DNA from: Oribacterium sp. NK2B42
GTDB taxonomy: Bacteria > Bacillota > Clostridia > Lachnospirales > Lachnospiraceae
Reading direction: 5' to 3'
Assembly: GCF_000424445.1 (NCBI RefSeq)
Contig: NZ_AUJX01000003.1
Location: forward strand, 1 to 64,000
Length of the DNA: 64,000 bases
Shown: one piece after another, positions 1 to 64,000 of the stretch
Layout: the number at the start of each line of letters is the position of its first letter
Position numbering within the stretch: position 1 is the first letter of the stretch
Made by a program: the position numbers and the translations under genes
The notes under the pieces: generated by a model
Seen by the model: the letters and a program-made list of their open reading frames with translations, nothing else
Database searches by the model: none
Told to the model about the DNA's origin: nothing

Positions 1-171
1 ATTGTAGACAGATGGTATCCGTCATCTAAGATATGCCACTGCTGCGGTGCTATCAAGAAAGATTTAAAACTTTCTGACAGAATATATCGTTGTTCATGTG
101 GCTATATTGAGGATAGGGATTTCAATGCAAGTCTTAATCTTAGAGATGCTATAGCTTACGAAGTTGCATAA
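1..171 (+). CDS. tnpB: TnpB (IS200/IS605 OrfB) C-terminal end, partial
   Basis: The frame is open from the first base of the window and encodes the last 56 residues of a TnpB-type RNA-guided nuclease. Visible are the C-terminal zinc-ribbon cysteines (CHCC, then CSCG) followed by DRDFNASLNLRDA, which contains the conserved DxNAxxNL end of the RuvC/zinc-finger module. TnpB proteins accompany or replace the TnpA transposase in IS200/IS605-type elements and cut DNA with a guide RNA taken from the element's right end. Whether a tnpA lies upstream cannot be seen. The gene points toward hisF, and its element ends only a few bases before that gene. Confidence 0.9.
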   Translation: MVDRWYPSSKICHCCGAIKKDLKLSDRIYRCSCGYIEDRDFNASLNLRDAIAYEVA

Positions 172-345
172 TCAAGCAAACGTAAGTATGTACTGCGGGC
201 TATCGCAGGAATTTACGACTGTGGAGTGTACAAGAACTTGTAAGTAGCGTATTGCTTGCAATCGCCAAAACATACACGTTGAAGCAGTAAGAAGTATCCG
301 TGAGGACTTCAATTTCTCGATGTGAGTATATTTACACACATTTTG
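120..345 (+). ncRNA. Putative right end of IS605-type element with omega RNA
   Basis: In IS605-type elements the guide (omega) RNA overlaps the 3' end of tnpB and runs to the right end of the element. The bases after the tnpB stop are non-coding and contain GAAGCAGTAAGAAG followed by a small stem (GAAG..TCC GTGA GGACTTC), like the right-end hairpin of such elements. A second weak stem lies around 320-340. The exact element boundary cannot be fixed without an empty site. The guide would be taken from the sequence just past the right end, at the hisF start. This is an inference from family layout. Confidence 0.45.
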
Positions 346-358
346 AGTGGCAGAAGTA

Positions 359-1117
359 ATGATTACCAAACGAATCATTCCGTGCCTCGATGTCAGAGAC
401 GGGCGCGTTGTTAAAGGTGTGAATTTCGAAGGACTCAGGGACGTAAACAACCCTGTTGAGCTTGGAAAATATTATAGTAACTGCGGAGCTGATGAGCTGG
501 TATTTTACGATATCACTGCAAGCTTCGAAGGCAGAAAGTTGTTTACAGATATTCTCACAAAGGTTGCGAGCGAGATATTTATCCCCCTCACAGTTGGCGG
601 AGGAATCAATACAGTGGACGACTTCGACAGAGTTCTGAAGTGCGGTGCCGACAAGGTTTCCGTCAATTCCGGAGCCATCAAGAATCCTGACCTCATCAAC
701 GAGGCAGCTCAGAAATACGGAAATCAATGTGTGGTGCTTTCTGTTGATGCAAAACGTGTTGACGGAAGCTTCCATGTATTTCTGAACGGCGGTCGTGTGG
801 ATACCGGAATGGATGCACTTAAATGGATAGAAGACGGTGTAAAGCGCGGAGCAGGTGAGGTTGTTCTCAACTCCATCGATACTGACGGCGTCAAGCAGGG
901 CTTCGACCTTGAGATGCTGAAAGCTGTCAATGCTATCGTCAAAGTCCCGGTCATTGCTTCGGGAGGAGCCGGCTCCATACAGGATTTTGTGACACTCTTT
1001 AAGGAAATCCCTGATATGTCCGCAGGTCTGGCGGCTTCCATTTTCCACTTTGGAGAAGTAAAGATCGACGACCTGAAAAAGACCTTACATGACGAAGGTA
1101 TCCCGGTAAGATTGTGA
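359..1117 (+). CDS. hisF: Imidazole glycerol phosphate synthase cyclase subunit HisF
   Basis: A (beta/alpha)8-barrel enzyme that, with the HisH glutaminase, converts PRFAR plus ammonia to imidazole glycerol phosphate and AICAR in histidine synthesis. The start TKRIIPCLDVRDGRVVKGVNF carries the first catalytic Asp (CLDV). The second catalytic Asp lies in LSVDAKRVDGS, and phosphate-binding loops occur at VGGGIN and ASGGAGS. I prefer ATG 359 over the in-frame GTG at 347, because family members start at M-x-TKRIIPCLD and GAGTGG at 345-350 is the only ribosome-site-like sequence. hisI follows at 1211. The usual upstream his genes are not adjacent; an IS605-type element lies directly before the start, so transcription may come from the element. 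Confidence 0.95.
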   Translation: MITKRIIPCLDVRDGRVVKGVNFEGLRDVNNPVELGKYYSNCGADELVFYDITASFEGRKLFTDILTKVASEIFIPLTVGGGINTVDDFDRVLKCGADKVSVNSGAIKNPDLINEAAQKYGNQCVVLSVDAKRVDGSFHVFLNGGRVDTGMDALKWIEDGVKRGAGEVVLNSIDTDGVKQGFDLEMLKAVNAIVKVPVIASGGAGSIQDFVTLFKEIPDMSAGLAASIFHFGEVKIDDLKKTLHDEGIPVRL

Positions 1118-1210
1118 TAAATCCTTATGGGTGGGTTTGATTCCGTTACGACAGCTTAGACAAATGTGTGTATTAAAGCAAAGGGGACTGCCCCTTAAAG
1201 GTGAAGAATT

Positions 1211-1570
1211 ATGGCGATTGAAGATTTCGATATCGATAAAGTAAAATTTGATGAAAAGGGTCTGGTGCCTTGCATTGTTCAGGATTACAAGACAAAGAGG
1301 GTACTGACACTTGCATACATGAACCGTGAGTCCTTAGACATCAGTCTTAAAAAAGGATGCACCTGTTTCTGGTCCCGCTCACGTCAGGAGCTCTGGCTGA
1401 AGGGCGCCACCAGTGGTAACTTTCAGCATATCGTGACCATGGAGGCTGACTGCGACAGAGACGCCATACTGGTTCAGGTCATAAAGGACGGTCCTGCATG
1501 CCACCGCGGAAATGACAGCTGCTTTGATGACTCACTGTGTCAGTATTGGCCTCAGAACAAGCCATTCTAA
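1211..1570 (+). CDS. hisI: Phosphoribosyl-AMP cyclohydrolase HisI
   Basis: A stand-alone cyclohydrolase of 119 residues that opens the purine ring of phosphoribosyl-AMP, the third step of histidine synthesis. The family signature FWSRSRQELWLKGATSGN is present, as is the metal-binding cluster ADCDRDA and the conserved cysteines near GPACHRG and SLCQYW. The HisE pyrophosphohydrolase domain, often fused C-terminally, is absent; the protein stops right after the cyclohydrolase domain. A good ribosome site (AAAGGTGAAG) precedes the ATG. It follows hisF by 93 bp, probably in one transcript. Confidence 0.95.
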   Translation: MAIEDFDIDKVKFDEKGLVPCIVQDYKTKRVLTLAYMNRESLDISLKKGCTCFWSRSRQELWLKGATSGNFQHIVTMEADCDRDAILVQVIKDGPACHRGNDSCFDDSLCQYWPQNKPF

Positions 1571-1703
1571 TGTGCCAATCAGATCTGCATCTGTGTGTCA
1601 GATACTAAAGCTTCCAAATGCAACTTTAATATAGTCGGTTAGATTAACATCTGTGTGTCAGTAATAAAGGCGGAAAACATGCATTTATAGATGAGGAAAA
1701 TAT

Positions 1704-2234
1704 ATGAGTAAAGAAACCGAATACATGGACATATATAACGAGAAAAAAGAAAAGACCGGAAGAGTAGTGGATCGAAAGACTCCTCTCAAAAAAGGTGAGT
1801 TCATGATGTATGTCCTTGCAATCCTGGAAAGGGAAGAAGACGGCAAACTCCTTATCACCCAAAGATCTCTGGATAAAAAATGGGCTGCCGGAGTCTGGGA
1901 AATCCCTGGTGGAGGTTCCAAAGCCGGGGAGTTTTCATTAGACGCAGTAAAACGTGAGGTAATGGAAGAAACAGGCCTTGATATCTCAGCATGTCCGGAT
2001 GAACAGAAAACTCCGGTATTTTCCTATGTTAATGAAGACCTCGAGAGGGGTGACAACTACTTTGTGGACATATATCACTTCGTATTTCCTTTTGATGAGA
2101 AGGATGTAACCATAGAGCAATCCGAAGCCATAGACCACAAGTTTGCTACATTAGATGAAATCACAGAGTTAAACGAACAGTCGTCTTTCCTGCATTACAG
2201 AAGACTGCTTCAGGCACTTGGAAAAGAGAAATGA
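1704..2234 (+). CDS. Nudix hydrolase
   Basis: A 176-residue Nudix protein. The Nudix box GX5EX7REUXEEXGU is complete: GGSKAGE, seven residues, then REVMEETGL at about residues 70-93. The N-terminal part (MDIYNEKKEKTGRVVDR) and overall length resemble the isopentenyl-diphosphate-isomerase-like YfcD subgroup, whose substrates are mostly unknown, so no substrate is assigned. The gene follows hisI after a spacer with a repeated ATCTGTGTGTCAG motif and ends just before a clear terminator. Confidence 0.85.
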   Translation: MSKETEYMDIYNEKKEKTGRVVDRKTPLKKGEFMMYVLAILEREEDGKLLITQRSLDKKWAAGVWEIPGGGSKAGEFSLDAVKREVMEETGLDISACPDEQKTPVFSYVNEDLERGDNYFVDIYHFVFPFDEKDVTIEQSEAIDHKFATLDEITELNEQSSFLHYRRLLQALGKEK

Positions 2235-2254
2235 ATATTTTATAATTTTATCAG

Positions 2255-2288
2255 TAGATTTCTGAATATACTTCAGAAATCTATTTTT
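2255..2288 (+). terminator. Rho-independent terminator after Nudix gene
   Basis: A perfect 12-bp stem (TAGATTTCTGAA and its complement, 5-nt loop) is followed by a run of five T. Confidence 0.85.
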
Positions 2289-2317
2289 AGTGAAACATTT
2301 TTTATCGTACATAGCAG

Positions 2318-2375
2318 GCAGATATCCACCGGGGACGGTTCTCTCCGGCGAGAACCGTCCCCGGTGGATATCTGC
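2318..2375. repeat. Long palindrome of the CCGGGGACGG family, copy 1
   Basis: Two 26-bp perfectly complementary arms around a 6-bp centre (TCCGGC). The arm contains the core CCACCGGGGACGGTTCTC, which recurs at 3384, 15887, 20322-20671 and 25469. It lies between the Nudix terminator and the ribosome site of the next gene, as REP-like elements usually do. An in-frame GTG at 2290 would read through it, but the downstream ATG at 2410 is the better start. Confidence 0.9.
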
Positions 2376-2409
2376 TGAAATGCAGCTACACTCACACAGG
2401 AAAGCCTAT

Positions 2410-3372
2410 ATGGAAAACTTCAATATAGATGATTACATCGATGACCGCATAACAATTTACTCCACGGATGACCCGGATTTCGGACCTATCGAAGTCTGCG
2501 AAGGTTATTACCTTGGGGATCATATGCGCTTTCTTTTAGTTGATGATGCCATGCAGTCGGCTTACTTTACGGATGAGGGTCTCGAAACCGCTCTGCCCTT
2601 TGACTATATGGAAAGCTTTAACTGGGTCTACAGAATCAACAAGCACATAAAGAAGACACTGCTGGTCGGTGGCGGTGGATTTACATATCCTCGATATTAT
2701 CTTGATATGTATCCCGACCGCTATATTGACACCATCGAAATCAGTCCGACCATAGTCGATATTTCCCGAAAGTATTTCGGTCTCACAGAGCTGGAAGAGA
2801 AGTACGGTGAGCACCTGAAGGTTATAGTGGAAGACGGCAATAAATACCTCATCGACCTTGCCCTCAGGATCAAGGCTTCGGCCTCGAATACTTCATCGGA
2901 ACCACCGGCTTCCGAAACCGCAAGTGATTATCATTCACAGGAATCCCCGGCTTACGAAGCCGAAAGTGACTCTCTTCAACAGGGATTTCCGGCTTCTGAT
3001 GACTCAGGTGACAACCCTGTTTCAACCGATACAGCTAACCAGCCGGGCTCATCATTGAACTCCTCAGCTCAACCGGTAAATGATTTGAAATACGACCTGA
3101 TCCTGAATGACGCTTACGTAGGTCACAAATCCAGTGATATTTTGAAGAAATCCGCCGCCCTCATCAAGTCCTGCCTCAGGGAAGACGGCATCTATGCTGC
3201 AAACCTTGTGATTCCTCTCAAAGGAAACGGCGCCGTACAGCCTAAAAAGGATATGGAGATTTTCTCAGAAGTTTTTAACTACACCTTTTTGCTCCAGTGT
3301 GACGATGAGATAAACCCTTATGTACCCCAGAACTGCATCTTTTTTGCATCTGACGCACCTCTTGATATGTAA
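2410..3372 (+). CDS. Spermidine-synthase-like SAM-dependent methyltransferase with low-complexity insert
   Basis: A 320-residue protein with the spermidine synthase/methyltransferase fold. The motif LLVGGGGFTYPRYYLDMYP is a glycine-rich nucleotide-binding loop, and IDTIEISPTIVDISRKYFGL is the acidic loop after strand 2. YDLILNDAYVGH corresponds to the later catalytic-face strand. Whether it is a true aminopropyltransferase is uncertain: the classic spermidine-synthase GGG-D-G loop is altered and no polyamine gene is nearby. A 60-70 residue Ser/Pro/Glu/Ala-rich insert with imperfect internal repeats splits the core between VEDGNKYL and YDLILND. The start is ATG 2410, 5 nt after ACAGGAAAG; an upstream in-frame GTG would translate the palindromic repeat. 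Confidence 0.75.
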   Translation: MENFNIDDYIDDRITIYSTDDPDFGPIEVCEGYYLGDHMRFLLVDDAMQSAYFTDEGLETALPFDYMESFNWVYRINKHIKKTLLVGGGGFTYPRYYLDMYPDRYIDTIEISPTIVDISRKYFGLTELEEKYGEHLKVIVEDGNKYLIDLALRIKASASNTSSEPPASETASDYHSQESPAYEAESDSLQQGFPASDDSGDNPVSTDTANQPGSSLNSSAQPVNDLKYDLILNDAYVGHKSSDILKKSAALIKSCLREDGIYAANLVIPLKGNGAVQPKKDMEIFSEVFNYTFLLQCDDEINPYVPQNCIFFASDAPLDM

Positions 3373-3383
3373 ACACAGGCAGT

Positions 3384-3480
3384 CATCCACCGGGGACGGT
3401 TTTCTCCTGTGATATCGACTTGGACGGTTTTCTCCGGCTATGTCAACTTGGACGGTTTTCTCCGACGATATCAACCTGGA
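3384..3480. repeat. Half palindrome plus three 28-bp tandem repeats
   Basis: ATCCACCGGGGACGGTTTTC (the left arm of the palindrome family) leads into three 28-bp units beginning at 3397, 3425 and 3453. Each has the form CGGTTTTCTCC, a variable stretch, then ATATCAACTTGGA. A decayed fourth unit follows. This looks like local amplification of a palindrome fragment between two genes. Confidence 0.8.
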
Positions 3481-3572
3481 CATTTTTCTATGGTAGATAA
3501 ATGATGGTTACTGATGTATATCGATAGAAATATGATATCAAATATGGTTCAAATCTGAGCCAAGGAGGTCTT

Positions 3573-4505
3573 ATGACTATAAAAGCAAACTACCACACCC
3601 ACACCACCTTCTGTGACGGCAGCGATTCTCCGGAGGAGGTTGTACAGGAAGCCCTAAAAAAAGGTTTCACTCACCTTGGCTTCAGCGGCCACATGGATCC
3701 GGGCGTTTCCATGGATTTCGAAAAATATTTAGAAGAAATCAACCGCCTGCAGAATCTCTACAAAGGCAAAATTCGGATCTTCCGAGGTGCCGAGCTTGAT
3801 AATGTCTACGCCCCTGAAGCAGTCACCGGAGTCGAATACATCATCGGTTCCACACATTTTATCCCGATTCCGGGAAGCGAACTGTGGCAGAAAACCGCAC
3901 CCTATGGCACTCACAAAGAAGGCGCTCCGGATTCCGAGGTCTGCGGTGTCGATGGCTCACCCGAGGCTGTCCATGACAATTGTAAAAAATATTTCCACGG
4001 TGATTACTATGAAATGTCCGAAAGATATTTCGCCTTTGAGTCAATGGTATGTGACAGACTGAAGCCTACCTTCATAGGACATCTCGACCTCATCACCAGA
4101 TTCAATGACCTTTCAAAAGAAGACGGAGGCCATTTCCTGGACGAAAGCGATGAGAGATATCTCGCACCTGCAAGAAAAGCTATAGATAAACTTGTGACCT
4201 ACGGTATACCCTTTGAAGTGAACCTGGGAGCAGTAAACCGAAAGAGAAAACACCAGCCTTACCCGTCTCTTGAGCTTCTTAAATATATAAAAGAAGCAGG
4301 TGGAGAAGTTCTTCTGTCATCAGACGCCCACCAAAAAGAACTCCTTGACGGAACCTTCGAGGAAGGCATTGACCTTATAAAAGAAGCAGGCTTCGACCGT
4401 ATAAACATGCTATGCAGAATATCCGATTTCGAATACGTAATACCCGCAAAAAACACCAGGGACAATACAGGCGGTCCTCTGTACTGGAAACAGCTTCGGA
4501 TATAG
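3573..4505 (+). CDS. hisJ: PHP-domain histidinol-phosphatase, HisJ family
   Basis: A 310-residue PHP-superfamily metal-dependent phosphatase of the HisJ/HisK type, which removes phosphate from histidinol phosphate in Firmicutes. Metal ligands appear in order: HTHTTFCDG (residues 7-15), GFSGHMD (about 35), a Glu in FRGAELDNVY (about 74), GSTHF (about 90), GHLDL (about 170) and SSDAH (about 250). The final DAH with conserved spacing is typical. The start is set by AAGGAGG seven bases before the ATG. Its proximity to hisF and hisI supports the histidine role, but PHP phosphatases with other substrates exist. Confidence 0.85.
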   Translation: MTIKANYHTHTTFCDGSDSPEEVVQEALKKGFTHLGFSGHMDPGVSMDFEKYLEEINRLQNLYKGKIRIFRGAELDNVYAPEAVTGVEYIIGSTHFIPIPGSELWQKTAPYGTHKEGAPDSEVCGVDGSPEAVHDNCKKYFHGDYYEMSERYFAFESMVCDRLKPTFIGHLDLITRFNDLSKEDGGHFLDESDERYLAPARKAIDKLVTYGIPFEVNLGAVNRKRKHQPYPSLELLKYIKEAGGEVLLSSDAHQKELLDGTFEEGIDLIKEAGFDRINMLCRISDFEYVIPAKNTRDNTGGPLYWKQLRI

Positions 4506-4745
4506 TCTTTAACCGGAGTGTAATCGCTTTCAACAAAATGCTGTGATAAACCTGAAACCTTTCATATAATTTGTGAGACTCATCCATTGATGAAATTCAG
4601 AAAAGCTTTAATATAGGGTACTAATAAAAGTAATAGACACTTATCATCACTGTTATTAAAGTGATAACGTAAAAGTAGTCACTCAACTATTTTTGCAAAC
4701 ATCATTTGATTTTATTCCCTGAAAATAAAGTGTTGATTCATCAAT

Positions 4746-4770
4746 GGAGGACCCATGAATCCTCCTTTTT
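4746..4770 (+). promoter_or_regulatory. Possible attenuator hairpin before MATE gene
   Basis: GGAGGA (4746-4751) pairs with TCCTCC (4760-4765), followed by TTTTT. The stem contains both the ribosome site and the codons of the putative leader peptide. An alternative helix GATTCAT/ATGAATC (about 4735-4760) would use some of the same bases, so two exclusive structures are possible. Confidence 0.4.
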
Positions 4771-4772
4771 AA
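4755..4772 (+). CDS. Putative leader peptide MNPPF upstream of MATE exporter
   Basis: ATG AAT CCT CCT TTT TAA follows a strong ribosome site (TGGAGG, 4745-4750) at suitable spacing. The coding bases are themselves the right half of a terminator-like hairpin (4746-4770). Short Pro-Pro leader peptides in front of drug exporters can couple ribosome stalling to read-through. This one is an inference from layout alone. Confidence 0.35.
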   Translation: MNPPF

Positions 4773-4795
4773 TTAGAAATATTTGGGTCATTGTC

Positions 4796-6202
4796 ATGAA
4801 TAGTACTAATGCAGTAAATCTTGGTCACAGTGTAAATAGTTCCAAAAATGAAAATCCGAACAAAACCTCCAGATCTTCTGTCAACATGCTTGAAGGCTCC
4901 CTTCTCGACAAAATCCTGCTTTTCGCCATCCCACTTGCTCTCAGCAGCATGATACAGCAGCTCTTTAATACTGCCGACACCGCAGTGGTTGGCCGTTTTG
5001 CAAGCTCTCAGGATATGGCGGCAGTAGGTGCCAATGCCTCCGTCATCAGCCTCATCGTTTCCCTCTTCATCGGTCTTTCCGTGGGTGCCAATGTTGCCAT
5101 CTCGAGACTCATCGGCTTAAACAAAACAAAAAAGATCAACGATGCCATAGGCTGCATCATGCTTCTTGCAGGAGGAAGCGGAGTAGTGCTTTTATTTGTG
5201 GGCATACTGTTATCAAGTTCCATACTAACCGCCATCAGCACACCCTCGGACGTACTTCCTCTCGCCATAAAGTATCTCCGCATATATTCGGCAGGCATGC
5301 CCTTTATCATGCTTTATAACTTCGGTTCAGCAATCCTCAGAAGTAAAGGCGACAGCAAAACACCTCTTTACTCCCTGATAGTTGCCGGTGTGGTCAATGT
5401 CGTCCTCAACCTTCTCTTTGTTATCGCTTTTAAGCAGGGGGTTGCCGGAGTAGGCTATGCCACCGTGATCTCCAATATCATATCTTCGGGTCTGGTGGTG
5501 CAAACCCTCGTTAACGGAGAAGAAGACTTCAGATTAAAGCTCAGCAAACTTAAGCCACAGAAGGATGTATTATCCATAGTGCTCAAAATCGGAGTTCCCG
5601 CAGGACTTCAGGGCGTAATATTTGCCATTGCAAACACAGTCATTCAAAGCTCCATCAACAGCTTCGGTTCAGCCGCAGTTGCAGGCTCCACCGCCAGCCA
5701 GAACATGGAAAGCATGAGCTTTTTCTGGATCAATGCATTTAATCAGGCAGCAACCACCTTCATCAGCCAGAACTACAGCGCAAAGAAGCCTGACAGATGC
5801 AGGAAGATATTTATTATTTGTCTTGTAGGCGGACTCGTTACCTGCGGACTTATGAATGTCCTTTCGCTGGTATTCCATGACAGCATCATCGCCATCTTCA
5901 CCAAAGACCAGGAAGTGGCAAAATTTGCCCTTATACGCATGTCCCACGTAATGATATTCCAGTGGATGGCAGCCTCCTACGAAGTATCCGGCTCCTCCCT
6001 CAGGGGCATGGGCATCTCAATGCTCCCGACCCTCCTCACCGTCTTCGGCTGTGTCGGCTTCCGTGTTATGTGGGTACTCCTGATTTTCCCTCTGTTCGGA
6101 ACCTTCACCTCCCTCATGATGGTCTACATTGCCTCCTGGATCATCACCGGTACCTCAGTACTTACAGCATATTACCTGAAGGCAAAAAAACTTCTGAGAT
6201 AG
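4796..6202 (+). CDS. MATE family multidrug efflux transporter
   Basis: A roughly 470-residue membrane protein with about 12 hydrophobic segments in two halves, the MATE arrangement. The first repeat starts ILLFAIPLALSSMIQQLFNTADTAVVGRFA. The second begins near VPAGLQGVIFAIANTVIQSSI, with SFFWINAFNQAATTFISQN in between. MATE proteins export drugs or metabolites using Na+ or H+ gradients. The start is uncertain: ATG 4796 lacks a clear ribosome site, ATG 4886 (MLEGSLLDK) fits the core family start, and a TTG at 4706 would read through the hairpin. A possible leader-peptide attenuator precedes it. Confidence 0.88.
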   Translation: MNSTNAVNLGHSVNSSKNENPNKTSRSSVNMLEGSLLDKILLFAIPLALSSMIQQLFNTADTAVVGRFASSQDMAAVGANASVISLIVSLFIGLSVGANVAISRLIGLNKTKKINDAIGCIMLLAGGSGVVLLFVGILLSSSILTAISTPSDVLPLAIKYLRIYSAGMPFIMLYNFGSAILRSKGDSKTPLYSLIVAGVVNVVLNLLFVIAFKQGVAGVGYATVISNIISSGLVVQTLVNGEEDFRLKLSKLKPQKDVLSIVLKIGVPAGLQGVIFAIANTVIQSSINSFGSAAVAGSTASQNMESMSFFWINAFNQAATTFISQNYSAKKPDRCRKIFIICLVGGLVTCGLMNVLSLVFHDSIIAIFTKDQEVAKFALIRMSHVMIFQWMAASYEVSGSSLRGMGISMLPTLLTVFGCVGFRVMWVLLIFPLFGTFTSLMMVYIASWIITGTSVLTAYYLKAKKLLR

Positions 6203-6260
6203 ATTTAATAGTTAATCATCCTGAAGCAATAGATTTTCTGCAAACCTCATATCGCTGACT

Positions 6261-6510
6261 GACTCATATTGAATAAATCTGGGTTTGCGGTCAATCCTTT
6301 AGTTAGCATCAGATGACTCATTTTGTATATATCTTGATATGCAGTCATACAGATACCTTGCTATTGTTGACTCATTTTGAACAATTCTGGGTTTGCGGTC
6401 AATCCTTTAGCTAGCATCAGATGACTCATTTTGTATATATCTTGATATGCAGTCATACAGCTACCTTGCTATTGTTGACTCATATGAAACAATTCTGGGT
6501 TTGCGGTCAA
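6261..6510. repeat. 108-bp tandem repeat, about 2.3 copies
   Basis: Units begin at 6261, 6369 and 6477 (the last partial). Each contains GACTCATATTGAA, CTGGGTTTGCGGTCAATCC, and a second TGACTCATTTTG followed by TATATCTTGATATGCAGTCAT. Copies 1 and 2 differ at only a few bases. The array sits between the MATE gene and the phe T-box. Its motifs (TCATCCTGAA at about 6216, TGACTCA, GGGTTTG) also occur in the 53-bp array at 14.6 kb. Confidence 0.9.
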
Positions 6511-6587
6511 ACTCACATGTTAACAGCGGTCATCCGGCTCTGATCCACTTGACAACTGTCCATTTTGGAAATATGATGTAACAAGTT

Positions 6588-6850
6588 TTATAAACCAAAA
6601 GACGTTGATGGTGCACAGTAGTACAGAGCCACCTCTCCAAGAGAATGACCGTGAGGCGCTGAGAGCGGTCTGAGAGATTCTGATATGAATTTTCCCACCG
6701 GAGTCGTCCGGATGAAAACCTTCAAAGTAGTCCGGAACGTGTTATGCGCGTTAAGCATATCGAGTGTCTGATGATAAATCATCAGGAACCTGGGTGGTAC
6801 CGCGAATTATTTCGTCCCTGTGTCTTAGAAATAAGACGCAGGGACTTTTT
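6588..6850 (+). promoter_or_regulatory. T-box riboswitch for pheST
   Basis: A T-box leader that senses uncharged tRNA-Phe and lets transcription proceed into pheST when phenylalanyl-tRNA is short. The antiterminator core GGGTGGTACCGCG is at about 6791-6803. Stem I contains AATGACC near 6643. The specifier is probably a Phe codon within ATGAATTTTC at about 6684-6694 (TTT or TTC). The terminator stem GTCCCTG..GTCTTA with its complement and T run lies at 6814-6850. pheS starts 114 bp further on. Confidence 0.93.
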
Positions 6851-6963
6851 ATATATGCCCTAGATTTTCAATCGAGGGAGCCTCGCGGCTTAGAGCGGTT
6901 CAAAGGAATCCGCCGGGATTCGTACCTTACTGTCCTCGAATCAAATAACAAAGGAGAGACCAA

Positions 6964-7986
6964 ATGGAAAACACAAAGTTGGAAGAGCTTAAAAAGCTTG
7001 CGCAGGAGCATATCCGGAACGCAAAAGATACCAATGCACTCAACGACATCCGTGTAAAGTATCTCGGAAAAAAAGGTGAGATCACAACTATGCTCAAGGC
7101 TATGAAGGATCTGAGCCCTGAAGAGAGACCTAAGTTCGGTCAGATGGTCAATGCCATCCGCGAACAGATCGAAACAGAACTCAATCAGCAGATGACTGAG
7201 CTTCAGGAAAAAGCCAAGGAAATACGTATGGCAGCAGAAACCATCGACGTTACACTTCCTGCAAAGAAGATGGCTTACGGACATGCTCATCCAAACACCA
7301 GAGCTCTTGAAGAAGTAGAGAAAATCTTCGTTGGAATGGGTTATGAAGTAGTTGAAGGACCTGAAGTTGAGTATGACGAGAACAACTTCGAAAAGCTCAA
7401 TATCCCTGCAGGACATCCCGCAAGAGACGAGCAGGATACCTTCTACATCAATAACAATATCCTCCTTCGTACCCAGACTTCATCAGTACAGGCAAGAGTT
7501 ATGGAGCAGGGCAAGCTTCCTATCCGTATGATCTGCCCGGGACGTGTTTTCCGTTCAGATGCTGTGGATGCTACCCATTCACCTTCCTTCCATCAGATCG
7601 AGGGACTTGTTATCGACAAGCACGTAACCTTCGCTGATCTTAAGGGAACACTTGATAAATTTGCAAAGGAACTTTTCGGACCGGAAACCAAGACAAAGCT
7701 CCGTCCGCATCACTTCCCATTCACGGAGCCATCAGCAGAGGTTGATGTTTCCTGCTTCAAGTGCGGCGGAAAGGGCTGCCGTTTCTGTAAGGGGGAGGGC
7801 TGGATCGAGATTCTCGGCTGCGGTATGGTTCATCCTCACGTTCTTGAGATGTGCGGCATTGATCCTAAGGAGTATCAAGGCTTTGCCTTCGGTGTAGGTC
7901 TTGAGAGAATCGCCCTTCTTAAGTATGAGATAGATGATATGAGACTTCTCTATGAGAATGATACACGTTTTCTCAGCCAGTTCTGA
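6964..7986 (+). CDS. pheS: Phenylalanine--tRNA ligase alpha subunit
   Basis: A 340-residue catalytic subunit of the (alpha-beta)2 class II synthetase. It has an N-terminal coiled-coil arm that binds tRNA (residues 1-90), then the catalytic core. Class II motif 2 appears as CPGRVFRSDAVDATHSPSFH (about residue 190) and motif 3 as GFAFGVGLERIALLKY (about 305). CFKCGGKGCRFCKGEGW is a cysteine-rich insert near residue 260 seen in many PheS proteins. The start follows AAAGGAGAG. It is controlled by the upstream T-box and lies 41 bp before pheT. Confidence 0.97.
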   Translation: MENTKLEELKKLAQEHIRNAKDTNALNDIRVKYLGKKGEITTMLKAMKDLSPEERPKFGQMVNAIREQIETELNQQMTELQEKAKEIRMAAETIDVTLPAKKMAYGHAHPNTRALEEVEKIFVGMGYEVVEGPEVEYDENNFEKLNIPAGHPARDEQDTFYINNNILLRTQTSSVQARVMEQGKLPIRMICPGRVFRSDAVDATHSPSFHQIEGLVIDKHVTFADLKGTLDKFAKELFGPETKTKLRPHHFPFTEPSAEVDVSCFKCGGKGCRFCKGEGWIEILGCGMVHPHVLEMCGIDPKEYQGFAFGVGLERIALLKYEIDDMRLLYENDTRFLSQF

Positions 7987-8027
7987 TGAAACATAATGCT
8001 TTAACACAATAGAAGAGGAGAATCACC

Positions 8028-10466
8028 ATGAATACATCAATGAATTGGATCAAGGAGTATGTTCCTGATCTTGACTGTACTCCCAAGGAGTGGACAGATG
8101 CAGTAACACTTACAGGTACAAAAGTTGAGACCTGTACCATTTTAAATAAGAATCTCGATAAGATCGTAACCGGTCAGATAAAGACCATGGAGAAGCACCC
8201 GGATTCAGACCACCTCTGGGTTTGCCAGGTTGACGTAGGACAGGAGGCGCCGGTTCAGATCGTTACAGGCGCACAGAACCAGAAGGTTGGAGATGTGGTT
8301 CCCGTTGTTCTTGACGGCGGAAAGGTTGCCGGAGGACATGACGGCGGAGAGATGCCGGAGGACGGCGTAGTAATCAAGGCCGGAAAGCTTAGAGGAATCG
8401 AGTCCTATGGTATGATGTGCTCCATCGAAGAGCTGGGTTCAACCAGAGAGTTCTATCCTGAAGCTCCTGAGTCAGGCCTTTACATCTTCCCTGAGGGAAC
8501 TCCTGTAGGACAGGACGCTCCTACATTACTGGGTCTCAATGACGCTATCCACGAGTATGAGATAACTTCAAACCGTGTTGACTGCTACAGTGTCATCGGT
8601 ATCGCAAGAGAAGGCGCAGCAACCTTCAAAAAGACCTTCGTAATGCCTAAGGAAGAGAAATCCGGCAACAGCGAGGATATCAATGACTACTTAAGCGTCG
8701 AAGTCATTGACACAGATCTCTGCCCGAGATACACAGCCAGAATGGTTAAGAACATCAAGCTCGAGCCATCTCCAAAGTGGATGCAGATCCGTCTTGCCAG
8801 CGCCGGCATCAGACCTATCAACAATATCGTAGATATCACAAACTATGTAATGCTTGAGTACGGACAGCCGATGCACAGCTACGATTACGATATGATCAGA
8901 GGTCACAAGATCATAGTTAAACGTGCTCAGGACGGAGAGGTATTTGAGACTCTGGATCAGCAGGAGAGAAAGCTTGACCACACTGTACTTACAATCTGTG
9001 ACGCAGAGGGTGCTATCGGTATCGCCGGAATCATGGGCGGCCAGAACTCAAAGATCACTGATAACGTAAAGACAATGGTATTTGAAGCAGCTACCTTCGA
9101 CGGCACAAACATCAGACTCAGTGCCCGTAAGGTTGGCGACAGAACAGACGCTTCCGCTTACTTTGAGAAGGGTCTCGATCCAAACCTTGCAGAGTCAGCC
9201 ATCAACCGTGCCTGCGCTCTTATCGAGGAGCTTCATGCAGGTGAGGTTATCGGCGGAATGATCGATGTTTATCCTGTAAAGCGCGAGGCTTCAGTGGTTA
9301 AGTGCAAAGCTTCCGAGATCAATCATCTCATCGGCTTCAACCTTACAGCACAGGAGATGAAGGAGTACCTTGAGCGCATTGAACTCAAGACCGAAATCGG
9401 TGCTGACGGAGACAGCCTCACAGTTACAGCGCCTACCTTCCGTCAGGACATCCACCTTATGTGCGATGTAGCAGAGGAAATCACAAGATTCTACGGCTAT
9501 GCCAATGTTCCCACCTCACTTCCCGGTGGCTCCGAGGTAACCGGCCGTCTCGCTCCGGATCTTGCAATCAATGAGAGAGTCAGACATTACGCTCAGGCAC
9601 TTGGATACTCACAGGCTTTCATGTACAGCTTCGAGTCTCCAAAGGTTTACGACAAACTTCTTTTCGCAGAGGATGCAGCTGAGAGACAGCAGATCAAGAT
9701 CTCCAATCCTCTCGGTGAGGACTTCTCTGTTATGAGAACCTCCAGCATGAACGGAATGCTCACCTCACTTTCAACCAACTTCAACAGAAGAAACAAGGTT
9801 GCAAAGCTTTATGAGATGGCCAATGTTTACATCCCGAAGGCATTACCCCTCACAGAGCTTCCTGACGAGCGCATGACTCTTACACTTGGCTCCATCGGAG
9901 AGGGCGACTTCTTCGACATGAAGGGCGATGTTGAGAACATCCTTAACCAGCTTGGTATCAGAGGACGTTTCCACTATGACGCACAGGGATGTGAGAAGCC
10001 ATTCCTTCACCCGGGACGCCGCGCAAACATCATTTACGATGGCAAGGTTATCGGATACCTGGGAGAGGTTCATCCTACAGTGCTTGAGAACTATTCAATC
10101 GGTGACAGAGCATACATCGCAGTTCTTGATATGCCTGAGGTTTATCCTCTTGTTAATGATGATACCAAGTTCACACCGCTTGCCAAGTTCCCTTCAGTAA
10201 GCCGTGACTTCTCGATGCTGGTACCTCTTAAGGTTACAGCAGGAGAGATAGAAGACGTGCTTACCCAGCGATCAGGAAAGCTTTGCGAGTCAGTTGAACT
10301 TTTCGATATCTATGTAGGAGCACAGGTTCTTGCAGGCTACAAGTCCATGGCCTATAAGGTAACCTTACGTGCCCAGGATCACACACTTACAGACGATGAG
10401 ATCAATTCTGTAGTAAAGAAGATCCTCAACGGTCTCGAGAGACTCGGAGTTTCACTCAGAAGCTAA
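8028..10466 (+). CDS. pheT: Phenylalanine--tRNA ligase beta subunit
   Basis: An 812-residue beta subunit: N-terminal tRNA-binding OB domain (ILNKNLDKIVTGQIKTMEKH onward, about residues 40-150), B3/B4 editing domain (about 210-400), B5 domain (about 405-475), a pseudo-catalytic core and a C-terminal anticodon-binding fold (FSVSRDFSML-like segment about 720 to the end). Full length. The final 54 bp are duplicated just downstream (10475-10525), which may record a slipped duplication at the 3' end. Confidence 0.97.
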   Translation: MNTSMNWIKEYVPDLDCTPKEWTDAVTLTGTKVETCTILNKNLDKIVTGQIKTMEKHPDSDHLWVCQVDVGQEAPVQIVTGAQNQKVGDVVPVVLDGGKVAGGHDGGEMPEDGVVIKAGKLRGIESYGMMCSIEELGSTREFYPEAPESGLYIFPEGTPVGQDAPTLLGLNDAIHEYEITSNRVDCYSVIGIAREGAATFKKTFVMPKEEKSGNSEDINDYLSVEVIDTDLCPRYTARMVKNIKLEPSPKWMQIRLASAGIRPINNIVDITNYVMLEYGQPMHSYDYDMIRGHKIIVKRAQDGEVFETLDQQERKLDHTVLTICDAEGAIGIAGIMGGQNSKITDNVKTMVFEAATFDGTNIRLSARKVGDRTDASAYFEKGLDPNLAESAINRACALIEELHAGEVIGGMIDVYPVKREASVVKCKASEINHLIGFNLTAQEMKEYLERIELKTEIGADGDSLTVTAPTFRQDIHLMCDVAEEITRFYGYANVPTSLPGGSEVTGRLAPDLAINERVRHYAQALGYSQAFMYSFESPKVYDKLLFAEDAAERQQIKISNPLGEDFSVMRTSSMNGMLTSLSTNFNRRNKVAKLYEMANVYIPKALPLTELPDERMTLTLGSIGEGDFFDMKGDVENILNQLGIRGRFHYDAQGCEKPFLHPGRRANIIYDGKVIGYLGEVHPTVLENYSIGDRAYIAVLDMPEVYPLVNDDTKFTPLAKFPSVSRDFSMLVPLKVTAGEIEDVLTQRSGKLCESVELFDIYVGAQVLAGYKSMAYKVTLRAQDHTLTDDEINSVVKKILNGLERLGVSLRS

Positions 10467-10474
10467 ACTCTCCA

Positions 10475-10525
10475 GTAAAGATCCTCAACGGTCTCGAAAG
10501 ACTTGGTATTTCACAAGAAAACTAA
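10475..10525 (+). pseudogene. Duplicated 3' tail of pheT
   Basis: The 51 bases repeat the last 54 bases of pheT with a 3-bp deletion and several substitutions. Translated, they read VKILNGLERLGISQEN then a stop, against VKKILNGLERLGVSLRS in pheT. There is no start codon or ribosome site. This is a tandem duplication of the gene end lying before the terminator. Confidence 0.8.
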
Positions 10526-10532
10526 ATAACGG

Positions 10533-10580
10533 AAGTGGCCTTCGCTTTAGATGATCATCATCCAGGCGAAGGCCACTTTT
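10533..10580 (+). terminator. Terminator of pheST
   Basis: A 13-bp stem (AAGTGGCCTTCGC and its complement) ends in TTTT. The loop TTTAGATGATCATCATCC is nearly identical to that of the terminator at 20257-20310. Confidence 0.9.
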
Positions 10581-10634
10581 AAATATATGAGGCATCCATC
10601 TGTCACAATGTGAATGTCTTAAAAACTGCAGAAG

Positions 10635-10663
10635 AAAACCACCGAGGAACACCCCCGGTGGTT
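10635..10663 (-). terminator. Terminator after response regulator (minus strand)
   Basis: On the minus strand AACCACCG pairs with CGGTGGTT around a 10-nt loop, followed by TTCTTC. It lies 11 bp past the receiver gene stop. Confidence 0.7.
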
Positions 10664-10673
10664 GTGATTTATC

Positions 10674-11084
10674 TTACTGGCTAAACCAGTCATCTTCATC
10701 TTCGTCCTGCTTTTTAAAGAAATTGTAGATCGTATCAAAGATGTCTTTTAGAGAAGTCGACTTAAGAACGTAGCCCGCAGGCTTAAGCTTAAGCACCTCC
10801 ATAACACTTTCGGAATCATTGGCACCGGTCAGAAAGATAACCGGTATATCCATGGTTTCCGGATCATTTTGCATGATCTGAAATACTTCCCTTCCGGATT
10901 TCACAGGCATGAAATAGTCGAGGAGTATCAGATCAGGCTTATTCTTTTTAAGATATGCAAGTGCCTGATCACCGTTCTTCGCAACAGCGATGCGGTAATA
11001 CTTCATCAATGCACCGTGGAGCATCTTGAGATACATGATATCATCATCAACCAGCAGAATTAATTTTTGTTCTTCAGCTGCCAT
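10674..11084 (-). CDS. CheY-like single-domain response regulator
   Basis: A 136-residue stand-alone receiver domain. The acidic pocket is LLVDDD (residues 11-15), the phospho-acceptor is Asp in LILLDYFMP (about 55), the switch Thr is in VIFLTGAND (about 86) and the conserved Lys in GYVLKSTS (about 108). There is no output domain; the C-terminus is an acidic tail (DEDEDDWFSQ). It may act by protein-protein contact or in a phosphorelay. No histidine kinase is adjacent. Its ribosome site GAAGGG overlaps the stop of the preceding 63-codon ORF, so the two are probably translated together. Confidence 0.9.
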   Translation of the reverse strand: MAAEEQKLILLVDDDIMYLKMLHGALMKYYRIAVAKNGDQALAYLKKNKPDLILLDYFMPVKSGREVFQIMQNDPETMDIPVIFLTGANDSESVMEVLKLKPAGYVLKSTSLKDIFDTIYNFFKKQDEDEDDWFSQ

Positions 11085-11095
11085 AGTTAACCCTT

Positions 11096-11287
11096 CTAAA
11101 ATATACTGTAATTAATATTGAAATTTCTGATAAGCTCCTGTACCAGATCCCAGTCTATATCATTAAGAGCAGCCTTGATCTTTACAAGCGTATTCTTCAT
11201 ATAGGGAGAGACCGATTGTGCCATAAGGAAATCCACCAGCTTTTCACAGGCATCCAGATCGTATTCTTCAGCCTTATGTTCGAGCAA
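11096..11287 (-). CDS. 63-residue protein, possibly a remnant of a larger signalling protein
   Basis: No family recognised. The frame begins at TTG 11287 with no clear ribosome site, but stays open upstream to about 11340, inside the smpB 3' end. It encodes an all-helical, acidic sequence (for example LDACEKLVDFLMAQSV and NTLVKIKAALNDIDWDLV) with no Met before MAQS. Its stop overlaps the ribosome site of the receiver gene. It may be a small partner of the receiver or the C-terminal end of a deleted protein. The composition resembles helical phosphotransfer-like domains, but I cannot see a convincing active-site His. Confidence 0.4.
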   Translation of the reverse strand: MLEHKAEEYDLDACEKLVDFLMAQSVSPYMKNTLVKIKAALNDIDWDLVQELIRNFNINYSIF

Positions 11288-11331
11288 TTCAATAAAGCTG
11301 ACGACCCGGTGTGTCGCATCTTTAATATTGT

Positions 11332-11814
11332 TCAGACTCTCAGATTAGCGCCCTTGAAATCTCTCTCAAGCTCACGCTTTTGCTGCTTCTTGGCAAGATC
11401 TGCGCGCTTGTCATAAAGCTTTTTACCACGGCAGAGGCCAACCTCCACCTTCACAAGAGATTTACGGAAGTAAACCCTGAGAGGAATGAGAGCGTAGCCC
11501 TGTTCCTTTAGCTTTCCGAGAATCTTGTTTATCTCGTACTTATGCATGAGAAGCTTTCGGTCTCTGAGAGCGTCCTTGTTGAAGATATTACCCTTCTCAT
11601 AAGGATTGATATGCATGCCCTGGATGAAGACCTCGCCGTTTCTTATGCCGCAGTAAGCCTCTTTGATGGAGCATTGGCCCAGTCTCAGTGACTTAACCTC
11701 GGTGCCCGCAAGCTCGATGCCGCACTCGTAAGTCTCGTCTACAAAATAATCGTGATATGCTTTTTTATTGTTGGCTATGAGCTTTGTGCCTTCTTCTTTA
11801 CCATATGTCGCCAT
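11332..11814 (-). CDS. smpB: SsrA-binding protein SmpB
   Basis: A 160-residue tmRNA-binding protein for trans-translation rescue of stalled ribosomes. Typical sequence: KLIANNKKAYHDYFVDETYE, GTEVKSLRLGQCSIKEAYC, HINPYEKGNIFN and the C-terminal basic tail KRADLAKKQQKRELERDFK. The ATG at 11814 follows GAGGAGGA; an in-frame ATG 15 bases upstream lies within rnr and lacks a site. The rnr stop overlaps this start by 17 bp, consistent with coupling. Confidence 0.96.
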   Translation of the reverse strand: MATYGKEEGTKLIANNKKAYHDYFVDETYECGIELAGTEVKSLRLGQCSIKEAYCGIRNGEVFIQGMHINPYEKGNIFNKDALRDRKLLMHKYEINKILGKLKEQGYALIPLRVYFRKSLVKVEVGLCRGKKLYDKRADLAKKQQKRELERDFKGANLRV

Positions 11815-13984
11815 AGCAGTCCTCCTCATCCCTTATCAACTGAAAATCTATAGTTCTTGTGAGCTTGTCGGCCCTTATTGCCCTGACACGTACCTTGTCC
11901 CCGAGTCTGTAAACCCTGCCGGTTCTTTCGCCCACAAGCTCATACTTATCCTCATAGAACACGAAATAATCATAGTCCATAAGTCTCAGGGATACCATTC
12001 CCTCGACGGTGTTTGAAAGCTGTACATATATGCCGTAATTCGTGAGACCGGAAACGATACCGTCAAACTCCTCATCAAGATGATGCTGCATCCATTCACA
12101 TTCCTTCAGCTTATCTGTTTCTCTTTCCGCCTCATCAGCCCTTCTTTCCAGAGTTGAAGATCTCTCGGCAACTCCCGGAAGGAGACTATGATAATGTGAA
12201 AGCCTCTTACCCTTAAGCTCGCCCCTCAGATCTTCCTTGATTATACGATGAATCTGAAGATCGGGATATCTTCTGATGGGAGAAGTGAAGTGGCAATAGT
12301 ACTTTGCCGCCAGACCGAAATGTCCGCTGCACTCGGTGGAGTAGCGCGCCTGTTTCATTGACCTTAGGGTCATGGTCTTGACAATCGGTTCCTCGGGTTT
12401 TCCCTCTATGGACTCAAGAAGCTTCTGTACTTCCTTGGGTCTAATGCTTTCTTCGTCACGTATTCTTATAAAATGTCCGAAATTCTCAATGGCACGTCCC
12501 AGAGCCTCAAACTTTTCCGGATCAGGTCTTTCATGAACACGATATACGAAAGGCATCTGCTGCCAGAAAAAGTCCTCGGCCACAGTTTCATTGGCAGCCA
12601 GCATGAAATCCTCAATGAGCATGTGTGCTTCGTTTCTGATATAAGGAAGAATCTCCGTAACCTTACCCTTATCATCAAGAATGATCCTGGTCTCGGGGAA
12701 ATCAAAGTCGATACCCCCGCGCTCGTGACGGCGGTTTCTCAGAAGCTTTGAAAGCTCATACATTCTGAAAAGCATATCTCTATAAGGGAGATATGTTTCG
12801 AGGTCTTCGCCGTTTGTAAGCTCCGCCCCGGTAAGAACGGAATGAACCCCGTTGTAGGTCATTCTCTTATTGCTGTGGATCACTGATTCACATATCTCAT
12901 GGTCGATGATCTTACCGTTTTCATCTATCTTCATGATGCAGCTGAGAGTTAGTCTGTCTTCATCCTCGTTGAGAGAGCAGATGCCGTTACAGAGCACTCT
13001 CGGAAGCATGGGGATGACACGGTCTGTAAGATATACGGAAGTTCCGCGGTTCAGGGCCTCCTGATCGATGAGACTGTGCTCTGTCACATAATGGGAAACA
13101 TCCGCAATGTGAACATAAAGCGTATATATCTTTGAAGCTTCATCGTAAGTGAGAGAGATGGCATCATCCAGATCCTTGGCATCCTCACCATCGATCGTAA
13201 CAGTGATAAGGTCTCTGAAATCGTGGGCACTTCTCTGTGCCAGAGCCTCCTCTGGAACAGTATCGGGGACGTTTTCTGCTGCCTTCATGATTTCCTTAGG
13301 GAATTCTTCAGGCAGTCCGTAAGCCCTGACTATAGAGAGGATGTCCACGCCGGGATCATTAACATGACCGAGAATTTCGGTGATTACACCCTCAGGCTTA
13401 TGCTTTGCATCTCCGTAGTTTACGACCTTGACGACTACCTTGTGGCCGTTTACGGCACGCATATCCTTGCCCTGAGGGATGAAAATGTCCTTAAGTATCC
13501 GCTGGTTGTCAGGTTCAACGAAGCCGAAGCTTTTCTGTTTACGGTAAATGCCTATGATTTCTTTATTTGCATGCTCAAGAATCTGAGTTACATGTCCCTC
13601 GGAACGATGACTGCTGTCCGGATTTCTTGTGATGATGATCCTGACTCTGTCTCCATCCAGGGCATCCCCGGTGAAATCAGCGGGAATGAAAATGTCATCC
13701 TCATCCTCATGTCCTTCGAGACTTACAAAGCCAAAACCTCTCTGGTTTGCTATAAACGTACCTACATGAGTGAAATTCTCCGTACGTCCGTATCTTCCTT
13801 TTTGTGATATACCGATCTTTCCGGTAGATACCAGTCTGTCCAGAACTTCCTGGAAATCCCTTCTTTCAGGTTTCGGTATCCCCAGAAGCATGGCCATTTC
13901 TTTAGCTTTCATGGGCTGATAGATTTTATCTTTGACTAAATCCACTATCAGCTTTGCAAGCTTTTCCTTTTGATAATCCTGCAT
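11798..13984 (-). CDS. rnr: Ribonuclease R
   Basis: A 728-residue 3'-5' exoribonuclease of the RNB family. It has an N-terminal helix-turn-helix-like region (KLIVDLVKDKIYQPMKAKEM), cold-shock domains (FIANQRGFGFVSLEG and a second at SFGFVEPDNQR), the RNB catalytic core with ITVTIDGEDAKDLDDAISL (metal-binding Asp cluster) and a C-terminal S1 domain (FDGIVSGLTNYGIYVQLSNT). ATG 13984 follows AAGGAGTTT. RNase R and SmpB act together in tmRNA quality control, and the secG-rnr-smpB order is common in Firmicutes. Confidence 0.96.
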   Translation of the reverse strand: MQDYQKEKLAKLIVDLVKDKIYQPMKAKEMAMLLGIPKPERRDFQEVLDRLVSTGKIGISQKGRYGRTENFTHVGTFIANQRGFGFVSLEGHEDEDDIFIPADFTGDALDGDRVRIIITRNPDSSHRSEGHVTQILEHANKEIIGIYRKQKSFGFVEPDNQRILKDIFIPQGKDMRAVNGHKVVVKVVNYGDAKHKPEGVITEILGHVNDPGVDILSIVRAYGLPEEFPKEIMKAAENVPDTVPEEALAQRSAHDFRDLITVTIDGEDAKDLDDAISLTYDEASKIYTLYVHIADVSHYVTEHSLIDQEALNRGTSVYLTDRVIPMLPRVLCNGICSLNEDEDRLTLSCIMKIDENGKIIDHEICESVIHSNKRMTYNGVHSVLTGAELTNGEDLETYLPYRDMLFRMYELSKLLRNRRHERGGIDFDFPETRIILDDKGKVTEILPYIRNEAHMLIEDFMLAANETVAEDFFWQQMPFVYRVHERPDPEKFEALGRAIENFGHFIRIRDEESIRPKEVQKLLESIEGKPEEPIVKTMTLRSMKQARYSTECSGHFGLAAKYYCHFTSPIRRYPDLQIHRIIKEDLRGELKGKRLSHYHSLLPGVAERSSTLERRADEAERETDKLKECEWMQHHLDEEFDGIVSGLTNYGIYVQLSNTVEGMVSLRLMDYDYFVFYEDKYELVGERTGRVYRLGDKVRVRAIRADKLTRTIDFQLIRDEEDCYGDIW

Positions 13985-14141
13985 ATAAACTCCTTGTCCG
14001 GATTCTGTGATCCGTCGAAATAGAAGCATAAGTCCTTGAAACGACAGTCCTTTAACGCGAGGGCTGACGCTACATGCAGAGTTGAATTCGAAAGCCTGTA
14101 GCAGATCAACACATTGCTGTATTGATACCGAACTTATGCAG

Positions 14142-14173
14142 AAAAAAACCTGCATACCTAATTGTATGCAGGT
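14142..14173 (-). terminator. Terminator after secG (minus strand)
   Basis: On the minus strand CCTGCATAC pairs with GTATGCAGG around a 6-nt loop, followed by seven T. Confidence 0.85.
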
Positions 14174-14230
14174 GTGAGATAACTGTCACTAAACTTATAG
14201 TTCAATCTTTTTGAGATCTTATAAAAACGA

Positions 14231-14458
14231 TCACCAGATGATATCAAGTACCAGAGCGATGAGGAAAAATAAAGCTGCAGCGATCTTTGTGAACTTCTCG
14301 AGTCCGCCTTCGATGGAACGTCCTTTATTCTTTGACCAGTATGACTCAGCCATTCCTGAAATAGCTCCAAGTCCTGCACTCTTGCCTTCCTGCATAAGAA
14401 TGATAGCTGAAAGTGCTACGCCAATGATACAAAATATGATTACAAGTGCGATTTTCAT
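14231..14458 (-). CDS. secG: Preprotein translocase subunit SecG
   Basis: A 75-residue protein with two transmembrane helices (ALVIIFCIIGVALSAIILMQ and IAAALFFLIALVLDIIW) and the SecG loop QEGKSAGLGAISGMAESYW between them. SecG assists SecYE-dependent protein export. Ribosome site AAGGTGG precedes the ATG. It is upstream of rnr and smpB with a terminator between. Confidence 0.95.
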   Translation of the reverse strand: MKIALVIIFCIIGVALSAIILMQEGKSAGLGAISGMAESYWSKNKGRSIEGGLEKFTKIAAALFFLIALVLDIIW

Positions 14459-14609
14459 AAATCTTCACCACCTTATTCGCAATTAGTTTTCAAAATACCG
14501 TAGTACTATAACATGTTTTTATTTTCATTTCAAGTGGTATTGAAAGGCGGTAGTAATATTTATCTTTAAGTGTGTAACAGTTCAGCCAGGATGCCTTATT
14601 TTCGCAGTG

Positions 14610-14876
14610 AACAAGGCATTACATTGACCCATATTCCGGTTACCAGCATTTGAGTCATCCTGAATGGCAGGTTATAATGACCTAATTTCAGGTAATCAGG
14701 ATTTGGGTCATCCTGAATGGCAGGTTATATTGACTCAATTTCAGGTAATCAGGATTTGGGTCATCCTGAATGGCAGGTTATATTGACTCAATTTCAGGTA
14801 ATCAGGATTTAAGAAAAAAAAAATGGCAGATTACATTGACTTATATTCTGAATTCTGAGTTTTAAGGTCAATCAGT
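14610..14876. repeat. 53-bp tandem repeat array between secG and murI
   Basis: Units of 53 bp with TCATCCTGAATGGCAGG at 14655, 14708 and 14761, plus a degenerate copy on each side. Each contains TTGACTCAATTTCAG, TAATCAGGATTTGGG and TCATCCTGAA. TGACTCAA can pair with TTGGGTCA, so each unit can form a small hairpin. The motifs match the 108-bp array at 6.3 kb. The remaining bases (14459-14609, 14877-15022) hold no gene I can support. Confidence 0.9.
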
Positions 14877-15022
14877 GGTTCCAATAACTCCAGATGGTGG
14901 GGAAAAAAGTCGACCACGGTCTTCGCGAACCATTGCCGGCTGAACTGTTACCTTTAAGTATAATTTGTTTCAAAAAGCGAAACAAATGTCGGGACATATG
15001 TTTCGGCTGGTAACAATATTGC

Positions 15023-15841
15023 TTATGGCCGATATTCGAACGGTAGTTCGAGGAGGCGTTGCGGCAAAGCTGTAGGGTCGGGCGTTTGTGCGGTGGAGTA
15101 GAGTGTGACTTTGCCGGGGGTGGTGCTGTCGGTGAGGAGGTTGGCTTCGCGAAGGCGGCGGCGGGTTTCACGGGAGGTGCCGTAGGCTCCGTCATGAAAG
15201 ACTACGTCGTAGCCAAGGGCTTCACGGATTCTGTCGGTTACGAAGGGGAAGTGGGTGCAGCCGAGGACGACGCTGTCTACTATTTGGCCTCCGCCTCCGT
15301 CTTCTTTTTTGCGGAAGGGCTGTAACAGGTCCTTCAGGTAAGCATCGATCTCGGGGGAGTTTTCTTTGCCTGCTTCCACCAGAGGGACTATTCCGGGAGC
15401 CGCAACGGGGTAGATGTCGGCATTCTCGCTGAATCTTCCTATAAGATGGTGGAGTCGCTCTCCGTGGATTGTGGAGTTGGTTGCCAGCACCAGAACGTGG
15501 GGATAAGCATTAACAGCTTTATCCACTGCAGGTTTTACCGCAGGCTCCATGGCGACTATTATAGCATCTTTATATTTTTCTCTGAGATAGGTTGCTGCCG
15601 CAGATGTGGCTGTGTTGCAGGCGATGACTATGGCTTTTGCTCCGTGATCAAACAGGAAGCGAATGCTGTCGTCGCACATTTCTCTTATCCGTTCTTCACT
15701 TTTATCGCCGTAGGGTGCATTGATGCTGTCCCCGTAAAATATAAAATCTTCATTTGGCATGTCGTGTTTCAATATCCGAAGCACCGAAATGCCGCCAACG
15801 CCGGAGTCAAAAACTCCGATTGGAGATCGTCTTGAAATCAT
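15023..15841 (-). CDS. murI: Glutamate racemase
   Basis: A 272-residue enzyme that makes D-glutamate for peptidoglycan. Start region SPIGVFDSGVGGISVLR and YGDSINAPYG are typical. Catalytic cysteines lie in VIACNTATS (about residue 74) and VLGCTHFPF (about 190). An insert RKKEDGGGGQ precedes VDSVVLGC. The gene is divergent from hprK; the 344-bp gap between them holds a perfect 56-bp palindrome. Confidence 0.95.
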   Translation of the reverse strand: MISRRSPIGVFDSGVGGISVLRILKHDMPNEDFIFYGDSINAPYGDKSEERIREMCDDSIRFLFDHGAKAIVIACNTATSAAATYLREKYKDAIIVAMEPAVKPAVDKAVNAYPHVLVLATNSTIHGERLHHLIGRFSENADIYPVAAPGIVPLVEAGKENSPEIDAYLKDLLQPFRKKEDGGGGQIVDSVVLGCTHFPFVTDRIREALGYDVVFHDGAYGTSRETRRRLREANLLTDSTTPGKVTLYSTAQTPDPTALPQRLLELPFEYRP

Positions 15842-15886
15842 ATGTAACTCCCAAAAATAATTCTATATTTTAAATCACAGCTCCGG

Positions 15887-15942
15887 CAGTTATCCACCGG
15901 GGACGGTTCTCGCCGGCGAGAACCGTCCCCGGTGGATAACTG
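15887..15942. repeat. Perfect 56-bp palindrome of the CCGGGGACGG family, copy 3
   Basis: Two 28-bp arms with no spacer and no mismatch. The inner 42 bp are identical to the copy at 25469-25510, and the core also occurs at 2318 and in the array at 20322. It lies between murI and hprK. The rest of the gap (15943-16185) shows no gene. Confidence 0.95.
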
Positions 15943-16185
15943 TGTATTCATTATCGGATTCTTAAGCCGAGGCTCCCCATTCATTAATGGATGCCCACGG
16001 CATTCACTTTACAATCAGTATATCAAATCATAGGACTATTTACCTGTCGCTTCAAGTTGATTTTTCCCTGTCGTCAAAATATACTTAAATGAGTGGGACT
16101 GTGGAGAGTGAATTCAAAGCAGTCCGTTATCGGATATTACAATTAATTACAATCATATCATATTTCTAAAATTTGGAGGTCTCCT

Positions 16186-17121
16186 ATGACAAGTGAAGAC
16201 AAAGTCAGTGTAACCGATCTAATAAACAGAGTGAAGCTTGTGAATCTCACTCCCGAGATTAACACAGATAATATATACATTACCATACCCAATGTTAACC
16301 GCCCGGCTTTACAGCTTGCGGGATTTTTTGATCAGTTCGATTCAGAGCGCGTTCAGCTTATCGGTAATGTTGAGAATGCTTACCTCATGACTTTCGAGGC
16401 ACCTCAGAGAAGAGCGAAGTATGACGCCATTACAAAATTCCCGATACCTTGTATCATTTACGCAAGAGATATCGTTCCTGACAGCTGCATGGTAGATGCC
16501 TGCCGCACCGCAAGGATACCTCTTTTGCAGTCTTCAAAGCCTACGACTGAGCTTGAAGCTGAGATCATCAGTTTTCTCAAGGTAAAGATGGCTCCGATGA
16601 TTTCTGTTCACGGAGTTCTGGTTGATGTTTACGGCGAAGGTGTTCTCATTATGGGTGACTCAGGAATCGGTAAGTCCGAAGCAGCCCTTGAGCTCATCAA
16701 AAGAGGACACAGACTTGTATCTGATGACGTTGTAGAGTTAAGAAAAGTAAGCGACGAAACACTGGTAGGTTCTGCTCCCGATATCACAAGACATTTCATC
16801 GAGCTTCGAGGCATTGGCATCATAGACGTTATGCAAATGTTTGGTGTTCAGTCTGTTATGGATACCCAGAACATTGACATGGTCATAAAGCTTGCAGAGT
16901 GGTCAAAGGACAAGGACTACGACAGACTGGGACTTAAGGACAATTACACAGAGTTCCTTGGCAACAAGGTTATATGCTATGATATCCCGGTTCGTCCCGG
17001 ACGTAATGTTGCCATCATAGTAGAATGTGCAGCCGTTAACAATCGTGCAAAGAAGATGGGTTACAATGCGGCACAGGTGCTTTACGAGCGTGTAACCGCA
17101 AATATGAAAAACAATGAATAA
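16186..17121 (+). CDS. hprK: HPr kinase/phosphorylase
   Basis: A 311-residue bifunctional enzyme that phosphorylates and dephosphorylates Ser46 of HPr or Crh in carbon catabolite control. The P-loop GDSGIGKSEAALELIKRGH is at about residues 157-175 and the family signature LRGIGIIDVMQMFGV follows at about 208. The N-terminal domain is present, so the protein is full length. The start follows GGAGGT. The substrate candidate here is the HPr-like protein at 19970, which keeps the Ser46 site but lacks His15. Confidence 0.95.
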   Translation: MTSEDKVSVTDLINRVKLVNLTPEINTDNIYITIPNVNRPALQLAGFFDQFDSERVQLIGNVENAYLMTFEAPQRRAKYDAITKFPIPCIIYARDIVPDSCMVDACRTARIPLLQSSKPTTELEAEIISFLKVKMAPMISVHGVLVDVYGEGVLIMGDSGIGKSEAALELIKRGHRLVSDDVVELRKVSDETLVGSAPDITRHFIELRGIGIIDVMQMFGVQSVMDTQNIDMVIKLAEWSKDKDYDRLGLKDNYTEFLGNKVICYDIPVRPGRNVAIIVECAAVNNRAKKMGYNAAQVLYERVTANMKNNE

Positions 17122-17133
17122 GGAAAATATTGA

Positions 17134-18180
17134 ATGAAAGTTTTGAAAAATGAGCCTCTGAAGAAGCACACAAGTTTTCGTGTAGGAGGTCCTGCAAAGG
17201 TATATGTTATTCCGGAGGACGATTATGAGCTCCGGAAGCTTATAGAGTTTCTCTATGAGGAAAAGCTTCCTTACAAGATCATCGGTAACGGAACAAATCT
17301 TCTTGTAAGCGACGAAGGCGTGGATACCATTGTTGTGGAGATCGGAAAGACACTGGAGGGATTGACGCTCACTGTTGAGGGTCAGGATCCGGAGACATCC
17401 TGTGCTGATAAACAGTGCACAGTGACTGCATCTTCCGGAATAAACTCAGGCATCTATGCAACCATCGAAAAATCCGGTAAGAAAACCAAATCCGGAGCCA
17501 CAGATCCAGACCGAAAAAAATCAGACAAATCCACCGAAGAAAAGGATGCCAATGTTTACCTCCTTAAGGTTATGGCCGGCACTCTCATCGGTAAAGCTGC
17601 TCAGTTTGCTGCCGATAACAGTCTCACCGGAATGGAAGCCCTGAGAGGAATTCCCGGAACTGTAGGAGGTGCGGTGACCATGAACGCCGGAGCCTACGGC
17701 ACCGAAATGATAGATATTCTCAAGTCAGTTGACGTTATCACAAAGGAAGGAAAGCTTCTGACACTTACTCCAGGGGAGCTTAAGCTCGGCTACCGTTACA
17801 GCATCGTTCCCGAGAAGGAATATGTTGTGGTGTCGGCAACATTTGCACTTAAAAAGGGAGATAAGAAGGAGATTAATGCCTTGATGGCGGACTACCAGCA
17901 GAGGCGTAAGGACAAGCAGCCTATAGATAAGGCCTCAGCCGGCTCCACCTTCAAGAGACCTGAAGGACACTTTGCCGGAAAGCTGATCGAAGACTGCGGT
18001 TTAAGAGGCTATAAACACGGCGGTGCCATGGTAAGCGCAAAGCATTGCGGATTTGTGATCAATGACGGAACCGCAAGAGCAGCCGATATTTACTGGCTTA
18101 TCTGCGAGATACGTAAAAGAGTACTTTTGGAACAGGGTGTAGAACTCACTCCGGAGGTTAAAATATGGGGAAACTTCTGA
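17134..18180 (+). CDS. murB: UDP-N-acetylenolpyruvoylglucosamine reductase with insert
   Basis: A 348-residue flavoenzyme that reduces UDP-GlcNAc-enolpyruvate to UDP-MurNAc. FAD-binding motifs: KHTSFRVGGPA, IGNGTNLLVSD and GIPGTVGGAVTMNAGAYG. Catalytic Ser and surroundings: ASAGSTFKRPEGHFAGKLIE. Family members are usually about 300 residues; the excess is a hydrophilic Lys/Ser/Asp-rich insert at about 85-140 (for example KSGKKTKSGATDPDRKKSD) in the FAD domain. An in-frame stop just upstream fixes ATG 17134. It overlaps rapZ by 16 bp. Confidence 0.95.
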   Translation: MKVLKNEPLKKHTSFRVGGPAKVYVIPEDDYELRKLIEFLYEEKLPYKIIGNGTNLLVSDEGVDTIVVEIGKTLEGLTLTVEGQDPETSCADKQCTVTASSGINSGIYATIEKSGKKTKSGATDPDRKKSDKSTEEKDANVYLLKVMAGTLIGKAAQFAADNSLTGMEALRGIPGTVGGAVTMNAGAYGTEMIDILKSVDVITKEGKLLTLTPGELKLGYRYSIVPEKEYVVVSATFALKKGDKKEINALMADYQQRRKDKQPIDKASAGSTFKRPEGHFAGKLIEDCGLRGYKHGGAMVSAKHCGFVINDGTARAADIYWLICEIRKRVLLEQGVELTPEVKIWGNF

Positions 18181-19028
18181 TAGTTACAGGCATGAGTGGT
18201 GCAGGAAAAACCATTGCCCTTAAATCTCTTGAGGACATGGGGTACTACTGCGTTGACAATCTGCCCATCCCTCTTGTGGATAAATTTGCAGAGCTGATCA
18301 CTGACGGTAATGAGCAGATCACCAAGGCTGCTCTCGGCATAGATGTACGTTCCGGAAAGGATCTTCCTTTGCTTAAGGAAATCTTTGATGAATGGGACAT
18401 CAAAGGAAATGTGGATTATGAGGTAGTTTTTCTTGATGCATCGGACGAAACACTTTTAAAGCGTTTTAAAGAAACAAGACGTGCCCACCCTCTCAGTAAG
18501 GATGGAAGAGTAGAGACCGGAATCGAGGCTGAACGTCAGGAGATGGACTGGCTGAAGGAAAATGCCGGTTTCATCATTGACACTACCCGCTTACTTACAA
18601 AGGAGCTCAGAGCTCAGCTTGCCGATATATTTGAAAAGAACAGGGCTTATGAGAATCTTCAGGTGACCATATTAAGCTTTGGTTTCAAGTACGGTATCCC
18701 GGAGGATTCCGACCTGCTTTTTGATGTGAGATTCCTGCCCAATCCCTATTATGTTCAGGAGCTTAAGACTCATACGGGACTTGAGCAGTGTATAAAGGAT
18801 TTTGTTCAAAAGGATGGGGTAGCAGATGAATTTCTGAAAAAATTGAATGATATGGTAAACTTCCTTATTCCTCATTATATAGAAGAAGGAAAAAACCAGC
18901 TGGTTATCAGTATCGGCTGCACCGGCGGAAAACACCGTTCCGTTACCATAGCGGAGCTTTTATACCAAAGCCTGAGTAAATCAGCGGATTATGGCATACG
19001 TATCGATCACAGGGATATAAGCAAATAG
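18165..19028 (+). CDS. rapZ: RapZ/YvcJ nucleotide-binding protein
   Basis: A 287-residue P-loop protein: GMSGAGKTIALKSLEDMGYY at residues 8-27, DNLP at 31-34, and the conserved C-terminal IGCTGGKHRSVTIAELL. In E. coli RapZ controls GlmS by RNA decay; the Firmicute homologue YvcJ has a less clear role in competence and nucleotide binding. It overlaps murB and lies upstream of whiA and an HPr-like gene, matching the B. subtilis yvcJ-yvcK-whiA-crh order but without yvcK. Confidence 0.95.
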   Translation: MGKLLIVTGMSGAGKTIALKSLEDMGYYCVDNLPIPLVDKFAELITDGNEQITKAALGIDVRSGKDLPLLKEIFDEWDIKGNVDYEVVFLDASDETLLKRFKETRRAHPLSKDGRVETGIEAERQEMDWLKENAGFIIDTTRLLTKELRAQLADIFEKNRAYENLQVTILSFGFKYGIPEDSDLLFDVRFLPNPYYVQELKTHTGLEQCIKDFVQKDGVADEFLKKLNDMVNFLIPHYIEEGKNQLVISIGCTGGKHRSVTIAELLYQSLSKSADYGIRIDHRDISK

Positions 19029-19190
19029 ACATTCAGACAATATGTATGAATTTTAGACATTTTCCTATGTAATATTTTTATGGATATACCCATAAAGAAT
19101 TTTGTATCCAATGTCTTTGTCGAGTTTTAACAATATGACTGGTTTTTGATTACCGTTTTTGATACTTTTTTCAAACCCGGGAGATTCAGA

Positions 19191-19895
19191 ATGGAACAAT
19201 CTAAAAACAAAATATCTTTTTCAAGCCGGGTAAAGGATGAGTTACGGAAAAAAGACTTTACAGCTTATGAAAAAGTAATTAATATTGGTAGCGTCGATTC
19301 AAGGGATTTGAAAACCCGCTCTTACATAAGAGAATGTTTTTTAAATTCCGGTTCGGTTACAGATCCAAAAAAAGATTATCATTTGGAGTTTGTCTGTGAT
19401 GGTGCAGAAGACGCTGACCGGATTTCGGACGGATTATGTGCATTTCAACTTGAACCAAGGATTATGGAAAGAAACGGTCATCTGGTGGTTTACCTGAAGG
19501 ATGCCGAACAGATATCCGATGTTCTCAATCTCATGGGTGCTGTTGACGGTCTTATGGAATTTGAAAATGTACGTATACTCAAGGAAGTCAGTGAAAAGGT
19601 CAACAGACGCGTCAACTGTGAGACAGCCAATCTGCAGAGAACAGTTTCTGCAGGCATCAGACAGGTTTCTGACATCGAACTTATCGAAAGGGAGCTGGGA
19701 CTTAAGAATATAGATCCGGGACTCAGAGAGATAGCTGAAAAGAGGTTGGAAGACCCCAATGCTTCTCTTTCGGAACTGGCAGAAAGACTCAGTGAACCCA
19801 TTGGAAAGAGCGGAGCCAATCACCGTATGAGAAAGATTGCAAAAATCGCTGATTCCTTACGTAGAAAGACCGCCGAGAGTATGAAAAGAAGTTGA
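19191..19895 (+). CDS. whiA: WhiA-family protein, internally shortened
   Basis: A 234-residue WhiA homologue; the family is usually about 310-320. The start SFSSRVKDELRK and the C-terminal part are clear: RSYIRECFLNSGSV, VNRRVNCETANLQRTV, LREIAEKRLEDPNASLSELAE and the DNA-binding SGANHRMRKI. About 85-90 residues covering the first LAGLIDADG-like subdomain are missing between KDELRK and RSYIREC. No stop or frameshift marks the deletion. WhiA regulates division and chromosome segregation genes. The start is chosen at ATG 19191 after GGGAGA. Confidence 0.88.
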   Translation: MEQSKNKISFSSRVKDELRKKDFTAYEKVINIGSVDSRDLKTRSYIRECFLNSGSVTDPKKDYHLEFVCDGAEDADRISDGLCAFQLEPRIMERNGHLVVYLKDAEQISDVLNLMGAVDGLMEFENVRILKEVSEKVNRRVNCETANLQRTVSAGIRQVSDIELIERELGLKNIDPGLREIAEKRLEDPNASLSELAERLSEPIGKSGANHRMRKIAKIADSLRRKTAESMKRS

Positions 19896-19969
19896 GTTTT
19901 TTGTTAATTGCAATGCAAGGGGGAATCCCGGTATTCATTGCTCACATTAGCTGATCTTCATGGAGGACA

Positions 19970-20233
19970 ATGATGAAGGACACAAACGTAGTAGTTAATT
20001 TACCAAAGAAATCTGATGACCACCCTGTGGCTATGCTTGTACAGATCGCCAGCAGATATGAGTCACGTATATATATGGCCGACGGTCCAAGAAAGGTTAA
20101 TGCCAAGTCAATCATGGGCATGATGGCACTCGGAGTAAACAATGGTCAGGAGATCGTTATTTCCGCTGAAGGTTCAGATGAGGATGCAGCTGTAGAAGCT
20201 CTCGCACATTATCTCAAGGGCGAAGCAGTTTAA
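19970..20233 (+). CDS. HPr/Crh-like protein lacking His15
   Basis: An 87-residue HPr fold. The region that should read G-x-HARPA is replaced by KSDDHPVAM, so the PTS phospho-acceptor His15 aligns with Asp16 and Arg17 with His18. The HPr-kinase site VNAKSIMGMM with Ser47 (Ser46 of HPr) is intact. This is the pattern of B. subtilis Crh, which has Gln instead of His. The rapZ-whiA-HPr order matches the B. subtilis crh operon. It probably signals only through HprK and a CcpA-type regulator and does not carry phosphate for sugar uptake. Ribosome site GGAGG is at 19961-19965. Confidence 0.9.
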   Translation: MMKDTNVVVNLPKKSDDHPVAMLVQIASRYESRIYMADGPRKVNAKSIMGMMALGVNNGQEIVISAEGSDEDAAVEALAHYLKGEAV

Positions 20234-20256
20234 TAAACATAAATAGTAAAATGCTC

Positions 20257-20310
20257 AAGGGGGCTATCGTTTTAGATGATCATCATCTGAAGGGTAGCTC
20301 CCTTTTATTT
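20257..20310 (+). terminator. Terminator after HPr-like gene
   Basis: AAGGGGGCTA pairs with TAGCTCCCTT (one wobble), followed by TTTATTTT. The loop TTTTAGATGATCATCATCT matches that of the pheT terminator. Confidence 0.85.
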
Positions 20311-20321
20311 TCTCAGGCTAT

Positions 20322-20671
20322 CCGGGAGGGACGGTTCTCACCGAGAGGGACGGTTCGATCCACCGGGGACGGTTCTCACCGGGAGGGACGGTTCGATCCA
20401 CCGGGGACGGTTCTCACCGGGAGGGACGGTTCGTTCCACCGGGGACGGCTCTCACCGAGAGGAATGGTTCGATCCACCGGGGACGGTTCTCACCGGGAGG
20501 GACGGTTCGTTCCACCGGGGACGGCTCTCACCGAGAGGAATGGTTCGATCCACCGGGGACGGTTCTCACCGGGAGGGACGGTTCGTTCCACCGGGGACGG
20601 CTCTCACCGAGAGGAATGGTTCCCGCCGGGAGGACGGTTCGATCCACTGTGGACAGCTCCCGTTGGATGTT
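20322..20671. repeat. 38-bp tandem array of the CCGGGGACGG family
   Basis: About eight to nine units of 38 bp, each GATCCACCGGGGACGGTTC or a variant plus TCACCGGGAGGGACGGTTC. Alternation of two variants (GATCC and GTTCC, GGGAGGGA and GAGAGGAAT) gives a 76-bp higher-order unit. All three forward frames are open because the unit carries no stop, so the long reading frame here is not taken as a gene. It lies between the HPr terminator and the dnaE promoter. Confidence 0.92.
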
Positions 20672-20708
20672 TTTATTCAGAACAAATATTCTAAATTTGC
20701 GCCATGTG

Positions 20709-20717
20709 TGGTATGAT
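20709..20717 (+). promoter_or_regulatory. Possible extended -10 promoter of dnaE
   Basis: TGG-TATGAT fits an extended -10 element (TGnTATAAT) 43 bp before the dnaE start. No good -35 is visible. Confidence 0.35.
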
Positions 20718-20760
20718 GTATTTGTTTTTCAAAAGAAGCATTCAGCAATAGGAGATTAAA

Positions 20761-23700
20761 ATGGCTTTTACACATTTACATGTACATACATCCTACAGTC
20801 TTTTGGACGGAGCGGGAAGAATCCCTGAAATGATAGCCCGATGTAAGGAGCTGGGGATGGATTCCATGGCCATCACTGACCATGGCGTTATGTACGGAGT
20901 CATAGATTTTTATAAAGAAGCAAAAAAACAGGGCATCAAGCCTATACTTGGCTGTGAGATTTATCTGACTTCCGGTTCAAGATTTGACAGAGAAGTCGGG
21001 AAGGGAGACGATAGATATTATCACCTGGTGCTTCTTGCGGAAAATAACCTTGGTTACTCAAATCTCATGAAGATCGTGTCCCGTGGCTTCACAGACGGTT
21101 ACTACTATAAGCCGAGAGTTGATTTTGAGACCCTTGAAGAATTCCACGAAGGGATCATCGCACTTTCGGCCTGCCTTGCGGGAGAGGTTTCGAAAAATCT
21201 CACCAGGGATCTTTATGATGAAGCAAAGGCTGCGGCTCTTCATTATGTAGAGATTTTCGGGCGTGACAACTTTTTCCTGGAGCTTCAGGATCACGGATAT
21301 CCTGAGCAGAAAAAGGTTAATGCAGGAATCCTCCGTCTTCATGAAGAAACCGGCATACCTCTGGTTGCCACCAATGATATACATTATACCTATAAGTCCG
21401 ATGCCGAAGCTCATGATATCCTTCTGTGCCTTCAGACCGGAAAAAAAGTGTCCGATGAGGACAGAATGAGATATCCCGGAGGACAGTTCTATATAAAGTC
21501 GGAAGAGGAGATGCAGACGCTTTTTCCTTATGCAAAGGAAGCCCTGGAGAATACTCACAAAATTGCCGAAAGGTGTAATGTTGAGATCGAGTTCGGACAT
21601 TATCATCTTCCTAAGTATGAGGTTCCGGAGGGCTATACCCCCGTGAGCTTCCTTACAGAACTTTGCGAGAAGGGCATGGTGGAACGTTACGGAGCGGAGG
21701 CTTCAAAGTATGAGGACAGACTCAGATACGAGCTTGACACCATAAGATCCATGGGCTTTGTTGACTACTTCCTTATCGTTTGGGATTACATCCATTATGC
21801 CAAAACCCATGACATTTCCGTAGGTCCCGGAAGAGGCTCGGCTGCCGGCTCCATCGTTGCCTACGCCATAGGCATTACCGACATCGACCCCATGAGATAC
21901 AATCTCATATTTGAGCGTTTCCTGAATCCGGAACGTGTGACTATGCCCGATGTGGATGTGGACTTCGAATATGAGCGAAGACAGGATGTCATAGATTATG
22001 TGACAGAGAAGTATGGAAAGGACTGCGTTTCCCAGATCGTAACCTTCGGTACCCTTGCGGCAAGGGGAGTTATCCGCGACGTGGGACGTGTTCTGGATGT
22101 GCCTTACGCAAAGTGCGACCTTATCGCGAAGCTGGTACCTAACGAGCTGAACATTACCCTTGATAAAGCTCTGGAAATGAACCCGGAGTTAAAGTCAATG
22201 TATGAATCCGATGAAGAGACACATCGTATCATTTCCATGAGTAAGCGTCTGGAGGGACTTCCCAGGCACAGCTCCATGCATGCGGCGGGAGTGGTTATCT
22301 CGGGAAAGCCGGTTGTGAATTACGTACCTCTGTCAAGAGGCTCCGACGGCTCCATCACCACTCAGTTCACCATGACCACCATTGAGGAGCTGGGACTTCT
22401 CAAGATGGATTTCCTGGGACTCAGAACCCTTACGGTTATAAAGGATGCGGTCAGGTATGTTAATGAATCCTACGGGGTGAATCTCGACATAGATAAGATC
22501 GATTATACCGATCCCAAGGTTTACAAGATGATCTCCCAGGGCAAATGCGAGGGCGTGTTCCAGTTGGAATCCACGGGAATGAAGAATTTTATGAAGGAGC
22601 TTAAACCTCAAAACATAGAGGACATCATAGCGGGTGTGGCTCTTTACAGACCGGGCCCCATGGATTTCATTCCCAAGTACATCAAAGGAAAAACAGACCC
22701 TGACAATATAAGCTATGACTGCCCGGAGGTTAAGCCCATACTTGAGAACACCTATGGATGCATCGTATACCAAGAGCAGGTAATGCAGATCGTCCGGGAT
22801 CTGGCCGGTTATTCCATGGGAAGATCCGATCTGGTTCGTCGTGCCATGAGTAAAAAGAAGACTTCCGTCATGGAAAAGGAACGGAAGAATTTTGTTTACG
22901 GAAATAAAGAGGAAAATATCCCCGGCTGCATAGCAAACGGCATCAGTGAAGAAATCGCAAACCGAATCTATGATGAAATGATCGACTTCGCGAAGTATGC
23001 CTTCAACAAGTCCCATGCAGCCTGCTACGCGGTTGTGGCTTATCAAACTGCGTTCCTCCGCTGCTACTATCCGGCAGAGTTTTATGCGGCTCTCATGACC
23101 TCCTTTATGGACAATATGTCAAAAACCGCAGAGTACATAGATGTTGTAAAGTCCTTCGGCATCAGGATACTGCCCCCGGATGTGAACCATGCGGAGGTTG
23201 GTTTCTCCGTCAAGGATGGAGCCATAAGATACGGTCTCAGTGCTGTAAAGGGTGTGGGACGTTCTGCCGCCATTCAGATCATCACCGAGAGAAATCAGCA
23301 CGGTCCATTTAAAGATTTTGAAGATTTTGTCACGAGAGCCTCGGCCAAAGGCATTAACAAAAGAGCCATAGAGTACTTTATACAGGCCGGCGGGACTGAT
23401 GAATTCCCGGGAAACAGAAGGCAGAAGATGATCGTGCTTCCTATGATCCTCGAGAATAAAGCCAAGGAAAAGAACAGCTCCATGGCAGGGCAGATGACAT
23501 TGGCAGACCTACTGGGGGAGGACAGTAAGGATGCGGAAGAATTCAGGATAACCATGCCGAAGCTTCCTGAATTCGATCTTTCAGAGATACTCCAGTTCGA
23601 GAAGGAGGCCCTCGGTTTTTATCTCAGCGGACACCCACTGGATGAATTCCGAGAGGTAATGAATGCCAATATCACTGCCACCAGTCTTTCATTTAACCGG

Positions 23701-24243
23701 GAGGCACAGACAGACCGGGAGCCTCTCAGGGATAAACAGCAGGTGACAGTAGGCGGCATAATCACCGGTATAAAAAACAAGATTACCAGCAAACAGCAGC
23801 AGATGGCATTTATAGAAATAGAAGATATGGTCGGTACTATTGATGTGGTGGTATTTCCAAACACCTATCAGAAAAAGCGTGAGCTTATCCGGCCTGACAA
23901 CAAGGTCTTTATCTTTGGTTCCGTTGATATCTCAGATGATGCCAATGCCAAGCTTATCGCCAACAACATTTACACCTTTGAGGAGGCGCCGAAAGAGCTC
24001 TGGCTTCAGTTTGAGGATAAAGACAGTTACCTGAAACTTGCGCCTCAGGTAGACCGAATACTTTCGGAATATAAGGGCCTTGACCAGGTTTCTGTATATC
24101 TGAAAAAAGAAAAGGCTGTAAAGAAACTAAACCGGAAGCAGTCTGTTAATGTGAATGATGCACTATTAACAACACTTTACAGCTTACTTAGTGAAAAAAA
24201 TGTCAAAGTTACATATAAAGTATTGAAAAAAATACAAAATTAA
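20761..24243 (+). CDS. dnaE: DNA polymerase III subunit alpha (DnaE)
   Basis: A 1160-residue replicative C-family polymerase. It has an N-terminal PHP domain (FTHLHVHTSYSLLDG, residues 2-16; ITDHGVMYG, 40-48), palm with GPGRGSAAGSIVAYAIGITD and PDVDVDFEYERRQDV (catalytic Asp pair near residue 400), fingers, the helix-hairpin-helix region (KGINKRAIEYFIQAG) and the OB domain (VGGIITGIKNKI through VVVFPNTY, about 998-1040). Length and PHP position fit DnaE, not PolC. Start follows AATAGGAGA. Confidence 0.96.
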   Translation: MAFTHLHVHTSYSLLDGAGRIPEMIARCKELGMDSMAITDHGVMYGVIDFYKEAKKQGIKPILGCEIYLTSGSRFDREVGKGDDRYYHLVLLAENNLGYSNLMKIVSRGFTDGYYYKPRVDFETLEEFHEGIIALSACLAGEVSKNLTRDLYDEAKAAALHYVEIFGRDNFFLELQDHGYPEQKKVNAGILRLHEETGIPLVATNDIHYTYKSDAEAHDILLCLQTGKKVSDEDRMRYPGGQFYIKSEEEMQTLFPYAKEALENTHKIAERCNVEIEFGHYHLPKYEVPEGYTPVSFLTELCEKGMVERYGAEASKYEDRLRYELDTIRSMGFVDYFLIVWDYIHYAKTHDISVGPGRGSAAGSIVAYAIGITDIDPMRYNLIFERFLNPERVTMPDVDVDFEYERRQDVIDYVTEKYGKDCVSQIVTFGTLAARGVIRDVGRVLDVPYAKCDLIAKLVPNELNITLDKALEMNPELKSMYESDEETHRIISMSKRLEGLPRHSSMHAAGVVISGKPVVNYVPLSRGSDGSITTQFTMTTIEELGLLKMDFLGLRTLTVIKDAVRYVNESYGVNLDIDKIDYTDPKVYKMISQGKCEGVFQLESTGMKNFMKELKPQNIEDIIAGVALYRPGPMDFIPKYIKGKTDPDNISYDCPEVKPILENTYGCIVYQEQVMQIVRDLAGYSMGRSDLVRRAMSKKKTSVMEKERKNFVYGNKEENIPGCIANGISEEIANRIYDEMIDFAKYAFNKSHAACYAVVAYQTAFLRCYYPAEFYAALMTSFMDNMSKTAEYIDVVKSFGIRILPPDVNHAEVGFSVKDGAIRYGLSAVKGVGRSAAIQIITERNQHGPFKDFEDFVTRASAKGINKRAIEYFIQAGGTDEFPGNRRQKMIVLPMILENKAKEKNSSMAGQMTLADLLGEDSKDAEEFRITMPKLPEFDLSEILQFEKEALGFYLSGHPLDEFREVMNANITATSLSFNREAQTDREPLRDKQQVTVGGIITGIKNKITSKQQQMAFIEIEDMVGTIDVVVFPNTYQKKRELIRPDNKVFIFGSVDISDDANAKLIANNIYTFEEAPKELWLQFEDKDSYLKLAPQVDRILSEYKGLDQVSVYLKKEKAVKKLNRKQSVNVNDALLTTLYSLLSEKNVKVTYKVLKKIQN

Positions 24244-24369
24244 ACTAATATATAGTCTCAGTTTAGAGTATTTAATTTAATAAAAAATAATTATGATAAG
24301 TTCTGTTTTAAGTCTGAAGCATCTTTCGGACTGATTCAGAAGAATCTTCTCAAATACGGAGGAACTACT

Positions 24370-25347
24370 ATGGCTGCTAAAGCTGTGAAAACAATCGGAG
24401 TTTTGACATCAGGAGGCGATGCACCGGGCATGAATGCCTGTGTAAGATCTGTTGTAAGAACCGCAATCCATGAAGGTCTCAAGGTAAAAGGAATCATGAG
24501 AGGTTATGCGGGACTTCTTCAGGAAGAAATCGTGGATATGGATACCACATCCGTTTCCGATACCATCAGCCGTGGCGGAACTATTCTTTATACAGCGAGA
24601 TGCCAGGAGTTCACAACACCTGAAGGTCAGCAGCGTGGTGCAGAGGTCTGCAGAAAACACGGAATCGACGGAATCGTAGTAATCGGCGGAGACGGATCCT
24701 TCAGAGGTGCCGGAAAGCTTTCAGCTCTCGGCATTAACACCATAGGCTGTCCAGGAACTATCGACCTTGATATAGCATGTACAGATTATACCATCGGTTT
24801 TGATACAGCCATCAATACAGCAATGGAAGCTATCGATAAGCTCAGAGATACTTCTACTTCCCATGAGCGTTGTTCTATCATAGAGGTTATGGGCAGAAGA
24901 GCCGGATATATCGCTATGTGGTGCGGTGTGGCAAACGGTGCAGAGGAGATCCTGATTCCGGAGCGTTACGATGGAGATGAGCAGGCGATCATCAATCGTA
25001 TCATTGAGGCTCGTAAGAGAGGAAAGAAGCACTACATCATCATCAATGCCGAGGGTATCGGACACAGCACATCCATGGCTAAGCGTATCGAGGCTGCTAC
25101 AGGAATCGAGACCAGAGCAACCATCCTCGGACATATCCAGCGTGGTGGTTCACCGACCTGTAAGGATCGTTACTATGCATCCATGATGGGTGCAAGAGCA
25201 GCAGAGCTCCTTCGCGACGGTAAGTCAAACAGAGTCGTCGCCTATAAGCACGGTGAGTTCGTGGATTTCGATATCCAGGAAGCACTCCAGATGAAGAAGG
25301 ACATCCCTGAGGATCAGTACAGGATTGCAAATCTTCTCGTAAGATAA
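24370..25347 (+). CDS. pfkA: ATP-dependent 6-phosphofructokinase
   Basis: A 325-residue glycolytic kinase converting fructose 6-phosphate to the 1,6-bisphosphate. ATP loop TSGGDAPGMNACVRSVVR (residues 13-30), VIGGDGSFRGA (Gly at the position that distinguishes ATP- from pyrophosphate-dependent enzymes), catalytic PGTIDLD and FDTA, then MGRRAGYIA. PGTIDLD replaces the more usual PGTIDND. Strong site CGGAGGA. It ends at a terminator and is probably monocistronic; the AT-rich 126-bp leader contains small hairpins (about 24311-24350). Confidence 0.95.
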   Translation: MAAKAVKTIGVLTSGGDAPGMNACVRSVVRTAIHEGLKVKGIMRGYAGLLQEEIVDMDTTSVSDTISRGGTILYTARCQEFTTPEGQQRGAEVCRKHGIDGIVVIGGDGSFRGAGKLSALGINTIGCPGTIDLDIACTDYTIGFDTAINTAMEAIDKLRDTSTSHERCSIIEVMGRRAGYIAMWCGVANGAEEILIPERYDGDEQAIINRIIEARKRGKKHYIIINAEGIGHSTSMAKRIEAATGIETRATILGHIQRGGSPTCKDRYYASMMGARAAELLRDGKSNRVVAYKHGEFVDFDIQEALQMKKDIPEDQYRIANLLVR

Positions 25348-25355
25348 TCATTTCA

Positions 25356-25391
25356 AAGATGTGGTTTCACTTATGAAGCCACATCTTTTTT
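25356..25391 (+). terminator. Terminator after pfkA
   Basis: AAAGATGTGGTTT pairs with AAGCCACATCTTT around a short loop, ending in a run of T. Confidence 0.88.
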
Positions 25392-25468
25392 GTTAACCGC
25401 CAATCCACCTTCTTGAAAGCATTCTAAACTTGTGTTATCATGCGTGCTACACATCTTATATAAGTTAT

Positions 25469-25510
25469 CCACCGGGGACGGTTCTCGCCGGCGAGAACCG
25501 TCCCCGGTGG
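25469..25510. repeat. Perfect 42-bp palindrome of the CCGGGGACGG family
   Basis: Two 21-bp arms with no mismatch, identical to the inner 42 bp of the 15887 copy. It sits 19 bp before the start of the next gene, just 5' of its ribosome site GGAAGGA, so a hairpin here could affect translation. Confidence 0.93.
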
Positions 25511-25528
25511 CACACGGAAGGATATTTT

Positions 25529-26152
25529 ATGGCAGATTATAATAATAAAGAAAACCTTGAAGGCAGCAATATCGTCCTTTGTGCGGCTAATACCTATAAT
25601 CAGAAGTTCTTTTTGAATCCGGATTACAACAATCTTCCGGAGGATGTGAAGAAGGAACTGAAGATCATTTCAGTAGGTTATACAGAAGAGATAGGCGGCA
25701 TCTTCCTGATGGAGTTTAACAGGAATGACAAGCTGGTGCTTAAATCCATGCATGAAGACGGTGACAGCCTTTTTGATGAAGATAACTCAAGAAAGAAAAT
25801 AGACGAGCTTGCCGAAATATATGAACCCCTGTTTTCGAAGCTGGAAGCCTACTACACAGCCCTGCAAACACTTCGTGGAAACGCCAAAAGAGGCGGAGAA
25901 GATGTTGAGATAACCGATGAGGACCTTAAGGGAGAGTCAGGTTTAAACAATCCCGAAGGTATCGCAGAGGTCAGACAGGCCACTGCGGAAGAGATGCAGA
26001 GCTTCTACGGCGATGATACCGATATGGATCAGACCATTGTCAGCGAGGAAGAGCAGGGCACCATCAAAAAGACAGGTTCCTGGGATATGCCGGTACACCC
26101 CGACGACCCTGACGCAGAACAGAACGCCTATCATACGCTATTTGGTGATTGA
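25529..26152 (+). CDS. DUF6145-like protein of unknown function
   Basis: A 207-residue acidic soluble protein. The region IVLCAANTYNQKFFLNPDYN through KIISVGYTEEIGGIFLMEF resembles, from memory, the DUF6145 family that is common beside dusB in Lachnospiraceae. The last 90 residues are hydrophilic and acidic (EDVEITDEDLKGESG, VHPDDPDAEQN) and longer than I expect for the family. The start is ATG 25529 after GGAAGGA; an upstream in-frame ATG would translate the palindrome. Function unknown. Confidence 0.7.
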   Translation: MADYNNKENLEGSNIVLCAANTYNQKFFLNPDYNNLPEDVKKELKIISVGYTEEIGGIFLMEFNRNDKLVLKSMHEDGDSLFDEDNSRKKIDELAEIYEPLFSKLEAYYTALQTLRGNAKRGGEDVEITDEDLKGESGLNNPEGIAEVRQATAEEMQSFYGDDTDMDQTIVSEEEQGTIKKTGSWDMPVHPDDPDAEQNAYHTLFGD

Positions 26153-26154
26153 TC

Positions 26155-26336
26155 AGCTTTCGGAGAAAGCTGATGCCGCCCAGCCGGCGAGGCTGGTTTC
26201 GGCTCTGCCGAAATAAACGAAAATGCCTGCGCGATTTGTGGCAGATTCCGAAAGAATCTGTCATGCAGCGTCAGCCCTCGCGATGCGAGTTTGAATGGGC
26301 TGACGTTCCCAATTAGCGCAATCTGATGGCATTTTC
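26155..26336 (+). other. Highly structured intergenic region, possible RNA element
   Basis: The 218-bp gap before dusB contains a chain of hairpins: CAGCTTTCGGAGAAAGCTG (26156), CAGCCGGCGAGGCTG, TTTCGGCTCTGCCGAAA, then an outer 9-bp stem GAAAATGCC (26219-26227) with GGCATTTTC (26328-26336). That stem encloses CAGATTCCGAAAGAATCTG (26242) and a CGTCAGCCC..GGGCTGACG stem (about 26269-26305). The enclosed part looks like a multibranched fold. I do not recognise a known riboswitch. Confidence 0.5.
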
Positions 26337-26370
26337 CCCTTGTAACTGTAAATTGATAGAAAGACTACTA

Positions 26371-27330
26371 ATGCATATAGGAAATATAGAATTAAAGAAT
26401 AATGTTTACATGGCGCCAATGGCCGGCGTCACAGACCTACCCTTCAGAACCCTTTGCCATGAAATGGGAGCCGGTCTTACAGTGACAGAAATGGTAAGCG
26501 CCAAGGCCATATTATATAAGAACAAAAACACCGAGGAGCTCATGACCCGGGGCGGAGACGGAAATCCCGTTGCGGTACAGCTTTTCGGATCAGACCCGGA
26601 GATAATGTCTGATATTGCCCATCAGATAGAAGACCGGTTCGAAATCATTGACGTGAACATGGGGTGTCCTGTGGGTAAGATCGTCAGTAACCATGAAGGC
26701 AGCGATCTCATGAACCACCCTGATCTGGCTTATGAGATATTAAGCCGGATGGTAAAGAAATGCCACACCCCCATAACCGTCAAATTCAGAAAAGGTTTTG
26801 CAAAAGAAGATGATACGGCAGTGGAATTCGCAAAAATGGCCGAAAGTGCAGGTGTTTCAGCTGTCACGGTACATGGAAGGACCAGGTCCCAGATGTACGC
26901 GGGAAAAGCTGACTGGGACGTTATAAGACGTGTCAAGGAGGCCGTAAAGATACCTGTATTCGGAAACGGAGACTTATTCGAGCCTGAGGACGCGAAAAGG
27001 ATGATAGAAGAAACCGGCTGCGACGGAGTAGCTCTGGCAAGAGGTGCACAGGGTAACCCATGGCTCATAAAAAGGACTGTGCATTACCTTGAGACCGGTG
27101 AACTACTTCCGAAGCCAACCATATCAGAGATCATCGAAATGATCCACCGGCACACTGAACTTATGAAGGAAATCAAGGGCGAGTACACCACCATCAGGGA
27201 GATGCGTAAGCATATCTCATGGTATACGGAAGGGCAGCCTAAATCATCAAAGCTGAGAGCAGAAATCAACACAGCCGGCAGTATCGAAAAACTCTTTGAG
27301 ATTGTTGACAAACTAGCCATTAATGTATAA
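26371..27330 (+). CDS. dusB: tRNA-dihydrouridine synthase
   Basis: A 319-residue FMN enzyme that reduces uridines in tRNA D-loops. MAPMAGVTDLPFR, VQLFGSDPEIM, DVNMGCPVGKIV (conserved catalytic Cys), VTVHGRTRSQMYAGKADW and VFGNGDLFEPEDAKRM are all in place. GCDGVALARGAQGNPWLI is the phosphate-binding end of the barrel. ATG 26371 is chosen to match the family start; the ribosome site is weak. It precedes greA, as in many Clostridia. Confidence 0.95.
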   Translation: MHIGNIELKNNVYMAPMAGVTDLPFRTLCHEMGAGLTVTEMVSAKAILYKNKNTEELMTRGGDGNPVAVQLFGSDPEIMSDIAHQIEDRFEIIDVNMGCPVGKIVSNHEGSDLMNHPDLAYEILSRMVKKCHTPITVKFRKGFAKEDDTAVEFAKMAESAGVSAVTVHGRTRSQMYAGKADWDVIRRVKEAVKIPVFGNGDLFEPEDAKRMIEETGCDGVALARGAQGNPWLIKRTVHYLETGELLPKPTISEIIEMIHRHTELMKEIKGEYTTIREMRKHISWYTEGQPKSSKLRAEINTAGSIEKLFEIVDKLAINV

Positions 27331-27441
27331 AATCACCAGTTGTAAAAGAAGCATTCAAATTTGACATATGTACAAATTTTTATGATAACAGTTTGCCGGG
27401 TCTTTCCGACAGCAATATATGTGAAAGGAGCTATGTAAAAC

Positions 27442-27936
27442 ATGGCAGAAGAGCAGGTAGTTAAAAAGAATTTACTCACACGTGCAGGTCTCAACAAATA
27501 TGAGGCTGAGCTTCATGATCTCAAGGTAAACCGCAGACAGGAAATCGCTGCCAAGATCAAGGAAGCAAGAGAGCAGGGTGATCTTTCAGAGAATGCCGAG
27601 TATGATGCAGCTAAGGATGAGCAGCGTGATATCGAGGCAAGAATCGTTGAGCTTGAGGCTCTTCTTAAAAATGTAGAGGTTGTTGATGATTCCGTTGAAG
27701 GCGAGATCAATGTTGGCTGCCGCGTAGTACTCCTGGATGAAGAGTTTGATGAAGAGGTAACATATTTCATAGTAGGTTCATCAGAGGCCAACAGCCTTGA
27801 AGGAAAGATTTCAAATGAGTCTCCTGTAGGACATGCACTCCTTCATCACGTAGCAGGTGATGAGGTTGAGGTTGAGACAGAAGCCGGTGTTCTCAAGTTT
27901 AAAGTACTTGAGGTTTCCCGTCACGAAGCAGAATAA
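27442..27936 (+). CDS. greA: Transcription elongation factor GreA
   Basis: A 164-residue factor that stimulates transcript cleavage in backtracked RNA polymerase. The N-terminal coiled coil (LTRAGLNKYEAELHDLK to VELEALL) has the acidic tip motif EQGDLSENAEYDAAKDEQ; the C-terminal FKBP-like domain contains NEISNESPVGHALLHHVAGD-like sequence. Site AAAGGAG. Probably co-transcribed with dusB. Confidence 0.95.
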   Translation: MAEEQVVKKNLLTRAGLNKYEAELHDLKVNRRQEIAAKIKEAREQGDLSENAEYDAAKDEQRDIEARIVELEALLKNVEVVDDSVEGEINVGCRVVLLDEEFDEEVTYFIVGSSEANSLEGKISNESPVGHALLHHVAGDEVEVETEAGVLKFKVLEVSRHEAE

Positions 27937-28000
27937 GAAATCTACTTAAAGTCTTTTTATTCCTTCTGTCACACAGAGGAATCGGAAGTTTAATATCACA

Positions 28001-28029
28001 GACGGCAGGGTGAATATGACCCGGCCGTC
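28001..28029 (+). terminator. Possible terminator between greA and lysS
   Basis: GACGGC pairs with GCCGTC and the inner GGGT with ACCC around GAATATG. The T tract is weak (TTCATT). Confidence 0.5.
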
Positions 28030-28067
28030 TTCATTAGCATAATAGATCAAAGTTCAAGGAGAAAAGA

Positions 28068-29570
28068 ATGGCAGAGAATCAGCAGAACAATCAGGAGAAT
28101 CAGGAGGCTCTGGACACCAATCACATCGTACAGGCACGTCTTGACAAGCTTGCAGAGCTTCAGTCAGCAGGACAGGATCCTTTTCAGATAACCAAGTTCG
28201 ATCAGACACATCATTCAGAGGAGATCAAAGATAATTTTGAGGCTCTTGAGAACCAGCATGTAGCTATCGCAGGTCGTATCATGCTGAAGCGTGTTATGGG
28301 TAAGGCTTCATTTGTACACCTTCAGGACAAGCAGGGCAGGATTCAGGCTTATGTATCACGTGATGGCATCGGTGAGGATGAGTATAAGGCATTCAAGAAG
28401 CTTGATATCGGTGATATCATCGGCATCGAGGGATATGTATTTAAAACAAAGACAGGTGAAACATCTGTTCACGCTGAGAAGCTGACACTCCTTTCAAAGT
28501 CGCTTTATCCCCTTCCTGAGAAGTTCCATGGTATTCAGGATACTGACACAAGATACAGACAGCGATATGTAGACCTCATCATGAGTGAGGAGTCAAAGAA
28601 GGTATTTATCAAGCGTTCCCAGATTATCAGCGAGATCCGTAATTTCCTTGCAGGACGTGACTTTATGGAGGTTGAGACTCCCATGCTGGTTTCCAATGCC
28701 GGCGGTGCAGCTGCACGTCCATTCGAGACACATTACAATGCTCTGGATGAAGATGTTAAGCTCCGTATATCTCTTGAGCTTTACCTTAAGAGACTTATCA
28801 TCGGTGGCCTGGAGAGAGTATTCGAGATCGGCCGTGTATTCCGTAATGAGGGTGTAGATACCCGTCACAACCCTGAGTTCACTCTTATGGAGCTTTACCA
28901 GGCATACACAGACTATGAAGGCATGATGGAGCTTACAGAGTCAATGTTCCGTTACCTTGCAGAGAAGGTTTGCGGCTCAACCACCATCACATACCAGGGA
29001 ACAGAAATTGACCTTGGAAAGCCATTCCGTCGTCTCACCATGACAGAGGCCATCAAGGAAGAGAGTGGTATCGATTTCGATACAGTAAAGACACTTGAAG
29101 AGGCCCGCGAACTTGCAAAGAAGAACCACATTGAATTTGAGGATCACCACAAGATCGGTGACATCGAGAACCTCTTCTTCGAGACATTCTGTGAAGAGAA
29201 GATGATCCAGCCTACTTTCATCATGGATCACCCGGTTGAGATCTCACCTCTTACAAAGAAGAAGCCATCAGACCCTTCAAAGGTTGAACGTTTCGAGCTT
29301 TATATCTACGGACGTGAGATGTGTAATGCTTACTCCGAGCTTAATGATCCTATCGATCAGAGAGAGCGTTTCAAGGCTCAGGATGCACTTGCAGAAGCCG
29401 GCGATGAGGAAGCAAACCATACAGATGAAGACTTCCTTCACGCTATGGAAATTGGTATGCCGCCTACCGGAGGTATTGGTTATGGAATCGATCGTTTGGT
29501 AATGCTTCTCACTGACAGTGCTGCTATAAGAGATGTGTTATTATTCCCGACACTCAAAAGCGTGAACTAA
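28068..29570 (+). CDS. lysS: Lysine--tRNA ligase, class II
   Basis: A 500-residue class II synthetase. It has an N-terminal OB anticodon-binding domain (AIAGRIMLKRVMGKASFVHL), motif 1 near FMEVETPMLV, motif 2 FRNEGVDTRHNPEFT (about residue 262) and motif 3 GIGYGIDRLVMLL (about 465). The C-terminus LLFPTLKSVN is complete. Site AAGGAGA. The conjugative element begins shortly after its stop, so the 3' flank is the likely integration site. The gene itself does not look disrupted. Confidence 0.97.
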   Translation: MAENQQNNQENQEALDTNHIVQARLDKLAELQSAGQDPFQITKFDQTHHSEEIKDNFEALENQHVAIAGRIMLKRVMGKASFVHLQDKQGRIQAYVSRDGIGEDEYKAFKKLDIGDIIGIEGYVFKTKTGETSVHAEKLTLLSKSLYPLPEKFHGIQDTDTRYRQRYVDLIMSEESKKVFIKRSQIISEIRNFLAGRDFMEVETPMLVSNAGGAAARPFETHYNALDEDVKLRISLELYLKRLIIGGLERVFEIGRVFRNEGVDTRHNPEFTLMELYQAYTDYEGMMELTESMFRYLAEKVCGSTTITYQGTEIDLGKPFRRLTMTEAIKEESGIDFDTVKTLEEARELAKKNHIEFEDHHKIGDIENLFFETFCEEKMIQPTFIMDHPVEISPLTKKKPSDPSKVERFELYIYGREMCNAYSELNDPIDQRERFKAQDALAEAGDEEANHTDEDFLHAMEIGMPPTGGIGYGIDRLVMLLTDSAAIRDVLLFPTLKSVN

Positions 29571-29712
29571 AGAAAGCCAGTATTTTCAAGGCTTTCAAGG
29601 ATTCAAGAAAGCAATTTGCAACAATTTTGCAACAAAATAGGGATTGATAATGCGTTATAGTGCGTAAAATCATCCCAAATACATTCTCACAAGTTTAATA
29701 ATTTAGCACGAC
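29571..29712. other. Left junction of conjugative element, putative recombinase-site repeats
   Basis: Gene-free stretch with direct repeats: TTCAAGG twice with a third variant (29585-29606), and ATTTGCAACAA / ATTTTGCAACAA (29614-29635). Repeats like these often flank the core site of tyrosine recombinases. I could not find a convincing matching core in the right end (62.1-63.8 kb), so the exact att site is not assigned. Confidence 0.35.
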
Positions 29713-29753
29713 AAGGACATTTTCCAAGAGAAATCTTAGAAGGTGTCCTTTTT
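29713..29753 (+). terminator. Long hairpin with T run upstream of first element gene
   Basis: A 17-bp stem (AAGGACATTTTCCAAGA with TCTTAGAAGGTGTCCTT, two wobbles, one mismatch, GAAA tetraloop) followed by T. It may insulate the element from lysS transcription or attenuate the first element operon. Confidence 0.75.
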
Positions 29754-29791
29754 CGTTATGGTCAAAATTATTTCACAAAGGAGGATGTGCC

Positions 29792-29935
29792 ATGGCAACA
29801 AGTACAGCGATAGGTGCAGGTAGAGCGATTATGAGAATAACCGTTCCCGAAATGAGACAGATTTTATACCCAATCAGAGGAGGAATGAAAGAGTATGTTA
29901 AAAGTAAGAGTTTCGGGATCGACCTACGAGCTTAA
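29792..29935 (+). CDS. Small 47-residue element protein
   Basis: ATG 29792 follows the strong site AAAGGAGGATG. The product (MATSTAIGAGRAIMRITVPE, then RQILYPIRGGMKEYVKSKSF to a stop) has no family I recognise. It overlaps the next gene by 41 bp in another frame and carries that gene's AGGAGG site near its codon 29. The strong ribosome site and coupling suggest real translation. Confidence 0.5.
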   Translation: MATSTAIGAGRAIMRITVPEMRQILYPIRGGMKEYVKSKSFGIDLRA

Positions 29936-30092
29936 AGCTTATCTGGAGCACATGGAAAAGGACAAGGTGTACCAGGTCACAAGTCAATCGAAGCCCTTGA
30001 AAAATAAGGGAACAAACAAGATTTTCCGGGTTTTCTCGGATGTTGACAAAAGAACAAGAATAGAAGCCCGCAACAGGCAGGGCAACAGATAA
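29895..30092 (+). CDS. DUF3970-like small protein
   Basis: A 65-residue basic protein starting MLKVRVSGSTYELKAYLEHM, with QVTSQSKPLKNKGTNKIFRV. From memory it resembles the DUF3970 family found near the left end of Lachnospiraceae conjugative elements. Function unknown. The site AGGAGG lies about 11 bases before the ATG. It precedes parA by 24 bp. Confidence 0.6.
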   Translation: MLKVRVSGSTYELKAYLEHMEKDKVYQVTSQSKPLKNKGTNKIFRVFSDVDKRTRIEARNRQGNR

Positions 30093-30115
30093 AAAAGGAA
30101 CTAGGAGGAACGGTT

Positions 30116-30901
30116 ATGGCAAAAGTAATCGCAGTAGCTAATCAAAAAGGGGGAGTCGGGAAAACAGCGCTGGCAAGTAATCTTGGCGTTGGCCTTGCTA
30201 TGAAGGACAAAAGGGTACTTGTAATCGACACTGATCCCCAGGGTAATCTTACATCAAGTCTTGGAGTTGATAATGCGGATGAATTGGAAAATACATTGGC
30301 GTCTTTCATCGAGCGAGAGATAAATGAGACTCCAATAGATTCTGAGGAGTATATTCTCCATAACGGTGAGGGCGTGGATATCATGCCGTGCAATATAAAG
30401 CTTGCCGGGATGGATTATATGATCATGAACGCTTTGAGCAGGGAGCATCTTTTGGATGCTTTCGTATCAAGCGTCAGGGATGAATACGATTATATTTTGA
30501 TTGATTGTTCACCCAGCCTCAATCTGGTAACAATCAATGTACTGACTGCGGCGGATTCTGTAATCATACCAGTAGAAGCATCTTATCTTTCAATGGCAGG
30601 GCTTCAGCAGCTTCTGACATCTATAGGTTCGACCAAGAGGAAATTAAACAGAAAGCTTGAGATCGAAGGTATCGTTATCAATAAGGTAAATACCCGTACA
30701 AACCATGAGAAGGATATCATAGAAAAGCTCCGCGATGCATACGGAAGCCAGATAACAGTTTTTGATGTGATGATACCGGAGTCTGTGAGGGCAAAGGAAT
30801 GTACCGCTTTTGGAGTCAGTATATATAAGCATGATCCAAGGGGCAAAGTTGCAAAAGCTTTTGAAGAACTGACGAAGGAGGTGCTGGGACATGGCTGCTA
30901 A
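30116..30901 (+). CDS. parA: ParA-family partition ATPase
   Basis: A 261-residue deviant Walker ATPase: KGGVGKTALASNLG (residues 10-23), IDTDPQGNLTSSLG (40-53), and YILIDCSPSLNLVTINVLTA. With ParB it partitions or stabilises replicons, here probably the excised circular element. The stop overlaps the parB start by 11 bp. Confidence 0.95.
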   Translation: MAKVIAVANQKGGVGKTALASNLGVGLAMKDKRVLVIDTDPQGNLTSSLGVDNADELENTLASFIEREINETPIDSEEYILHNGEGVDIMPCNIKLAGMDYMIMNALSREHLLDAFVSSVRDEYDYILIDCSPSLNLVTINVLTAADSVIIPVEASYLSMAGLQQLLTSIGSTKRKLNRKLEIEGIVINKVNTRTNHEKDIIEKLRDAYGSQITVFDVMIPESVRAKECTAFGVSIYKHDPRGKVAKAFEELTKEVLGHGC

Positions 30902-31811
30902 GAAAACTCTTCCGGACAGAGTACAGCTTAAAGGATTGGATTCGTTATTTGGCATAGATCAGGAGCAGACAGGACAAGTGCTTGATGTTCCTATTAGAGA
31001 GCTTTTCCCATTTCATAATCATCCTTTTAAGGTATTAGACGATGAAAAGATGGCGCAGACTGTTGAAAGCGTCCGTGAGAATGGAATTCTTGTTCCAATC
31101 ATGGTTCGCAATCGACCGGAGGGTGGCTACGAGGTCATATCCGGTCACAGGCGTAAACATGCGGCGGAAATCGTAGGATTACAGACGGTTCCGGTGATCA
31201 TAAGGGATCTGACGGACGATGAAGCCGTGATAGCGATGGTGGACGCTAACCTTCAAAGAGAAGAGATTCTGCCGAGTGAAAAGGCGTTTGCATATAAAAT
31301 GAAGCTTGACGCGATAAAGCGACAGAATAAGGCGGGACGTCCTGATGCAAATAATTCTCGCCAAGTTGGCGAGAATTTATGGAGTGTGAATCAGCTCAGT
31401 GAGGGCAACAGTGATAGTGCAAGAACTATCCAAAGATATATCCGTTTAACGGAATTGCTCCCTGACCTATTGGAAATGGTGGATAGCAAGAAGATTAAAT
31501 TCAATCCGGCCGTTGAATTATCATATCTCTCACCGAATGAACAGTTTCTTCTTTTAGAAGTAATGAAGGAAGATGATGTTGTTCCGTCTCTTTCGCAGGC
31601 ACAGCAGATAAAAAGACTCTCACAGGAAAATAGTTGCACAAAGGAAGCACTTCATGCCTTGTTGGCAGTAGCCAGTATTAAGGAAAGAAATGTGGTCATC
31701 AAGCATGAAGTTATCATGCAGTATTTTCCGGCTGAAGCGAGTGATGCAGAAATAGAGAGTCTTATTGTAAGACTGCTTGCTGATTACCGTAAGACGCATG
31801 GAGGTATGTAA
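30891..31811 (+). CDS. parB: ParB/Spo0J-family partition protein
   Basis: A 306-residue ParB. It has the ParB/sulfiredoxin-like CTPase domain (IRELFPFHNHPFKVLDDEKM, VPIMVRNRPEGGYEVISGHRR with the GxxRR-type motif, and VIAMVDANLQREEILPSEKA), a central helix-turn-helix region (RTIQRYIRLTELLPDLLEMV) and a C-terminal part. There is no obvious parS repeat in the first 350 bp of the element. It is followed after 1 bp by the RepA-like gene. Confidence 0.93.
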   Translation: MAAKKTLPDRVQLKGLDSLFGIDQEQTGQVLDVPIRELFPFHNHPFKVLDDEKMAQTVESVRENGILVPIMVRNRPEGGYEVISGHRRKHAAEIVGLQTVPVIIRDLTDDEAVIAMVDANLQREEILPSEKAFAYKMKLDAIKRQNKAGRPDANNSRQVGENLWSVNQLSEGNSDSARTIQRYIRLTELLPDLLEMVDSKKIKFNPAVELSYLSPNEQFLLLEVMKEDDVVPSLSQAQQIKRLSQENSCTKEALHALLAVASIKERNVVIKHEVIMQYFPAEASDAEIESLIVRLLADYRKTHGGM

Positions 31812-31812
31812 G

Positions 31813-32835
31813 ATGCCAAAGTACGATTACGAATACTATTCCGGTGCAGAGAGTGAACAGTTCCGGTTCTTAAAGATACCGAAGATATTTTTCGAGGATC
31901 CTGACTACGAAGAATTAGGTCTGGCTGAATGTGTATTATATGGGTTCCTCCATGAGCAGGTGGCGTTTTCCAGGCAGAATGGATGGGTTGATGAAACAGG
32001 AAAAACCTATGTCATAAGATCATTGGAATCCATACAGAAGCTGCTTCACGGATGCAGTGCAGATAAAGCAAGATCCACGCTAAAGAATCTGATAGACTTC
32101 GGACTTATCGAGAAAAAACGCAGAGGACAGGGCAAACCGGATATCATCTATGTGAAGAATTTTGTAACCAAGAAGTCGGAAATATCGTCCTCTAAAAAAT
32201 CGGAGGACTGTGGAAAACTTTTTTCTGAAACAGGAAAAACCAATGTCTTGAGTGATGAAAAACCGATCTCTAGAGATGGGATTTTTCGTGTTCTTGAAGC
32301 AGGAAAAACCGCACCTATAGATACTAATAATAATTTAAAAAATATTATAGAGCCTAATCTTAATCCTATCCAGGTTTCTTATAATACTAAAGGGGCAGCT
32401 GAGCATATGAACAACTCAGGATGGGATGAGGATGCGATTGAAGATCTCATAGATCAGGTCAAGGAAAATATTGATTATTGCGATTATGCGCCCAGATACA
32501 AGGCTGAGTACAACAACCGTTATGAGGAAATGTATCAGGTGATTGTTGAGATGGTTGTCGGGAAAAGAGAGAGTCTGGTTATTGGTGGAACAGAGTATCC
32601 CCAGAGCATTATCAAAAAGCGGTTCCTGTCCTTGAATGCCAGCCATATTGATTATGCGATGTGGAAGATATCAGAGAACCTTGGAGAAATCCGAAACATG
32701 AAAAAATACATGATAGCAACTCTCTTTAACGCACCGACCACGATAGACAACTTTTATACGCAGCTTGTCCATCACGACATGTATAGTGAGAAATGGATCG
32801 AGATGAATGAGCAGAGGAGGGCAGCCAATGAGTGA
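31813..32835 (+). CDS. RepA-like replication initiator (DUF6017-type C-terminus)
   Basis: A 340-residue protein with a RepA N-terminal winged-helix domain (FRFLKIPKIFFEDPDYEELG, then LGLAECVLYGFLHEQV and KARSTLKNLIDFGLIEKKR). The C-terminal domain ending IRNMKKYMIATLFNAPTTID is of the DUF6017 type seen in element-borne RepA proteins. It probably initiates autonomous replication of the excised element. ATG 31813 is used because GGAGGTA precedes it. Confidence 0.85.
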   Translation: MPKYDYEYYSGAESEQFRFLKIPKIFFEDPDYEELGLAECVLYGFLHEQVAFSRQNGWVDETGKTYVIRSLESIQKLLHGCSADKARSTLKNLIDFGLIEKKRRGQGKPDIIYVKNFVTKKSEISSSKKSEDCGKLFSETGKTNVLSDEKPISRDGIFRVLEAGKTAPIDTNNNLKNIIEPNLNPIQVSYNTKGAAEHMNNSGWDEDAIEDLIDQVKENIDYCDYAPRYKAEYNNRYEEMYQVIVEMVVGKRESLVIGGTEYPQSIIKKRFLSLNASHIDYAMWKISENLGEIRNMKKYMIATLFNAPTTIDNFYTQLVHHDMYSEKWIEMNEQRRAANE

Positions 32836-33148
32836 GAGGATATCGGCGATCATTTTCAAAGTCATGTTACCGTTACTTGCAATCAGCTTTATGGTGCTGT
32901 TCTGCTATCCTGTCTGCAATAAGCCGGAAGGGTTTGACTACTTCCTGTTTTGGATTCTAGTGGGATTCCCGTTTGGAATCAGAAGGATGTGGCTGTGGCT
33001 TATTCCAAGGAATTATGGAATAGCAGGTTCTCTTGGAGTTATTGCCCTGGATTGCATCGTCGGAGGGATCATAGGCGGATTTATGGCAATTATAGCCATA
33101 GTAAAAGCGGCAGTGACAACTGTGCAGGTGATAACGGGGAGGCTGTGA
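32828..33148 (+). CDS. Small membrane protein, DUF6050-like
   Basis: A 106-residue protein with three hydrophobic segments (IIFKVMLPLLAISFMVLFCY, FLFWILVGFPFGI, LGVIALDCIVGGIIGGFMAI). The middle part (GIRRMWLWLIPRN) resembles small element proteins annotated DUF6050; this is recalled, not searched. Its start overlaps the RepA stop. Confidence 0.65.
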   Translation: MSERISAIIFKVMLPLLAISFMVLFCYPVCNKPEGFDYFLFWILVGFPFGIRRMWLWLIPRNYGIAGSLGVIALDCIVGGIIGGFMAIIAIVKAAVTTVQVITGRL

Positions 33149-33152
33149 TGGA

Positions 33153-34382
33153 ATGAAGGAAACATTAGCGGAGAAATGTCCGCAGCTTGCTACACAGTGG
33201 AGCAATATGAATCTTCCGCTCAGACCTTCTGATGTGACAATCGGATCACAAAAGCGGGTATGGTGGAAAGGTACCTGCGGTCACGAATGGCAGGCGATAG
33301 TTAAGAACAGGGTAAATGGCGCTGACTGCCCGTATTGTTCAGGCAATCAGCTTTTGAAAGGCTTTAATGACCTTGCTACGATGAAGCCGGAGCTTATATC
33401 GGAATGGTCAGACCAAAACCTGCCGCTTTTGCCTGACATGGTTTTATCCTGTAGCAATAAATCTGTCTGGTGGAAATGTATCCACGGTCATGAATGGGTT
33501 GCAAAGGTAGCTGACAGATATTACGGGAGCCAGTGTCCGTATTGTGAGGGGCATAAGGTATATAAAGGCTTCAATGATCTTGCCAGTAATTTTCCGGAGC
33601 TTGCCAGGGAATGGTCTGAGAAGAATTCGCCCAAGAGGGCAGATGAAGTGTTCCCGAAGTCAAGAGAAAATGTCTGGTGGAAGTGCCATGTGTGTGGTTA
33701 TGAGTGGCGGGCAGTGATTGACAGCAGGGTAAAAGGTTCTTCCTGTCCGGTATGCTCTGACAGAGTTGTAGAAAAAGGTGTAAATGACCTTGCCACAACA
33801 GATCCGGTGCTGGTACGTGAATGGGATCATGACAGGAATAAAATGATTTCTCCTGAATCGGTTCATCGTAATTCCATGCGGATTGTCTGGTGGAAATGTC
33901 ATCATGGTCACAGATGGAGAGCGAAGATCGCTGACAGGGCTATTGATAATGAGCCGTGTCATATATGCAGGAAAGCATTTGAAAAAGAATTCCCGGATAT
34001 GCTTCTTAGATATTATCTTTCGCAGGAAGGATATACGATTATCATAGATGAAGAGGAACTGATCGGTGTTCCGCTTTCAAATTATATAAAAAGTATAAAT
34101 GCGGTTATTGAATTTTCAAAACCGTTTTACAATACAAAGGACGGATATCGGTGGGAGTATGCAAAGACGCAGCTCTGCAGAAATGCAAGAATAAAAATGA
34201 TACGGATCCTCAAACAGAAAGATAAAGAATTTGAAGACTGTGTATGTATCACAAGGCTTGATAATTCTGATGAAGCACTTGCAGAGGCGATCAGGCTGGC
34301 GCTTCATATTCTGGGTATAGAGATTGAGCCTGATGTGACAACAGACAGAGAAATTCTGTTCGGAAAATATATGGAAAAATGA
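33153..34382 (+). CDS. Four zinc-ribbon repeats plus degenerate endonuclease-like domain
   Basis: A 409-residue protein. Four repeats of about 65 residues follow the pattern VWWKC..GHEW..(V/I)..R..G..CPxC (DUF4379 type): CPYCSG, CPYCEG, CPVCSD and CHICRK end them, and NDLA links them. The C-terminal 130 residues (SNYIKSINAVIEFSKP and CRNARIKMIRILKQ) align by pattern with the VSR/DUF559-like nuclease core that follows such repeats elsewhere, but the expected Asp before the strand is replaced (SNYI). It may bind DNA or RNA. Element cargo; function unknown. Confidence 0.7.
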   Translation: MKETLAEKCPQLATQWSNMNLPLRPSDVTIGSQKRVWWKGTCGHEWQAIVKNRVNGADCPYCSGNQLLKGFNDLATMKPELISEWSDQNLPLLPDMVLSCSNKSVWWKCIHGHEWVAKVADRYYGSQCPYCEGHKVYKGFNDLASNFPELAREWSEKNSPKRADEVFPKSRENVWWKCHVCGYEWRAVIDSRVKGSSCPVCSDRVVEKGVNDLATTDPVLVREWDHDRNKMISPESVHRNSMRIVWWKCHHGHRWRAKIADRAIDNEPCHICRKAFEKEFPDMLLRYYLSQEGYTIIIDEEELIGVPLSNYIKSINAVIEFSKPFYNTKDGYRWEYAKTQLCRNARIKMIRILKQKDKEFEDCVCITRLDNSDEALAEAIRLALHILGIEIEPDVTTDREILFGKYMEK

Positions 34383-34403
34383 AATATGGTAAATACAGCG
34401 ATA

Positions 34404-34451
34404 GGGAGCGGTTTTAGACCTCATAAGAGGAATGAAGCTGCTCCCTTTTTT
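34404..34451 (+). terminator. Terminator after zinc-ribbon gene
   Basis: GGGAGC pairs with GCTCCC, enclosing a small CCTCATAAGAGG hairpin, followed by TTTTTT. Confidence 0.75.
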
Positions 34452-34468
34452 GTGTTAAGGAGGCGCTT

Positions 34469-35149
34469 ATGACAAAGGATTTGAAAACGCTTGTTGCAAA
34501 AGAAATAGAGAAAGGTTCTACACCCTTGAAATTCAACAATCTTATTGTCCCGGCAGAAGCTTTCCGGGAAATAGACAGCAAAGCGCGGCTTGTAAATATT
34601 CTTCAGTATCTGCTCCGTGTGAAGGAGCATAAGAAGCTTATATGGAACGATACCCTTTCAGCCAATAATGTTTATATGGATGTTTTCCTTGGAAAGACTG
34701 ACTTTCACAGGGCAGCACTTATTACTGGCAGGGAGGAAATATACAGGCATATCAACTGGTACGGGGGAAAGCTAAAACCCGATTACAATGGAAAGACTGT
34801 GATAGAAACGGATATCTGCACATTTTCCATCTCAGCTGAAGAGCTTGAGAAAAGTAAGAAAACCTATGAGGGCAAGGATACCTACGCCTTTTATTTGGGA
34901 AAATATCAGATACGCTCTCTTTATGCGGATTGCCTTGAGTACAGACAAATGGTCGCACGGGATGAAAGAAATGCTCATGCGGCTGATGGTGATACACAAC
35001 AGGCGGCAGGTGACAAATACAGAGAACTTGTCAGGCTGAATGATGATGTAATAAGAGCCGTTCTGTTCCAGTGCCTCTTGTTGGATGATCTGAGGGTCGA
35101 GTATGGGACAGTATTTGCCAATCTATATACGATTTATCTTTTGAATTAA
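34469..35149 (+). CDS. Hypothetical protein of conjugative element
   Basis: A 226-residue soluble protein with site TTAAGGAGGCG before the ATG. No family recognised. It contains KARLVNILQYLLRVKEHKK, INWYGGKLKPDYNGKTVIET and LGKYQIRSLYADCLEYRQM, a mixed alpha/beta pattern with no catalytic motif that I can identify. It lies between the replication module and the transfer module. Confidence 0.7.
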   Translation: MTKDLKTLVAKEIEKGSTPLKFNNLIVPAEAFREIDSKARLVNILQYLLRVKEHKKLIWNDTLSANNVYMDVFLGKTDFHRAALITGREEIYRHINWYGGKLKPDYNGKTVIETDICTFSISAEELEKSKKTYEGKDTYAFYLGKYQIRSLYADCLEYRQMVARDERNAHAADGDTQQAAGDKYRELVRLNDDVIRAVLFQCLLLDDLRVEYGTVFANLYTIYLLN

Positions 35150-35176
35150 TAGTCCATTGGGATGGAAAGGAACGAT

Positions 35177-35224
35177 ATGAGAAAAATATACCTTAGGAGG
35201 CTGCTGGTGCCTCCCTGGCGGTGA
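35177..35224 (+). CDS. Putative 15-residue leader peptide before pcfB
   Basis: ATG to TGA encodes MRKIYLRRLLVPPWR with the site GGAAAGGA upstream. The internal GGAGGC and GCCTCC bases form a stem inside the ORF. A Pro-Pro pair near the end is a possible stalling site. Supported only by layout. Confidence 0.35.
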   Translation: MRKIYLRRLLVPPWR

Positions 35225-35256
35225 ACATAACCAGAGGATAAACGAAAGACAGGAGG

Positions 35257-35742
35257 ATGATGATGATGCAGGAAGAAGTAACACAAAAATCTATTGCCCT
35301 TGTGATCAGAACCTCCAAACTGACCGCCGATGTGCTGAAAAAAGCCATGATAGCCTATCTTAATCATCTTAAGAATAAAAGGGCTAATTGGCACGGGAAG
35401 ATTTCCGTAAAAAAGCTCATGGGTAAGGATCAGGGTGCGAATACCATGGAGATAACAGAGAACAACATTAAATCTTTTGAGCGTGTTGCAAAAAAGTACA
35501 ATGTTGATTTCGCCGTGAAAAAAGATAAGACCGTGGATCCGCCAAAGTATGTAGTTTTTTTCAAGGGCAGGGATGCCGACGTGATCGCGATGGCATTCAA
35601 AGAATTTGTGCATGGAAATGAAAAGAAGCAGAATCGTGAATCCGTAAGGAACAGGCTTAACCGTTATAAGGAACTCTGGACTCAAATGATGAACAAGGAG
35701 CGTGCCAGAGAAAAAACCAAGAACAGGGGACCGAGCCTATGA
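35257..35742 (+). CDS. pcfB: PcfB family protein (DUF3801)
   Basis: A 161-residue protein of the PcfB/DUF3801 type. In pCF10 conjugation PcfB is an accessory factor that brings relaxosome proteins to the coupling protein. Visible features: KSIALVIRTSKLTADVLKKA, a basic middle (SVKKLMGKDQGANTMEIT) and a charged C-terminus. Site GACAGGAGG. Its stop overlaps the start of the coupling protein (ATGA). Confidence 0.85.
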   Translation: MMMMQEEVTQKSIALVIRTSKLTADVLKKAMIAYLNHLKNKRANWHGKISVKKLMGKDQGANTMEITENNIKSFERVAKKYNVDFAVKKDKTVDPPKYVVFFKGRDADVIAMAFKEFVHGNEKKQNRESVRNRLNRYKELWTQMMNKERAREKTKNRGPSL

Positions 35743-37685
35743 GTAAGGTAGTAGATGGAATTGTAAAAGATTTAAGGAACATACCCGATTCCATACGGAA
35801 AAAGATGAAAGGAACGGGTAAAAACAAGCTGATCCGCATGAGCATCCCCTATGTGATCGTAGGATATTGTTGTGATAAGTCAGCATGGATGTTCAGGAAT
35901 GTCGAAGGAGAATTCTTCCCGAGGCTTATGGATACGGCTTCAAGGTTGGGAGAGGCTTTTGCCAATCCTCTGCCAAGTTTTAATCCAATGGATCTGCTTT
36001 TTGGAGTGGCTTGCGGAGTAGGCTTTCGCCTGGTGGTATACTTCAAGGCAAAAAATGCCAAGAAGTTCAGACACGGTGTGGAGTATGGTTCCGCAAGATG
36101 GGGAAATGTCAAGGATATCGAGCCATATATGGATCCGGTATTCGAGAACAATATCATCTTAACAGCATCGGAGCGGCTCATGATGTCGGGCAGACCAAGC
36201 TCACCGAAATATGCCAGGAATAAGAATATCCTGGTCATAGGAGGTAGTGGTAGTGGAAAGACCCGCTTTTTCGTGAAGCCGAACCTGATGCAGATGCATA
36301 GTTCCTATGTAGTTACGGATCCAAAAGGCACAGTCCTGATTGAATGCGGGAAGATGCTTCAGAAGGGCATTCCGGTAGTCGATGATGACGGAAAAATCAA
36401 GAAAGATGATAAAGGAAATCCCATTTTTCAGCCATACAAAATAAAGGTTCTGAACACAATAAACTTTGCACGCTCCATGCACTATAACCCCTTCGCCTAC
36501 ATTCGTAGTGAGAAGGATATCTTAAAGCTGGTAAACACGATCATAGTAAATACGAAGGGAGAGGGCCAGCAGTCCGGGGAAGATTTTTGGGTCAAAGCCG
36601 AGAAGCTGTTATACACGGCATACATCGGCTTTATCTATTATGAGGCTCCGGAAAGTGAGCAGAATTTTTCGATGCTCATAGACATGATCGATGCCAGTGA
36701 GGCACGTGAGGACGACGAAAGCTTCAAAAACCCAGTGGATCTACTTTTTGACGAGCTTGAAGCGAAGAATCCGAATCACTTTGCGGTGCGCCAATATAAA
36801 AAATACAAATTGGCCGCCGGTAAGACAGCTAAGTCTATACTTATTAGCTGTGGAGCGAGATTAGCACCATTTGATATTGCGGAGCTTCGTGAGCTTACAA
36901 GTTATGATGAACTGGAGCTTGATAAGCTGGGGATAGAAAGAACGGCATTGTTCGTAATCATTTCCGATACGGATGATACATTTAACTTTATTGTCAGTAT
37001 CATGTACACCCAGCTTTTTAATCTGCTCTGCGAGATCGCTGACAATGTTTATAACGGGAGACTGCCGATCCATGTGCGATGTCTTTTGGACGAGTTTGCA
37101 AATATCGGTCAGGTCCCCAAGTTTGAGAAGCTGATAGCGACCATCAGATCGCGAGAAATATCGGCTTCTATTATTTTACAGTCAAAGTCCCAGCTCAAGG
37201 CAATTTATAAGGACAATGCGGACACTATCGAAGGCAACTGCGACACGACCCTGTTTTTGGGAGGCAAGGAAAAGACAACCTTGAAAGAAATGGCAGAGAT
37301 CCTCGGTAAGGAAACCATTGATCTTTATAACACCTCAGATACAAGAGGTACGAGTCAGTCCTACGGTCTGAATTATCAGAAGACCGGGAAAGAACTCATG
37401 AGCCAGGATGAGATAGCAGTCATGGACGGTGGGAAATGTATCATGCAGCTGAGAGGCGTGAGACCTTTTTTCTCAGACAAATTCGATATAACACAGCATA
37501 AGCAATACAAGAAGCTGTCCGATTATGACAAGAAAAATGAATTTGATATTGAAAAATATGTCAAAAACCTCTGCCATGCGGTGGTAAAGCCGGATGACAA
37601 GATGGATGCGGCATTTGAATATGATGCCGAAACAGGAAAAATTGAACAGGTCAAAGGCGAAAGGTCGGAGAAATCCGGGACTTGA
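35739..37685 (+). CDS. VirD4/TraG-type type IV coupling protein
   Basis: A 648-residue inner-membrane ATPase that presents DNA-protein substrates to the secretion channel. It has a short N-terminal membrane region (about residues 25-110, hydrophobic stretches IPYVIVGYC and LLFGVACGVGFRLVVYF), Walker A GGSGSGKTRFFVKPNL (about 166-181), and Walker B with DEFANIGQVPKFEKLIATIR (about 450-469). The C-terminus has the GTSQSYGLNYQKTGKELMSQ region typical of the TcpA/TraG group. It is translationally coupled to pcfB. Confidence 0.95.
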   Translation: MSKVVDGIVKDLRNIPDSIRKKMKGTGKNKLIRMSIPYVIVGYCCDKSAWMFRNVEGEFFPRLMDTASRLGEAFANPLPSFNPMDLLFGVACGVGFRLVVYFKAKNAKKFRHGVEYGSARWGNVKDIEPYMDPVFENNIILTASERLMMSGRPSSPKYARNKNILVIGGSGSGKTRFFVKPNLMQMHSSYVVTDPKGTVLIECGKMLQKGIPVVDDDGKIKKDDKGNPIFQPYKIKVLNTINFARSMHYNPFAYIRSEKDILKLVNTIIVNTKGEGQQSGEDFWVKAEKLLYTAYIGFIYYEAPESEQNFSMLIDMIDASEAREDDESFKNPVDLLFDELEAKNPNHFAVRQYKKYKLAAGKTAKSILISCGARLAPFDIAELRELTSYDELELDKLGIERTALFVIISDTDDTFNFIVSIMYTQLFNLLCEIADNVYNGRLPIHVRCLLDEFANIGQVPKFEKLIATIRSREISASIILQSKSQLKAIYKDNADTIEGNCDTTLFLGGKEKTTLKEMAEILGKETIDLYNTSDTRGTSQSYGLNYQKTGKELMSQDEIAVMDGGKCIMQLRGVRPFFSDKFDITQHKQYKKLSDYDKKNEFDIEKYVKNLCHAVVKPDDKMDAAFEYDAETGKIEQVKGERSEKSGT

Positions 37686-38097
37686 GCCAAGACCGCACTT
37701 ACAACTTCATAGGATGAAGCTAAACGGATCCTTGCGGACAAACCTGATGCGGATTCCACCTATAAAGGAAGCAGACGATGAGCGCCTACCAAGCAAACAT
37801 CATCATCTGCCTCAAGTAGGAATGGCATAACCAGACCCTGCGTTCATTTTATCAGATATGTGCGATACAGCACAGATAGATGGTGCAGGGTATTTTTATG
37901 CCTTCCAAGAGTAATTAAAAACATAAACAATAACATTTTTTGGAAGGAGGATGGACATGTGTTTTGTTGTTTTGTCCAGTTTTTATAGAAAATGAACAAA
38001 ATTCTAGTTTAGAACTGAGATAGAAAACCCAGTAAAAACCCAGTAAATAAACGGGTTAGCACGATAAAACAGGACACATGTTCGACTAAATGATATT
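37686..38097 (+). other. Gene-free gap with terminator and possible short ORF
   Basis: This 412-bp gap separates the coupling protein from the Maff2 gene. It contains the terminator-like hairpin at 37835, a strong site AAGGAGG (37944-37950) before ATG 37957 encoding MCFVVLSSFYRK, and a GTAAAAACCCAGTAAA repeat region at about 38030-38055. ACATGTGT (about 37955) is complementary to ACACATGT (about 38070). No conserved protein is seen; the gap may hold control signals for the channel operon. Confidence 0.5.
37835..37897 (+). terminator. Possible terminator after coupling protein gene
   Basis: ACCCTGC pairs with GCAGGGT over a long loop, then ATTTTT. The loop of about 40 nt makes it weaker than the others. 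Confidence 0.5.
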
Positions 38098-38313
38098 ATG
38101 GCATTTTTTTCTAGTAGCGTAACAGCCCTTAAAACCGTCGTAACCGCCATAGGAGCAGGTGTTGCTGTATGGGGAATTATAAACCTTTTGGAAGGATACG
38201 GCAACGATAACCCAGGTGCAAAATCACAGGGAATCAAGCAGCTGATGGCGGGCGGAGGTATCGTAATAATCGCCCAGACGGTGATCCCTCAGCTTACTTC
38301 CCTCTTCTCATAA
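38098..38313 (+). CDS. Maff2-family small membrane protein (pilin-like)
   Basis: A 71-residue protein with two hydrophobic segments (TALKTVVTAIGAGVAVWGII and QLMAGGGIVIIAQTVIPQLT) around a GYGNDNPGAKSQG loop. This is the Maff2 family, found in the same position in Tn1549-like elements; size and topology resemble VirB2/TrbC-type pilins. No clear ribosome site precedes the ATG. Confidence 0.85.
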   Translation: MAFFSSSVTALKTVVTAIGAGVAVWGIINLLEGYGNDNPGAKSQGIKQLMAGGGIVIIAQTVIPQLTSLFS

Positions 38314-38330
38314 GGAGTAGATCACGATAG

Positions 38331-39203
38331 ATGAACACTATCGTTGAAAAGATTACCGAACTCATAAAGGAAATGCTGCAAGGTTGGGTAATGTCTAACC
38401 TCGATGGGATGTTTACCGATGTGAACGAAAAGGTAGGCACCATTGCCGGAGAGGTTAGCCAGACTCCCAGCGCATGGAACGCAGGTATTTTCAATATGAT
38501 CAAGAACCTGTCAGATACGGTCATCATACCGATTGCCGGAATCATCATAACCTATGTGTTGTGCTATGAACTGATAACGATGGTAATAGACAAGAATAAC
38601 ATGCATGAATTCGATACGAGCCTTTTCTTCAGATATCTTTTCAAGGCCTGCATAGCTGTAATGCTACTTAGCAAGACTTCAGATATCGTTATGGCGATCT
38701 TTGATGTAGGCGGTCACATGGTAAATGAGGCTGCGGGTGCCATCACAGGTTCCACGTCGCTTGATGTGGGAGCTACGATTCAGTCCATGTTTTCATCACA
38801 GCTATCAACCATGGAGATAGGGGAGCTGATAGGTCTTGGCATAGAAACGATGTTCTGCAGCTTTTGTATGAAGATCATGTCCGTTTTGATCACCGTCATA
38901 TTATACGGGCGCATGATTGAAATCTATCTTTATGTTTCGGTAGCGCCGATGCCTTTTGCAACTCTTGTGAACAGGGAGTGGGGAAGCATCGGATCCAACT
39001 ATATCAAAGGATGCATAGCACTGGCTTTCCAGGGATTTTTCATTATGGTATGCGTGGCAATCTACGCAGTCCTTGTAAATGCTGTAGCAGTAGCTTCAAA
39101 TCTGCACTCGGCACTTTGGCAGGTAATGGCGTATACCGTTGTCCTGTGCTTCTCCCTGTTTAAGACAAGTTCACTTGCAAAAAGCATCCTTCATGCTTCA
39201 TAA
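38331..39203 (+). CDS. VirB6/TrbL-like membrane protein
   Basis: A 290-residue polytopic membrane protein with about six hydrophobic helices (for example TVIIPIAGIIITYVLCYELI, FCMKIMSVLITVILYG, GCIALAFQGFFIMVCVAIYA). It occupies the VirB6/TrbL slot between the pilin-like gene and PrgI. It would form the inner-membrane pore of the channel. CGATAG and CTATCG flank the start codon and could hide it in a hairpin. Confidence 0.85.
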   Translation: MNTIVEKITELIKEMLQGWVMSNLDGMFTDVNEKVGTIAGEVSQTPSAWNAGIFNMIKNLSDTVIIPIAGIIITYVLCYELITMVIDKNNMHEFDTSLFFRYLFKACIAVMLLSKTSDIVMAIFDVGGHMVNEAAGAITGSTSLDVGATIQSMFSSQLSTMEIGELIGLGIETMFCSFCMKIMSVLITVILYGRMIEIYLYVSVAPMPFATLVNREWGSIGSNYIKGCIALAFQGFFIMVCVAIYAVLVNAVAVASNLHSALWQVMAYTVVLCFSLFKTSSLAKSILHAS

Positions 39204-39224
39204 AAATCGGAGGTGACAGAGAAC

Positions 39225-39653
39225 ATGGCAATCGCAGTTGATGTGGCAAAAGACCCGAAGGCGATCAAGTCGAAATTCATTGGGAATTTTACAAAGCGTC
39301 AGGTCATTTGCTTTGGAGCGGCTGCTGTGGTGGGAGTACCATTTTATCTTCTGACAAGAAAGGTAATCGGGACGGACGTGGCTGCCCTCATGATGGTGGC
39401 AGTCATGCTCCCGTTCTTCTTTATAGCAATGTATGAAAAGGACGGAGTGCCTGCGGAGCAGTATTTGAAGCAGGTCATAGAGATGAGATTTATCCGGCCC
39501 GGGATACGAAGGTACAAGGTGGAAAACCTCTACGAGCAGTTAAGAGAAAGAGAATCTATGGAAAAGGAGGTGGAAGCTCTTGAGCGCAAGCAAAAAAAGT
39601 GGAAAGAAGAGCGTTACGGCAAAGCCGAAGGTAAGCGGGAAGCAGACGAATAA
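39225..39653 (+). CDS. prgI: PrgI/VirB3-like conjugation protein
   Basis: A 142-residue protein with two adjacent membrane segments (VICFGAAAVVGVPFYLL and AALMMVAVMLPFFFIAMYEK), the PrgI topology, and a basic coiled C-terminus (EALERKQKKWKEERYGK). ATG 39225 is preferred: GGAGGTG precedes it and the upstream GTG is part of that site. It overlaps the VirB4 gene by 74 bp; the AAGGAGG for VirB4 is inside this gene. Confidence 0.88.
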   Translation: MAIAVDVAKDPKAIKSKFIGNFTKRQVICFGAAAVVGVPFYLLTRKVIGTDVAALMMVAVMLPFFFIAMYEKDGVPAEQYLKQVIEMRFIRPGIRRYKVENLYEQLRERESMEKEVEALERKQKKWKEERYGKAEGKREADE

Positions 39654-42168
39654 GCCAGCAAAGACAGCACCAGCCAGGAAAGGTGGTAAGTCGATATTTG
39701 AGAGATTCACGGGGCTTACCCTTGCAGAGTTTCTTAAGCTTAAGAAGCTCAAAAAGACGCTTTCCGGAAATAATGGTCAGTCCGGCAATCAGATTTCCAC
39801 ACAGCAGACCATAACCTTTGACAAGATGTATCAGGATGGCATCTGCAAGGTTAGAAAGAATTATTACACGAAGATGATTGAGTTTTACGATCTCAATTAT
39901 GTACTTCTGGATGAAGAAGAGAGAGCGGATATACTGGGGCTGTATTCACAGCTTATCAATTATTTTGATCCTACCATCAGCTTTCAGATTTTCCTCTTCA
40001 ACAGGCATGTGAATGAGGAGACACTGGCGGCACAGTTTGAGATCTCTCCCCAGGGAGACAAGTTCGATGATATCCGTGAGGAGTTTTCGGATATGTTAAA
40101 GAAACTATCTGCAAAGGGAAATAACGGAGTCATAAAAAGCAAATATATTGTATTCGGCATTGAAGCGGAGAATATCAAGGAAGCAAGGCAGAGGTTCATA
40201 AGCCTGGAGGCGGATATCATTAAGAATCTCAAGAACCTTGGTACCAATGCGAAGTGTCTTGACGGAAAGGAACGCTTAAGAGTCCTGTATGAATTCTTCA
40301 ATCAGGATAAGATGGAGCCTTTTCGTTTTTCATTTAAGGAAATGGCAGAGTCCGGCAACAGTGTAAAGGATTATATCGCACCGCAGGGCTTTGAGTTCCG
40401 TTTCCCCGGAAGATACAAGATGGGGCATATGTTTGGAGCAACCAAATATCTGGATATCATATCCCCGAAGCTGAATGATGAGCTTTTGAAAAGGCTTTTG
40501 GATATTGACAGTAATATTGCCATCTCCATTCACATGAGGACAATAGAGCCGATAGAAGCAATTAAACTCTTGAAAAGGGCGCTTTCGGATGTTCAGAAAA
40601 CGAAGATTGACGAGCAGAAGAAAGCGGTTCGTGCCGGATATGATATGGATATTCTTCCCACAGACATTGTTCTGTATGAAAAGAATACCATGGAGCTTTT
40701 GGATGATCTGAATACCAGTAATCAGAAGCTCATATGGACAACAATTCTGATATCCAGTTTCGGAAGAAACAAGAAAGAACTGGAGAGTGTATCGCAGAGG
40801 GTGTCAGGAATCATACAGCAGGCAAACTGCCGTCTGATCGATCTTCAGTACAAACAGGAAGCGGCTATGAATGCGGCAGCTCCCATCGGTATCAATGATA
40901 CAAAAGAGGGCAGGCATCTGATAACAAAGAACCTTGCTATTCTTGTACCATTTAATACTCAGGAACTGTTCCAACAGGGACAGTCGCTTTACTACGGGCT
41001 TAATGCCCTCAGCAACAATATGATTATGGCAGACCGTAAGAAGCTTCGTACACCGAACGGCGTAATCTTAGGTACGCCCGGTTCCGGTAAATCATTTTCT
41101 GCAAAGCGTGAGATCCTTGGGAGCTTTCTTGTATCAAGGGACGATATTTTGATCTGTGATCCCGAGGGCGAGTATTACCCGCTTGTAAAGGCGCTTGGCG
41201 GCGAGGTGGTTAAGCTGGCAACCAATTCAAAGGATTATCTGAACCCAATGGATATACAGCTTTCCCATAAAAATGACAGGGAGGCTCTTAAGCTTAAGAG
41301 CGATTTCCTCATCACGCTCTGTGATGCCATCGCAGGCGGAGAGACTGGTCTTGCCAATGATGAAAAAGGTATAATCGACCGCTGTATCGAGGGAATTTAT
41401 GATGAGTATTTCAAGGATCCCAAGCCTGAGAAGATGCCAATATTGGAGGATCTATATGATGCCCTTGTAAAGTATGAGCCGGATAAGGCAGTATCGGAGG
41501 AGCTTGCCATTGATGCAAAGCAGAAGGCGGTTCGTATCGCAAACAGCCTTGTTTTATATGTGCATGGCTCTCAGAATTATTTCAACCACAGGACAAATGT
41601 GGACTCTCAGAACCGTATTGTCTGCTTTGATATCAGAGACCTTGGAAAGCAGCTGAAAGAGCTGGGAATGCTGATCGTGCAGGATGCGGTATGGAACAGG
41701 GTTTCCCGTAACCGTGAGCGAAGAGTTGCTACCCGTTACTACTGTGATGAGTTTCACTTGCTTTTAAGAGATAAGCAGACAGCACAGTATTCGGTTGAGA
41801 TCTGGAAACGTTTCAGAAAGTGGGGCGGTATTCCCACAGGACTTACACAGAACGTAGGTGATTTCCTTCGTTCGGAGGAGATTGAGGGTATCCTCGGTAA
41901 TAGTGAGTTTGTATATCTCCTCAACCAGAACGCGAAGGATCAGGTAATCCTGGCAGATAAGCTGGGACTTTCAGAAAAGCAGCTCCAGTATGTTACAAAC
42001 TCAGAATCCGGATGCGGACTTATTCTTTTTAATGATGTGGTCATTCCATTTGCAGACCGGTACCCGACGGATACCAAGACTTATGCCATCATGAATACCC
42101 GTCCTCAGGAGGAAGAGGAGCATACTGCTGATAAGGGAGATGATTCGGATGGCAAAGAAAAAGAATAG
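39580..42168 (+). CDS. virB4: VirB4-like conjugation ATPase
   Basis: An 862-residue ATPase that powers channel assembly and transfer. Starts at TTG 39580, nine bases after AAGGAGG (39564-39570). A basic Lys/Ala-rich N-terminus precedes the core. Walker A is GTPGSGKSFSAKREILGS (about 497-514), DPEGEYYPLVKALGGEVV follows, and Walker B is YYCDEFHLLLRDKQ (about 718-731). WGGIPTGLTQNVGDFL is the conserved glutamine-containing motif. Overlaps the next gene by 20 bp. Confidence 0.94.
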   Translation: MSASKKSGKKSVTAKPKVSGKQTNKPAKTAPARKGGKSIFERFTGLTLAEFLKLKKLKKTLSGNNGQSGNQISTQQTITFDKMYQDGICKVRKNYYTKMIEFYDLNYVLLDEEERADILGLYSQLINYFDPTISFQIFLFNRHVNEETLAAQFEISPQGDKFDDIREEFSDMLKKLSAKGNNGVIKSKYIVFGIEAENIKEARQRFISLEADIIKNLKNLGTNAKCLDGKERLRVLYEFFNQDKMEPFRFSFKEMAESGNSVKDYIAPQGFEFRFPGRYKMGHMFGATKYLDIISPKLNDELLKRLLDIDSNIAISIHMRTIEPIEAIKLLKRALSDVQKTKIDEQKKAVRAGYDMDILPTDIVLYEKNTMELLDDLNTSNQKLIWTTILISSFGRNKKELESVSQRVSGIIQQANCRLIDLQYKQEAAMNAAAPIGINDTKEGRHLITKNLAILVPFNTQELFQQGQSLYYGLNALSNNMIMADRKKLRTPNGVILGTPGSGKSFSAKREILGSFLVSRDDILICDPEGEYYPLVKALGGEVVKLATNSKDYLNPMDIQLSHKNDREALKLKSDFLITLCDAIAGGETGLANDEKGIIDRCIEGIYDEYFKDPKPEKMPILEDLYDALVKYEPDKAVSEELAIDAKQKAVRIANSLVLYVHGSQNYFNHRTNVDSQNRIVCFDIRDLGKQLKELGMLIVQDAVWNRVSRNRERRVATRYYCDEFHLLLRDKQTAQYSVEIWKRFRKWGGIPTGLTQNVGDFLRSEEIEGILGNSEFVYLLNQNAKDQVILADKLGLSEKQLQYVTNSESGCGLILFNDVVIPFADRYPTDTKTYAIMNTRPQEEEEHTADKGDDSDGKEKE

Positions 42169-44608
42169 CACGGCAAGGAAATCCATATCTGATGCAACCG
42201 GTATAAAGTCCGAAGGATTTGATGGGAAATCCGATACCGGAGAGTTTAAGAAAGAACGGGCTGGACCGAAAAGACCTGGCGGTACAAGGGTTAAGGGTAG
42301 TGCTTCAAAACAAAAGACAGTAAGTGAAGCACAGGAGATTTTTAATAATACTTCACAGAATCTAACTACCAAAGCGGATGAAAAAAGCAGAAAAGCAAAT
42401 CAGGAATTTTTCAGTAAACATGAAAATGAAGATGAAAAGAATGCCGAGTATGTTTCTCAGCGTGAGGAAACAAGAGCACTCCGTAAGCACAGACAGCATG
42501 ATAGCCGTGCAAGGGTAAAGGACAGTTTTATCCAGTCTGATGGAGATTTTCATGGTAAGACAGGCTTTGTGGAAGAGGCGGGTGCTGAGACAGCGAAAAG
42601 TCGGAAGCTTGATATGCTTAAGAAAAAAGCGGAAAAAGCCGAGGCAAAAGCGCAGAAGGCAAGAAAGAAAATGCCAAAGCGTAAGGAATATAAGCTGGTT
42701 CGGCACTTCGATGAAAAGACCGGGAAAACCACCTATGAGCTTCAGACCAATAAGGTTATCAAAAAGCCGAAGCCAGATAATCCCATAACAGCGGCAAACC
42801 GCAGGGCAATGATGGAGGCGCAGGGGATCGTGCATGACAAGATCTCAGAGGATGAAAAGGACAATTCCGGGGTTGAAGCTGCTCACAAGACAGAAGAATC
42901 AGTGGAAACGGGGATAGCCAAAGCCGGAGAGTTTAAGCGAGCTGAACAGGCCCAAAAGATAAATAAGGTGGCGGCTCTGGAAAAGAAACAGTTTAAGGCG
43001 GAGGTTAAATTCCGTTATCAGAAATATCTGGAGGAGCACCCCGAAGTAAAGAAGAAAACCATTCAAAAACGGCTTCAGAAACAAAGGATCAAGCGCGAGT
43101 ATGCAAAGGCAATAAAGAAGGGAACGCAGGCAAAACAGGCGGCTGGTTACGCACAAAAGGCAGCAACGACTACCACGAATATGGCAAGAAAAATAGAAGA
43201 GTTTGCCCGGAAGCATATAGGAGCGATTGCAACTATAGGACTGTTCGGGCTTTTCTTTTTGCTCATATCAGCGAGTATATCGAGCTGCTCTGCGATATTA
43301 AATGGTGGTCTTTCGGCAACCATGGCAGGAAGCTATCAGAGCAGGCCTGCACAGCTTGATGCATCGGACGAAGCAATGACCTCAAGGGAAATGGCGTTGC
43401 AGAACACCATCGACAATATCGAAACAGACTACCCTGATTATGATGAGTATAATTATAACCTTGCGGAAATCGGACATAACCCTTTTACGTTGATCAATTA
43501 TCTGTCTGCCATAAAGGTGGATGTGGTAGCTTCGGAGGTGGATACCGAGATCGAGTCGCTATTTGAGGAAATGTATGAGCTGACTCTTACACCAAGGGAA
43601 GAGACGAGGACGCGGACGGTCACAAATGATGACGGTGAAGAAGAGGAAGAGGAGTACACGGTGCAGATCCTTGATGTGGAACTGACAAGGAAACCACTGG
43701 AGGACATCGTGGAGGAGTGTCTCACCGGGAACTATGATGCGAGCGTTTTATATGCGGCATATCAGCAGACCAATGGTGCGCTTCAGCAGTTTTATACCCC
43801 GCTTGATACTGACTGGTACAGCCTGATAAAGAGCTACTATGGATATCGGAAAAATCCCATTACCGGAGATAACCAGTTCCACAGGGGAATTGATATAGCA
43901 GTACCGGAAGGAACAGAGGTGTATGCAGGTCATGACGGAACGGTGACCACGGCGGCTTATGACGATGAATACGGCAATTATATCGTAATCACAGATTCTC
44001 TTGGCTTTACCACCAAGTATGCACATCTTGAAAGCATGAATGTCAGTGCAGGCCAGACGGTAAAGCATGGAGCCGTTATAGGAAAGACCGGCAGTACCGG
44101 AGCTGTGACGGGCAGCCATCTTCATCTGGAGTGCTTATCGGACGGGGAGTATTATAATCCCCTTTTCTATTTTGAAAACGGCAATGGTTCTATATACGGA
44201 TTGACTGATCCTGTGGGAGGTAGTGGAGATGTTGCAGCGCTTATAGCAGAAGCGGAGAACTATCTTGGATACCCTTATGTATGGGGAGGCAGCAATCCGT
44301 CAACGAGCTTCGACTGCTCCGGTTTTGTATGCTATGTGCTTACCCACAGCGGTTACTGTAATATGCCGAGAACCACGGCACAGGGAATATATAACCAGTG
44401 TCAGCATATCAGCGCATCAGAGGCAAGAGCCGGGGACATTATCTTTTTTACAGGTACATATAATGCCGGTAACCCTGTTACGCATGTAGGTATCTATGCC
44501 GGCAATGGACAGATGATCCATGCGGGTGATCCGATCAAATACTCTTCCATCAATACATCGTACTGGCAATCGCATTTCTATGGATTTGGCAGACCACCGG
44601 GACATTAA
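42149..44608 (+). CDS. Bifunctional cell-wall hydrolase (M23 + NlpC/P60), VirB1-like
   Basis: An 819-residue protein. Residues 1-345 are highly charged and helical (KLDMLKKKAEKAEAKAQKA), followed by one membrane helix (IGAIATIGLFGLFFLLISAS, about 355-375). The outer part contains an M23 metallopeptidase (HRGIDIAVPEGTEVYAGHDG and GSHLHLE, His/Asp zinc ligands) and an NlpC/P60 endopeptidase (FDCSGFVCYVLTHSG catalytic Cys, THVGIYAGNG His). It would cut peptidoglycan for channel passage. The start at 42149 has AAGGGA upstream. Confidence 0.93.
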   Translation: MAKKKNSTARKSISDATGIKSEGFDGKSDTGEFKKERAGPKRPGGTRVKGSASKQKTVSEAQEIFNNTSQNLTTKADEKSRKANQEFFSKHENEDEKNAEYVSQREETRALRKHRQHDSRARVKDSFIQSDGDFHGKTGFVEEAGAETAKSRKLDMLKKKAEKAEAKAQKARKKMPKRKEYKLVRHFDEKTGKTTYELQTNKVIKKPKPDNPITAANRRAMMEAQGIVHDKISEDEKDNSGVEAAHKTEESVETGIAKAGEFKRAEQAQKINKVAALEKKQFKAEVKFRYQKYLEEHPEVKKKTIQKRLQKQRIKREYAKAIKKGTQAKQAAGYAQKAATTTTNMARKIEEFARKHIGAIATIGLFGLFFLLISASISSCSAILNGGLSATMAGSYQSRPAQLDASDEAMTSREMALQNTIDNIETDYPDYDEYNYNLAEIGHNPFTLINYLSAIKVDVVASEVDTEIESLFEEMYELTLTPREETRTRTVTNDDGEEEEEEYTVQILDVELTRKPLEDIVEECLTGNYDASVLYAAYQQTNGALQQFYTPLDTDWYSLIKSYYGYRKNPITGDNQFHRGIDIAVPEGTEVYAGHDGTVTTAAYDDEYGNYIVITDSLGFTTKYAHLESMNVSAGQTVKHGAVIGKTGSTGAVTGSHLHLECLSDGEYYNPLFYFENGNGSIYGLTDPVGGSGDVAALIAEAENYLGYPYVWGGSNPSTSFDCSGFVCYVLTHSGYCNMPRTTAQGIYNQCQHISASEARAGDIIFFTGTYNAGNPVTHVGIYAGNGQMIHAGDPIKYSSINTSYWQSHFYGFGRPPGH

Positions 44609-44617
44609 GGAGAGAAG

Positions 44618-44923
44618 ATGAAAAGAGAAACAATCAAGAAAAACCGCATTCATGCCGCTGAAAAGAAAGAGTATTACACCGAGCGTGAGAAATACTGGGC
44701 AAGACTAGAACAGGAAGCGGATGATGCAGAAGCGATGAAAATCATCAGAAAAAAACATATTACACCTGAGCAACTGGCGCTGTTTAACAGCCTTTCGGAA
44801 AAAGAGGTTGCAGACATCCTGTCTACAAAGGAAAAGTCAAGTACCCCGCCTGATGAAGGCGGGGTTAATCATGCAGAAAATGAAAAGGAGATAAACGAAA
44901 ATGCAAAGAAAGCTTTCAGTTAG
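44618..44923 (+). CDS. DUF4315-like small coiled-coil protein
   Basis: A 101-residue helical protein; the segment EADDAEAMKIIRKKHITPEQ with ALFNSL resembles the end of DUF4315 proteins found next to CD1107-type genes in these elements. Function unknown. It overlaps the following gene by 23 bp. Confidence 0.65.
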   Translation: MKRETIKKNRIHAAEKKEYYTEREKYWARLEQEADDAEAMKIIRKKHITPEQLALFNSLSEKEVADILSTKEKSSTPPDEGGVNHAENEKEINENAKKAFS

Positions 44924-46766
44924 GATTATTGCATCGCTGATTTTATCGGTGATGCTTTTTGCACTGCCGCTTGGAGCAGCTCTCGCGAATAGCTCCACGA
45001 CAGTATCGGTATATGCCGAAGAGAGCGTGTCGGGTAATTCGACAGGAACTGCTGATGATTCTGCAACGGGAAGTAACACGAGTGACAGTTCTGACGGAAA
45101 CGGAACAGGTACGGATGCTCCGAACCCATCTGAAGGCGCTGATGTCGGTACCGTTGATAATTCCAATAAGGGTGACAGCGCTTCTGATAATGGAACAGGG
45201 CCATCCGACCCCACACCGGCTACTGAACCTGCGCCTGAACAGGAGCCAAAATGTATCTGTGACAGCAAGTGTTCACAGTACGATTACAATCATGCATGTC
45301 CTGTGTGCAGTAAGAATTATAAGGACTGCACATATAAGGATCCAAGCGTAAAAATCACGATCAAAGTACCGGACGAATGGTATTCAAGTGGGACTTCCGT
45401 GAAGGTGAAGTTTAAGGTCGAGGATATCCTTGATACCGGGAATTTTGCCATAAAATCCGTAAAGGCAAAGATCGGACAGAATGGCAGTTACAACGATGTT
45501 ACAGAGGATATGTACCTTGAGATTTCTGAAAACTGTACCGTATATGTTCTTGTGACAGATGCCAATGATAAGAGTTATGAGCGGAGCCGCTCTATAAAAT
45601 GCTTTGATACAAGTAAGCCCACCCTTAATGCGGCAGTATCAGACGGACTTTTGACCATTCAGGCTTCGGACAATGACTCCGGTATCCAGGTTATCTATGT
45701 GAACGGGTATGAGTTTACGGATATCACAAATGGCACTGCAAATATAAGACTTTCCCAGTTTGATGCCGGATATGAGTATTTTACGATCACGGCCATGGAT
45801 AATGCCGGCAATGTTTCGGAGGTATATAAGACAAAGAACCCTTATTACAAGGATCCGAATTCTGATGATGACAGTAATCCTGCAGAACAGCTTCCTAAAA
45901 GTGCTGAAGCTACAAAGCCTTCGACTGCTACGGCAACTGTGACAGACCATACAAAGACTGACAGTAATGGAAATACTACAAGTACGGTTAATGCTGCCGG
46001 TACTGCCAGTGCTAATACTTCGCCTGAAGCACACAAGAAAGCAGAGCTAGCAAAGGCGGATGCAGAGGAAACCGTCAAAAAGGATGATGAAAACGAAGAG
46101 GATAAGAATCTTGGAAAAGAGTTTTATACCATTGAGGCTGCAAGCGGAAAGGTATTTTATCTGATTATCGACCGTAACGGAGAGGAGGAGATGGTCTACT
46201 TCCTGACAGAGATCACAGAGAATGATCTTCTTAATGTCACAACAGACAATTCGGAGACTTTGCCGAAGAACTCCGCGGCTCTTGAATCCCAGATTCCTGT
46301 GACAGAGAGCGCTTTGCCAAATAATAATACGGATGTTGATGACACGCATGAAGTAGAAACGCCTTCAGAGACAACTGTAGAAACGGCGGAAGCTGAAACA
46401 GAGGAAACGGTAGAAGATGAACCGGAAGAGCCTGTTAAGAGCAACCCGATTTTAGGCTACATCATAATGGCAATTTTGGGAGCAGGAGTTATCGGAGCGG
46501 CATATTATTTCAAGGTCGTAAAGAAAAGGCAGGACGGCGATTTCATCGAGGATGAGGACGAAGATCCGGAAGAGGAAGTATATGCGGATGATGCTGATGA
46601 ATCTGAAAAAGATGAGGATGATGCATGGTTTGACGAAGGAGATCAGGATTATCCGGAACCTAGCGAGGAGCAGAAGGAACATCCTGCGCCTACAGCAGAT
46701 GATATGGAAGATGTAACTGTATCTGATCCAGAAGACGAGAGTTCTGAGGATGTATTACAAAAATAA
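44901..46766 (+). CDS. CD1107/DUF4366-like surface protein
   Basis: A 621-residue exported protein. Signal peptide at the N-terminus (IIASLILSVMLFALPLGAAL), then a Ser/Thr/Gly/Asp-rich linker, a cysteine-rich stretch (CICDSKCSQYDYNHACPVC), an Ig-like region and a DUF4366 part (GKEFYTIEAASGKVFYLIID). A C-terminal membrane helix (ILGYIIMAILGAGVIGAAYY) with an acidic cytoplasmic tail ends it. Such proteins sit at the cell surface of donors in Tn1549-type transfer modules. Confidence 0.85.
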   Translation: MQRKLSVRIIASLILSVMLFALPLGAALANSSTTVSVYAEESVSGNSTGTADDSATGSNTSDSSDGNGTGTDAPNPSEGADVGTVDNSNKGDSASDNGTGPSDPTPATEPAPEQEPKCICDSKCSQYDYNHACPVCSKNYKDCTYKDPSVKITIKVPDEWYSSGTSVKVKFKVEDILDTGNFAIKSVKAKIGQNGSYNDVTEDMYLEISENCTVYVLVTDANDKSYERSRSIKCFDTSKPTLNAAVSDGLLTIQASDNDSGIQVIYVNGYEFTDITNGTANIRLSQFDAGYEYFTITAMDNAGNVSEVYKTKNPYYKDPNSDDDSNPAEQLPKSAEATKPSTATATVTDHTKTDSNGNTTSTVNAAGTASANTSPEAHKKAELAKADAEETVKKDDENEEDKNLGKEFYTIEAASGKVFYLIIDRNGEEEMVYFLTEITENDLLNVTTDNSETLPKNSAALESQIPVTESALPNNNTDVDDTHEVETPSETTVETAEAETEETVEDEPEEPVKSNPILGYIIMAILGAGVIGAAYYFKVVKKRQDGDFIEDEDEDPEEEVYADDADESEKDEDDAWFDEGDQDYPEPSEEQKEHPAPTADDMEDVTVSDPEDESSEDVLQK

Positions 46767-46828
46767 TTATTGATCTATGGCGGAGAGGTTATCCTCTCCG
46801 TCAGTTTATGAAAGGAGGCTTTTAGATA

Positions 46829-47398
46829 ATGGAAGACATTAAACAGACGGTAGATCATGTCCTGGATGATATCACTGCAAAGCGCAATGAGGCGATGAGA
46901 AAAAATAACGCAACAGAGCAGGGCGGTGAAAGAAAGATGGAGGAGATCACAATCAAGTTCGGAAAGGGCTGTGTGGGTGAGCCATTTATGGGGAAGGATG
47001 GAAAAGAGTATAAGCAGATCCTTATTCCTAATAAGGATGCGAATGATCACAGTCCCTGGGCTACTTTTGTAGCGAGATCAAATGCGGTACATGAGGATAA
47101 ATTCGGAAAGGGGATGTGGATGAAGCTCCCCGCAGACGGTCATACCACAGTACGGAAGGATCACTGCATCGGGGAAGGTGCTGACGGTAAGAAAATCTGG
47201 GAAACGGACAGGACAAAAGTATCCAACAGAGAGCTGAAAGGCATGGTGGAGTTTTATAAGTCCAGAGGCAAGGAACAGGAGGAAAAGCCGAGAGGATCCC
47301 TGAAAGACAGGCTTTCAGAGAAGAAAGCGGAAGTGTCCCATCAGAAGCATGATGCGCCTCAGAAGACTGCCACTAAGTCCAAAGAAGCTTCTTTATAA
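46829..47398 (+). CDS. Hypothetical element protein with shared C-terminal tag
   Basis: A 189-residue soluble protein. The core (EITIKFGKGCVGEPFMGKDG, PNKDANDHSPWATFVARSNA, MWMKLPADGHTTVRKDHCIG) is a beta-rich domain I do not recognise. It ends with RGSLKDRLSEKKAEV and a basic tail, the motif it shares with three other element proteins (49814, 51774, 60714). Site AAAGGAGG. It lies 11 bp before topB. Confidence 0.75.
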   Translation: MEDIKQTVDHVLDDITAKRNEAMRKNNATEQGGERKMEEITIKFGKGCVGEPFMGKDGKEYKQILIPNKDANDHSPWATFVARSNAVHEDKFGKGMWMKLPADGHTTVRKDHCIGEGADGKKIWETDRTKVSNRELKGMVEFYKSRGKEQEEKPRGSLKDRLSEKKAEVSHQKHDAPQKTATKSKEASL

Positions 47399-47408
47399 GG
47401 AGGCTGCC

Positions 47409-49511
47409 ATGGGATACAAGTTAGTGGTTACCGAGAAGCCCAGTGTGGCCAGAGCCTATGCGGATGCGCTTGGCGTAAGGAATGCGCAGGATGGCTACAT
47501 CGAAGGAAACGGTTATATCATTTCATGGTGTGTGGGACACCTGATAGAGTTGGCACAGGCAGATGCTTATGATCCTTCACTTAAGAAATGGTCGTATAAG
47601 TCGCTCCCGATCATGCCGTGGAAGTGGCAGTATGAGATCAAAAAGGATACGAAAGCTCAGTTTAAGGTGCTAAAGAAACTCATGCACGATAAAGGCGTGG
47701 ACGAGACTATTTGTGCAACCGATGCCGGGCGCGAAGGCGAGCTGATTTTCAGACTTGTATATGAGCAGGCAGGATGCGATAAGCCTATTAAGCGTTTATG
47801 GCTTTCCTCCATGGAAGAGAGCGCCATAAGGGAAGGTTTTGCCAATCTAAAACCCGGATATATGTACGAAAATCTTTATCAGAGTGCATTATGCAGACAG
47901 CAGGCCGACTGGCTTGTAGGTATCAATGGCACGAGACTTTTCACAGTACTTTACAACAGGCTTTTAAAGGTGGGAAGGGTGCAGACTCCTACACTTGCAA
48001 TGCTTGTGGACAGGGATGAAGCAATCCGTACCTTTAAGAAAGAACCGTTTTATACCTGCCATATAGATGTAAACGGCATGGAAGCGGTATCTGATAAGTT
48101 CAAGACCAAAGATGAAGCAACATCTGTAGAGGGCTGTGCTGTATTTAATCAGGTTCGTATCACAAAAGTGGAGGAGGAAGAAAAAAGTGTCGCACAGCCG
48201 AGACTTTACGACCTTACCACCTTACAGAGGGACGCCAACCGTATTTTTGGATTTACGGCAAGGCAGACTTTGGATTACACTCAGAACCTTTATGAAAAGC
48301 GCCTTTGTACATATCCGAGAACTGACAGCCAGTTTCTATCTGAGGATATGGGGCAGACTGTAGAGGATGTGATCGGAGCAGTGTTTAAGAGTGTACTAAA
48401 GATGCCGCTGGATTATTCGCCGGATATCGACCGAGTCTTAAACAGCAAAAAAGTCACAGACCACCATGCCGTTATTCCTACGATGGAAATAGCGAAACAG
48501 GATATGGATGCACTTGCAGAGGGAGAGAAGAAGATTCTTTCCCTCATTTCATATCGTGTTCTATGTGCTACAGCAGGACGACATGTGTTTAAGAGCATGA
48601 AGGTGGAGCTTGACTGCGACGGGTACAAATTTCATGCAAGCGGAAAGACCATCATATCCGAAGGCTTTAAGAAATATGAAAAGATGCTCGGGAACTGCTT
48701 TAAGGTAAAAGCCGACGCAGAGGATGAGGAACAGTCTTTGCCTGTGGTACATGAGGGACAGTCATTTCGAGATGTTAATCCGAGAGTGGTCGAGGGCTTT
48801 ACGCAGCCGCCAAAGTCATTCACAGAGGATACGCTCCTTAAGTATATGGAAACAGCCGGTGCATCGGAAATGGATGATGATGTGGAACGTAAGGGGCTTG
48901 GTACACCTGCCACAAGAGCGGATATCATCGAAAAGCTGGTAAAGGATGGGTTCGTCAAAAGAGATAAGAAAAAGCTGATTCCTACGGATGACGGGATCAA
49001 GCTCATAACCATCCTGCCGGATGTGGTGAAATCTCCGCAGATGACAGCAGACTGGGAGAATGCACTTGTCCTTGTCTCAAAAGGTGAGATGAGTGCGGAT
49101 GCCTTTATGAAGGGCATTAAGGAAATGGTAACGGAGTTAATAAAAACATACAGCAGAGTAAGTGAGGAGGAAAAGAAAGTGTTTGATTCAGAAAATGCAA
49201 TCGGGAAATGCCCGAAGTGTGGCGGGGATGTCGTTGTTGGCAAGTATGGAGCTTACTGCACCGAGAAATGCGGCATGAGCCTTGGCTATGCTATGGGAAG
49301 AAAGCTGGAAGAGGAGCAGATTAAGAAGCTTCTTGCAGGAGAAAAGATCTTAATGAAAGGTCTTAAGAGCAAGAAGGGCAAGACCTATGACGCTTTTCTT
49401 AAACCTGAAGGTGTGGAGTCATATGATTACACCAATAAGGATGGGGAGGAAAAGGAGGGATTCCAAATTAAGTTTAGCTTCGAGTTCCCGGAAAATAAGA
49501 AGGGAGCGTGA
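47409..49511 (+). CDS. topB: DNA topoisomerase III (type IA)
   Basis: A 700-residue type IA topoisomerase: TOPRIM (KLVVTEKPSVARAYADAL; CATDAGREGELIFRLVYE), and the catalytic Tyr in CTYPRTDSQFLSED near residue 302. The C-terminus has a zinc ribbon (CPKCGGDVVVGKYGAYCTEK). ATG 47409 has AAGGAGG upstream. Elements of this family carry TopB to relieve torsion in transfer replication. Confidence 0.96.
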   Translation: MGYKLVVTEKPSVARAYADALGVRNAQDGYIEGNGYIISWCVGHLIELAQADAYDPSLKKWSYKSLPIMPWKWQYEIKKDTKAQFKVLKKLMHDKGVDETICATDAGREGELIFRLVYEQAGCDKPIKRLWLSSMEESAIREGFANLKPGYMYENLYQSALCRQQADWLVGINGTRLFTVLYNRLLKVGRVQTPTLAMLVDRDEAIRTFKKEPFYTCHIDVNGMEAVSDKFKTKDEATSVEGCAVFNQVRITKVEEEEKSVAQPRLYDLTTLQRDANRIFGFTARQTLDYTQNLYEKRLCTYPRTDSQFLSEDMGQTVEDVIGAVFKSVLKMPLDYSPDIDRVLNSKKVTDHHAVIPTMEIAKQDMDALAEGEKKILSLISYRVLCATAGRHVFKSMKVELDCDGYKFHASGKTIISEGFKKYEKMLGNCFKVKADAEDEEQSLPVVHEGQSFRDVNPRVVEGFTQPPKSFTEDTLLKYMETAGASEMDDDVERKGLGTPATRADIIEKLVKDGFVKRDKKKLIPTDDGIKLITILPDVVKSPQMTADWENALVLVSKGEMSADAFMKGIKEMVTELIKTYSRVSEEEKKVFDSENAIGKCPKCGGDVVVGKYGAYCTEKCGMSLGYAMGRKLEEEQIKKLLAGEKILMKGLKSKKGKTYDAFLKPEGVESYDYTNKDGEEKEGFQIKFSFEFPENKKGA

Positions 49512-49516
49512 GGAGC

Positions 49517-49669
49517 ATGAAAAAAGCTGTAAAAGTTATGTTTGTCATGATTGCGGCAGGTGCAGCTGTATCAGCAGTAATCATTGGCATAAAAAAGCAC
49601 AGGGACAAAAAAGAATATTCCTGTGATGATTATTATGATTTTATGGAGGAAACAAATGATGAACAGTAA
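49517..49669 (+). CDS. 50-residue single-pass membrane protein
   Basis: ATG 49517 after GTGAGGAG. One hydrophobic segment (VMFVMIAAGAAVSAVIIGI) and an acidic end (CDDYYDFMEETNDEQ). The stop overlaps the next ORF by 14 bp. No family recognised; the tight packing supports it as real. Confidence 0.55.
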   Translation: MKKAVKVMFVMIAAGAAVSAVIIGIKKHRDKKEYSCDDYYDFMEETNDEQ

Positions 49670-49817
49670 AAACTATGTAATCGCAACTGAGGTTGCAGAA
49701 AAGCCAAAGACAAGCGGTAAGGCACGCTTCACAGCATATATGCAGGGCATGAAGAAGCTGGAGCGTAAGGCACAGATGCAGAAGGAAGCAGCAATGAAGG
49801 GAGGAGCAAAAGCATGA
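49656..49817 (+). CDS. 53-residue basic protein
   Basis: Starts at ATG 49656 (site GGAGGAA), MNSKNYVIATEVAEKPKTSG then a Lys-rich helix (KKLERKAQMQKEAAMK). It overlaps the next gene by 4 bp (ATGA). Unknown function. Confidence 0.55.
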   Translation: MMNSKNYVIATEVAEKPKTSGKARFTAYMQGMKKLERKAQMQKEAAMKGGAKA

Positions 49818-50965
49818 ATTACGAAGAGTTTAAGCAGGAAGTGGCAGATCGTATTAAGGAGTTTCTGCCTGAGAAGTACGCAGATGCGGATGTATCCATA
49901 CAGACTGTTGTGAACAACAATGATCAGAAGCTGGATGGTCTTATGGTAAAGCTTGAGGACAGCAATATCGCTCCCAACATTTACCTCAATCAGTTTTATG
50001 AGCAGCATGAGGACGGCAGACCTATGGATGATATCCTGGCTGCAATCGCAGATGTCCACACTCAGCATGAGATGTCACAGGATTTCGATGTTAGCAGGCT
50101 TACGGATTTTGACAGCGTGAAGGATCGTATCACCTGCCGCCTTATCAATGCAGAGCATAATGCGGAATATCTTGCAGATAAGCCTCATACCATGGTGGAT
50201 GACCTGGCTGTTACATACCATATCGCAATCGGCAAAGAAGAGAGCGGCACAATGAGCGCACCTATCACCAACAGTCTCATGGAGGGATACGGTGTGGATG
50301 TAGAGCAGCTCCATCAAATCGCCCTTAATAACATGGACACCCTTACTCCGGCAACCTTCAAGAGCATGACAGAGACCATGGTGGATATGATGCTTCCTGA
50401 TATGATGCGAAATGGCATGACAGAGGAAGAGGCAAGGGAGGCCATCGCCGGTATGATCCCGCCTACACCTGATGAGATGATGTATGTACTTTCCAATGAG
50501 GATAAGTTTAATGGTGCGGCAGTTCTCCTTAACGATAAGGTCATGGATGATATCACCGAGAAGCTGGGTCAGGACTACTTCATCTTACCTTCGAGTGTGC
50601 ATGAGGTGCTGATCGTGCCCAAGAATGATCAGATGGATCTTAAGACTCTTGAGAGCATGGTGCAGGATGTGAATGCCACACAGGTATCGCCGGAGGAAAG
50701 GCTCTCCAATCATGTATATGCCTATGACGCAAAGGAGCATGAGCTTTTCCGTGCAGACAAGGCAGAGGAAAGGGCTGCGGCAAAGGAAGCAGAGGCTTCA
50801 AAGGAAACTGCTGTAGAAAAGACCTCTGCAAAAGAAGAAAAGAGGCAGGAACGTCCTTCCCTTAAGGAGAGACTTGCTCAGAAGAAAGACATTGTTGCCA
50901 AGAATGAGGCAACCAGAGAGCCTCGTCAGATGAATAAGGACAGAGGCTCACAGGCTTTGGCATAA
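49814..50965 (+). CDS. DUF5688 family protein with shared C-terminal tag
   Basis: A 383-residue soluble protein of the DUF5688 type (MNYEEFKQEVADRIKEFLPE, NIAPNIYLNQFYEQHEDGR, PDEMMYVLSNEDKFNGAAVL). A charged Ala/Lys/Glu linker leads into the C-terminal motif ERPSLKERLAQKKDIVA. It appears in the right part of Tn1549-like elements; function unknown. Translationally coupled to the preceding ORF. Confidence 0.8.
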   Translation: MNYEEFKQEVADRIKEFLPEKYADADVSIQTVVNNNDQKLDGLMVKLEDSNIAPNIYLNQFYEQHEDGRPMDDILAAIADVHTQHEMSQDFDVSRLTDFDSVKDRITCRLINAEHNAEYLADKPHTMVDDLAVTYHIAIGKEESGTMSAPITNSLMEGYGVDVEQLHQIALNNMDTLTPATFKSMTETMVDMMLPDMMRNGMTEEEAREAIAGMIPPTPDEMMYVLSNEDKFNGAAVLLNDKVMDDITEKLGQDYFILPSSVHEVLIVPKNDQMDLKTLESMVQDVNATQVSPEERLSNHVYAYDAKEHELFRADKAEERAAAKEAEASKETAVEKTSAKEEKRQERPSLKERLAQKKDIVAKNEATREPRQMNKDRGSQALA

Positions 50966-50992
50966 AGCGTAAAGATTTATTACAGGTGAGCG

Positions 50993-51030
50993 AAAAATCC
51001 CCCGAATAGTCAGAGCGCTTATTCGAGGGA
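50993..51030 (-). terminator. Terminator between DUF5688 gene and antitoxin gene
   Basis: CCCCGAATA and TATTCGAGGG form the stem; on the minus strand it is followed by TTTTT, so it ends the toxin-antitoxin transcript. Confidence 0.7.
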
Positions 51031-51037
51031 AGATATT

Positions 51038-51310
51038 TTATAGTTTTTCAAGACGCATTTTGTATCCAAGAGATCGGATTACTGACATAAAAGTGCTGTA
51101 GGTGATTTTTTCGGCGCTTTCATTGTTTCTAAGCTTTTGAATCACGGTAGGAGAGACAGAAGCCTTTTGTGCAAGTGTACGGACTGAGAGATTTTCTTCT
51201 TCCATTTTTTGTATGATAAACTCGGAGAGAAGGAAATCATCATATTCCTTGTCGAACAAAGCCTTCTGCTTGGGATCATCAGTTATAAATTCATCAAAAG
51301 TGGATTTCAT
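51038..51310 (-). CDS. HTH-type antitoxin (HigA-like)
   Basis: A 90-residue protein with a helix-turn-helix (LSVRTLAQKASVSPTVIQKL). It follows the toxin gene, an inverted order typical of higBA. It is expected to neutralise the toxin and repress the operon through the palindrome at 51718. ATG 51310 is preceded by GGGGGA, and the gene nearly abuts the toxin stop. Confidence 0.85.
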   Translation of the reverse strand: MKSTFDEFITDDPKQKALFDKEYDDFLLSEFIIQKMEEENLSVRTLAQKASVSPTVIQKLRNNESAEKITYSTFMSVIRSLGYKMRLEKL

Positions 51311-51314
51311 TGCA

Positions 51315-51710
51315 TTATTCCCCCTTTCCATTCTTATTCTTTTCATCAACCGCCTTTTTATACGCTGCCATGTTCTTTAGCGCAGTGGACTTTTCGTTTG
51401 GAGGCAGTTTATCTGATTTCTTATGGTATGCATTTGTGACGATAATCTTCTTTCCTGTGAAGAAAAAGCAAAGATATCTATCCGGCTGAGGCTTAAAAGC
51501 GTATATATCATCGCCCTCATTCCGGAACTTTGTTTTATCGTAAATGATACCAAAGTCGGCAAGTTTCTTTACAAGGATAAGAAACTTACGTTTCTGAACA
51601 GCAGACGCTTTCAAAAAGTACTCATAAGCCTGACTGATACCCTTGTCATCGAAATACCACTCGACTTTATAAAACTCACCTTCGTAAATTAAACATGTAT
51701 CTTTATTCAT
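51315..51710 (-). CDS. RelE/HigB-type toxin
   Basis: A 131-residue protein similar to phage-derived Gp49/HigB-type RelE toxins: [74 protein letters not shown]. These cut mRNA on the ribosome. The pair lies on the opposite strand between two transfer-region genes and would act as an addiction module. Confidence 0.85.
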
Positions 51711-51717
51711 GGCTTAA

Positions 51718-51739
51718 GTGTATCACATTTGTGGTACAC
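51718..51739. promoter_or_regulatory. Palindromic operator between toxin gene and giant polyprotein gene
   Basis: GTGTATCACA, TT, TGTGGTACAC: 10-bp arms with one mismatch, 7 bp before the toxin ATG and 34 bp before the start of the divergent gene. A good candidate binding site for the HigA-like repressor. Confidence 0.6.
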
Positions 51740-51773
51740 ATGCAACTATAAAATAATAGAGGAGAAACAGGCT

Positions 51774-54700
51774 ATGGCAAGAAAATATGATGAGATCAAA
51801 TGGCTTGCACAGGCTACGGCGCAGGATTTATCGGCAGATACGGAAAAGTGGAAGGGATTCCTTACCACTGCCGGAAGGCTATACCGGTATTCTTTCATGG
51901 ATCAGCTGCTTATCTATGCCCAGAGACCGGATGCCACAGCATGTGCAGAGCTTGAAACATGGAATCAGAAGATGAACTGCTGGGTCAACCGTGGCTCCAA
52001 AGGTATCGCTCTTTTGGATGAAAGCAGCGGCAGACCAAGGCTCAGATACGTTTTTGATGTATCAAATGTGCATCCCGGATGGAATGTGGGAAGACTTCCG
52101 TACATATGGCAGATCAGAGAACGGAATGAGCAGACTGTTCTTAACAAACTTGAAAACATATATGGAAAAACTGATGAAAGCAGACCTTTCGGTGACAGAC
52201 TGGTGGAGCTGGCACACCGTATTGCGGATGATTATTACGGGGATGTAATGCCGGATCTTCAGGACAGGGTGGATGGAAGCTTTCTGCAAGGATATGATGA
52301 AATGAATCTTGAGCTTCGGTTGCAGGATACCATGAGAGACTCCATCGCATACACGCTTCTTAAAAGGTGCGGTGTAGATACAGAGCTATATGATTTTGAC
52401 TTTCGTTATCTTCATGAGTTCAGCGATGTGAAAACACTTTCGATACTGGGTAATGCTGTATCGGAAATGACAGAGCCGGTGCTCATGGAAATCGGAAGAG
52501 CGGTAACGGCACAGGAGCGTCATATCGCCCGATATGGCGAAGTAGAAAGACAAACGGAGAATATATCACAAGCCGTAGAAAAAAGCCAAAATACGCTTGC
52601 AAATGAGGCTCAGAATGAATATAATGCTTTAAAGCGTGAAAGCGAGCGGCAAGGTGATATTTCCACCGATGATTATGAAAAAGGCGAAAGCGCTAATATT
52701 TCAGAACAAGGAGGAAATGACCATGGAACTGACTTACATGCAGAGCGGGGATTATCTGATCCCGAACCTGATCGCGAACAGCGAGCCGGAGGAACCCTTA
52801 ACGAAGTACGGACTGATGCGGAGGAATTTCTTAAAGGAACACAGGAGAGGAACCTACAGCGGGATGATGTTGGAGGGGAATCTGAAGGAGCACTGCCTGA
52901 TGATTCAGAAACAGGCAGAGGAGAGGATGGATATTCTGACCGATCAGATGGCGAAGTCACAGGGAGTGAACGAAGCCCTGAAAGCATCAGACCAGATGAA
53001 GTGGGTGGGGCTGATGAACAACATCCGGGCATCGGCGGAGGAGATAGTTTTATCGGAGCTGATCTACAGCTAAACCCTCCGGATGCAGAACTTAAGCAAC
53101 TGAATATGTTTGACCTGTTCCCCTCATTTGCGGAGCAGGTTGGAACGATAGCAGCAGCGGAAGCAAGCGTGAAAACGAAGGCTCCCGCTGTTTTTATGTT
53201 AAAAGACGATCAGCTTCTTGATGTGATAAGGTCCGGTGGCGGTAAAGAGAATAACCGTAAGCGCATCTATGCGAAGTACCAGGCAGGAAAAGATGCTGCG
53301 GAAATGACGGATTTCATTAAGAACGAGATCGGAACGACAGGTAAGGGTTTTGAATTTGACGGGCAGAGGGTATCTGTCTGGTATAACGAAAACGGAATGA
53401 GCATCGCACCGGGGAACTCTGCTCAGGTGGACTTTGCCACTACCTATAGTTGGAGCCTTGTGGAAGAGTTCACCCGTCAGATGGTGGAAAACGGCTCATA
53501 TATGTCAAGAAATGAAGCCTTTCTTGTGGACAGTACCGAGCGGGCGAGGGTGGCTGATCAGATATATTTCTTCTTCCGTGACGGCATTGATGATATGCCT
53601 GATTCTCTTTCCATCCAGGGAAGTAATTATCCCGACAGCCAGGCACATATCGCAGAGCTTTTAACTACCCATGAGGGAAGGGAGCTGCTTGCAGAGGAGA
53701 TTGGCAGGGCTGCGGACAGGATAGAGAGCGGAGAGTTACAGATACGATGGAGATATGTAAAAGAGCCGGAGTACCTACTTTCAGAGATTGCCGACCTCGA
53801 TGCGGAAAGAAGGGAGTTTCCTCTTGCAGATGAGGTAAATGTAAGGCTTGAAAACTTCATTACCCAGGATGAGATTGACAGCAGGCTCACCCATGGAAGC
53901 GGTGTATCGCAGGGTCTTTTCCGTATATACGATTATTTTAAGGAGGGGCATGACAGCAAGGATAATGTTGCGTTCCTTAAAAAAGAATATGGTACAGGTG
54001 GACAGTCGGATGCCCTGATCGGAAATGACAAGAGTTGGGAAGACCATGATGCAAAGGGCATTCAGCTTGACAAGGGAAGTATCATGGAGCCTTATACATC
54101 CGTGCTTCTTAACTGGAACGTGGTAGAAAAGCGTATCCGTGAACTGATCGCAGAAGATAAGTACCTGTCTCCCAAGGCAAAGGAAGCTTATGCGGAGTAT
54201 AAAAAGGAGCAGGAAAAGGAAGCTCTTGCGGATGAGCAGGAAAAACTTGTTGATGCCATTGAAGCCGGGGATGCACAGGAAGAGCCTGAAAGCAAAGAGG
54301 CAGATCATAATCCCGAATTCGGTCCGCCTGTCGGACGGGGAGAAAACAGCCGCTGGTCGATAGTCCATGAAGCGGATGATGAAAATGATAATCCCCAGGA
54401 GTGGGCAACAAAGCTCCCTTCCGGTCAGTATGTATGGATAGACCGTGAGGAAGATGGTTCATATGGGATTCATCCGGTTGCTGATTCTTTTGCTACTCCT
54501 ACGGAGACCTTCAGGACTCTTGAAGAGGCGCAGGAGTATGTAGACGAGACCATGCGAGGAGATTTAGAGCAGGAGTCTCCGACATATACAATCTATCAGA
54601 TCTCTGACGAAGCAGAGGACAGACGGGATATCATCTTTGAAAATCTGGAGCACCTGCAGAACAGAGGACTGTCTGTTGATGCGGCAAACTACGAGGCTGT

Positions 54701-57700
54701 CTATACCGGAGCATTGGAGGAAGGCACTACCCTCGAAGATCTTTATGAGAAGTTCAACATAGATCACCCTGCAGATTACAAGGGACGCTCCATGTCCGTA
54801 TCGGATGTGGTGGTATTGCATCAGAATGGTGAGGACAAGGCATATTTCGTGGATTCATTTGGATTTTCGGAGGTGCCGGAGTTTCTTCGGGAAAAAGAAG
54901 CAGTCCTTACTCCGGAGCAGGAGCAGGCAAAGGAGCTTATCAATGAGTTCTGCTACAGGGAGTATGACCACGATGCGGATTTCTCTGACCTTTCCAATGT
55001 GGAGATAGCTTATACCGACCTTATAGATGAAGCAGACGGAAAAGAGTACCCGATACAGGCGTCTGTAGACCTTGAGCATAACAGCATCCGTCTTGCGATT
55101 GACGGGCAAATCATTTCTCAGAATGAATATGATACCCTTACCGACCTTATAGAAAATGAGCTTAAGTACCTTGATTTTGACGAGCTTACCTATGTATCAG
55201 AAGAGGACTGGGCGAAGTTCCATAACATGGAGCTTACCGCAGAGGAGATACAGAACATTTCCTATATCGGAGCGGAGTACAGCAATTTCGGGCATACTGC
55301 TGAGTATGAGCTTGAAGCAGATATCCGGGGAGAGCATCAGAAGATTCATTATGAGGTTACAAGGCATGATGGGGATGAAGAGAGTTTTTCTATTCATACA
55401 GATAAGAACGATATTTATGACAGGCTTTCTGAACCGGAGCTTCGTAAGCTGGAGGAGAAACTATCAGATGAAGTCAGGGTCGGACAGTATGAAAAGAAGA
55501 TTGAAAAAGCGGATAGCCTTGATGCAGTTAAGAACATCCAGTATGAGTTTATGGATGATGAGAGCTTTCCAAGGAGGCTTGCTGGAAGATTTTGGGAATC
55601 CTATAACGCAAGAGAGGCAGAACTATCTGAGACGGCAAGGATTGAAGCAAAGAATTTCCGTATTACTGATGATGACCTGGGAAAAGGCAGCGCAAAGGAA
55701 AAGTTCCGTGGCAATATCAGGGCGATTACAACTTTGAAGCAGATCGAGGACGAACACAGGACAGCCACGCCCGAAGAACAGCAGATTTTATCACAGTATG
55801 TCGGCTGGGGCGGACTTGCGGATGCCTTTGATGAAACAAAGAGCAACTGGTCTGCGGAATATCGGGAATTAAAGAGTGTGCTGACACCGGAGGAGTACAA
55901 TTCTGCAAGGGAGAGTACCCTTAATGCACATTTCACAAGCCCCGTGATCATAAGAAATATCTATGAAGCTCTGGGACAGATGGGCTTTGAAAAGGGAAAT
56001 ATCCTTGAGCCTGCCATGGGTGTAGGGAACTTCTTTGGTATGCTGCCAGAGGAGATGCAGGACAGTAAGCTATATGGAGTGGAGCTTGATGATCTGACAG
56101 GCCGCATCGCAAAGCAGCTCTATCCGCAGGCAGATGTGCGTATCAGCGGATATGAAAAGACCGATTTTCAGAATGATTTCTTTGATGTGGCGGTTGGAAA
56201 TGTTCCATTCGGAAATTATAAGGTCAGCGACAAGCCGTATGATAAACTGAATTTTCAGATTCACGATTATTTCTTTGCAAAGACCTTGGATAAAGTAAGA
56301 CCGGGCGGTATCGTAGCATTTGTTACAAGCAAGGGAACCATGGATAAGCAAAGCCCACAGGTGAGAAAGTACCTTGCACAAAGGGCAGAGCTGCTCGGTG
56401 CGGTGAGATTACCCAATACAGCTTTTAAGGAGAATGCCGGTACAGAAGTAACGTCCGACATTCTTTTTTTCCAGAAAAGGGACAGGCTGATGGATATAGA
56501 GCCGGACTGGGTGCATCTTGGCATGGATGAAAACGGTATCGCCATGAACCAGTATTTTGCAGACCATCCTGAGATGATCGTAGGAAAGATGGAAATGGTA
56601 TCCGGACCTTTTGGTCTGGAGAGTACCTGTGTGCCGGATGAGAGCAGACCATTTGAGGAGCAGCTTCGTGAGGCAATCAGCAATATTCATGCGGAATATG
56701 AAGCGGTGGAGCTTTCAGCGGATGAGCTTGGAAAATCTGACCTTGAAGTAATACCGGCGGATCCGAATGTAAAGAATTACAGCTTCTGTATGGTGGATGA
56801 TCATGTGTATTATCGTGAGAATTCCGTTATGAAGCCTGCCGATGTGTCAGAAACACAAGAAGACCGCATCAAAGGTATGATCGCTATCCGTGACTGTACG
56901 CAGGAACTTATTCAGATGCAGATGGAGGATTATCCCGATGCAGCCATTACGGAGAAACAGGCAGAACTGAACGGATTATATGATAAGTTTTCCGATAAAT
57001 ACGGGCTTATCAGTTCCCAAACCAATAAGAGAGCCTTTAATCAGGACTCTTCATACTGCCTACTCTGTTCTTTGGAGAAGCTGGATGATGAGGGGAAGTT
57101 TCTTGGAAAAGCGGATATGTTCACGAAGCGTACCATCAAACACGCAGAGGTGGTGACAAGCGTTGATAACGCAAGCGAGGCATTGGCGGTCTCCCTGGCT
57201 GAAAAAGCCAAGGTAGACCTTGCCTATATGGCAGAGCTTACGGGAAAGGAAAAAGAAGCCATAACCGAGGAGCTGGCAGGAGTTATATTCCGGAATCCTT
57301 TGACAGACCAGTGGGAGACAGCAGATGAGTATCTGTCCGGTAATGTCCGTGAGAAGCTGTCCATAGCAAAGAACTATGCGGAGAATCACCCAGAGTATCA
57401 GGTGAATGTGGCGCATCTTGAACAGGTAATGCCAAAAGATCTTGAAGCATCGGATATCGAAGTACGCCTTGGGGCAACATGGGTAGACTCGAAATATATC
57501 GAGGACTTTATGCGTGAGACTTTCCAGACACCGGGATATCTTTTTGACCGGAATGTCATGGGCATACAGTATTCGAATGTGACCGGGCTTTGGAATGTAA
57601 AAGGTAAGAATGCAGACTATGGCAATACCCTTGCCAACATGACCTTTGGTACAGGAAGGGCGAATGCCTATAAGATACTGGAGGACAGCTTAAACCTTAA

Positions 57701-60662
57701 GGATGTGCGTATCTATGATACTATCGTGGAAGATGGCAAGGAAAAGAGGGTGCTGAATAAGAAGGAGACCACCCTTGCTGCACAGAAGCAGGAGGCAATT
57801 CGTGAAGCCTTTAAGGACTGGATTTTTAAGGATTCGGAGCGGAGAGCCAATCTTGTAAAGGTCTATAATGAGCGTTTCAATTCCACAAGACCAAGGGAAT
57901 ATGACGGATCACACTTGCAGTTCCCGGGTATGACACCGGATATAGAGCTTAAGCCGCACCAGAAGAATGCGGTAGCCCACGTATTGTATGGGAATAATAC
58001 GCTCCTTGCACACTGCGTAGGTGCCGGCAAGACCTTTGAAATGACTGCGGCAGCGATGGAACTGAAAAGGCTGGGACTTGCACAGAAGTCGCTGTTTGTA
58101 GTACCAAACCACTTAACAGAGCAGTGGGCATCAGATTTCTTAAAACTTTATCCCGGAGCTAATATACTTGCGGCAACGAAGAAGGACTTTGAGCCTGCAA
58201 ACCGTAAGAAGTTCTGTTCCCGTATAGCGACAGGCGATTATGATGCTGTTATCATCGGTCATACTCAGTTTGAAAAGATCCCTCTGTCACAGGAAAGACA
58301 GGTGGCGATACTGGAGCGGCAGATAGATGAGATCACGGAAGCCATAGCACAGGCAAAGGCTGACAGGGGTGAGCGATATACCATCAAACAGATGGAAAAA
58401 TCCAAGAAGCAGCTTATGACAAGGCTTGATAAATTAAATGATCAGAGCCGTAAGGATAATGTCGTAACCTTTGAACAGCTTGGCGTTGACAGGCTTTTTG
58501 TAGACGAGTCACATTCATACAAGAATTTGTTCCTATATACCAAGATGCGTAATGTAGCAGGTATCGCACAGACAGAGGCACAGAAGTCGCAGGATATGTT
58601 CAACAAATGCCAGTACCTTGATGAACTGACAGGTGGTAAGGGTGTGACCTTTGCAACCGGAACGCCAATTTCCAACAGCATGACAGAGCTTTACACCAAC
58701 ATGAGATATCTTCAGTATGGTACGCTTCAGAAGCTGGGACTGGGGCAGTTTGATGCATGGGCGGCTAATTTTGGTGATACACAGACTGCAATAGAGCTTG
58801 CGCCGGAAGGAACCGGATACAGGGCAAAGACGAGGTTTGCGAAGTTCTTTAACCTGCCGGAGCTGATCGCACTTTTTAAGGAGAGTGCCGATATACAGAC
58901 ACCGGATATGTTAAAACTCCCTGTGCCGGAGGCAGAGTATGAAAATGTGACATTAAAGCCGTCCGAAGCGCAGAAGGAAATGGTAGCATCCCTGGCAGAC
59001 AGGGCAGAGCGGGTGCGTAACCGTATGGTGGATTCATCTGTCGATAATATGCTTAAGATCACTAACGATGGCAGGAAGCTCGCCTTAGATCAGCGTCTTA
59101 TGAGCGATATGCTGCCGGATGATCCTAACAGTAAGTCCAGCGTATGCGTGGAAAAAGCATTTGAGATGTGGGAGGAGACAAAAGATAAGCGGTCGGCCCA
59201 GCTCATTTTTTGCGATTTGAGTACACCTAAAGGAGATGGAACCTTCAATGTATATGAGGATATTAGGGACAAGCTGATAGCAAAAGGAGTGCCACCGGAA
59301 GAGATAGCCTTTATCCATGATGCGAATACCGAGACGAGGAAAGCGGAGCTGTTTGGCAAAGTAAGAAGCGGACAGGTCCGTTTTTTATTGGGATCAACAC
59401 AGAAGATGGGAGCCGGTACGAACGTGCAGGACAGGCTGATAGCACTTCATCACTTGGATGTGCCATGGAGACCGTCTGACATTGAACAGCAGGAAGGTCG
59501 TATCTTACGACAGGGTAATACCAATCCGAAAGTAAAGATCTTCCGATATGTCACGGAAGGCACATTTGATGCCTACTCATGGCAGCTCATCGAGAATAAG
59601 CAGAAATTCATCGGGCAGATCATGACCAGTAAATCTCCGGTCAGAAGCTGTGAGGATATCGACGAGGCGGCTCTTACCTATGCAGAGGTCAAGGCACTTG
59701 CTACGGGTAATCCGTACATTAAGGAAAAGATGGACTTGGATATCCAGGTATCGAAGCTGAAGCTGATGAAAGCGAACCATACCAGTCAGAAATACAGACT
59801 GGAGGATAATATTGCGAAGAATTATCCGCAGCAGATATCAGCGTTAAAAGAGCGTATTGCCGGAATGAAGGCAGATATCGCAACCTATAATGCAAACAAG
59901 CCTGCGGATAAGGATATCTTCACCATGACGGTAGCCGGAAAGACCTATGATGACAGGAAGGAAGCCGGAACAGCGATCATCGGTATCTGTAAGGAAATGA
60001 AGCAGGCAAATGTGGCTGTGCCAATCGGTGAGTATCTGGGTATGAAGATGAATGTAACCTTTGATTCATTTTTCAGGAAGTTTACGCTGAACATGAAGGG
60101 AAAACTCAGCCATGAAGTGGAGGTTGGCTCTGATCCGTCCGGTAATATCACCCGTATCGGTAATGCCATGGAATCAATGTCAAAACAGCTTGAGGATGCG
60201 ATTGCGAAGCTTGCCAATGTGGAACAGCAGCTTGAAATCGCAAAGATTGAGGTGGAAAAGCCGTTCCCGCAGGAGAAGGAGCTTAACGATAAGCTGACAA
60301 GGCTTGCAGAACTGAACAGCCTGCTTGATATGGATGAAAAAGGCGAGGATGCAGTTGATCTTGATGAAGATGCTCCAAAGCCGGAGAAAGAAACAGCAGA
60401 ACAGACCGAGACGGTAGTGCCGGCACAGGAGGCTACCAAAGAGGCAGGTCACATATCGGAGGATAAGGCTGAAATAAGCGAAAAAGCTGAGGAGGCTGAT
60501 ATATCAGAAACAGAGGATATGGGGAACCCTGCAACAAAACCGGAGACAAAAGAGGAAAGACCGTCCCTTGTCGCAAGGCTTAATGAGAAGAAGGCGGTTG
60601 TAGCTGCCATGGATCAGAAAGCACCTGCGGTAGCAAAGAAAAAAGAAGAGGTTATAGCATAA
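51774..60662 (+). CDS. Giant N6-methylase/SNF2-helicase polyprotein, DarB-like
   Basis: A 2962-residue protein. The N-terminus ([20 protein letters not shown] and [15 protein letters not shown]) resembles ArdC-type antirestriction domains. Residues 317-433 are a disordered linker that also encodes TnpV in another frame. A class I methylase core follows: [17 protein letters not shown] (about 1410) and the motif IV variant NVPFG (about 1474). Then an SNF2/superfamily 2 helicase: [12 protein letters not shown] (about 2080), VDESHSYKN (about 2243), TGTPISNSM and [11 protein letters not shown] (about 2570). A coiled-coil region precedes the C-terminal tag [17 protein letters not shown]. Methylase-helicase fusions of the P1 DarB type protect incoming DNA from restriction. 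ATG 51774 follows GAGGAGA. Confidence 0.92.
52723..53073 (+). CDS. tnpV: TnpV-family protein nested in another frame of the giant gene
   Basis: A 116-residue protein lying wholly inside the giant gene in its +1 frame. It has the TnpV pattern known from Tn4451-type elements: start [16 protein letters not shown], then [20 protein letters not shown], and the end [20 protein letters not shown] with [12 protein letters not shown] strong site AAGGAGG (52708-52714) lies 8 bases before ATG 52723. In the giant frame the same bases code a Gly/Asp/Glu/Arg-rich linker, so the TnpV frame looks like the constrained one. Its biochemical role is unknown. Confidence 0.8.
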
Positions 60663-60668
60663 GATTAA

Positions 60669-60699
60669 AAGGCTTCGGGGATTATCTCCGGAGCCTTTT
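60669..60699 (+). terminator. Terminator after giant gene
   Basis: AAGGCTTCGG pairs with CCGGAGCCTT (one wobble) then TTTTG. The next gene starts 15 bp later, so the stop may be partial. Confidence 0.7.
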
Positions 60700-60713
60700 G
60701 GAAAGGAGCGGAA

Positions 60714-62072
60714 ATGGCAAAGGATGAAACAAAAGGCGAAAGCCTTAACGATGCCGCTGTCATAAGCGCATTTAAGGACAAGACCAAAGAGAAATTTCAT
60801 GAGCTTGACGGCATGGATCCTGAAACGATAGAAGCTAATGTCAAAAATATAGTGCAGGGCATTGTGAATGATTATGGGATGGATGTAACCATTGAGGATG
60901 TAGTGGTATCCGGCAGTAGATGCAGAGGCATGGAAGAGCAGGGGTCTGATCTTGATGTTGTGCTGTATTACAGCGGTTCGGTGAGAGAGGACGATCTGTT
61001 TAACACTCTTAATCAGGGAAATATCATTATGGGTGGTGTAAAGCTCGATATAAACACAATATCACAGGAACAGCACGGGAGTCTTTCCGAGTATCTGACA
61101 GGCGTGGAAGCGTACCTTGCCGAAAAGCAGGCACAAATGATGCAGGAAGCGCAGCAGCGTAACACGGAGATAACCTATACCGTTGCGGAGTGCGGCGAAT
61201 TTCACAGCATGGGAACCTATCATGAGGGAATTTCCACTATAGAAGAGGCAAAAGCTCTGTTTGAGAGCATCCGTGAAAATCATAGCAATATGATCCCTGC
61301 TGTCGGCATCAACATACATGAAGCCGGGACACCGGAGATAGATGATGTGCAGATGGATGTACTTTATGGAAACAGCATAGATCTTGATGATCTGCGGTAT
61401 GTTCCTCAGATATGGAATAATCAGGAGGGACTCTCAAAGGTCGGACAGATCATTGATGAATTCCCGGATGTAAAGGTAATCGGGACACTGCCGGGATTAA
61501 CTGTACAGGATATACCGGAACAGGATATGGATGCTGTTAAGCCGGTATATGTGGACGAGGCTGCGAAGCTGGCGGCTGAAATAGACCGCTTTTCCAGTGA
61601 CTTTGATCCGTATGAGTACAAAGATACGGTCGATAACTGGGAGTTACAGGTGCAGAACATAGCCGATGATATAAGAAACGGCAACTCTGCGGATTATAAG
61701 AAGTACCTGGGAACTGTGATAGAAGAGAGTGACAACATCGAGGATGTCCGCAAGGCTGCGGAACTTCTTGTGAAGCTGGCAGAGTATAAGCCACTTGCCA
61801 AAGTGGAGGAGCTTGAAGAGGTCAATCTTAACCAGATCGACAATGTACTCAGCAACACGGTTCCAAAATCCGAGGAGAAAAGGGAAGCACGGCAGGCGGA
61901 GCAGGAACGCATCGAGGAAGAAGAGCGAAAGCGCAGGGCAAGAGGGGAGCGTCCATCACTTCGGGCGAGACTTGCGGCAAAGAAAGCGATAGTAGCTGCC
62001 GGAGGCGGAAGCCCCCAAAGAAGTAAACAGCGAGAGGCGCAGGAAGCATTAGCTTCACAGAGGGGTTTATAA
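60714..62072 (+). CDS. Nucleotidyltransferase-domain element protein with shared C-terminal tag
   Basis: A 452-residue protein. Residues 60-110 hold a nucleotidyltransferase-fold core: SGSRCRGMEEQGSDLDVVLY (GSRxRG plus the SDLD metal-binding Asp pair) and VKLDINTI with the third Asp. A middle domain (YTVAECGEFHSMGTYHEGIS and YGNSIDLDDLRYVPQIWN) resembles polyvalent-protein-associated domains in element and phage proteins. It ends GERPSLRARLAAKKAIVA plus a basic tail, matching three other element proteins. Substrate unknown; it could modify RNA or protein in a recipient. Site GAAAGGAG. Confidence 0.8.
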   Translation: MAKDETKGESLNDAAVISAFKDKTKEKFHELDGMDPETIEANVKNIVQGIVNDYGMDVTIEDVVVSGSRCRGMEEQGSDLDVVLYYSGSVREDDLFNTLNQGNIIMGGVKLDINTISQEQHGSLSEYLTGVEAYLAEKQAQMMQEAQQRNTEITYTVAECGEFHSMGTYHEGISTIEEAKALFESIRENHSNMIPAVGINIHEAGTPEIDDVQMDVLYGNSIDLDDLRYVPQIWNNQEGLSKVGQIIDEFPDVKVIGTLPGLTVQDIPEQDMDAVKPVYVDEAAKLAAEIDRFSSDFDPYEYKDTVDNWELQVQNIADDIRNGNSADYKKYLGTVIEESDNIEDVRKAAELLVKLAEYKPLAKVEELEEVNLNQIDNVLSNTVPKSEEKREARQAEQERIEEEERKRRARGERPSLRARLAAKKAIVAAGGGSPQRSKQREAQEALASQRGL

Positions 62073-62585
62073 AATTAGTGTTTGTGTATGTGGCGCGGGA
62101 TCAGGCAGCGCAGCGGGAATTGATGGAAATGGAATAGCCTGTAAAGAAATATCTTCAAATTTAGTGTAATTACTAAGAGCAGGGAATTGTGATAATCACA
62201 GCCACCCTGCTCTTTTCATGTCTATTTAAAATTCGTAAAACTATTAATTTCTTTACTGTCGTAAATACGTACACAAATATTTCTTAAATCATTATATGAC
62301 GTTTATGTCAACTTCATAAGCAAATCATCGGAAAATAAGGTAAACATGCCTAAAAATCCAATAAACCATCCTTGACCATCTAAATAAATTTCCAATGATT
62401 TGCGAATACTGATTTGACTTTATATTTCTTTATCGACACAAATACCCGATTTCTTTAGTACAAATTAAAAATATTTTTAAATCAGGCTTTTAATGCTACA
62501 AGGGGACAGTAGAAAGATGTGATAATCAGCTAATTCTCCGTCAGCAGATGCGTCTGATTTGCCAAAAGGAAAGGAGACCAGAATT
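62073..62585 (+). other. AT-rich intergenic region with inverted repeat
   Basis: 513 bp with no gene I can support. Besides the terminator at 62176, CAAATCATCGGAAA (62321-62334) and TTTCCAATGATTTG (62389-62402) form a 14-bp inverted repeat with one mismatch and 54 bp between. ATTTCTTTA occurs three times (about 62247, 62427, 62451). TTGACC (about 62371) is a candidate -35. It could be a recombinase site, a promoter region, or the right end of the element. Confidence 0.5.
62176..62217 (+). terminator. Terminator after NTase gene
   Basis: AGAGCAGGG pairs with CCCTGCTCT; the loop holds a second small stem (TGTGATAATCACA). Followed by TTTC. Confidence 0.85.
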
Positions 62586-63713
62586 ATGGCTAGAAAAGGT
62601 GAAAACATCTACAAAAGAAAGGATGGACGGTGGGAAGCCAGATATATCATTGGCCGCTATGCAAACGGACGGGCAAAATATCGGTCTGTTTATGCATTGA
62701 GTTACTCGGAAGTTAAGAAGAAACGTCAGGACGAAATGCTCAAGATGGCAGACATGAACTATGAAGGCCAACCTAAAGCAGGAACGGTTGAAACCGTTGC
62801 AAAGGCATGGATCAAGGACAGCTCCCACAAGTGGAAGGAATCCACCAAATGCCGCTATCAGGAAAAGCTGGGCATCTACATTCTGCCGCATTTTGGAAAG
62901 CGTGAGTTTTCCGACATCAGCACAGCGGAAATTGAATCCTTTATATCTATGATTCAGACAGAAGGAATGACGGGCAGAAAACCAGTCGGTGCCGGCACAG
63001 CCAGGTCTGTGCTGACAGTTTTTAAGCAGATACGGCTCCATGCGCTCAAAATGGATTATCAGGTACGCTTTAACCCGGAGTGCATTGTAGTCAGATCGCA
63101 GAAGGCAGAAATAAAGGTATTTTCTGAAGCAGAGGAGAAGAAACTTGTTGCCGAGTTAAAATCCGATACTGATGAGACGGATGTAGGATTTCTCACCTGT
63201 CTGTTTACGGGCATCCGCGTCGGCGAACTTTGCGCTTTGAACTGTGACAATATAGATCTGGAGAGTAGAGTAATCCGTATCCGTGCCACCATGCAGCGCC
63301 TTCCGGATCATAGCGGAGGAGATAAAAAGACGAAGGTCACGATAAGTAAACCGAAAAGTGAATGCTCAATTCGGGATATACCCATAAATAAAGAACTTTT
63401 AGAAGTGCTCCGCAGGTTTTACAAACCCGGAGCATTTCTGTTGACCGGCGATAAGGAGAAATTTGTAGAGCCAAAGACTATGGAGAACCGTTTTAAGAGC
63501 ATCCTTAAGAAATGTGACTTGAAGCCAGTCGGTGTCCACAGCACCAGACATACTTTTGCATCCCGTTGCATTGAGAGGGGGATGGACCCCAAGACCTTAT
63601 CAGAGATCCTCGGTCACGCAAATGTGGCTACCACGCTCAATACATACGTCCATAGTAACAAGAAGAGTAAAGAGGACGGAGTGAATATGCTCTCAGATTT
63701 ATTCTCCGTATAG
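62586..63713 (+). CDS. Tyrosine recombinase/integrase
   Basis: A 375-residue site-specific recombinase. It has an N-terminal arm-binding part (KRKDGRWEARYIIGRYANGR), a SAM-like core-binding domain (about 60-160) and a catalytic domain. Catalytic residues: Arg in CLFTGIRVGELCALN (about 209), HSTRHTF (His and Arg, about 317-321), GHANVATT (His, about 344) and Tyr in NTYVHS (about 354). It may integrate the conjugative element. Alternatively it belongs to the following polysaccharide-type locus, since similar recombinases sit at the head of such loci in Lachnospiraceae. ATG 62586 follows GGAAAGGAGA. Confidence 0.92.
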   Translation: MARKGENIYKRKDGRWEARYIIGRYANGRAKYRSVYALSYSEVKKKRQDEMLKMADMNYEGQPKAGTVETVAKAWIKDSSHKWKESTKCRYQEKLGIYILPHFGKREFSDISTAEIESFISMIQTEGMTGRKPVGAGTARSVLTVFKQIRLHALKMDYQVRFNPECIVVRSQKAEIKVFSEAEEKKLVAELKSDTDETDVGFLTCLFTGIRVGELCALNCDNIDLESRVIRIRATMQRLPDHSGGDKKTKVTISKPKSECSIRDIPINKELLEVLRRFYKPGAFLLTGDKEKFVEPKTMENRFKSILKKCDLKPVGVHSTRHTFASRCIERGMDPKTLSEILGHANVATTLNTYVHSNKKSKEDGVNMLSDLFSV

Positions 63714-63816
63714 AAAATGGTCAGATAAGCCAGAAATGCTTATAAATTCAGCATTCCTTAGCCCTGTTTATAGAAATTAATAGATTTGCGAAAATAAAGC
63801 GAAAGGTGTTTGAAAG

Positions 63817-64000
63817 TTGGATTATATTATAGTGCAAGCCGGTGGAAAGGGAACCCGGTTGGAATATTTGACGCAGAATAAACCCAAAGCATTGGTGCCA
63901 GTAGACAATCTACCGATGTTGTTCTATTTATTCAAGAAATACCCGGATAAGAGATTTGTGGTAATAGCTGATTATAAGAAAGAGGTGATGCGTGAGTACC
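63817..64000 (+). CDS. Sugar-phosphate nucleotidyltransferase, partial
   Basis: Start of an NTP-transferase: IIVQAGGKGTRLEYLTQNKP and KALVPVDNLPMLFYLFKKYP show the family G-G-x-G-T-R-L loop and the catalytic K-x-L-x-P-V. Such enzymes make NDP-sugars or CDP-alcohols for surface polysaccharides. The likely start is TTG 63817 after GAAAGG (63801-63806). The gene runs off the window end. Its exact substrate cannot be told from 61 codons. Confidence 0.82.
   Translation, partial: MDYIIVQAGGKGTRLEYLTQNKPKALVPVDNLPMLFYLFKKYPDKRFVVIADYKKEVMREY

Follow-up and report, generated by a model that had tools for sequence, protein, structure and literature searches.

Otherwise non-homologous proteins of a conjugative element from Oribacterium sp. 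NK2B42, and of its relatives, carry a common short tag at their C-termini. The tag lies at a near-fixed distance from the protein end, is restricted to particular families, is absent from the parts of the transfer channel, is present on some relaxases and occurs in element-specific dialects. Its probable role is that of an address label directing proteins into the recipient, and we assign a probability of about 65% to the reading that it is a substrate signal for the T4SS of the element, with its CD1115/Tn1549-type coupling protein.

Tagged and untagged proteins of the element

In the window, that is, the whole stretch of 64,000 nucleotides analysed, a six-frame scan of open frames of at least 40 residues revealed exactly four matches to the pattern SLxxRLxxKKxxV, each lying in an element protein 19-25 residues short of its C-terminus (20, 22, 19 and 25 residues behind the pattern in ORFs 46829-47398, 49814-50965, 51729-60662 and 60714-62072, respectively). 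These distances fall within the 13-35 residues given in the preliminary description of this DNA, and the four peptides listed there were all found in their places, except that the first begins at 47288, the start given as 47282 adding the residues EK. A profile of the four tags recovered the same four proteins from the 3.79-Mb genome of the strain (E 5e-13 to 6e-12) and, beyond them, one weak match only (E 1.15).

All features described here are encoded on the forward strand. The first tagged protein (46829-47398, 189 aa; the true start may be 46940) carries PRGSLKDRLSEKKAEV (47288-47335), followed by a 20-residue tail (leave-one-family-out p=0.0005). It has no match in Pfam, NCBIfam or PHROG, and the core of its AF2 model is a beta-rich domain. 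Most of the Foldseek matches listed are bacterial SSBs (41 of the 50 are SSBs), none of them significant; the best SSB among the matches listed has E 0.043, a heme protein comes first with E 0.03, and no TM exceeds 0.37. We refer to this protein as SSB-like. The DUF5688 protein (49814-50965) carries ERPSLKERLAQKKDIVA (50849-50899) with a 21-residue tail; its linker and tag are added past the domain, from about residue 306, and are absent in the other copies compared. The third is a giant polyvalent-type protein (51729-60662, likely starting at 51774) with a 17-residue tag (60555-60605) and an 18-residue tail. It matches YodL, ResIII and SNF2, and below the cut-off also Eco57I methylase and Helicase_C, and it fits the definition of polyvalent proteins (Iyer et al. 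2017) in uniting several unrelated domains in a single protein encoded by a conjugative element. The nucleotidyltransferase-like protein (60714-62072), with Pol-beta/NTP_transf_2 matches below curated cut-offs, carries ERPSLRARLAAKKAIVA (61947-61997) and a 24-residue tail.

A fifth, divergent and weaker copy, ESVRNRLNRYKELW (35638-35679), is found at the C-terminus of the PcfB/DUF3801 protein (35257-35742; p=0.006 against shuffles when PcfB was left out of the training set). It was overlooked in the preliminary description. The ORF scan of window and control regions (score of at least 8, p<0.02, greedy ORF caller) missed PcfB because a longer overlapping frame on the opposite strand was kept.

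The VirD4/T4CP coupling protein (35739-37685), the putative receptor, lacks the tag, as do a channel protein that we take to be VirB6-like (38331-39203), the VirB4-like ATPase (39580-42168), the M23/NlpC-P60 cell-wall enzyme (42140-44608), the CD1107-like protein (44901-46766), the products of the ParA, ParB and RepA_N genes of the element (30116-32835), and the type IA topoisomerase (47349-49511), although the latter is soluble. Neither the strict pattern nor the model matched VirD4, VirB6, PrgI, VirB4, NlpC/M23, the CD1107-like protein or the topoisomerase of the window, which bears out the earlier statement that its channel proteins are untagged. A much looser regular expression also matched ParB, VirB6 and PrgI of the window and 7 of the 204 control ORFs. 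The integrase (62559-63713) marks the right side of the element, and none of the proteins of this element was recognised as a relaxase.

The motif seen in the window represents one dialect of a broader C-terminal tag, S[VLI]xxx[LI]xxxK, behind which comes a tail of about 19 residues that is mostly basic. The search covered the last 60 residues of each protein, and the 14-residue tag had a median of 19 residues behind it (IQR 16-21, n=115). The serine is present in 99% and the L/I in 98% of the 115 tags, figures that are partly circular because the model itself picked the tags. The tails have a net positive charge in 87% of cases; control protein ends carry a mean of -0.10 charge per residue (149 proteins). 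The last residue is L, R or I in 90/116 tagged proteins, as against 48/280 channel and maintenance proteins and 43/174 control-region proteins. In the one tagged cargo protein modelled with AF2, the tag forms a 13-residue helix within a low-confidence tail. A degron, suggested by ends such as LA, was rejected as a general explanation, R being the last residue in 34 of the 115 tagged proteins.

Distribution in related elements

Across the class, a profile of the short tag matched 11 of 391 genomes at E<=0.03, including the source genome and G207; since it was too short for distant cases, it was replaced as a search tool by anchoring on the families PF18941, PF12687 and PF03389. In the relatives the tag occurs on the non-homologous DUF5688, PcfB, giant methylase-helicase, ArdC/ArdA/YodL and SSB-like proteins, and on some MobA_MobL relaxases. 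With leave-one-family-out models and a threshold of p<0.01 against a protein's own shuffles, 17 cargo-type families with 148 proteins gave 56 tagged members, a count in which the founding members of u269, u272, L099a-c, DUF3848, DUF3849, ArdC, YodL, LPD16/DUF4316 and MobQ are not independent, because these families were defined after one member had been seen tagged, and in which L099b (DUF4316) and L099c (DUF3849-like) are related to families kept in training. The counts were 12/15 for PcfB, 4/4 for NT, 3/3 for SSB-like proteins, 9/51 for DUF5688, 4/9 for giants and 9/14 for seven small families. A survey of named loci, drawn by domain rather than tag through conserved SSB-like domain stretches, covered the best 80 of 115 loci; it was scored with a model trained on all families and at least three of its contigs (Butyrivibrio hungatei, Acetitomaculum ruminis and AC2028) are, judging by their length, the same as contigs analysed before. 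In these best 80 of 115 loci, tags were found on DUF5688 (18/18), PcfB (12/14), SSB-like (19/33), YodL (4/5), ArdC (4/6), giant (1/4) and MobQ (1/1) proteins. Before both counts, ORFs lacking a stop were removed, as were tails at least 70% identical to one already included.

Among the channel, partition, replication and topoisomerase families, 1 of 131 proteins, a RepA, was tagged in the leave-one-family-out analysis, and in the best 80 of 115 loci none of 152 VirB4, VirB6, PrgI, NlpC, CD1107, Topo, VirD4, ParA, ParB, RepA and small DUF proteins was. For the channel set alone (VirB4, VirB6, PrgI, NlpC, CD1107 and VirD4) the counts are 0/88 and 0/112, respectively, and none of the 204 control-region ORFs passed the model. 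Equal abundance of the motif in channel or non-element proteins, which the preliminary description had named as fatal to its proposal, was thus not seen. VirD4 had been considered as a tag bearer, since a C-terminal stretch of the IEKYLxxKLKxK type scored in a first small model; the final model gave 0/28. A giant homolog from Erwinia phage PEp14 was uninformative on the tag because its stretch runs on past the homologous region.

The tag on DUF5688 follows the genomic context. In 20 regions, chosen for a long open frame or a suspected element rather than at random, DUF5688 was tagged in 7 of the 8 with close relatives of this element's genes and in none of the other 12. Untagged copies stop at the domain end, and the window copy adds only the linker and tag. 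Two of the 12 untagged regions contain distant conjugation genes; in L094 and L097 the neighbourhood of the untagged DUF5688 contains distant VirD4 homologs together with MobP relaxases.

Relaxases of the MobA_MobL (MobQ) type were surveyed at 30 loci among the matches listed, drawn by domain and not by tag. Eight of the 26 non-redundant proteins among these matches were tagged and 18 were without a tag at p<0.01; the named pAPRE01 relaxase WP_012797132.1 is tagged (p=0.001). Across 20 regions the MobQ tag showed no clear relation to T4SS linkage, pieces of VirD4, VirB or PcfB being present in the fetched stretch of 3/8 tag-bearing (one of them at p=0.012) versus 5/12 untagged regions. None of 11 MobP relaxases was tagged with the leave-one-family-out model, and the one of three that passes in the best 80 of 115 loci looks like a chance match to a coiled coil. 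In MobP-type elements the giants (L117, L140) and ArdC proteins (L115, L117, L135, L140) are without a tag at p<0.01; the long PcfB is tagged in L115, L117 and L140, with p=0.02 in L135. The suggestion that the motif would be limited to soluble cargo and relaxases is largely favoured by the results on channel proteins, controls, DUF5688 copies away from such elements and several MobA_MobL relaxases. The untagged MobP relaxases tell against it, as does the tag on PcfB, which is not known to act as cargo.

Proposed role and known secretion signals

Judging from the sequences, a flexible charged linker would present, about 33 residues from the C-terminus, an isolated amphipathic helix of the form S-[LVI]-x-x-x-[LI]-x-x-x-K; the tail behind the helix is mostly basic and often has L, R or I as its last residue. 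VirD4 of the CD1115 type, perhaps aided by the neighbouring PcfB, would bind the tag and pass the protein on to the channel, together with the DNA or just after it; the tagged SSB-like, anti-restriction, methylase-helicase and nucleotidyltransferase proteins and some relaxases might then act in the recipient. The tags on some relaxases support the substrate-signal reading, while the untagged MobP and the untagged majority of MobQ relaxases count against its certainty. So do ParA and ParB, which are untagged here, yet are moved by the F T4SS together with SSB and PsiB according to the consulted portion of PMC8406263. At slightly under even odds, the tag may be a general, dialect-bearing passkey of Gram-positive CD1115/Tn1549-type conjugation, bringing relaxases, an SSB-like protein, PcfB and anti-restriction polyvalent proteins to the coupling protein. 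Sequence would then suffice to list the injected proteins of many uncharacterised elements, and mobilizable elements could hitchhike by means of a tagged relaxase.

Alternatively, the tag may be a docking motif for a common donor-cell partner, such as the relaxosome, PcfB or a replication/partition complex, and gather element proteins at the element DNA or the membrane without secretion. The consistent tagging of PcfB, encoded beside VirD4, and the untagged MobP relaxases agree with this, and action of the tagged proteins in the donor is compatible with all results here. We regard such docking as rather unlikely, since ParA, ParB, RepA and topoisomerase, proteins expected in a donor DNA complex, are untagged (1/43, a RepA, in the leave-one-family-out analysis; 0/37 in the best 80 of 115 loci), and ArdC, ArdA and DarB-like methylase-helicases are thought to act at or after recipient entry (PMC5512222 and PMC7213743, each in part). 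For ArdC of R388, excerpts of PMC7213743 report activity when the protein is made in the recipient and no help from donor supply, which speaks against delivery.

PcfB might itself be a substrate chaperone or adaptor, with its own tag in the receptor site of VirD4 (or of PcfB) as a placeholder for true cargo, which would displace it. The PcfB gene lies directly upstream of the VirD4 gene and overlaps it (35257-35742 and 35739-37685), and few columns of PcfB are as well conserved as the S and L of the tag, but a structure search with the AF2 model of PcfB gave no informative match, and we consider this role very unlikely. It is as much a refinement of the substrate-signal reading as a rival to it.

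Among the nearest known counterparts of a substrate signal of this kind is the BID domain, which together with a positively charged tail makes up a bipartite T4S signal in alpha-proteobacterial relaxases, in toxins and in Bartonella effectors (PMC6509941, in part). Like BID, the candidate signal described here is C-terminal with a charged tail, occurs on relaxases (here on some of them) as well as on unrelated effector-type proteins, and is genetically linked to a VirD4-type T4SS, and in both the classes partly follow their coupling protein. However, the BID fold takes up about 100 residues, whereas the tag is a predicted lone helix of about 14 residues, known from sequence in Gram-positive elements, and neither in the one tagged cargo protein modelled nor in the window DUF5688 does a BID-type folded domain precede the charged tail. 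The C-terminal signals of the F plasmid conjutome, described by charge and hydrophobicity in the portion of PMC11288057 consulted, are likewise close to the C-terminus and often net positive; the tag differs in that its key residues are fixed, its distance from the end is almost constant and it comes in element dialects. Delivery by conjugation has been predicted for polyvalent proteins of Tn1549-like elements in PMC5512222, which, in the part consulted, also treats Pol-beta NTases; the tagged proteins here include ArdC, ArdA, YodL and methylase-helicase proteins. The part consulted describes no common C-terminal signal, and the main text contains none of the terms DUF4316, signal peptide, targeting signal or short motif. 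Protein delivery is thus already predicted in print, and what appears to be new is a tag common to unrelated families. The Pfam match to DUF3801 already runs over the tag (residues 24-153 of the window PcfB), and that to DUF4316 extends by its coordinates into the tag in L206 and L099, but this conservation is recorded as family-specific, and the sharing between families is new here. Our searches of the open-licence literature yielded no account of a substrate signal for Gram-positive conjugation that is defined by sequence, and 'translocation signal' is absent from a 2025 T4SS review.

If the substrate-signal reading is correct, the proteins crossing with the DNA could be listed from their tags, peptides could serve to test recognition by the coupling protein, the joint sending of unrelated anti-restriction proteins would be explained, and the orphan element-borne DUF5688, DUF3801/PcfB and DUF3848/3849 would gain a first role as transferred or transfer-linked proteins.

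Dialects and origin of the tails

Tags on unrelated proteins of one element resemble each other beyond chance when families are held fixed (p=0.0002; p=0.045 without the two clearest elements), in a dialect table compiled by hand from the tag-scoring results. Examples of dialects are L..KK in Lachnospiraceae and I..YK/FK in Anaerococcus. The tails might have been spread by domain shuffling among neighbouring genes, with little or no function: they stand at the ends of neighbouring genes, their sequence varies, and local copying could yield dialects within an element. This origin is nevertheless highly improbable, given that S129 is invariant in 15 aligned PcfBs of 32-51% identity to the window copy, that the spacing to the protein end is tight, and that DUF5688 away from such elements has no tail. 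The codons of the window tags also argue against it: same-residue codon pairs are identical in 33 cases and synonymous in 33, and since half of them differ, a recent duplication of the tail DNA was rejected.

The tag and its element

The element spans positions 29895-63713 of the window and starts beyond a gene for a class II tRNA synthetase (28068-29570), presumably of the Lys type. ParA, ParB and RepA_N are encoded at 30116-32835, followed by DUF3801/PcfB (35257-35742) and the coupling protein VirD4 (35739-37685). Past VirD4 the gene order is VirB6 and PrgI (both presumptive names), VirB4, an M23/NlpC enzyme, a CD1107-like protein and a 189-aa protein (46829-47398), and then a topoisomerase, a DUF5688 protein (49814-50965), a giant 2977-aa YodL/methylase/helicase protein (51729-60662), a nucleotidyltransferase-like protein (60714-62072) and the integrase. 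The topoisomerase frame (47349-49511) overlaps the 3' end of the 189-aa gene, unless its true start lies further downstream.

The preliminary description held that one peptide, SLxxRLxxKKxxV, is common to the ends of the 189-aa, DUF5688, giant and nucleotidyltransferase-like proteins, and the sequence confirms it. A six-frame scan of the 64 kb with the strict pattern gave four matches, all close to C-termini and followed by tails of 19-25 residues, and a genome-wide profile built from the four tags recovered all of them plus a single weak match (E 1.15). In an AF2 model of the last 152 residues of the 189-aa protein approximately the first 105 are confident, while the tag is predicted as a lone helix (121-133) inside a low-confidence tail. 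Bacterial SSBs occupied 41 of the best 50 Foldseek rows for this model, none of them significant (best SSB E 0.043); the top row was a heme protein (E 0.03).

No relaxase was recognised within the element with MobP and MobQ (MobA_MobL) queries. The nearest one seen (PF03432, L004:17395-18858) lies on the opposite strand, about 15 kb to the right of the integrase, and lacks the tag; sugar-related genes and a second integrase are located in between.

Distribution among protein families

DUF5688, a protein family without a known function, was found in 140 of the 150 genomes from the taxonomic family of the window, many of which carry multiple copies. Among the best 30 DUF5688 loci only the window copy carried the tag by eye, the 29 others being without it. 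Twenty regions were chosen for long frames or suspected elements. DUF5688 was tagged in seven of the eight regions holding close relatives of the window element's genes, as against none of the remaining 12 (Fisher p=0.0001). Two of those 12 (L094 and L097) contain distant VirD4 homologs and MobP relaxases near the untagged DUF5688, and may belong to another conjugation family, one in which the tag plays no part; a third (L090) contains a YodL-like frame. Reclassifying L094 and L097 as element regions gave p=0.003, and adding L090 p=0.005. The tag is an addition to DUF5688, not inherited along with the domain. In the eighth element region (L105:184-1889, genome G135) the element-type DUF5688 frame halts short of the tail, and a tag-like stretch is found in a separate short frame downstream.

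A first model, trained solely on eight DUF5688 tails and applied to 20 PcfB-anchored elements of the class, flagged PcfB, giants, ArdC/ArdA/YodL/DUF4316 proteins, DUF3848, DUF3849 and MobA_MobL relaxases. When each family was left out in turn, with own-shuffle p<0.01 as the pass criterion, 56 of 148 proteins from 17 cargo-type families passed: PcfB 12/15, long PcfB 2/6, nucleotidyltransferases 4/4, SSB-like proteins 3/3, DUF5688 9/51, giants 4/9, YodL 3/13, ArdC 2/6, LPD16/DUF4316 0/1, MobQ 8/26 and seven other families 9/14. Several of the misses, e.g. the giants of L107 and L114, carry a variant tag by inspection. The controls were VirB4 0/12, VirB6 0/9, PrgI 0/15, NlpC 0/11, CD1107 0/13, VirD4 0/28, topoisomerase 0/10, ParA 0/6, ParB 0/7 and RepA 1/20; none of 11 MobP relaxases passed the same test. 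When called ORFs were screened at a score of at least 8 and p<0.02, 46 of 987 passed in element regions versus 0 of 204 in control regions (Fisher p=0.0002); about five of the 46 passes belong to short ORFs, to a RepA or to a misplaced match.

The second set comprised the best 80 of 115 relatives in GTDB genomes, found via conserved stretches of the 189-aa protein. Here the final model passed DUF5688 18/18, PcfB 12/14, SSB-like proteins 19/33, YodL 4/5, ArdC 4/6, giants 1/4, MobQ 1/1, MobP 1/3 and family-less proteins 8/622, and none of 152 proteins in the eleven families that cover channel, partition and replication functions, topoisomerase and a small DUF. The single MobP pass is probably a coiled-coil chance match. 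Most of the 14 SSB-like misses bear a weaker tag by eye; those of L218 and L231 have none.

Anatomy and dialects

Among 115 tags, whose residue percentages are partly circular since they were picked by the model, S is present in 99%, L/I five residues on in 98% and K at position +9 relative to S in 71%. The stretch from there to the end of the protein has a median length of 19 residues (IQR 16-21) and a net positive charge in 87%. Tagged proteins end in L, R or I in 90 of 116 cases, and so do 61 of 85 untagged cargo-type proteins (DUF5688 excluded); the corresponding counts are 48 of 280 for channel and maintenance proteins and 43 of 174 for ORFs of the control regions. Because such endings are far commoner in cargo-type proteins, with or without the tag, the very end of the chain may also belong to the signal, as its second component.

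The spelling of the tag is shared within elements. In L113/L114, PSL[LI]xKLxxxxP-like tags are common to PcfB, the LPD16/DUF4316 protein, the giant and the DUF3849 protein, and in L120 and L122 S[IV]LGxI+xYQ is common to the giant and a 225-272-aa protein; the MobQ relaxase of L158, on another contig of the L120 genome, carries PSVIAQIKKYQ. When tags were shuffled between elements within families (20 elements, 5000 trials), the within-element similarity was never matched (p=0.0002). The result was the same in a reduced set without PcfB (p=0.0002), and p was 0.045 without the window element and L113/L114.

A candidate secretion signal and its relaxases

The tag is probably a signal that the coupling protein recognises. 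Such a signal would account for a helix common to unrelated soluble proteins, some relaxases included, for its near-fixed spacing and element-specific spelling, and for the tag-free channel parts. Delivery of polyvalent proteins of Tn1549-like elements via the conjugation apparatus has been predicted (PMC5512222), an F T4SS has been shown to move SSB, ParA, ParB and PsiB (PMC8406263), and R388 ArdC must be made in the recipient, donor supply being of no help, with export not ruled out (PMC7213743). ParA and ParB lack the tag here, though the F system moves both; and since R388 ArdC acts when made in the recipient, an Ard domain alone is no proof of transfer. C-terminal T4SS signals are of an already known kind, and no published description of this tag was found in the open-licence literature; a C-terminal T4SS signal defined by a motif, with dialects, in Gram-positive elements would be new.

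MobP relaxases lack the tag, which suggests that they use another route or an adaptor; a candidate adaptor is the tagged PcfB, whose gene adjoins that of VirD4. A PcfB of pMG2200, adjoining a CD1115-family VirD4, is tagged (p=0.001, full model), and both PcfBs of pAPRE01, a conjugative plasmid of Anaerococcus prevotii DSM 20548, fail the test (p=0.07 and p=0.61). Three of the 31 pAPRE01 CDS tested, from 86 rows listed for two stretches, passed: the MobQ relaxase WP_012797132.1, WP_012797164.1 and WP_012797165.1. Judged by its tail, WP_012797164.1 is likely the C-terminal piece of a giant helicase-related protein. The gene of this giant (L257:12560-22544) appears to be divided by an ORF for a group II intron reverse transcriptase, with the tag on the downstream piece.

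A domain-based survey for MobA_MobL relaxases covered 245 genomes and gave matches in 34, from which 30 loci were used; with the earlier loci included, 8 of 26 non-redundant proteins were tagged. The passing tails of L123, L139, L154 and L157 are related, those of L029, L152, L156 and L162 different. The relaxase tag is not limited to stretches with T4SS genes, which occur in 3 of 8 tagged versus 5 of 12 untagged regions. In L298 and L302, VirD4-homologous pieces flank the MobQ relaxase gene on both sides, as if a mobilizable unit were seated inside a coupling-protein gene.
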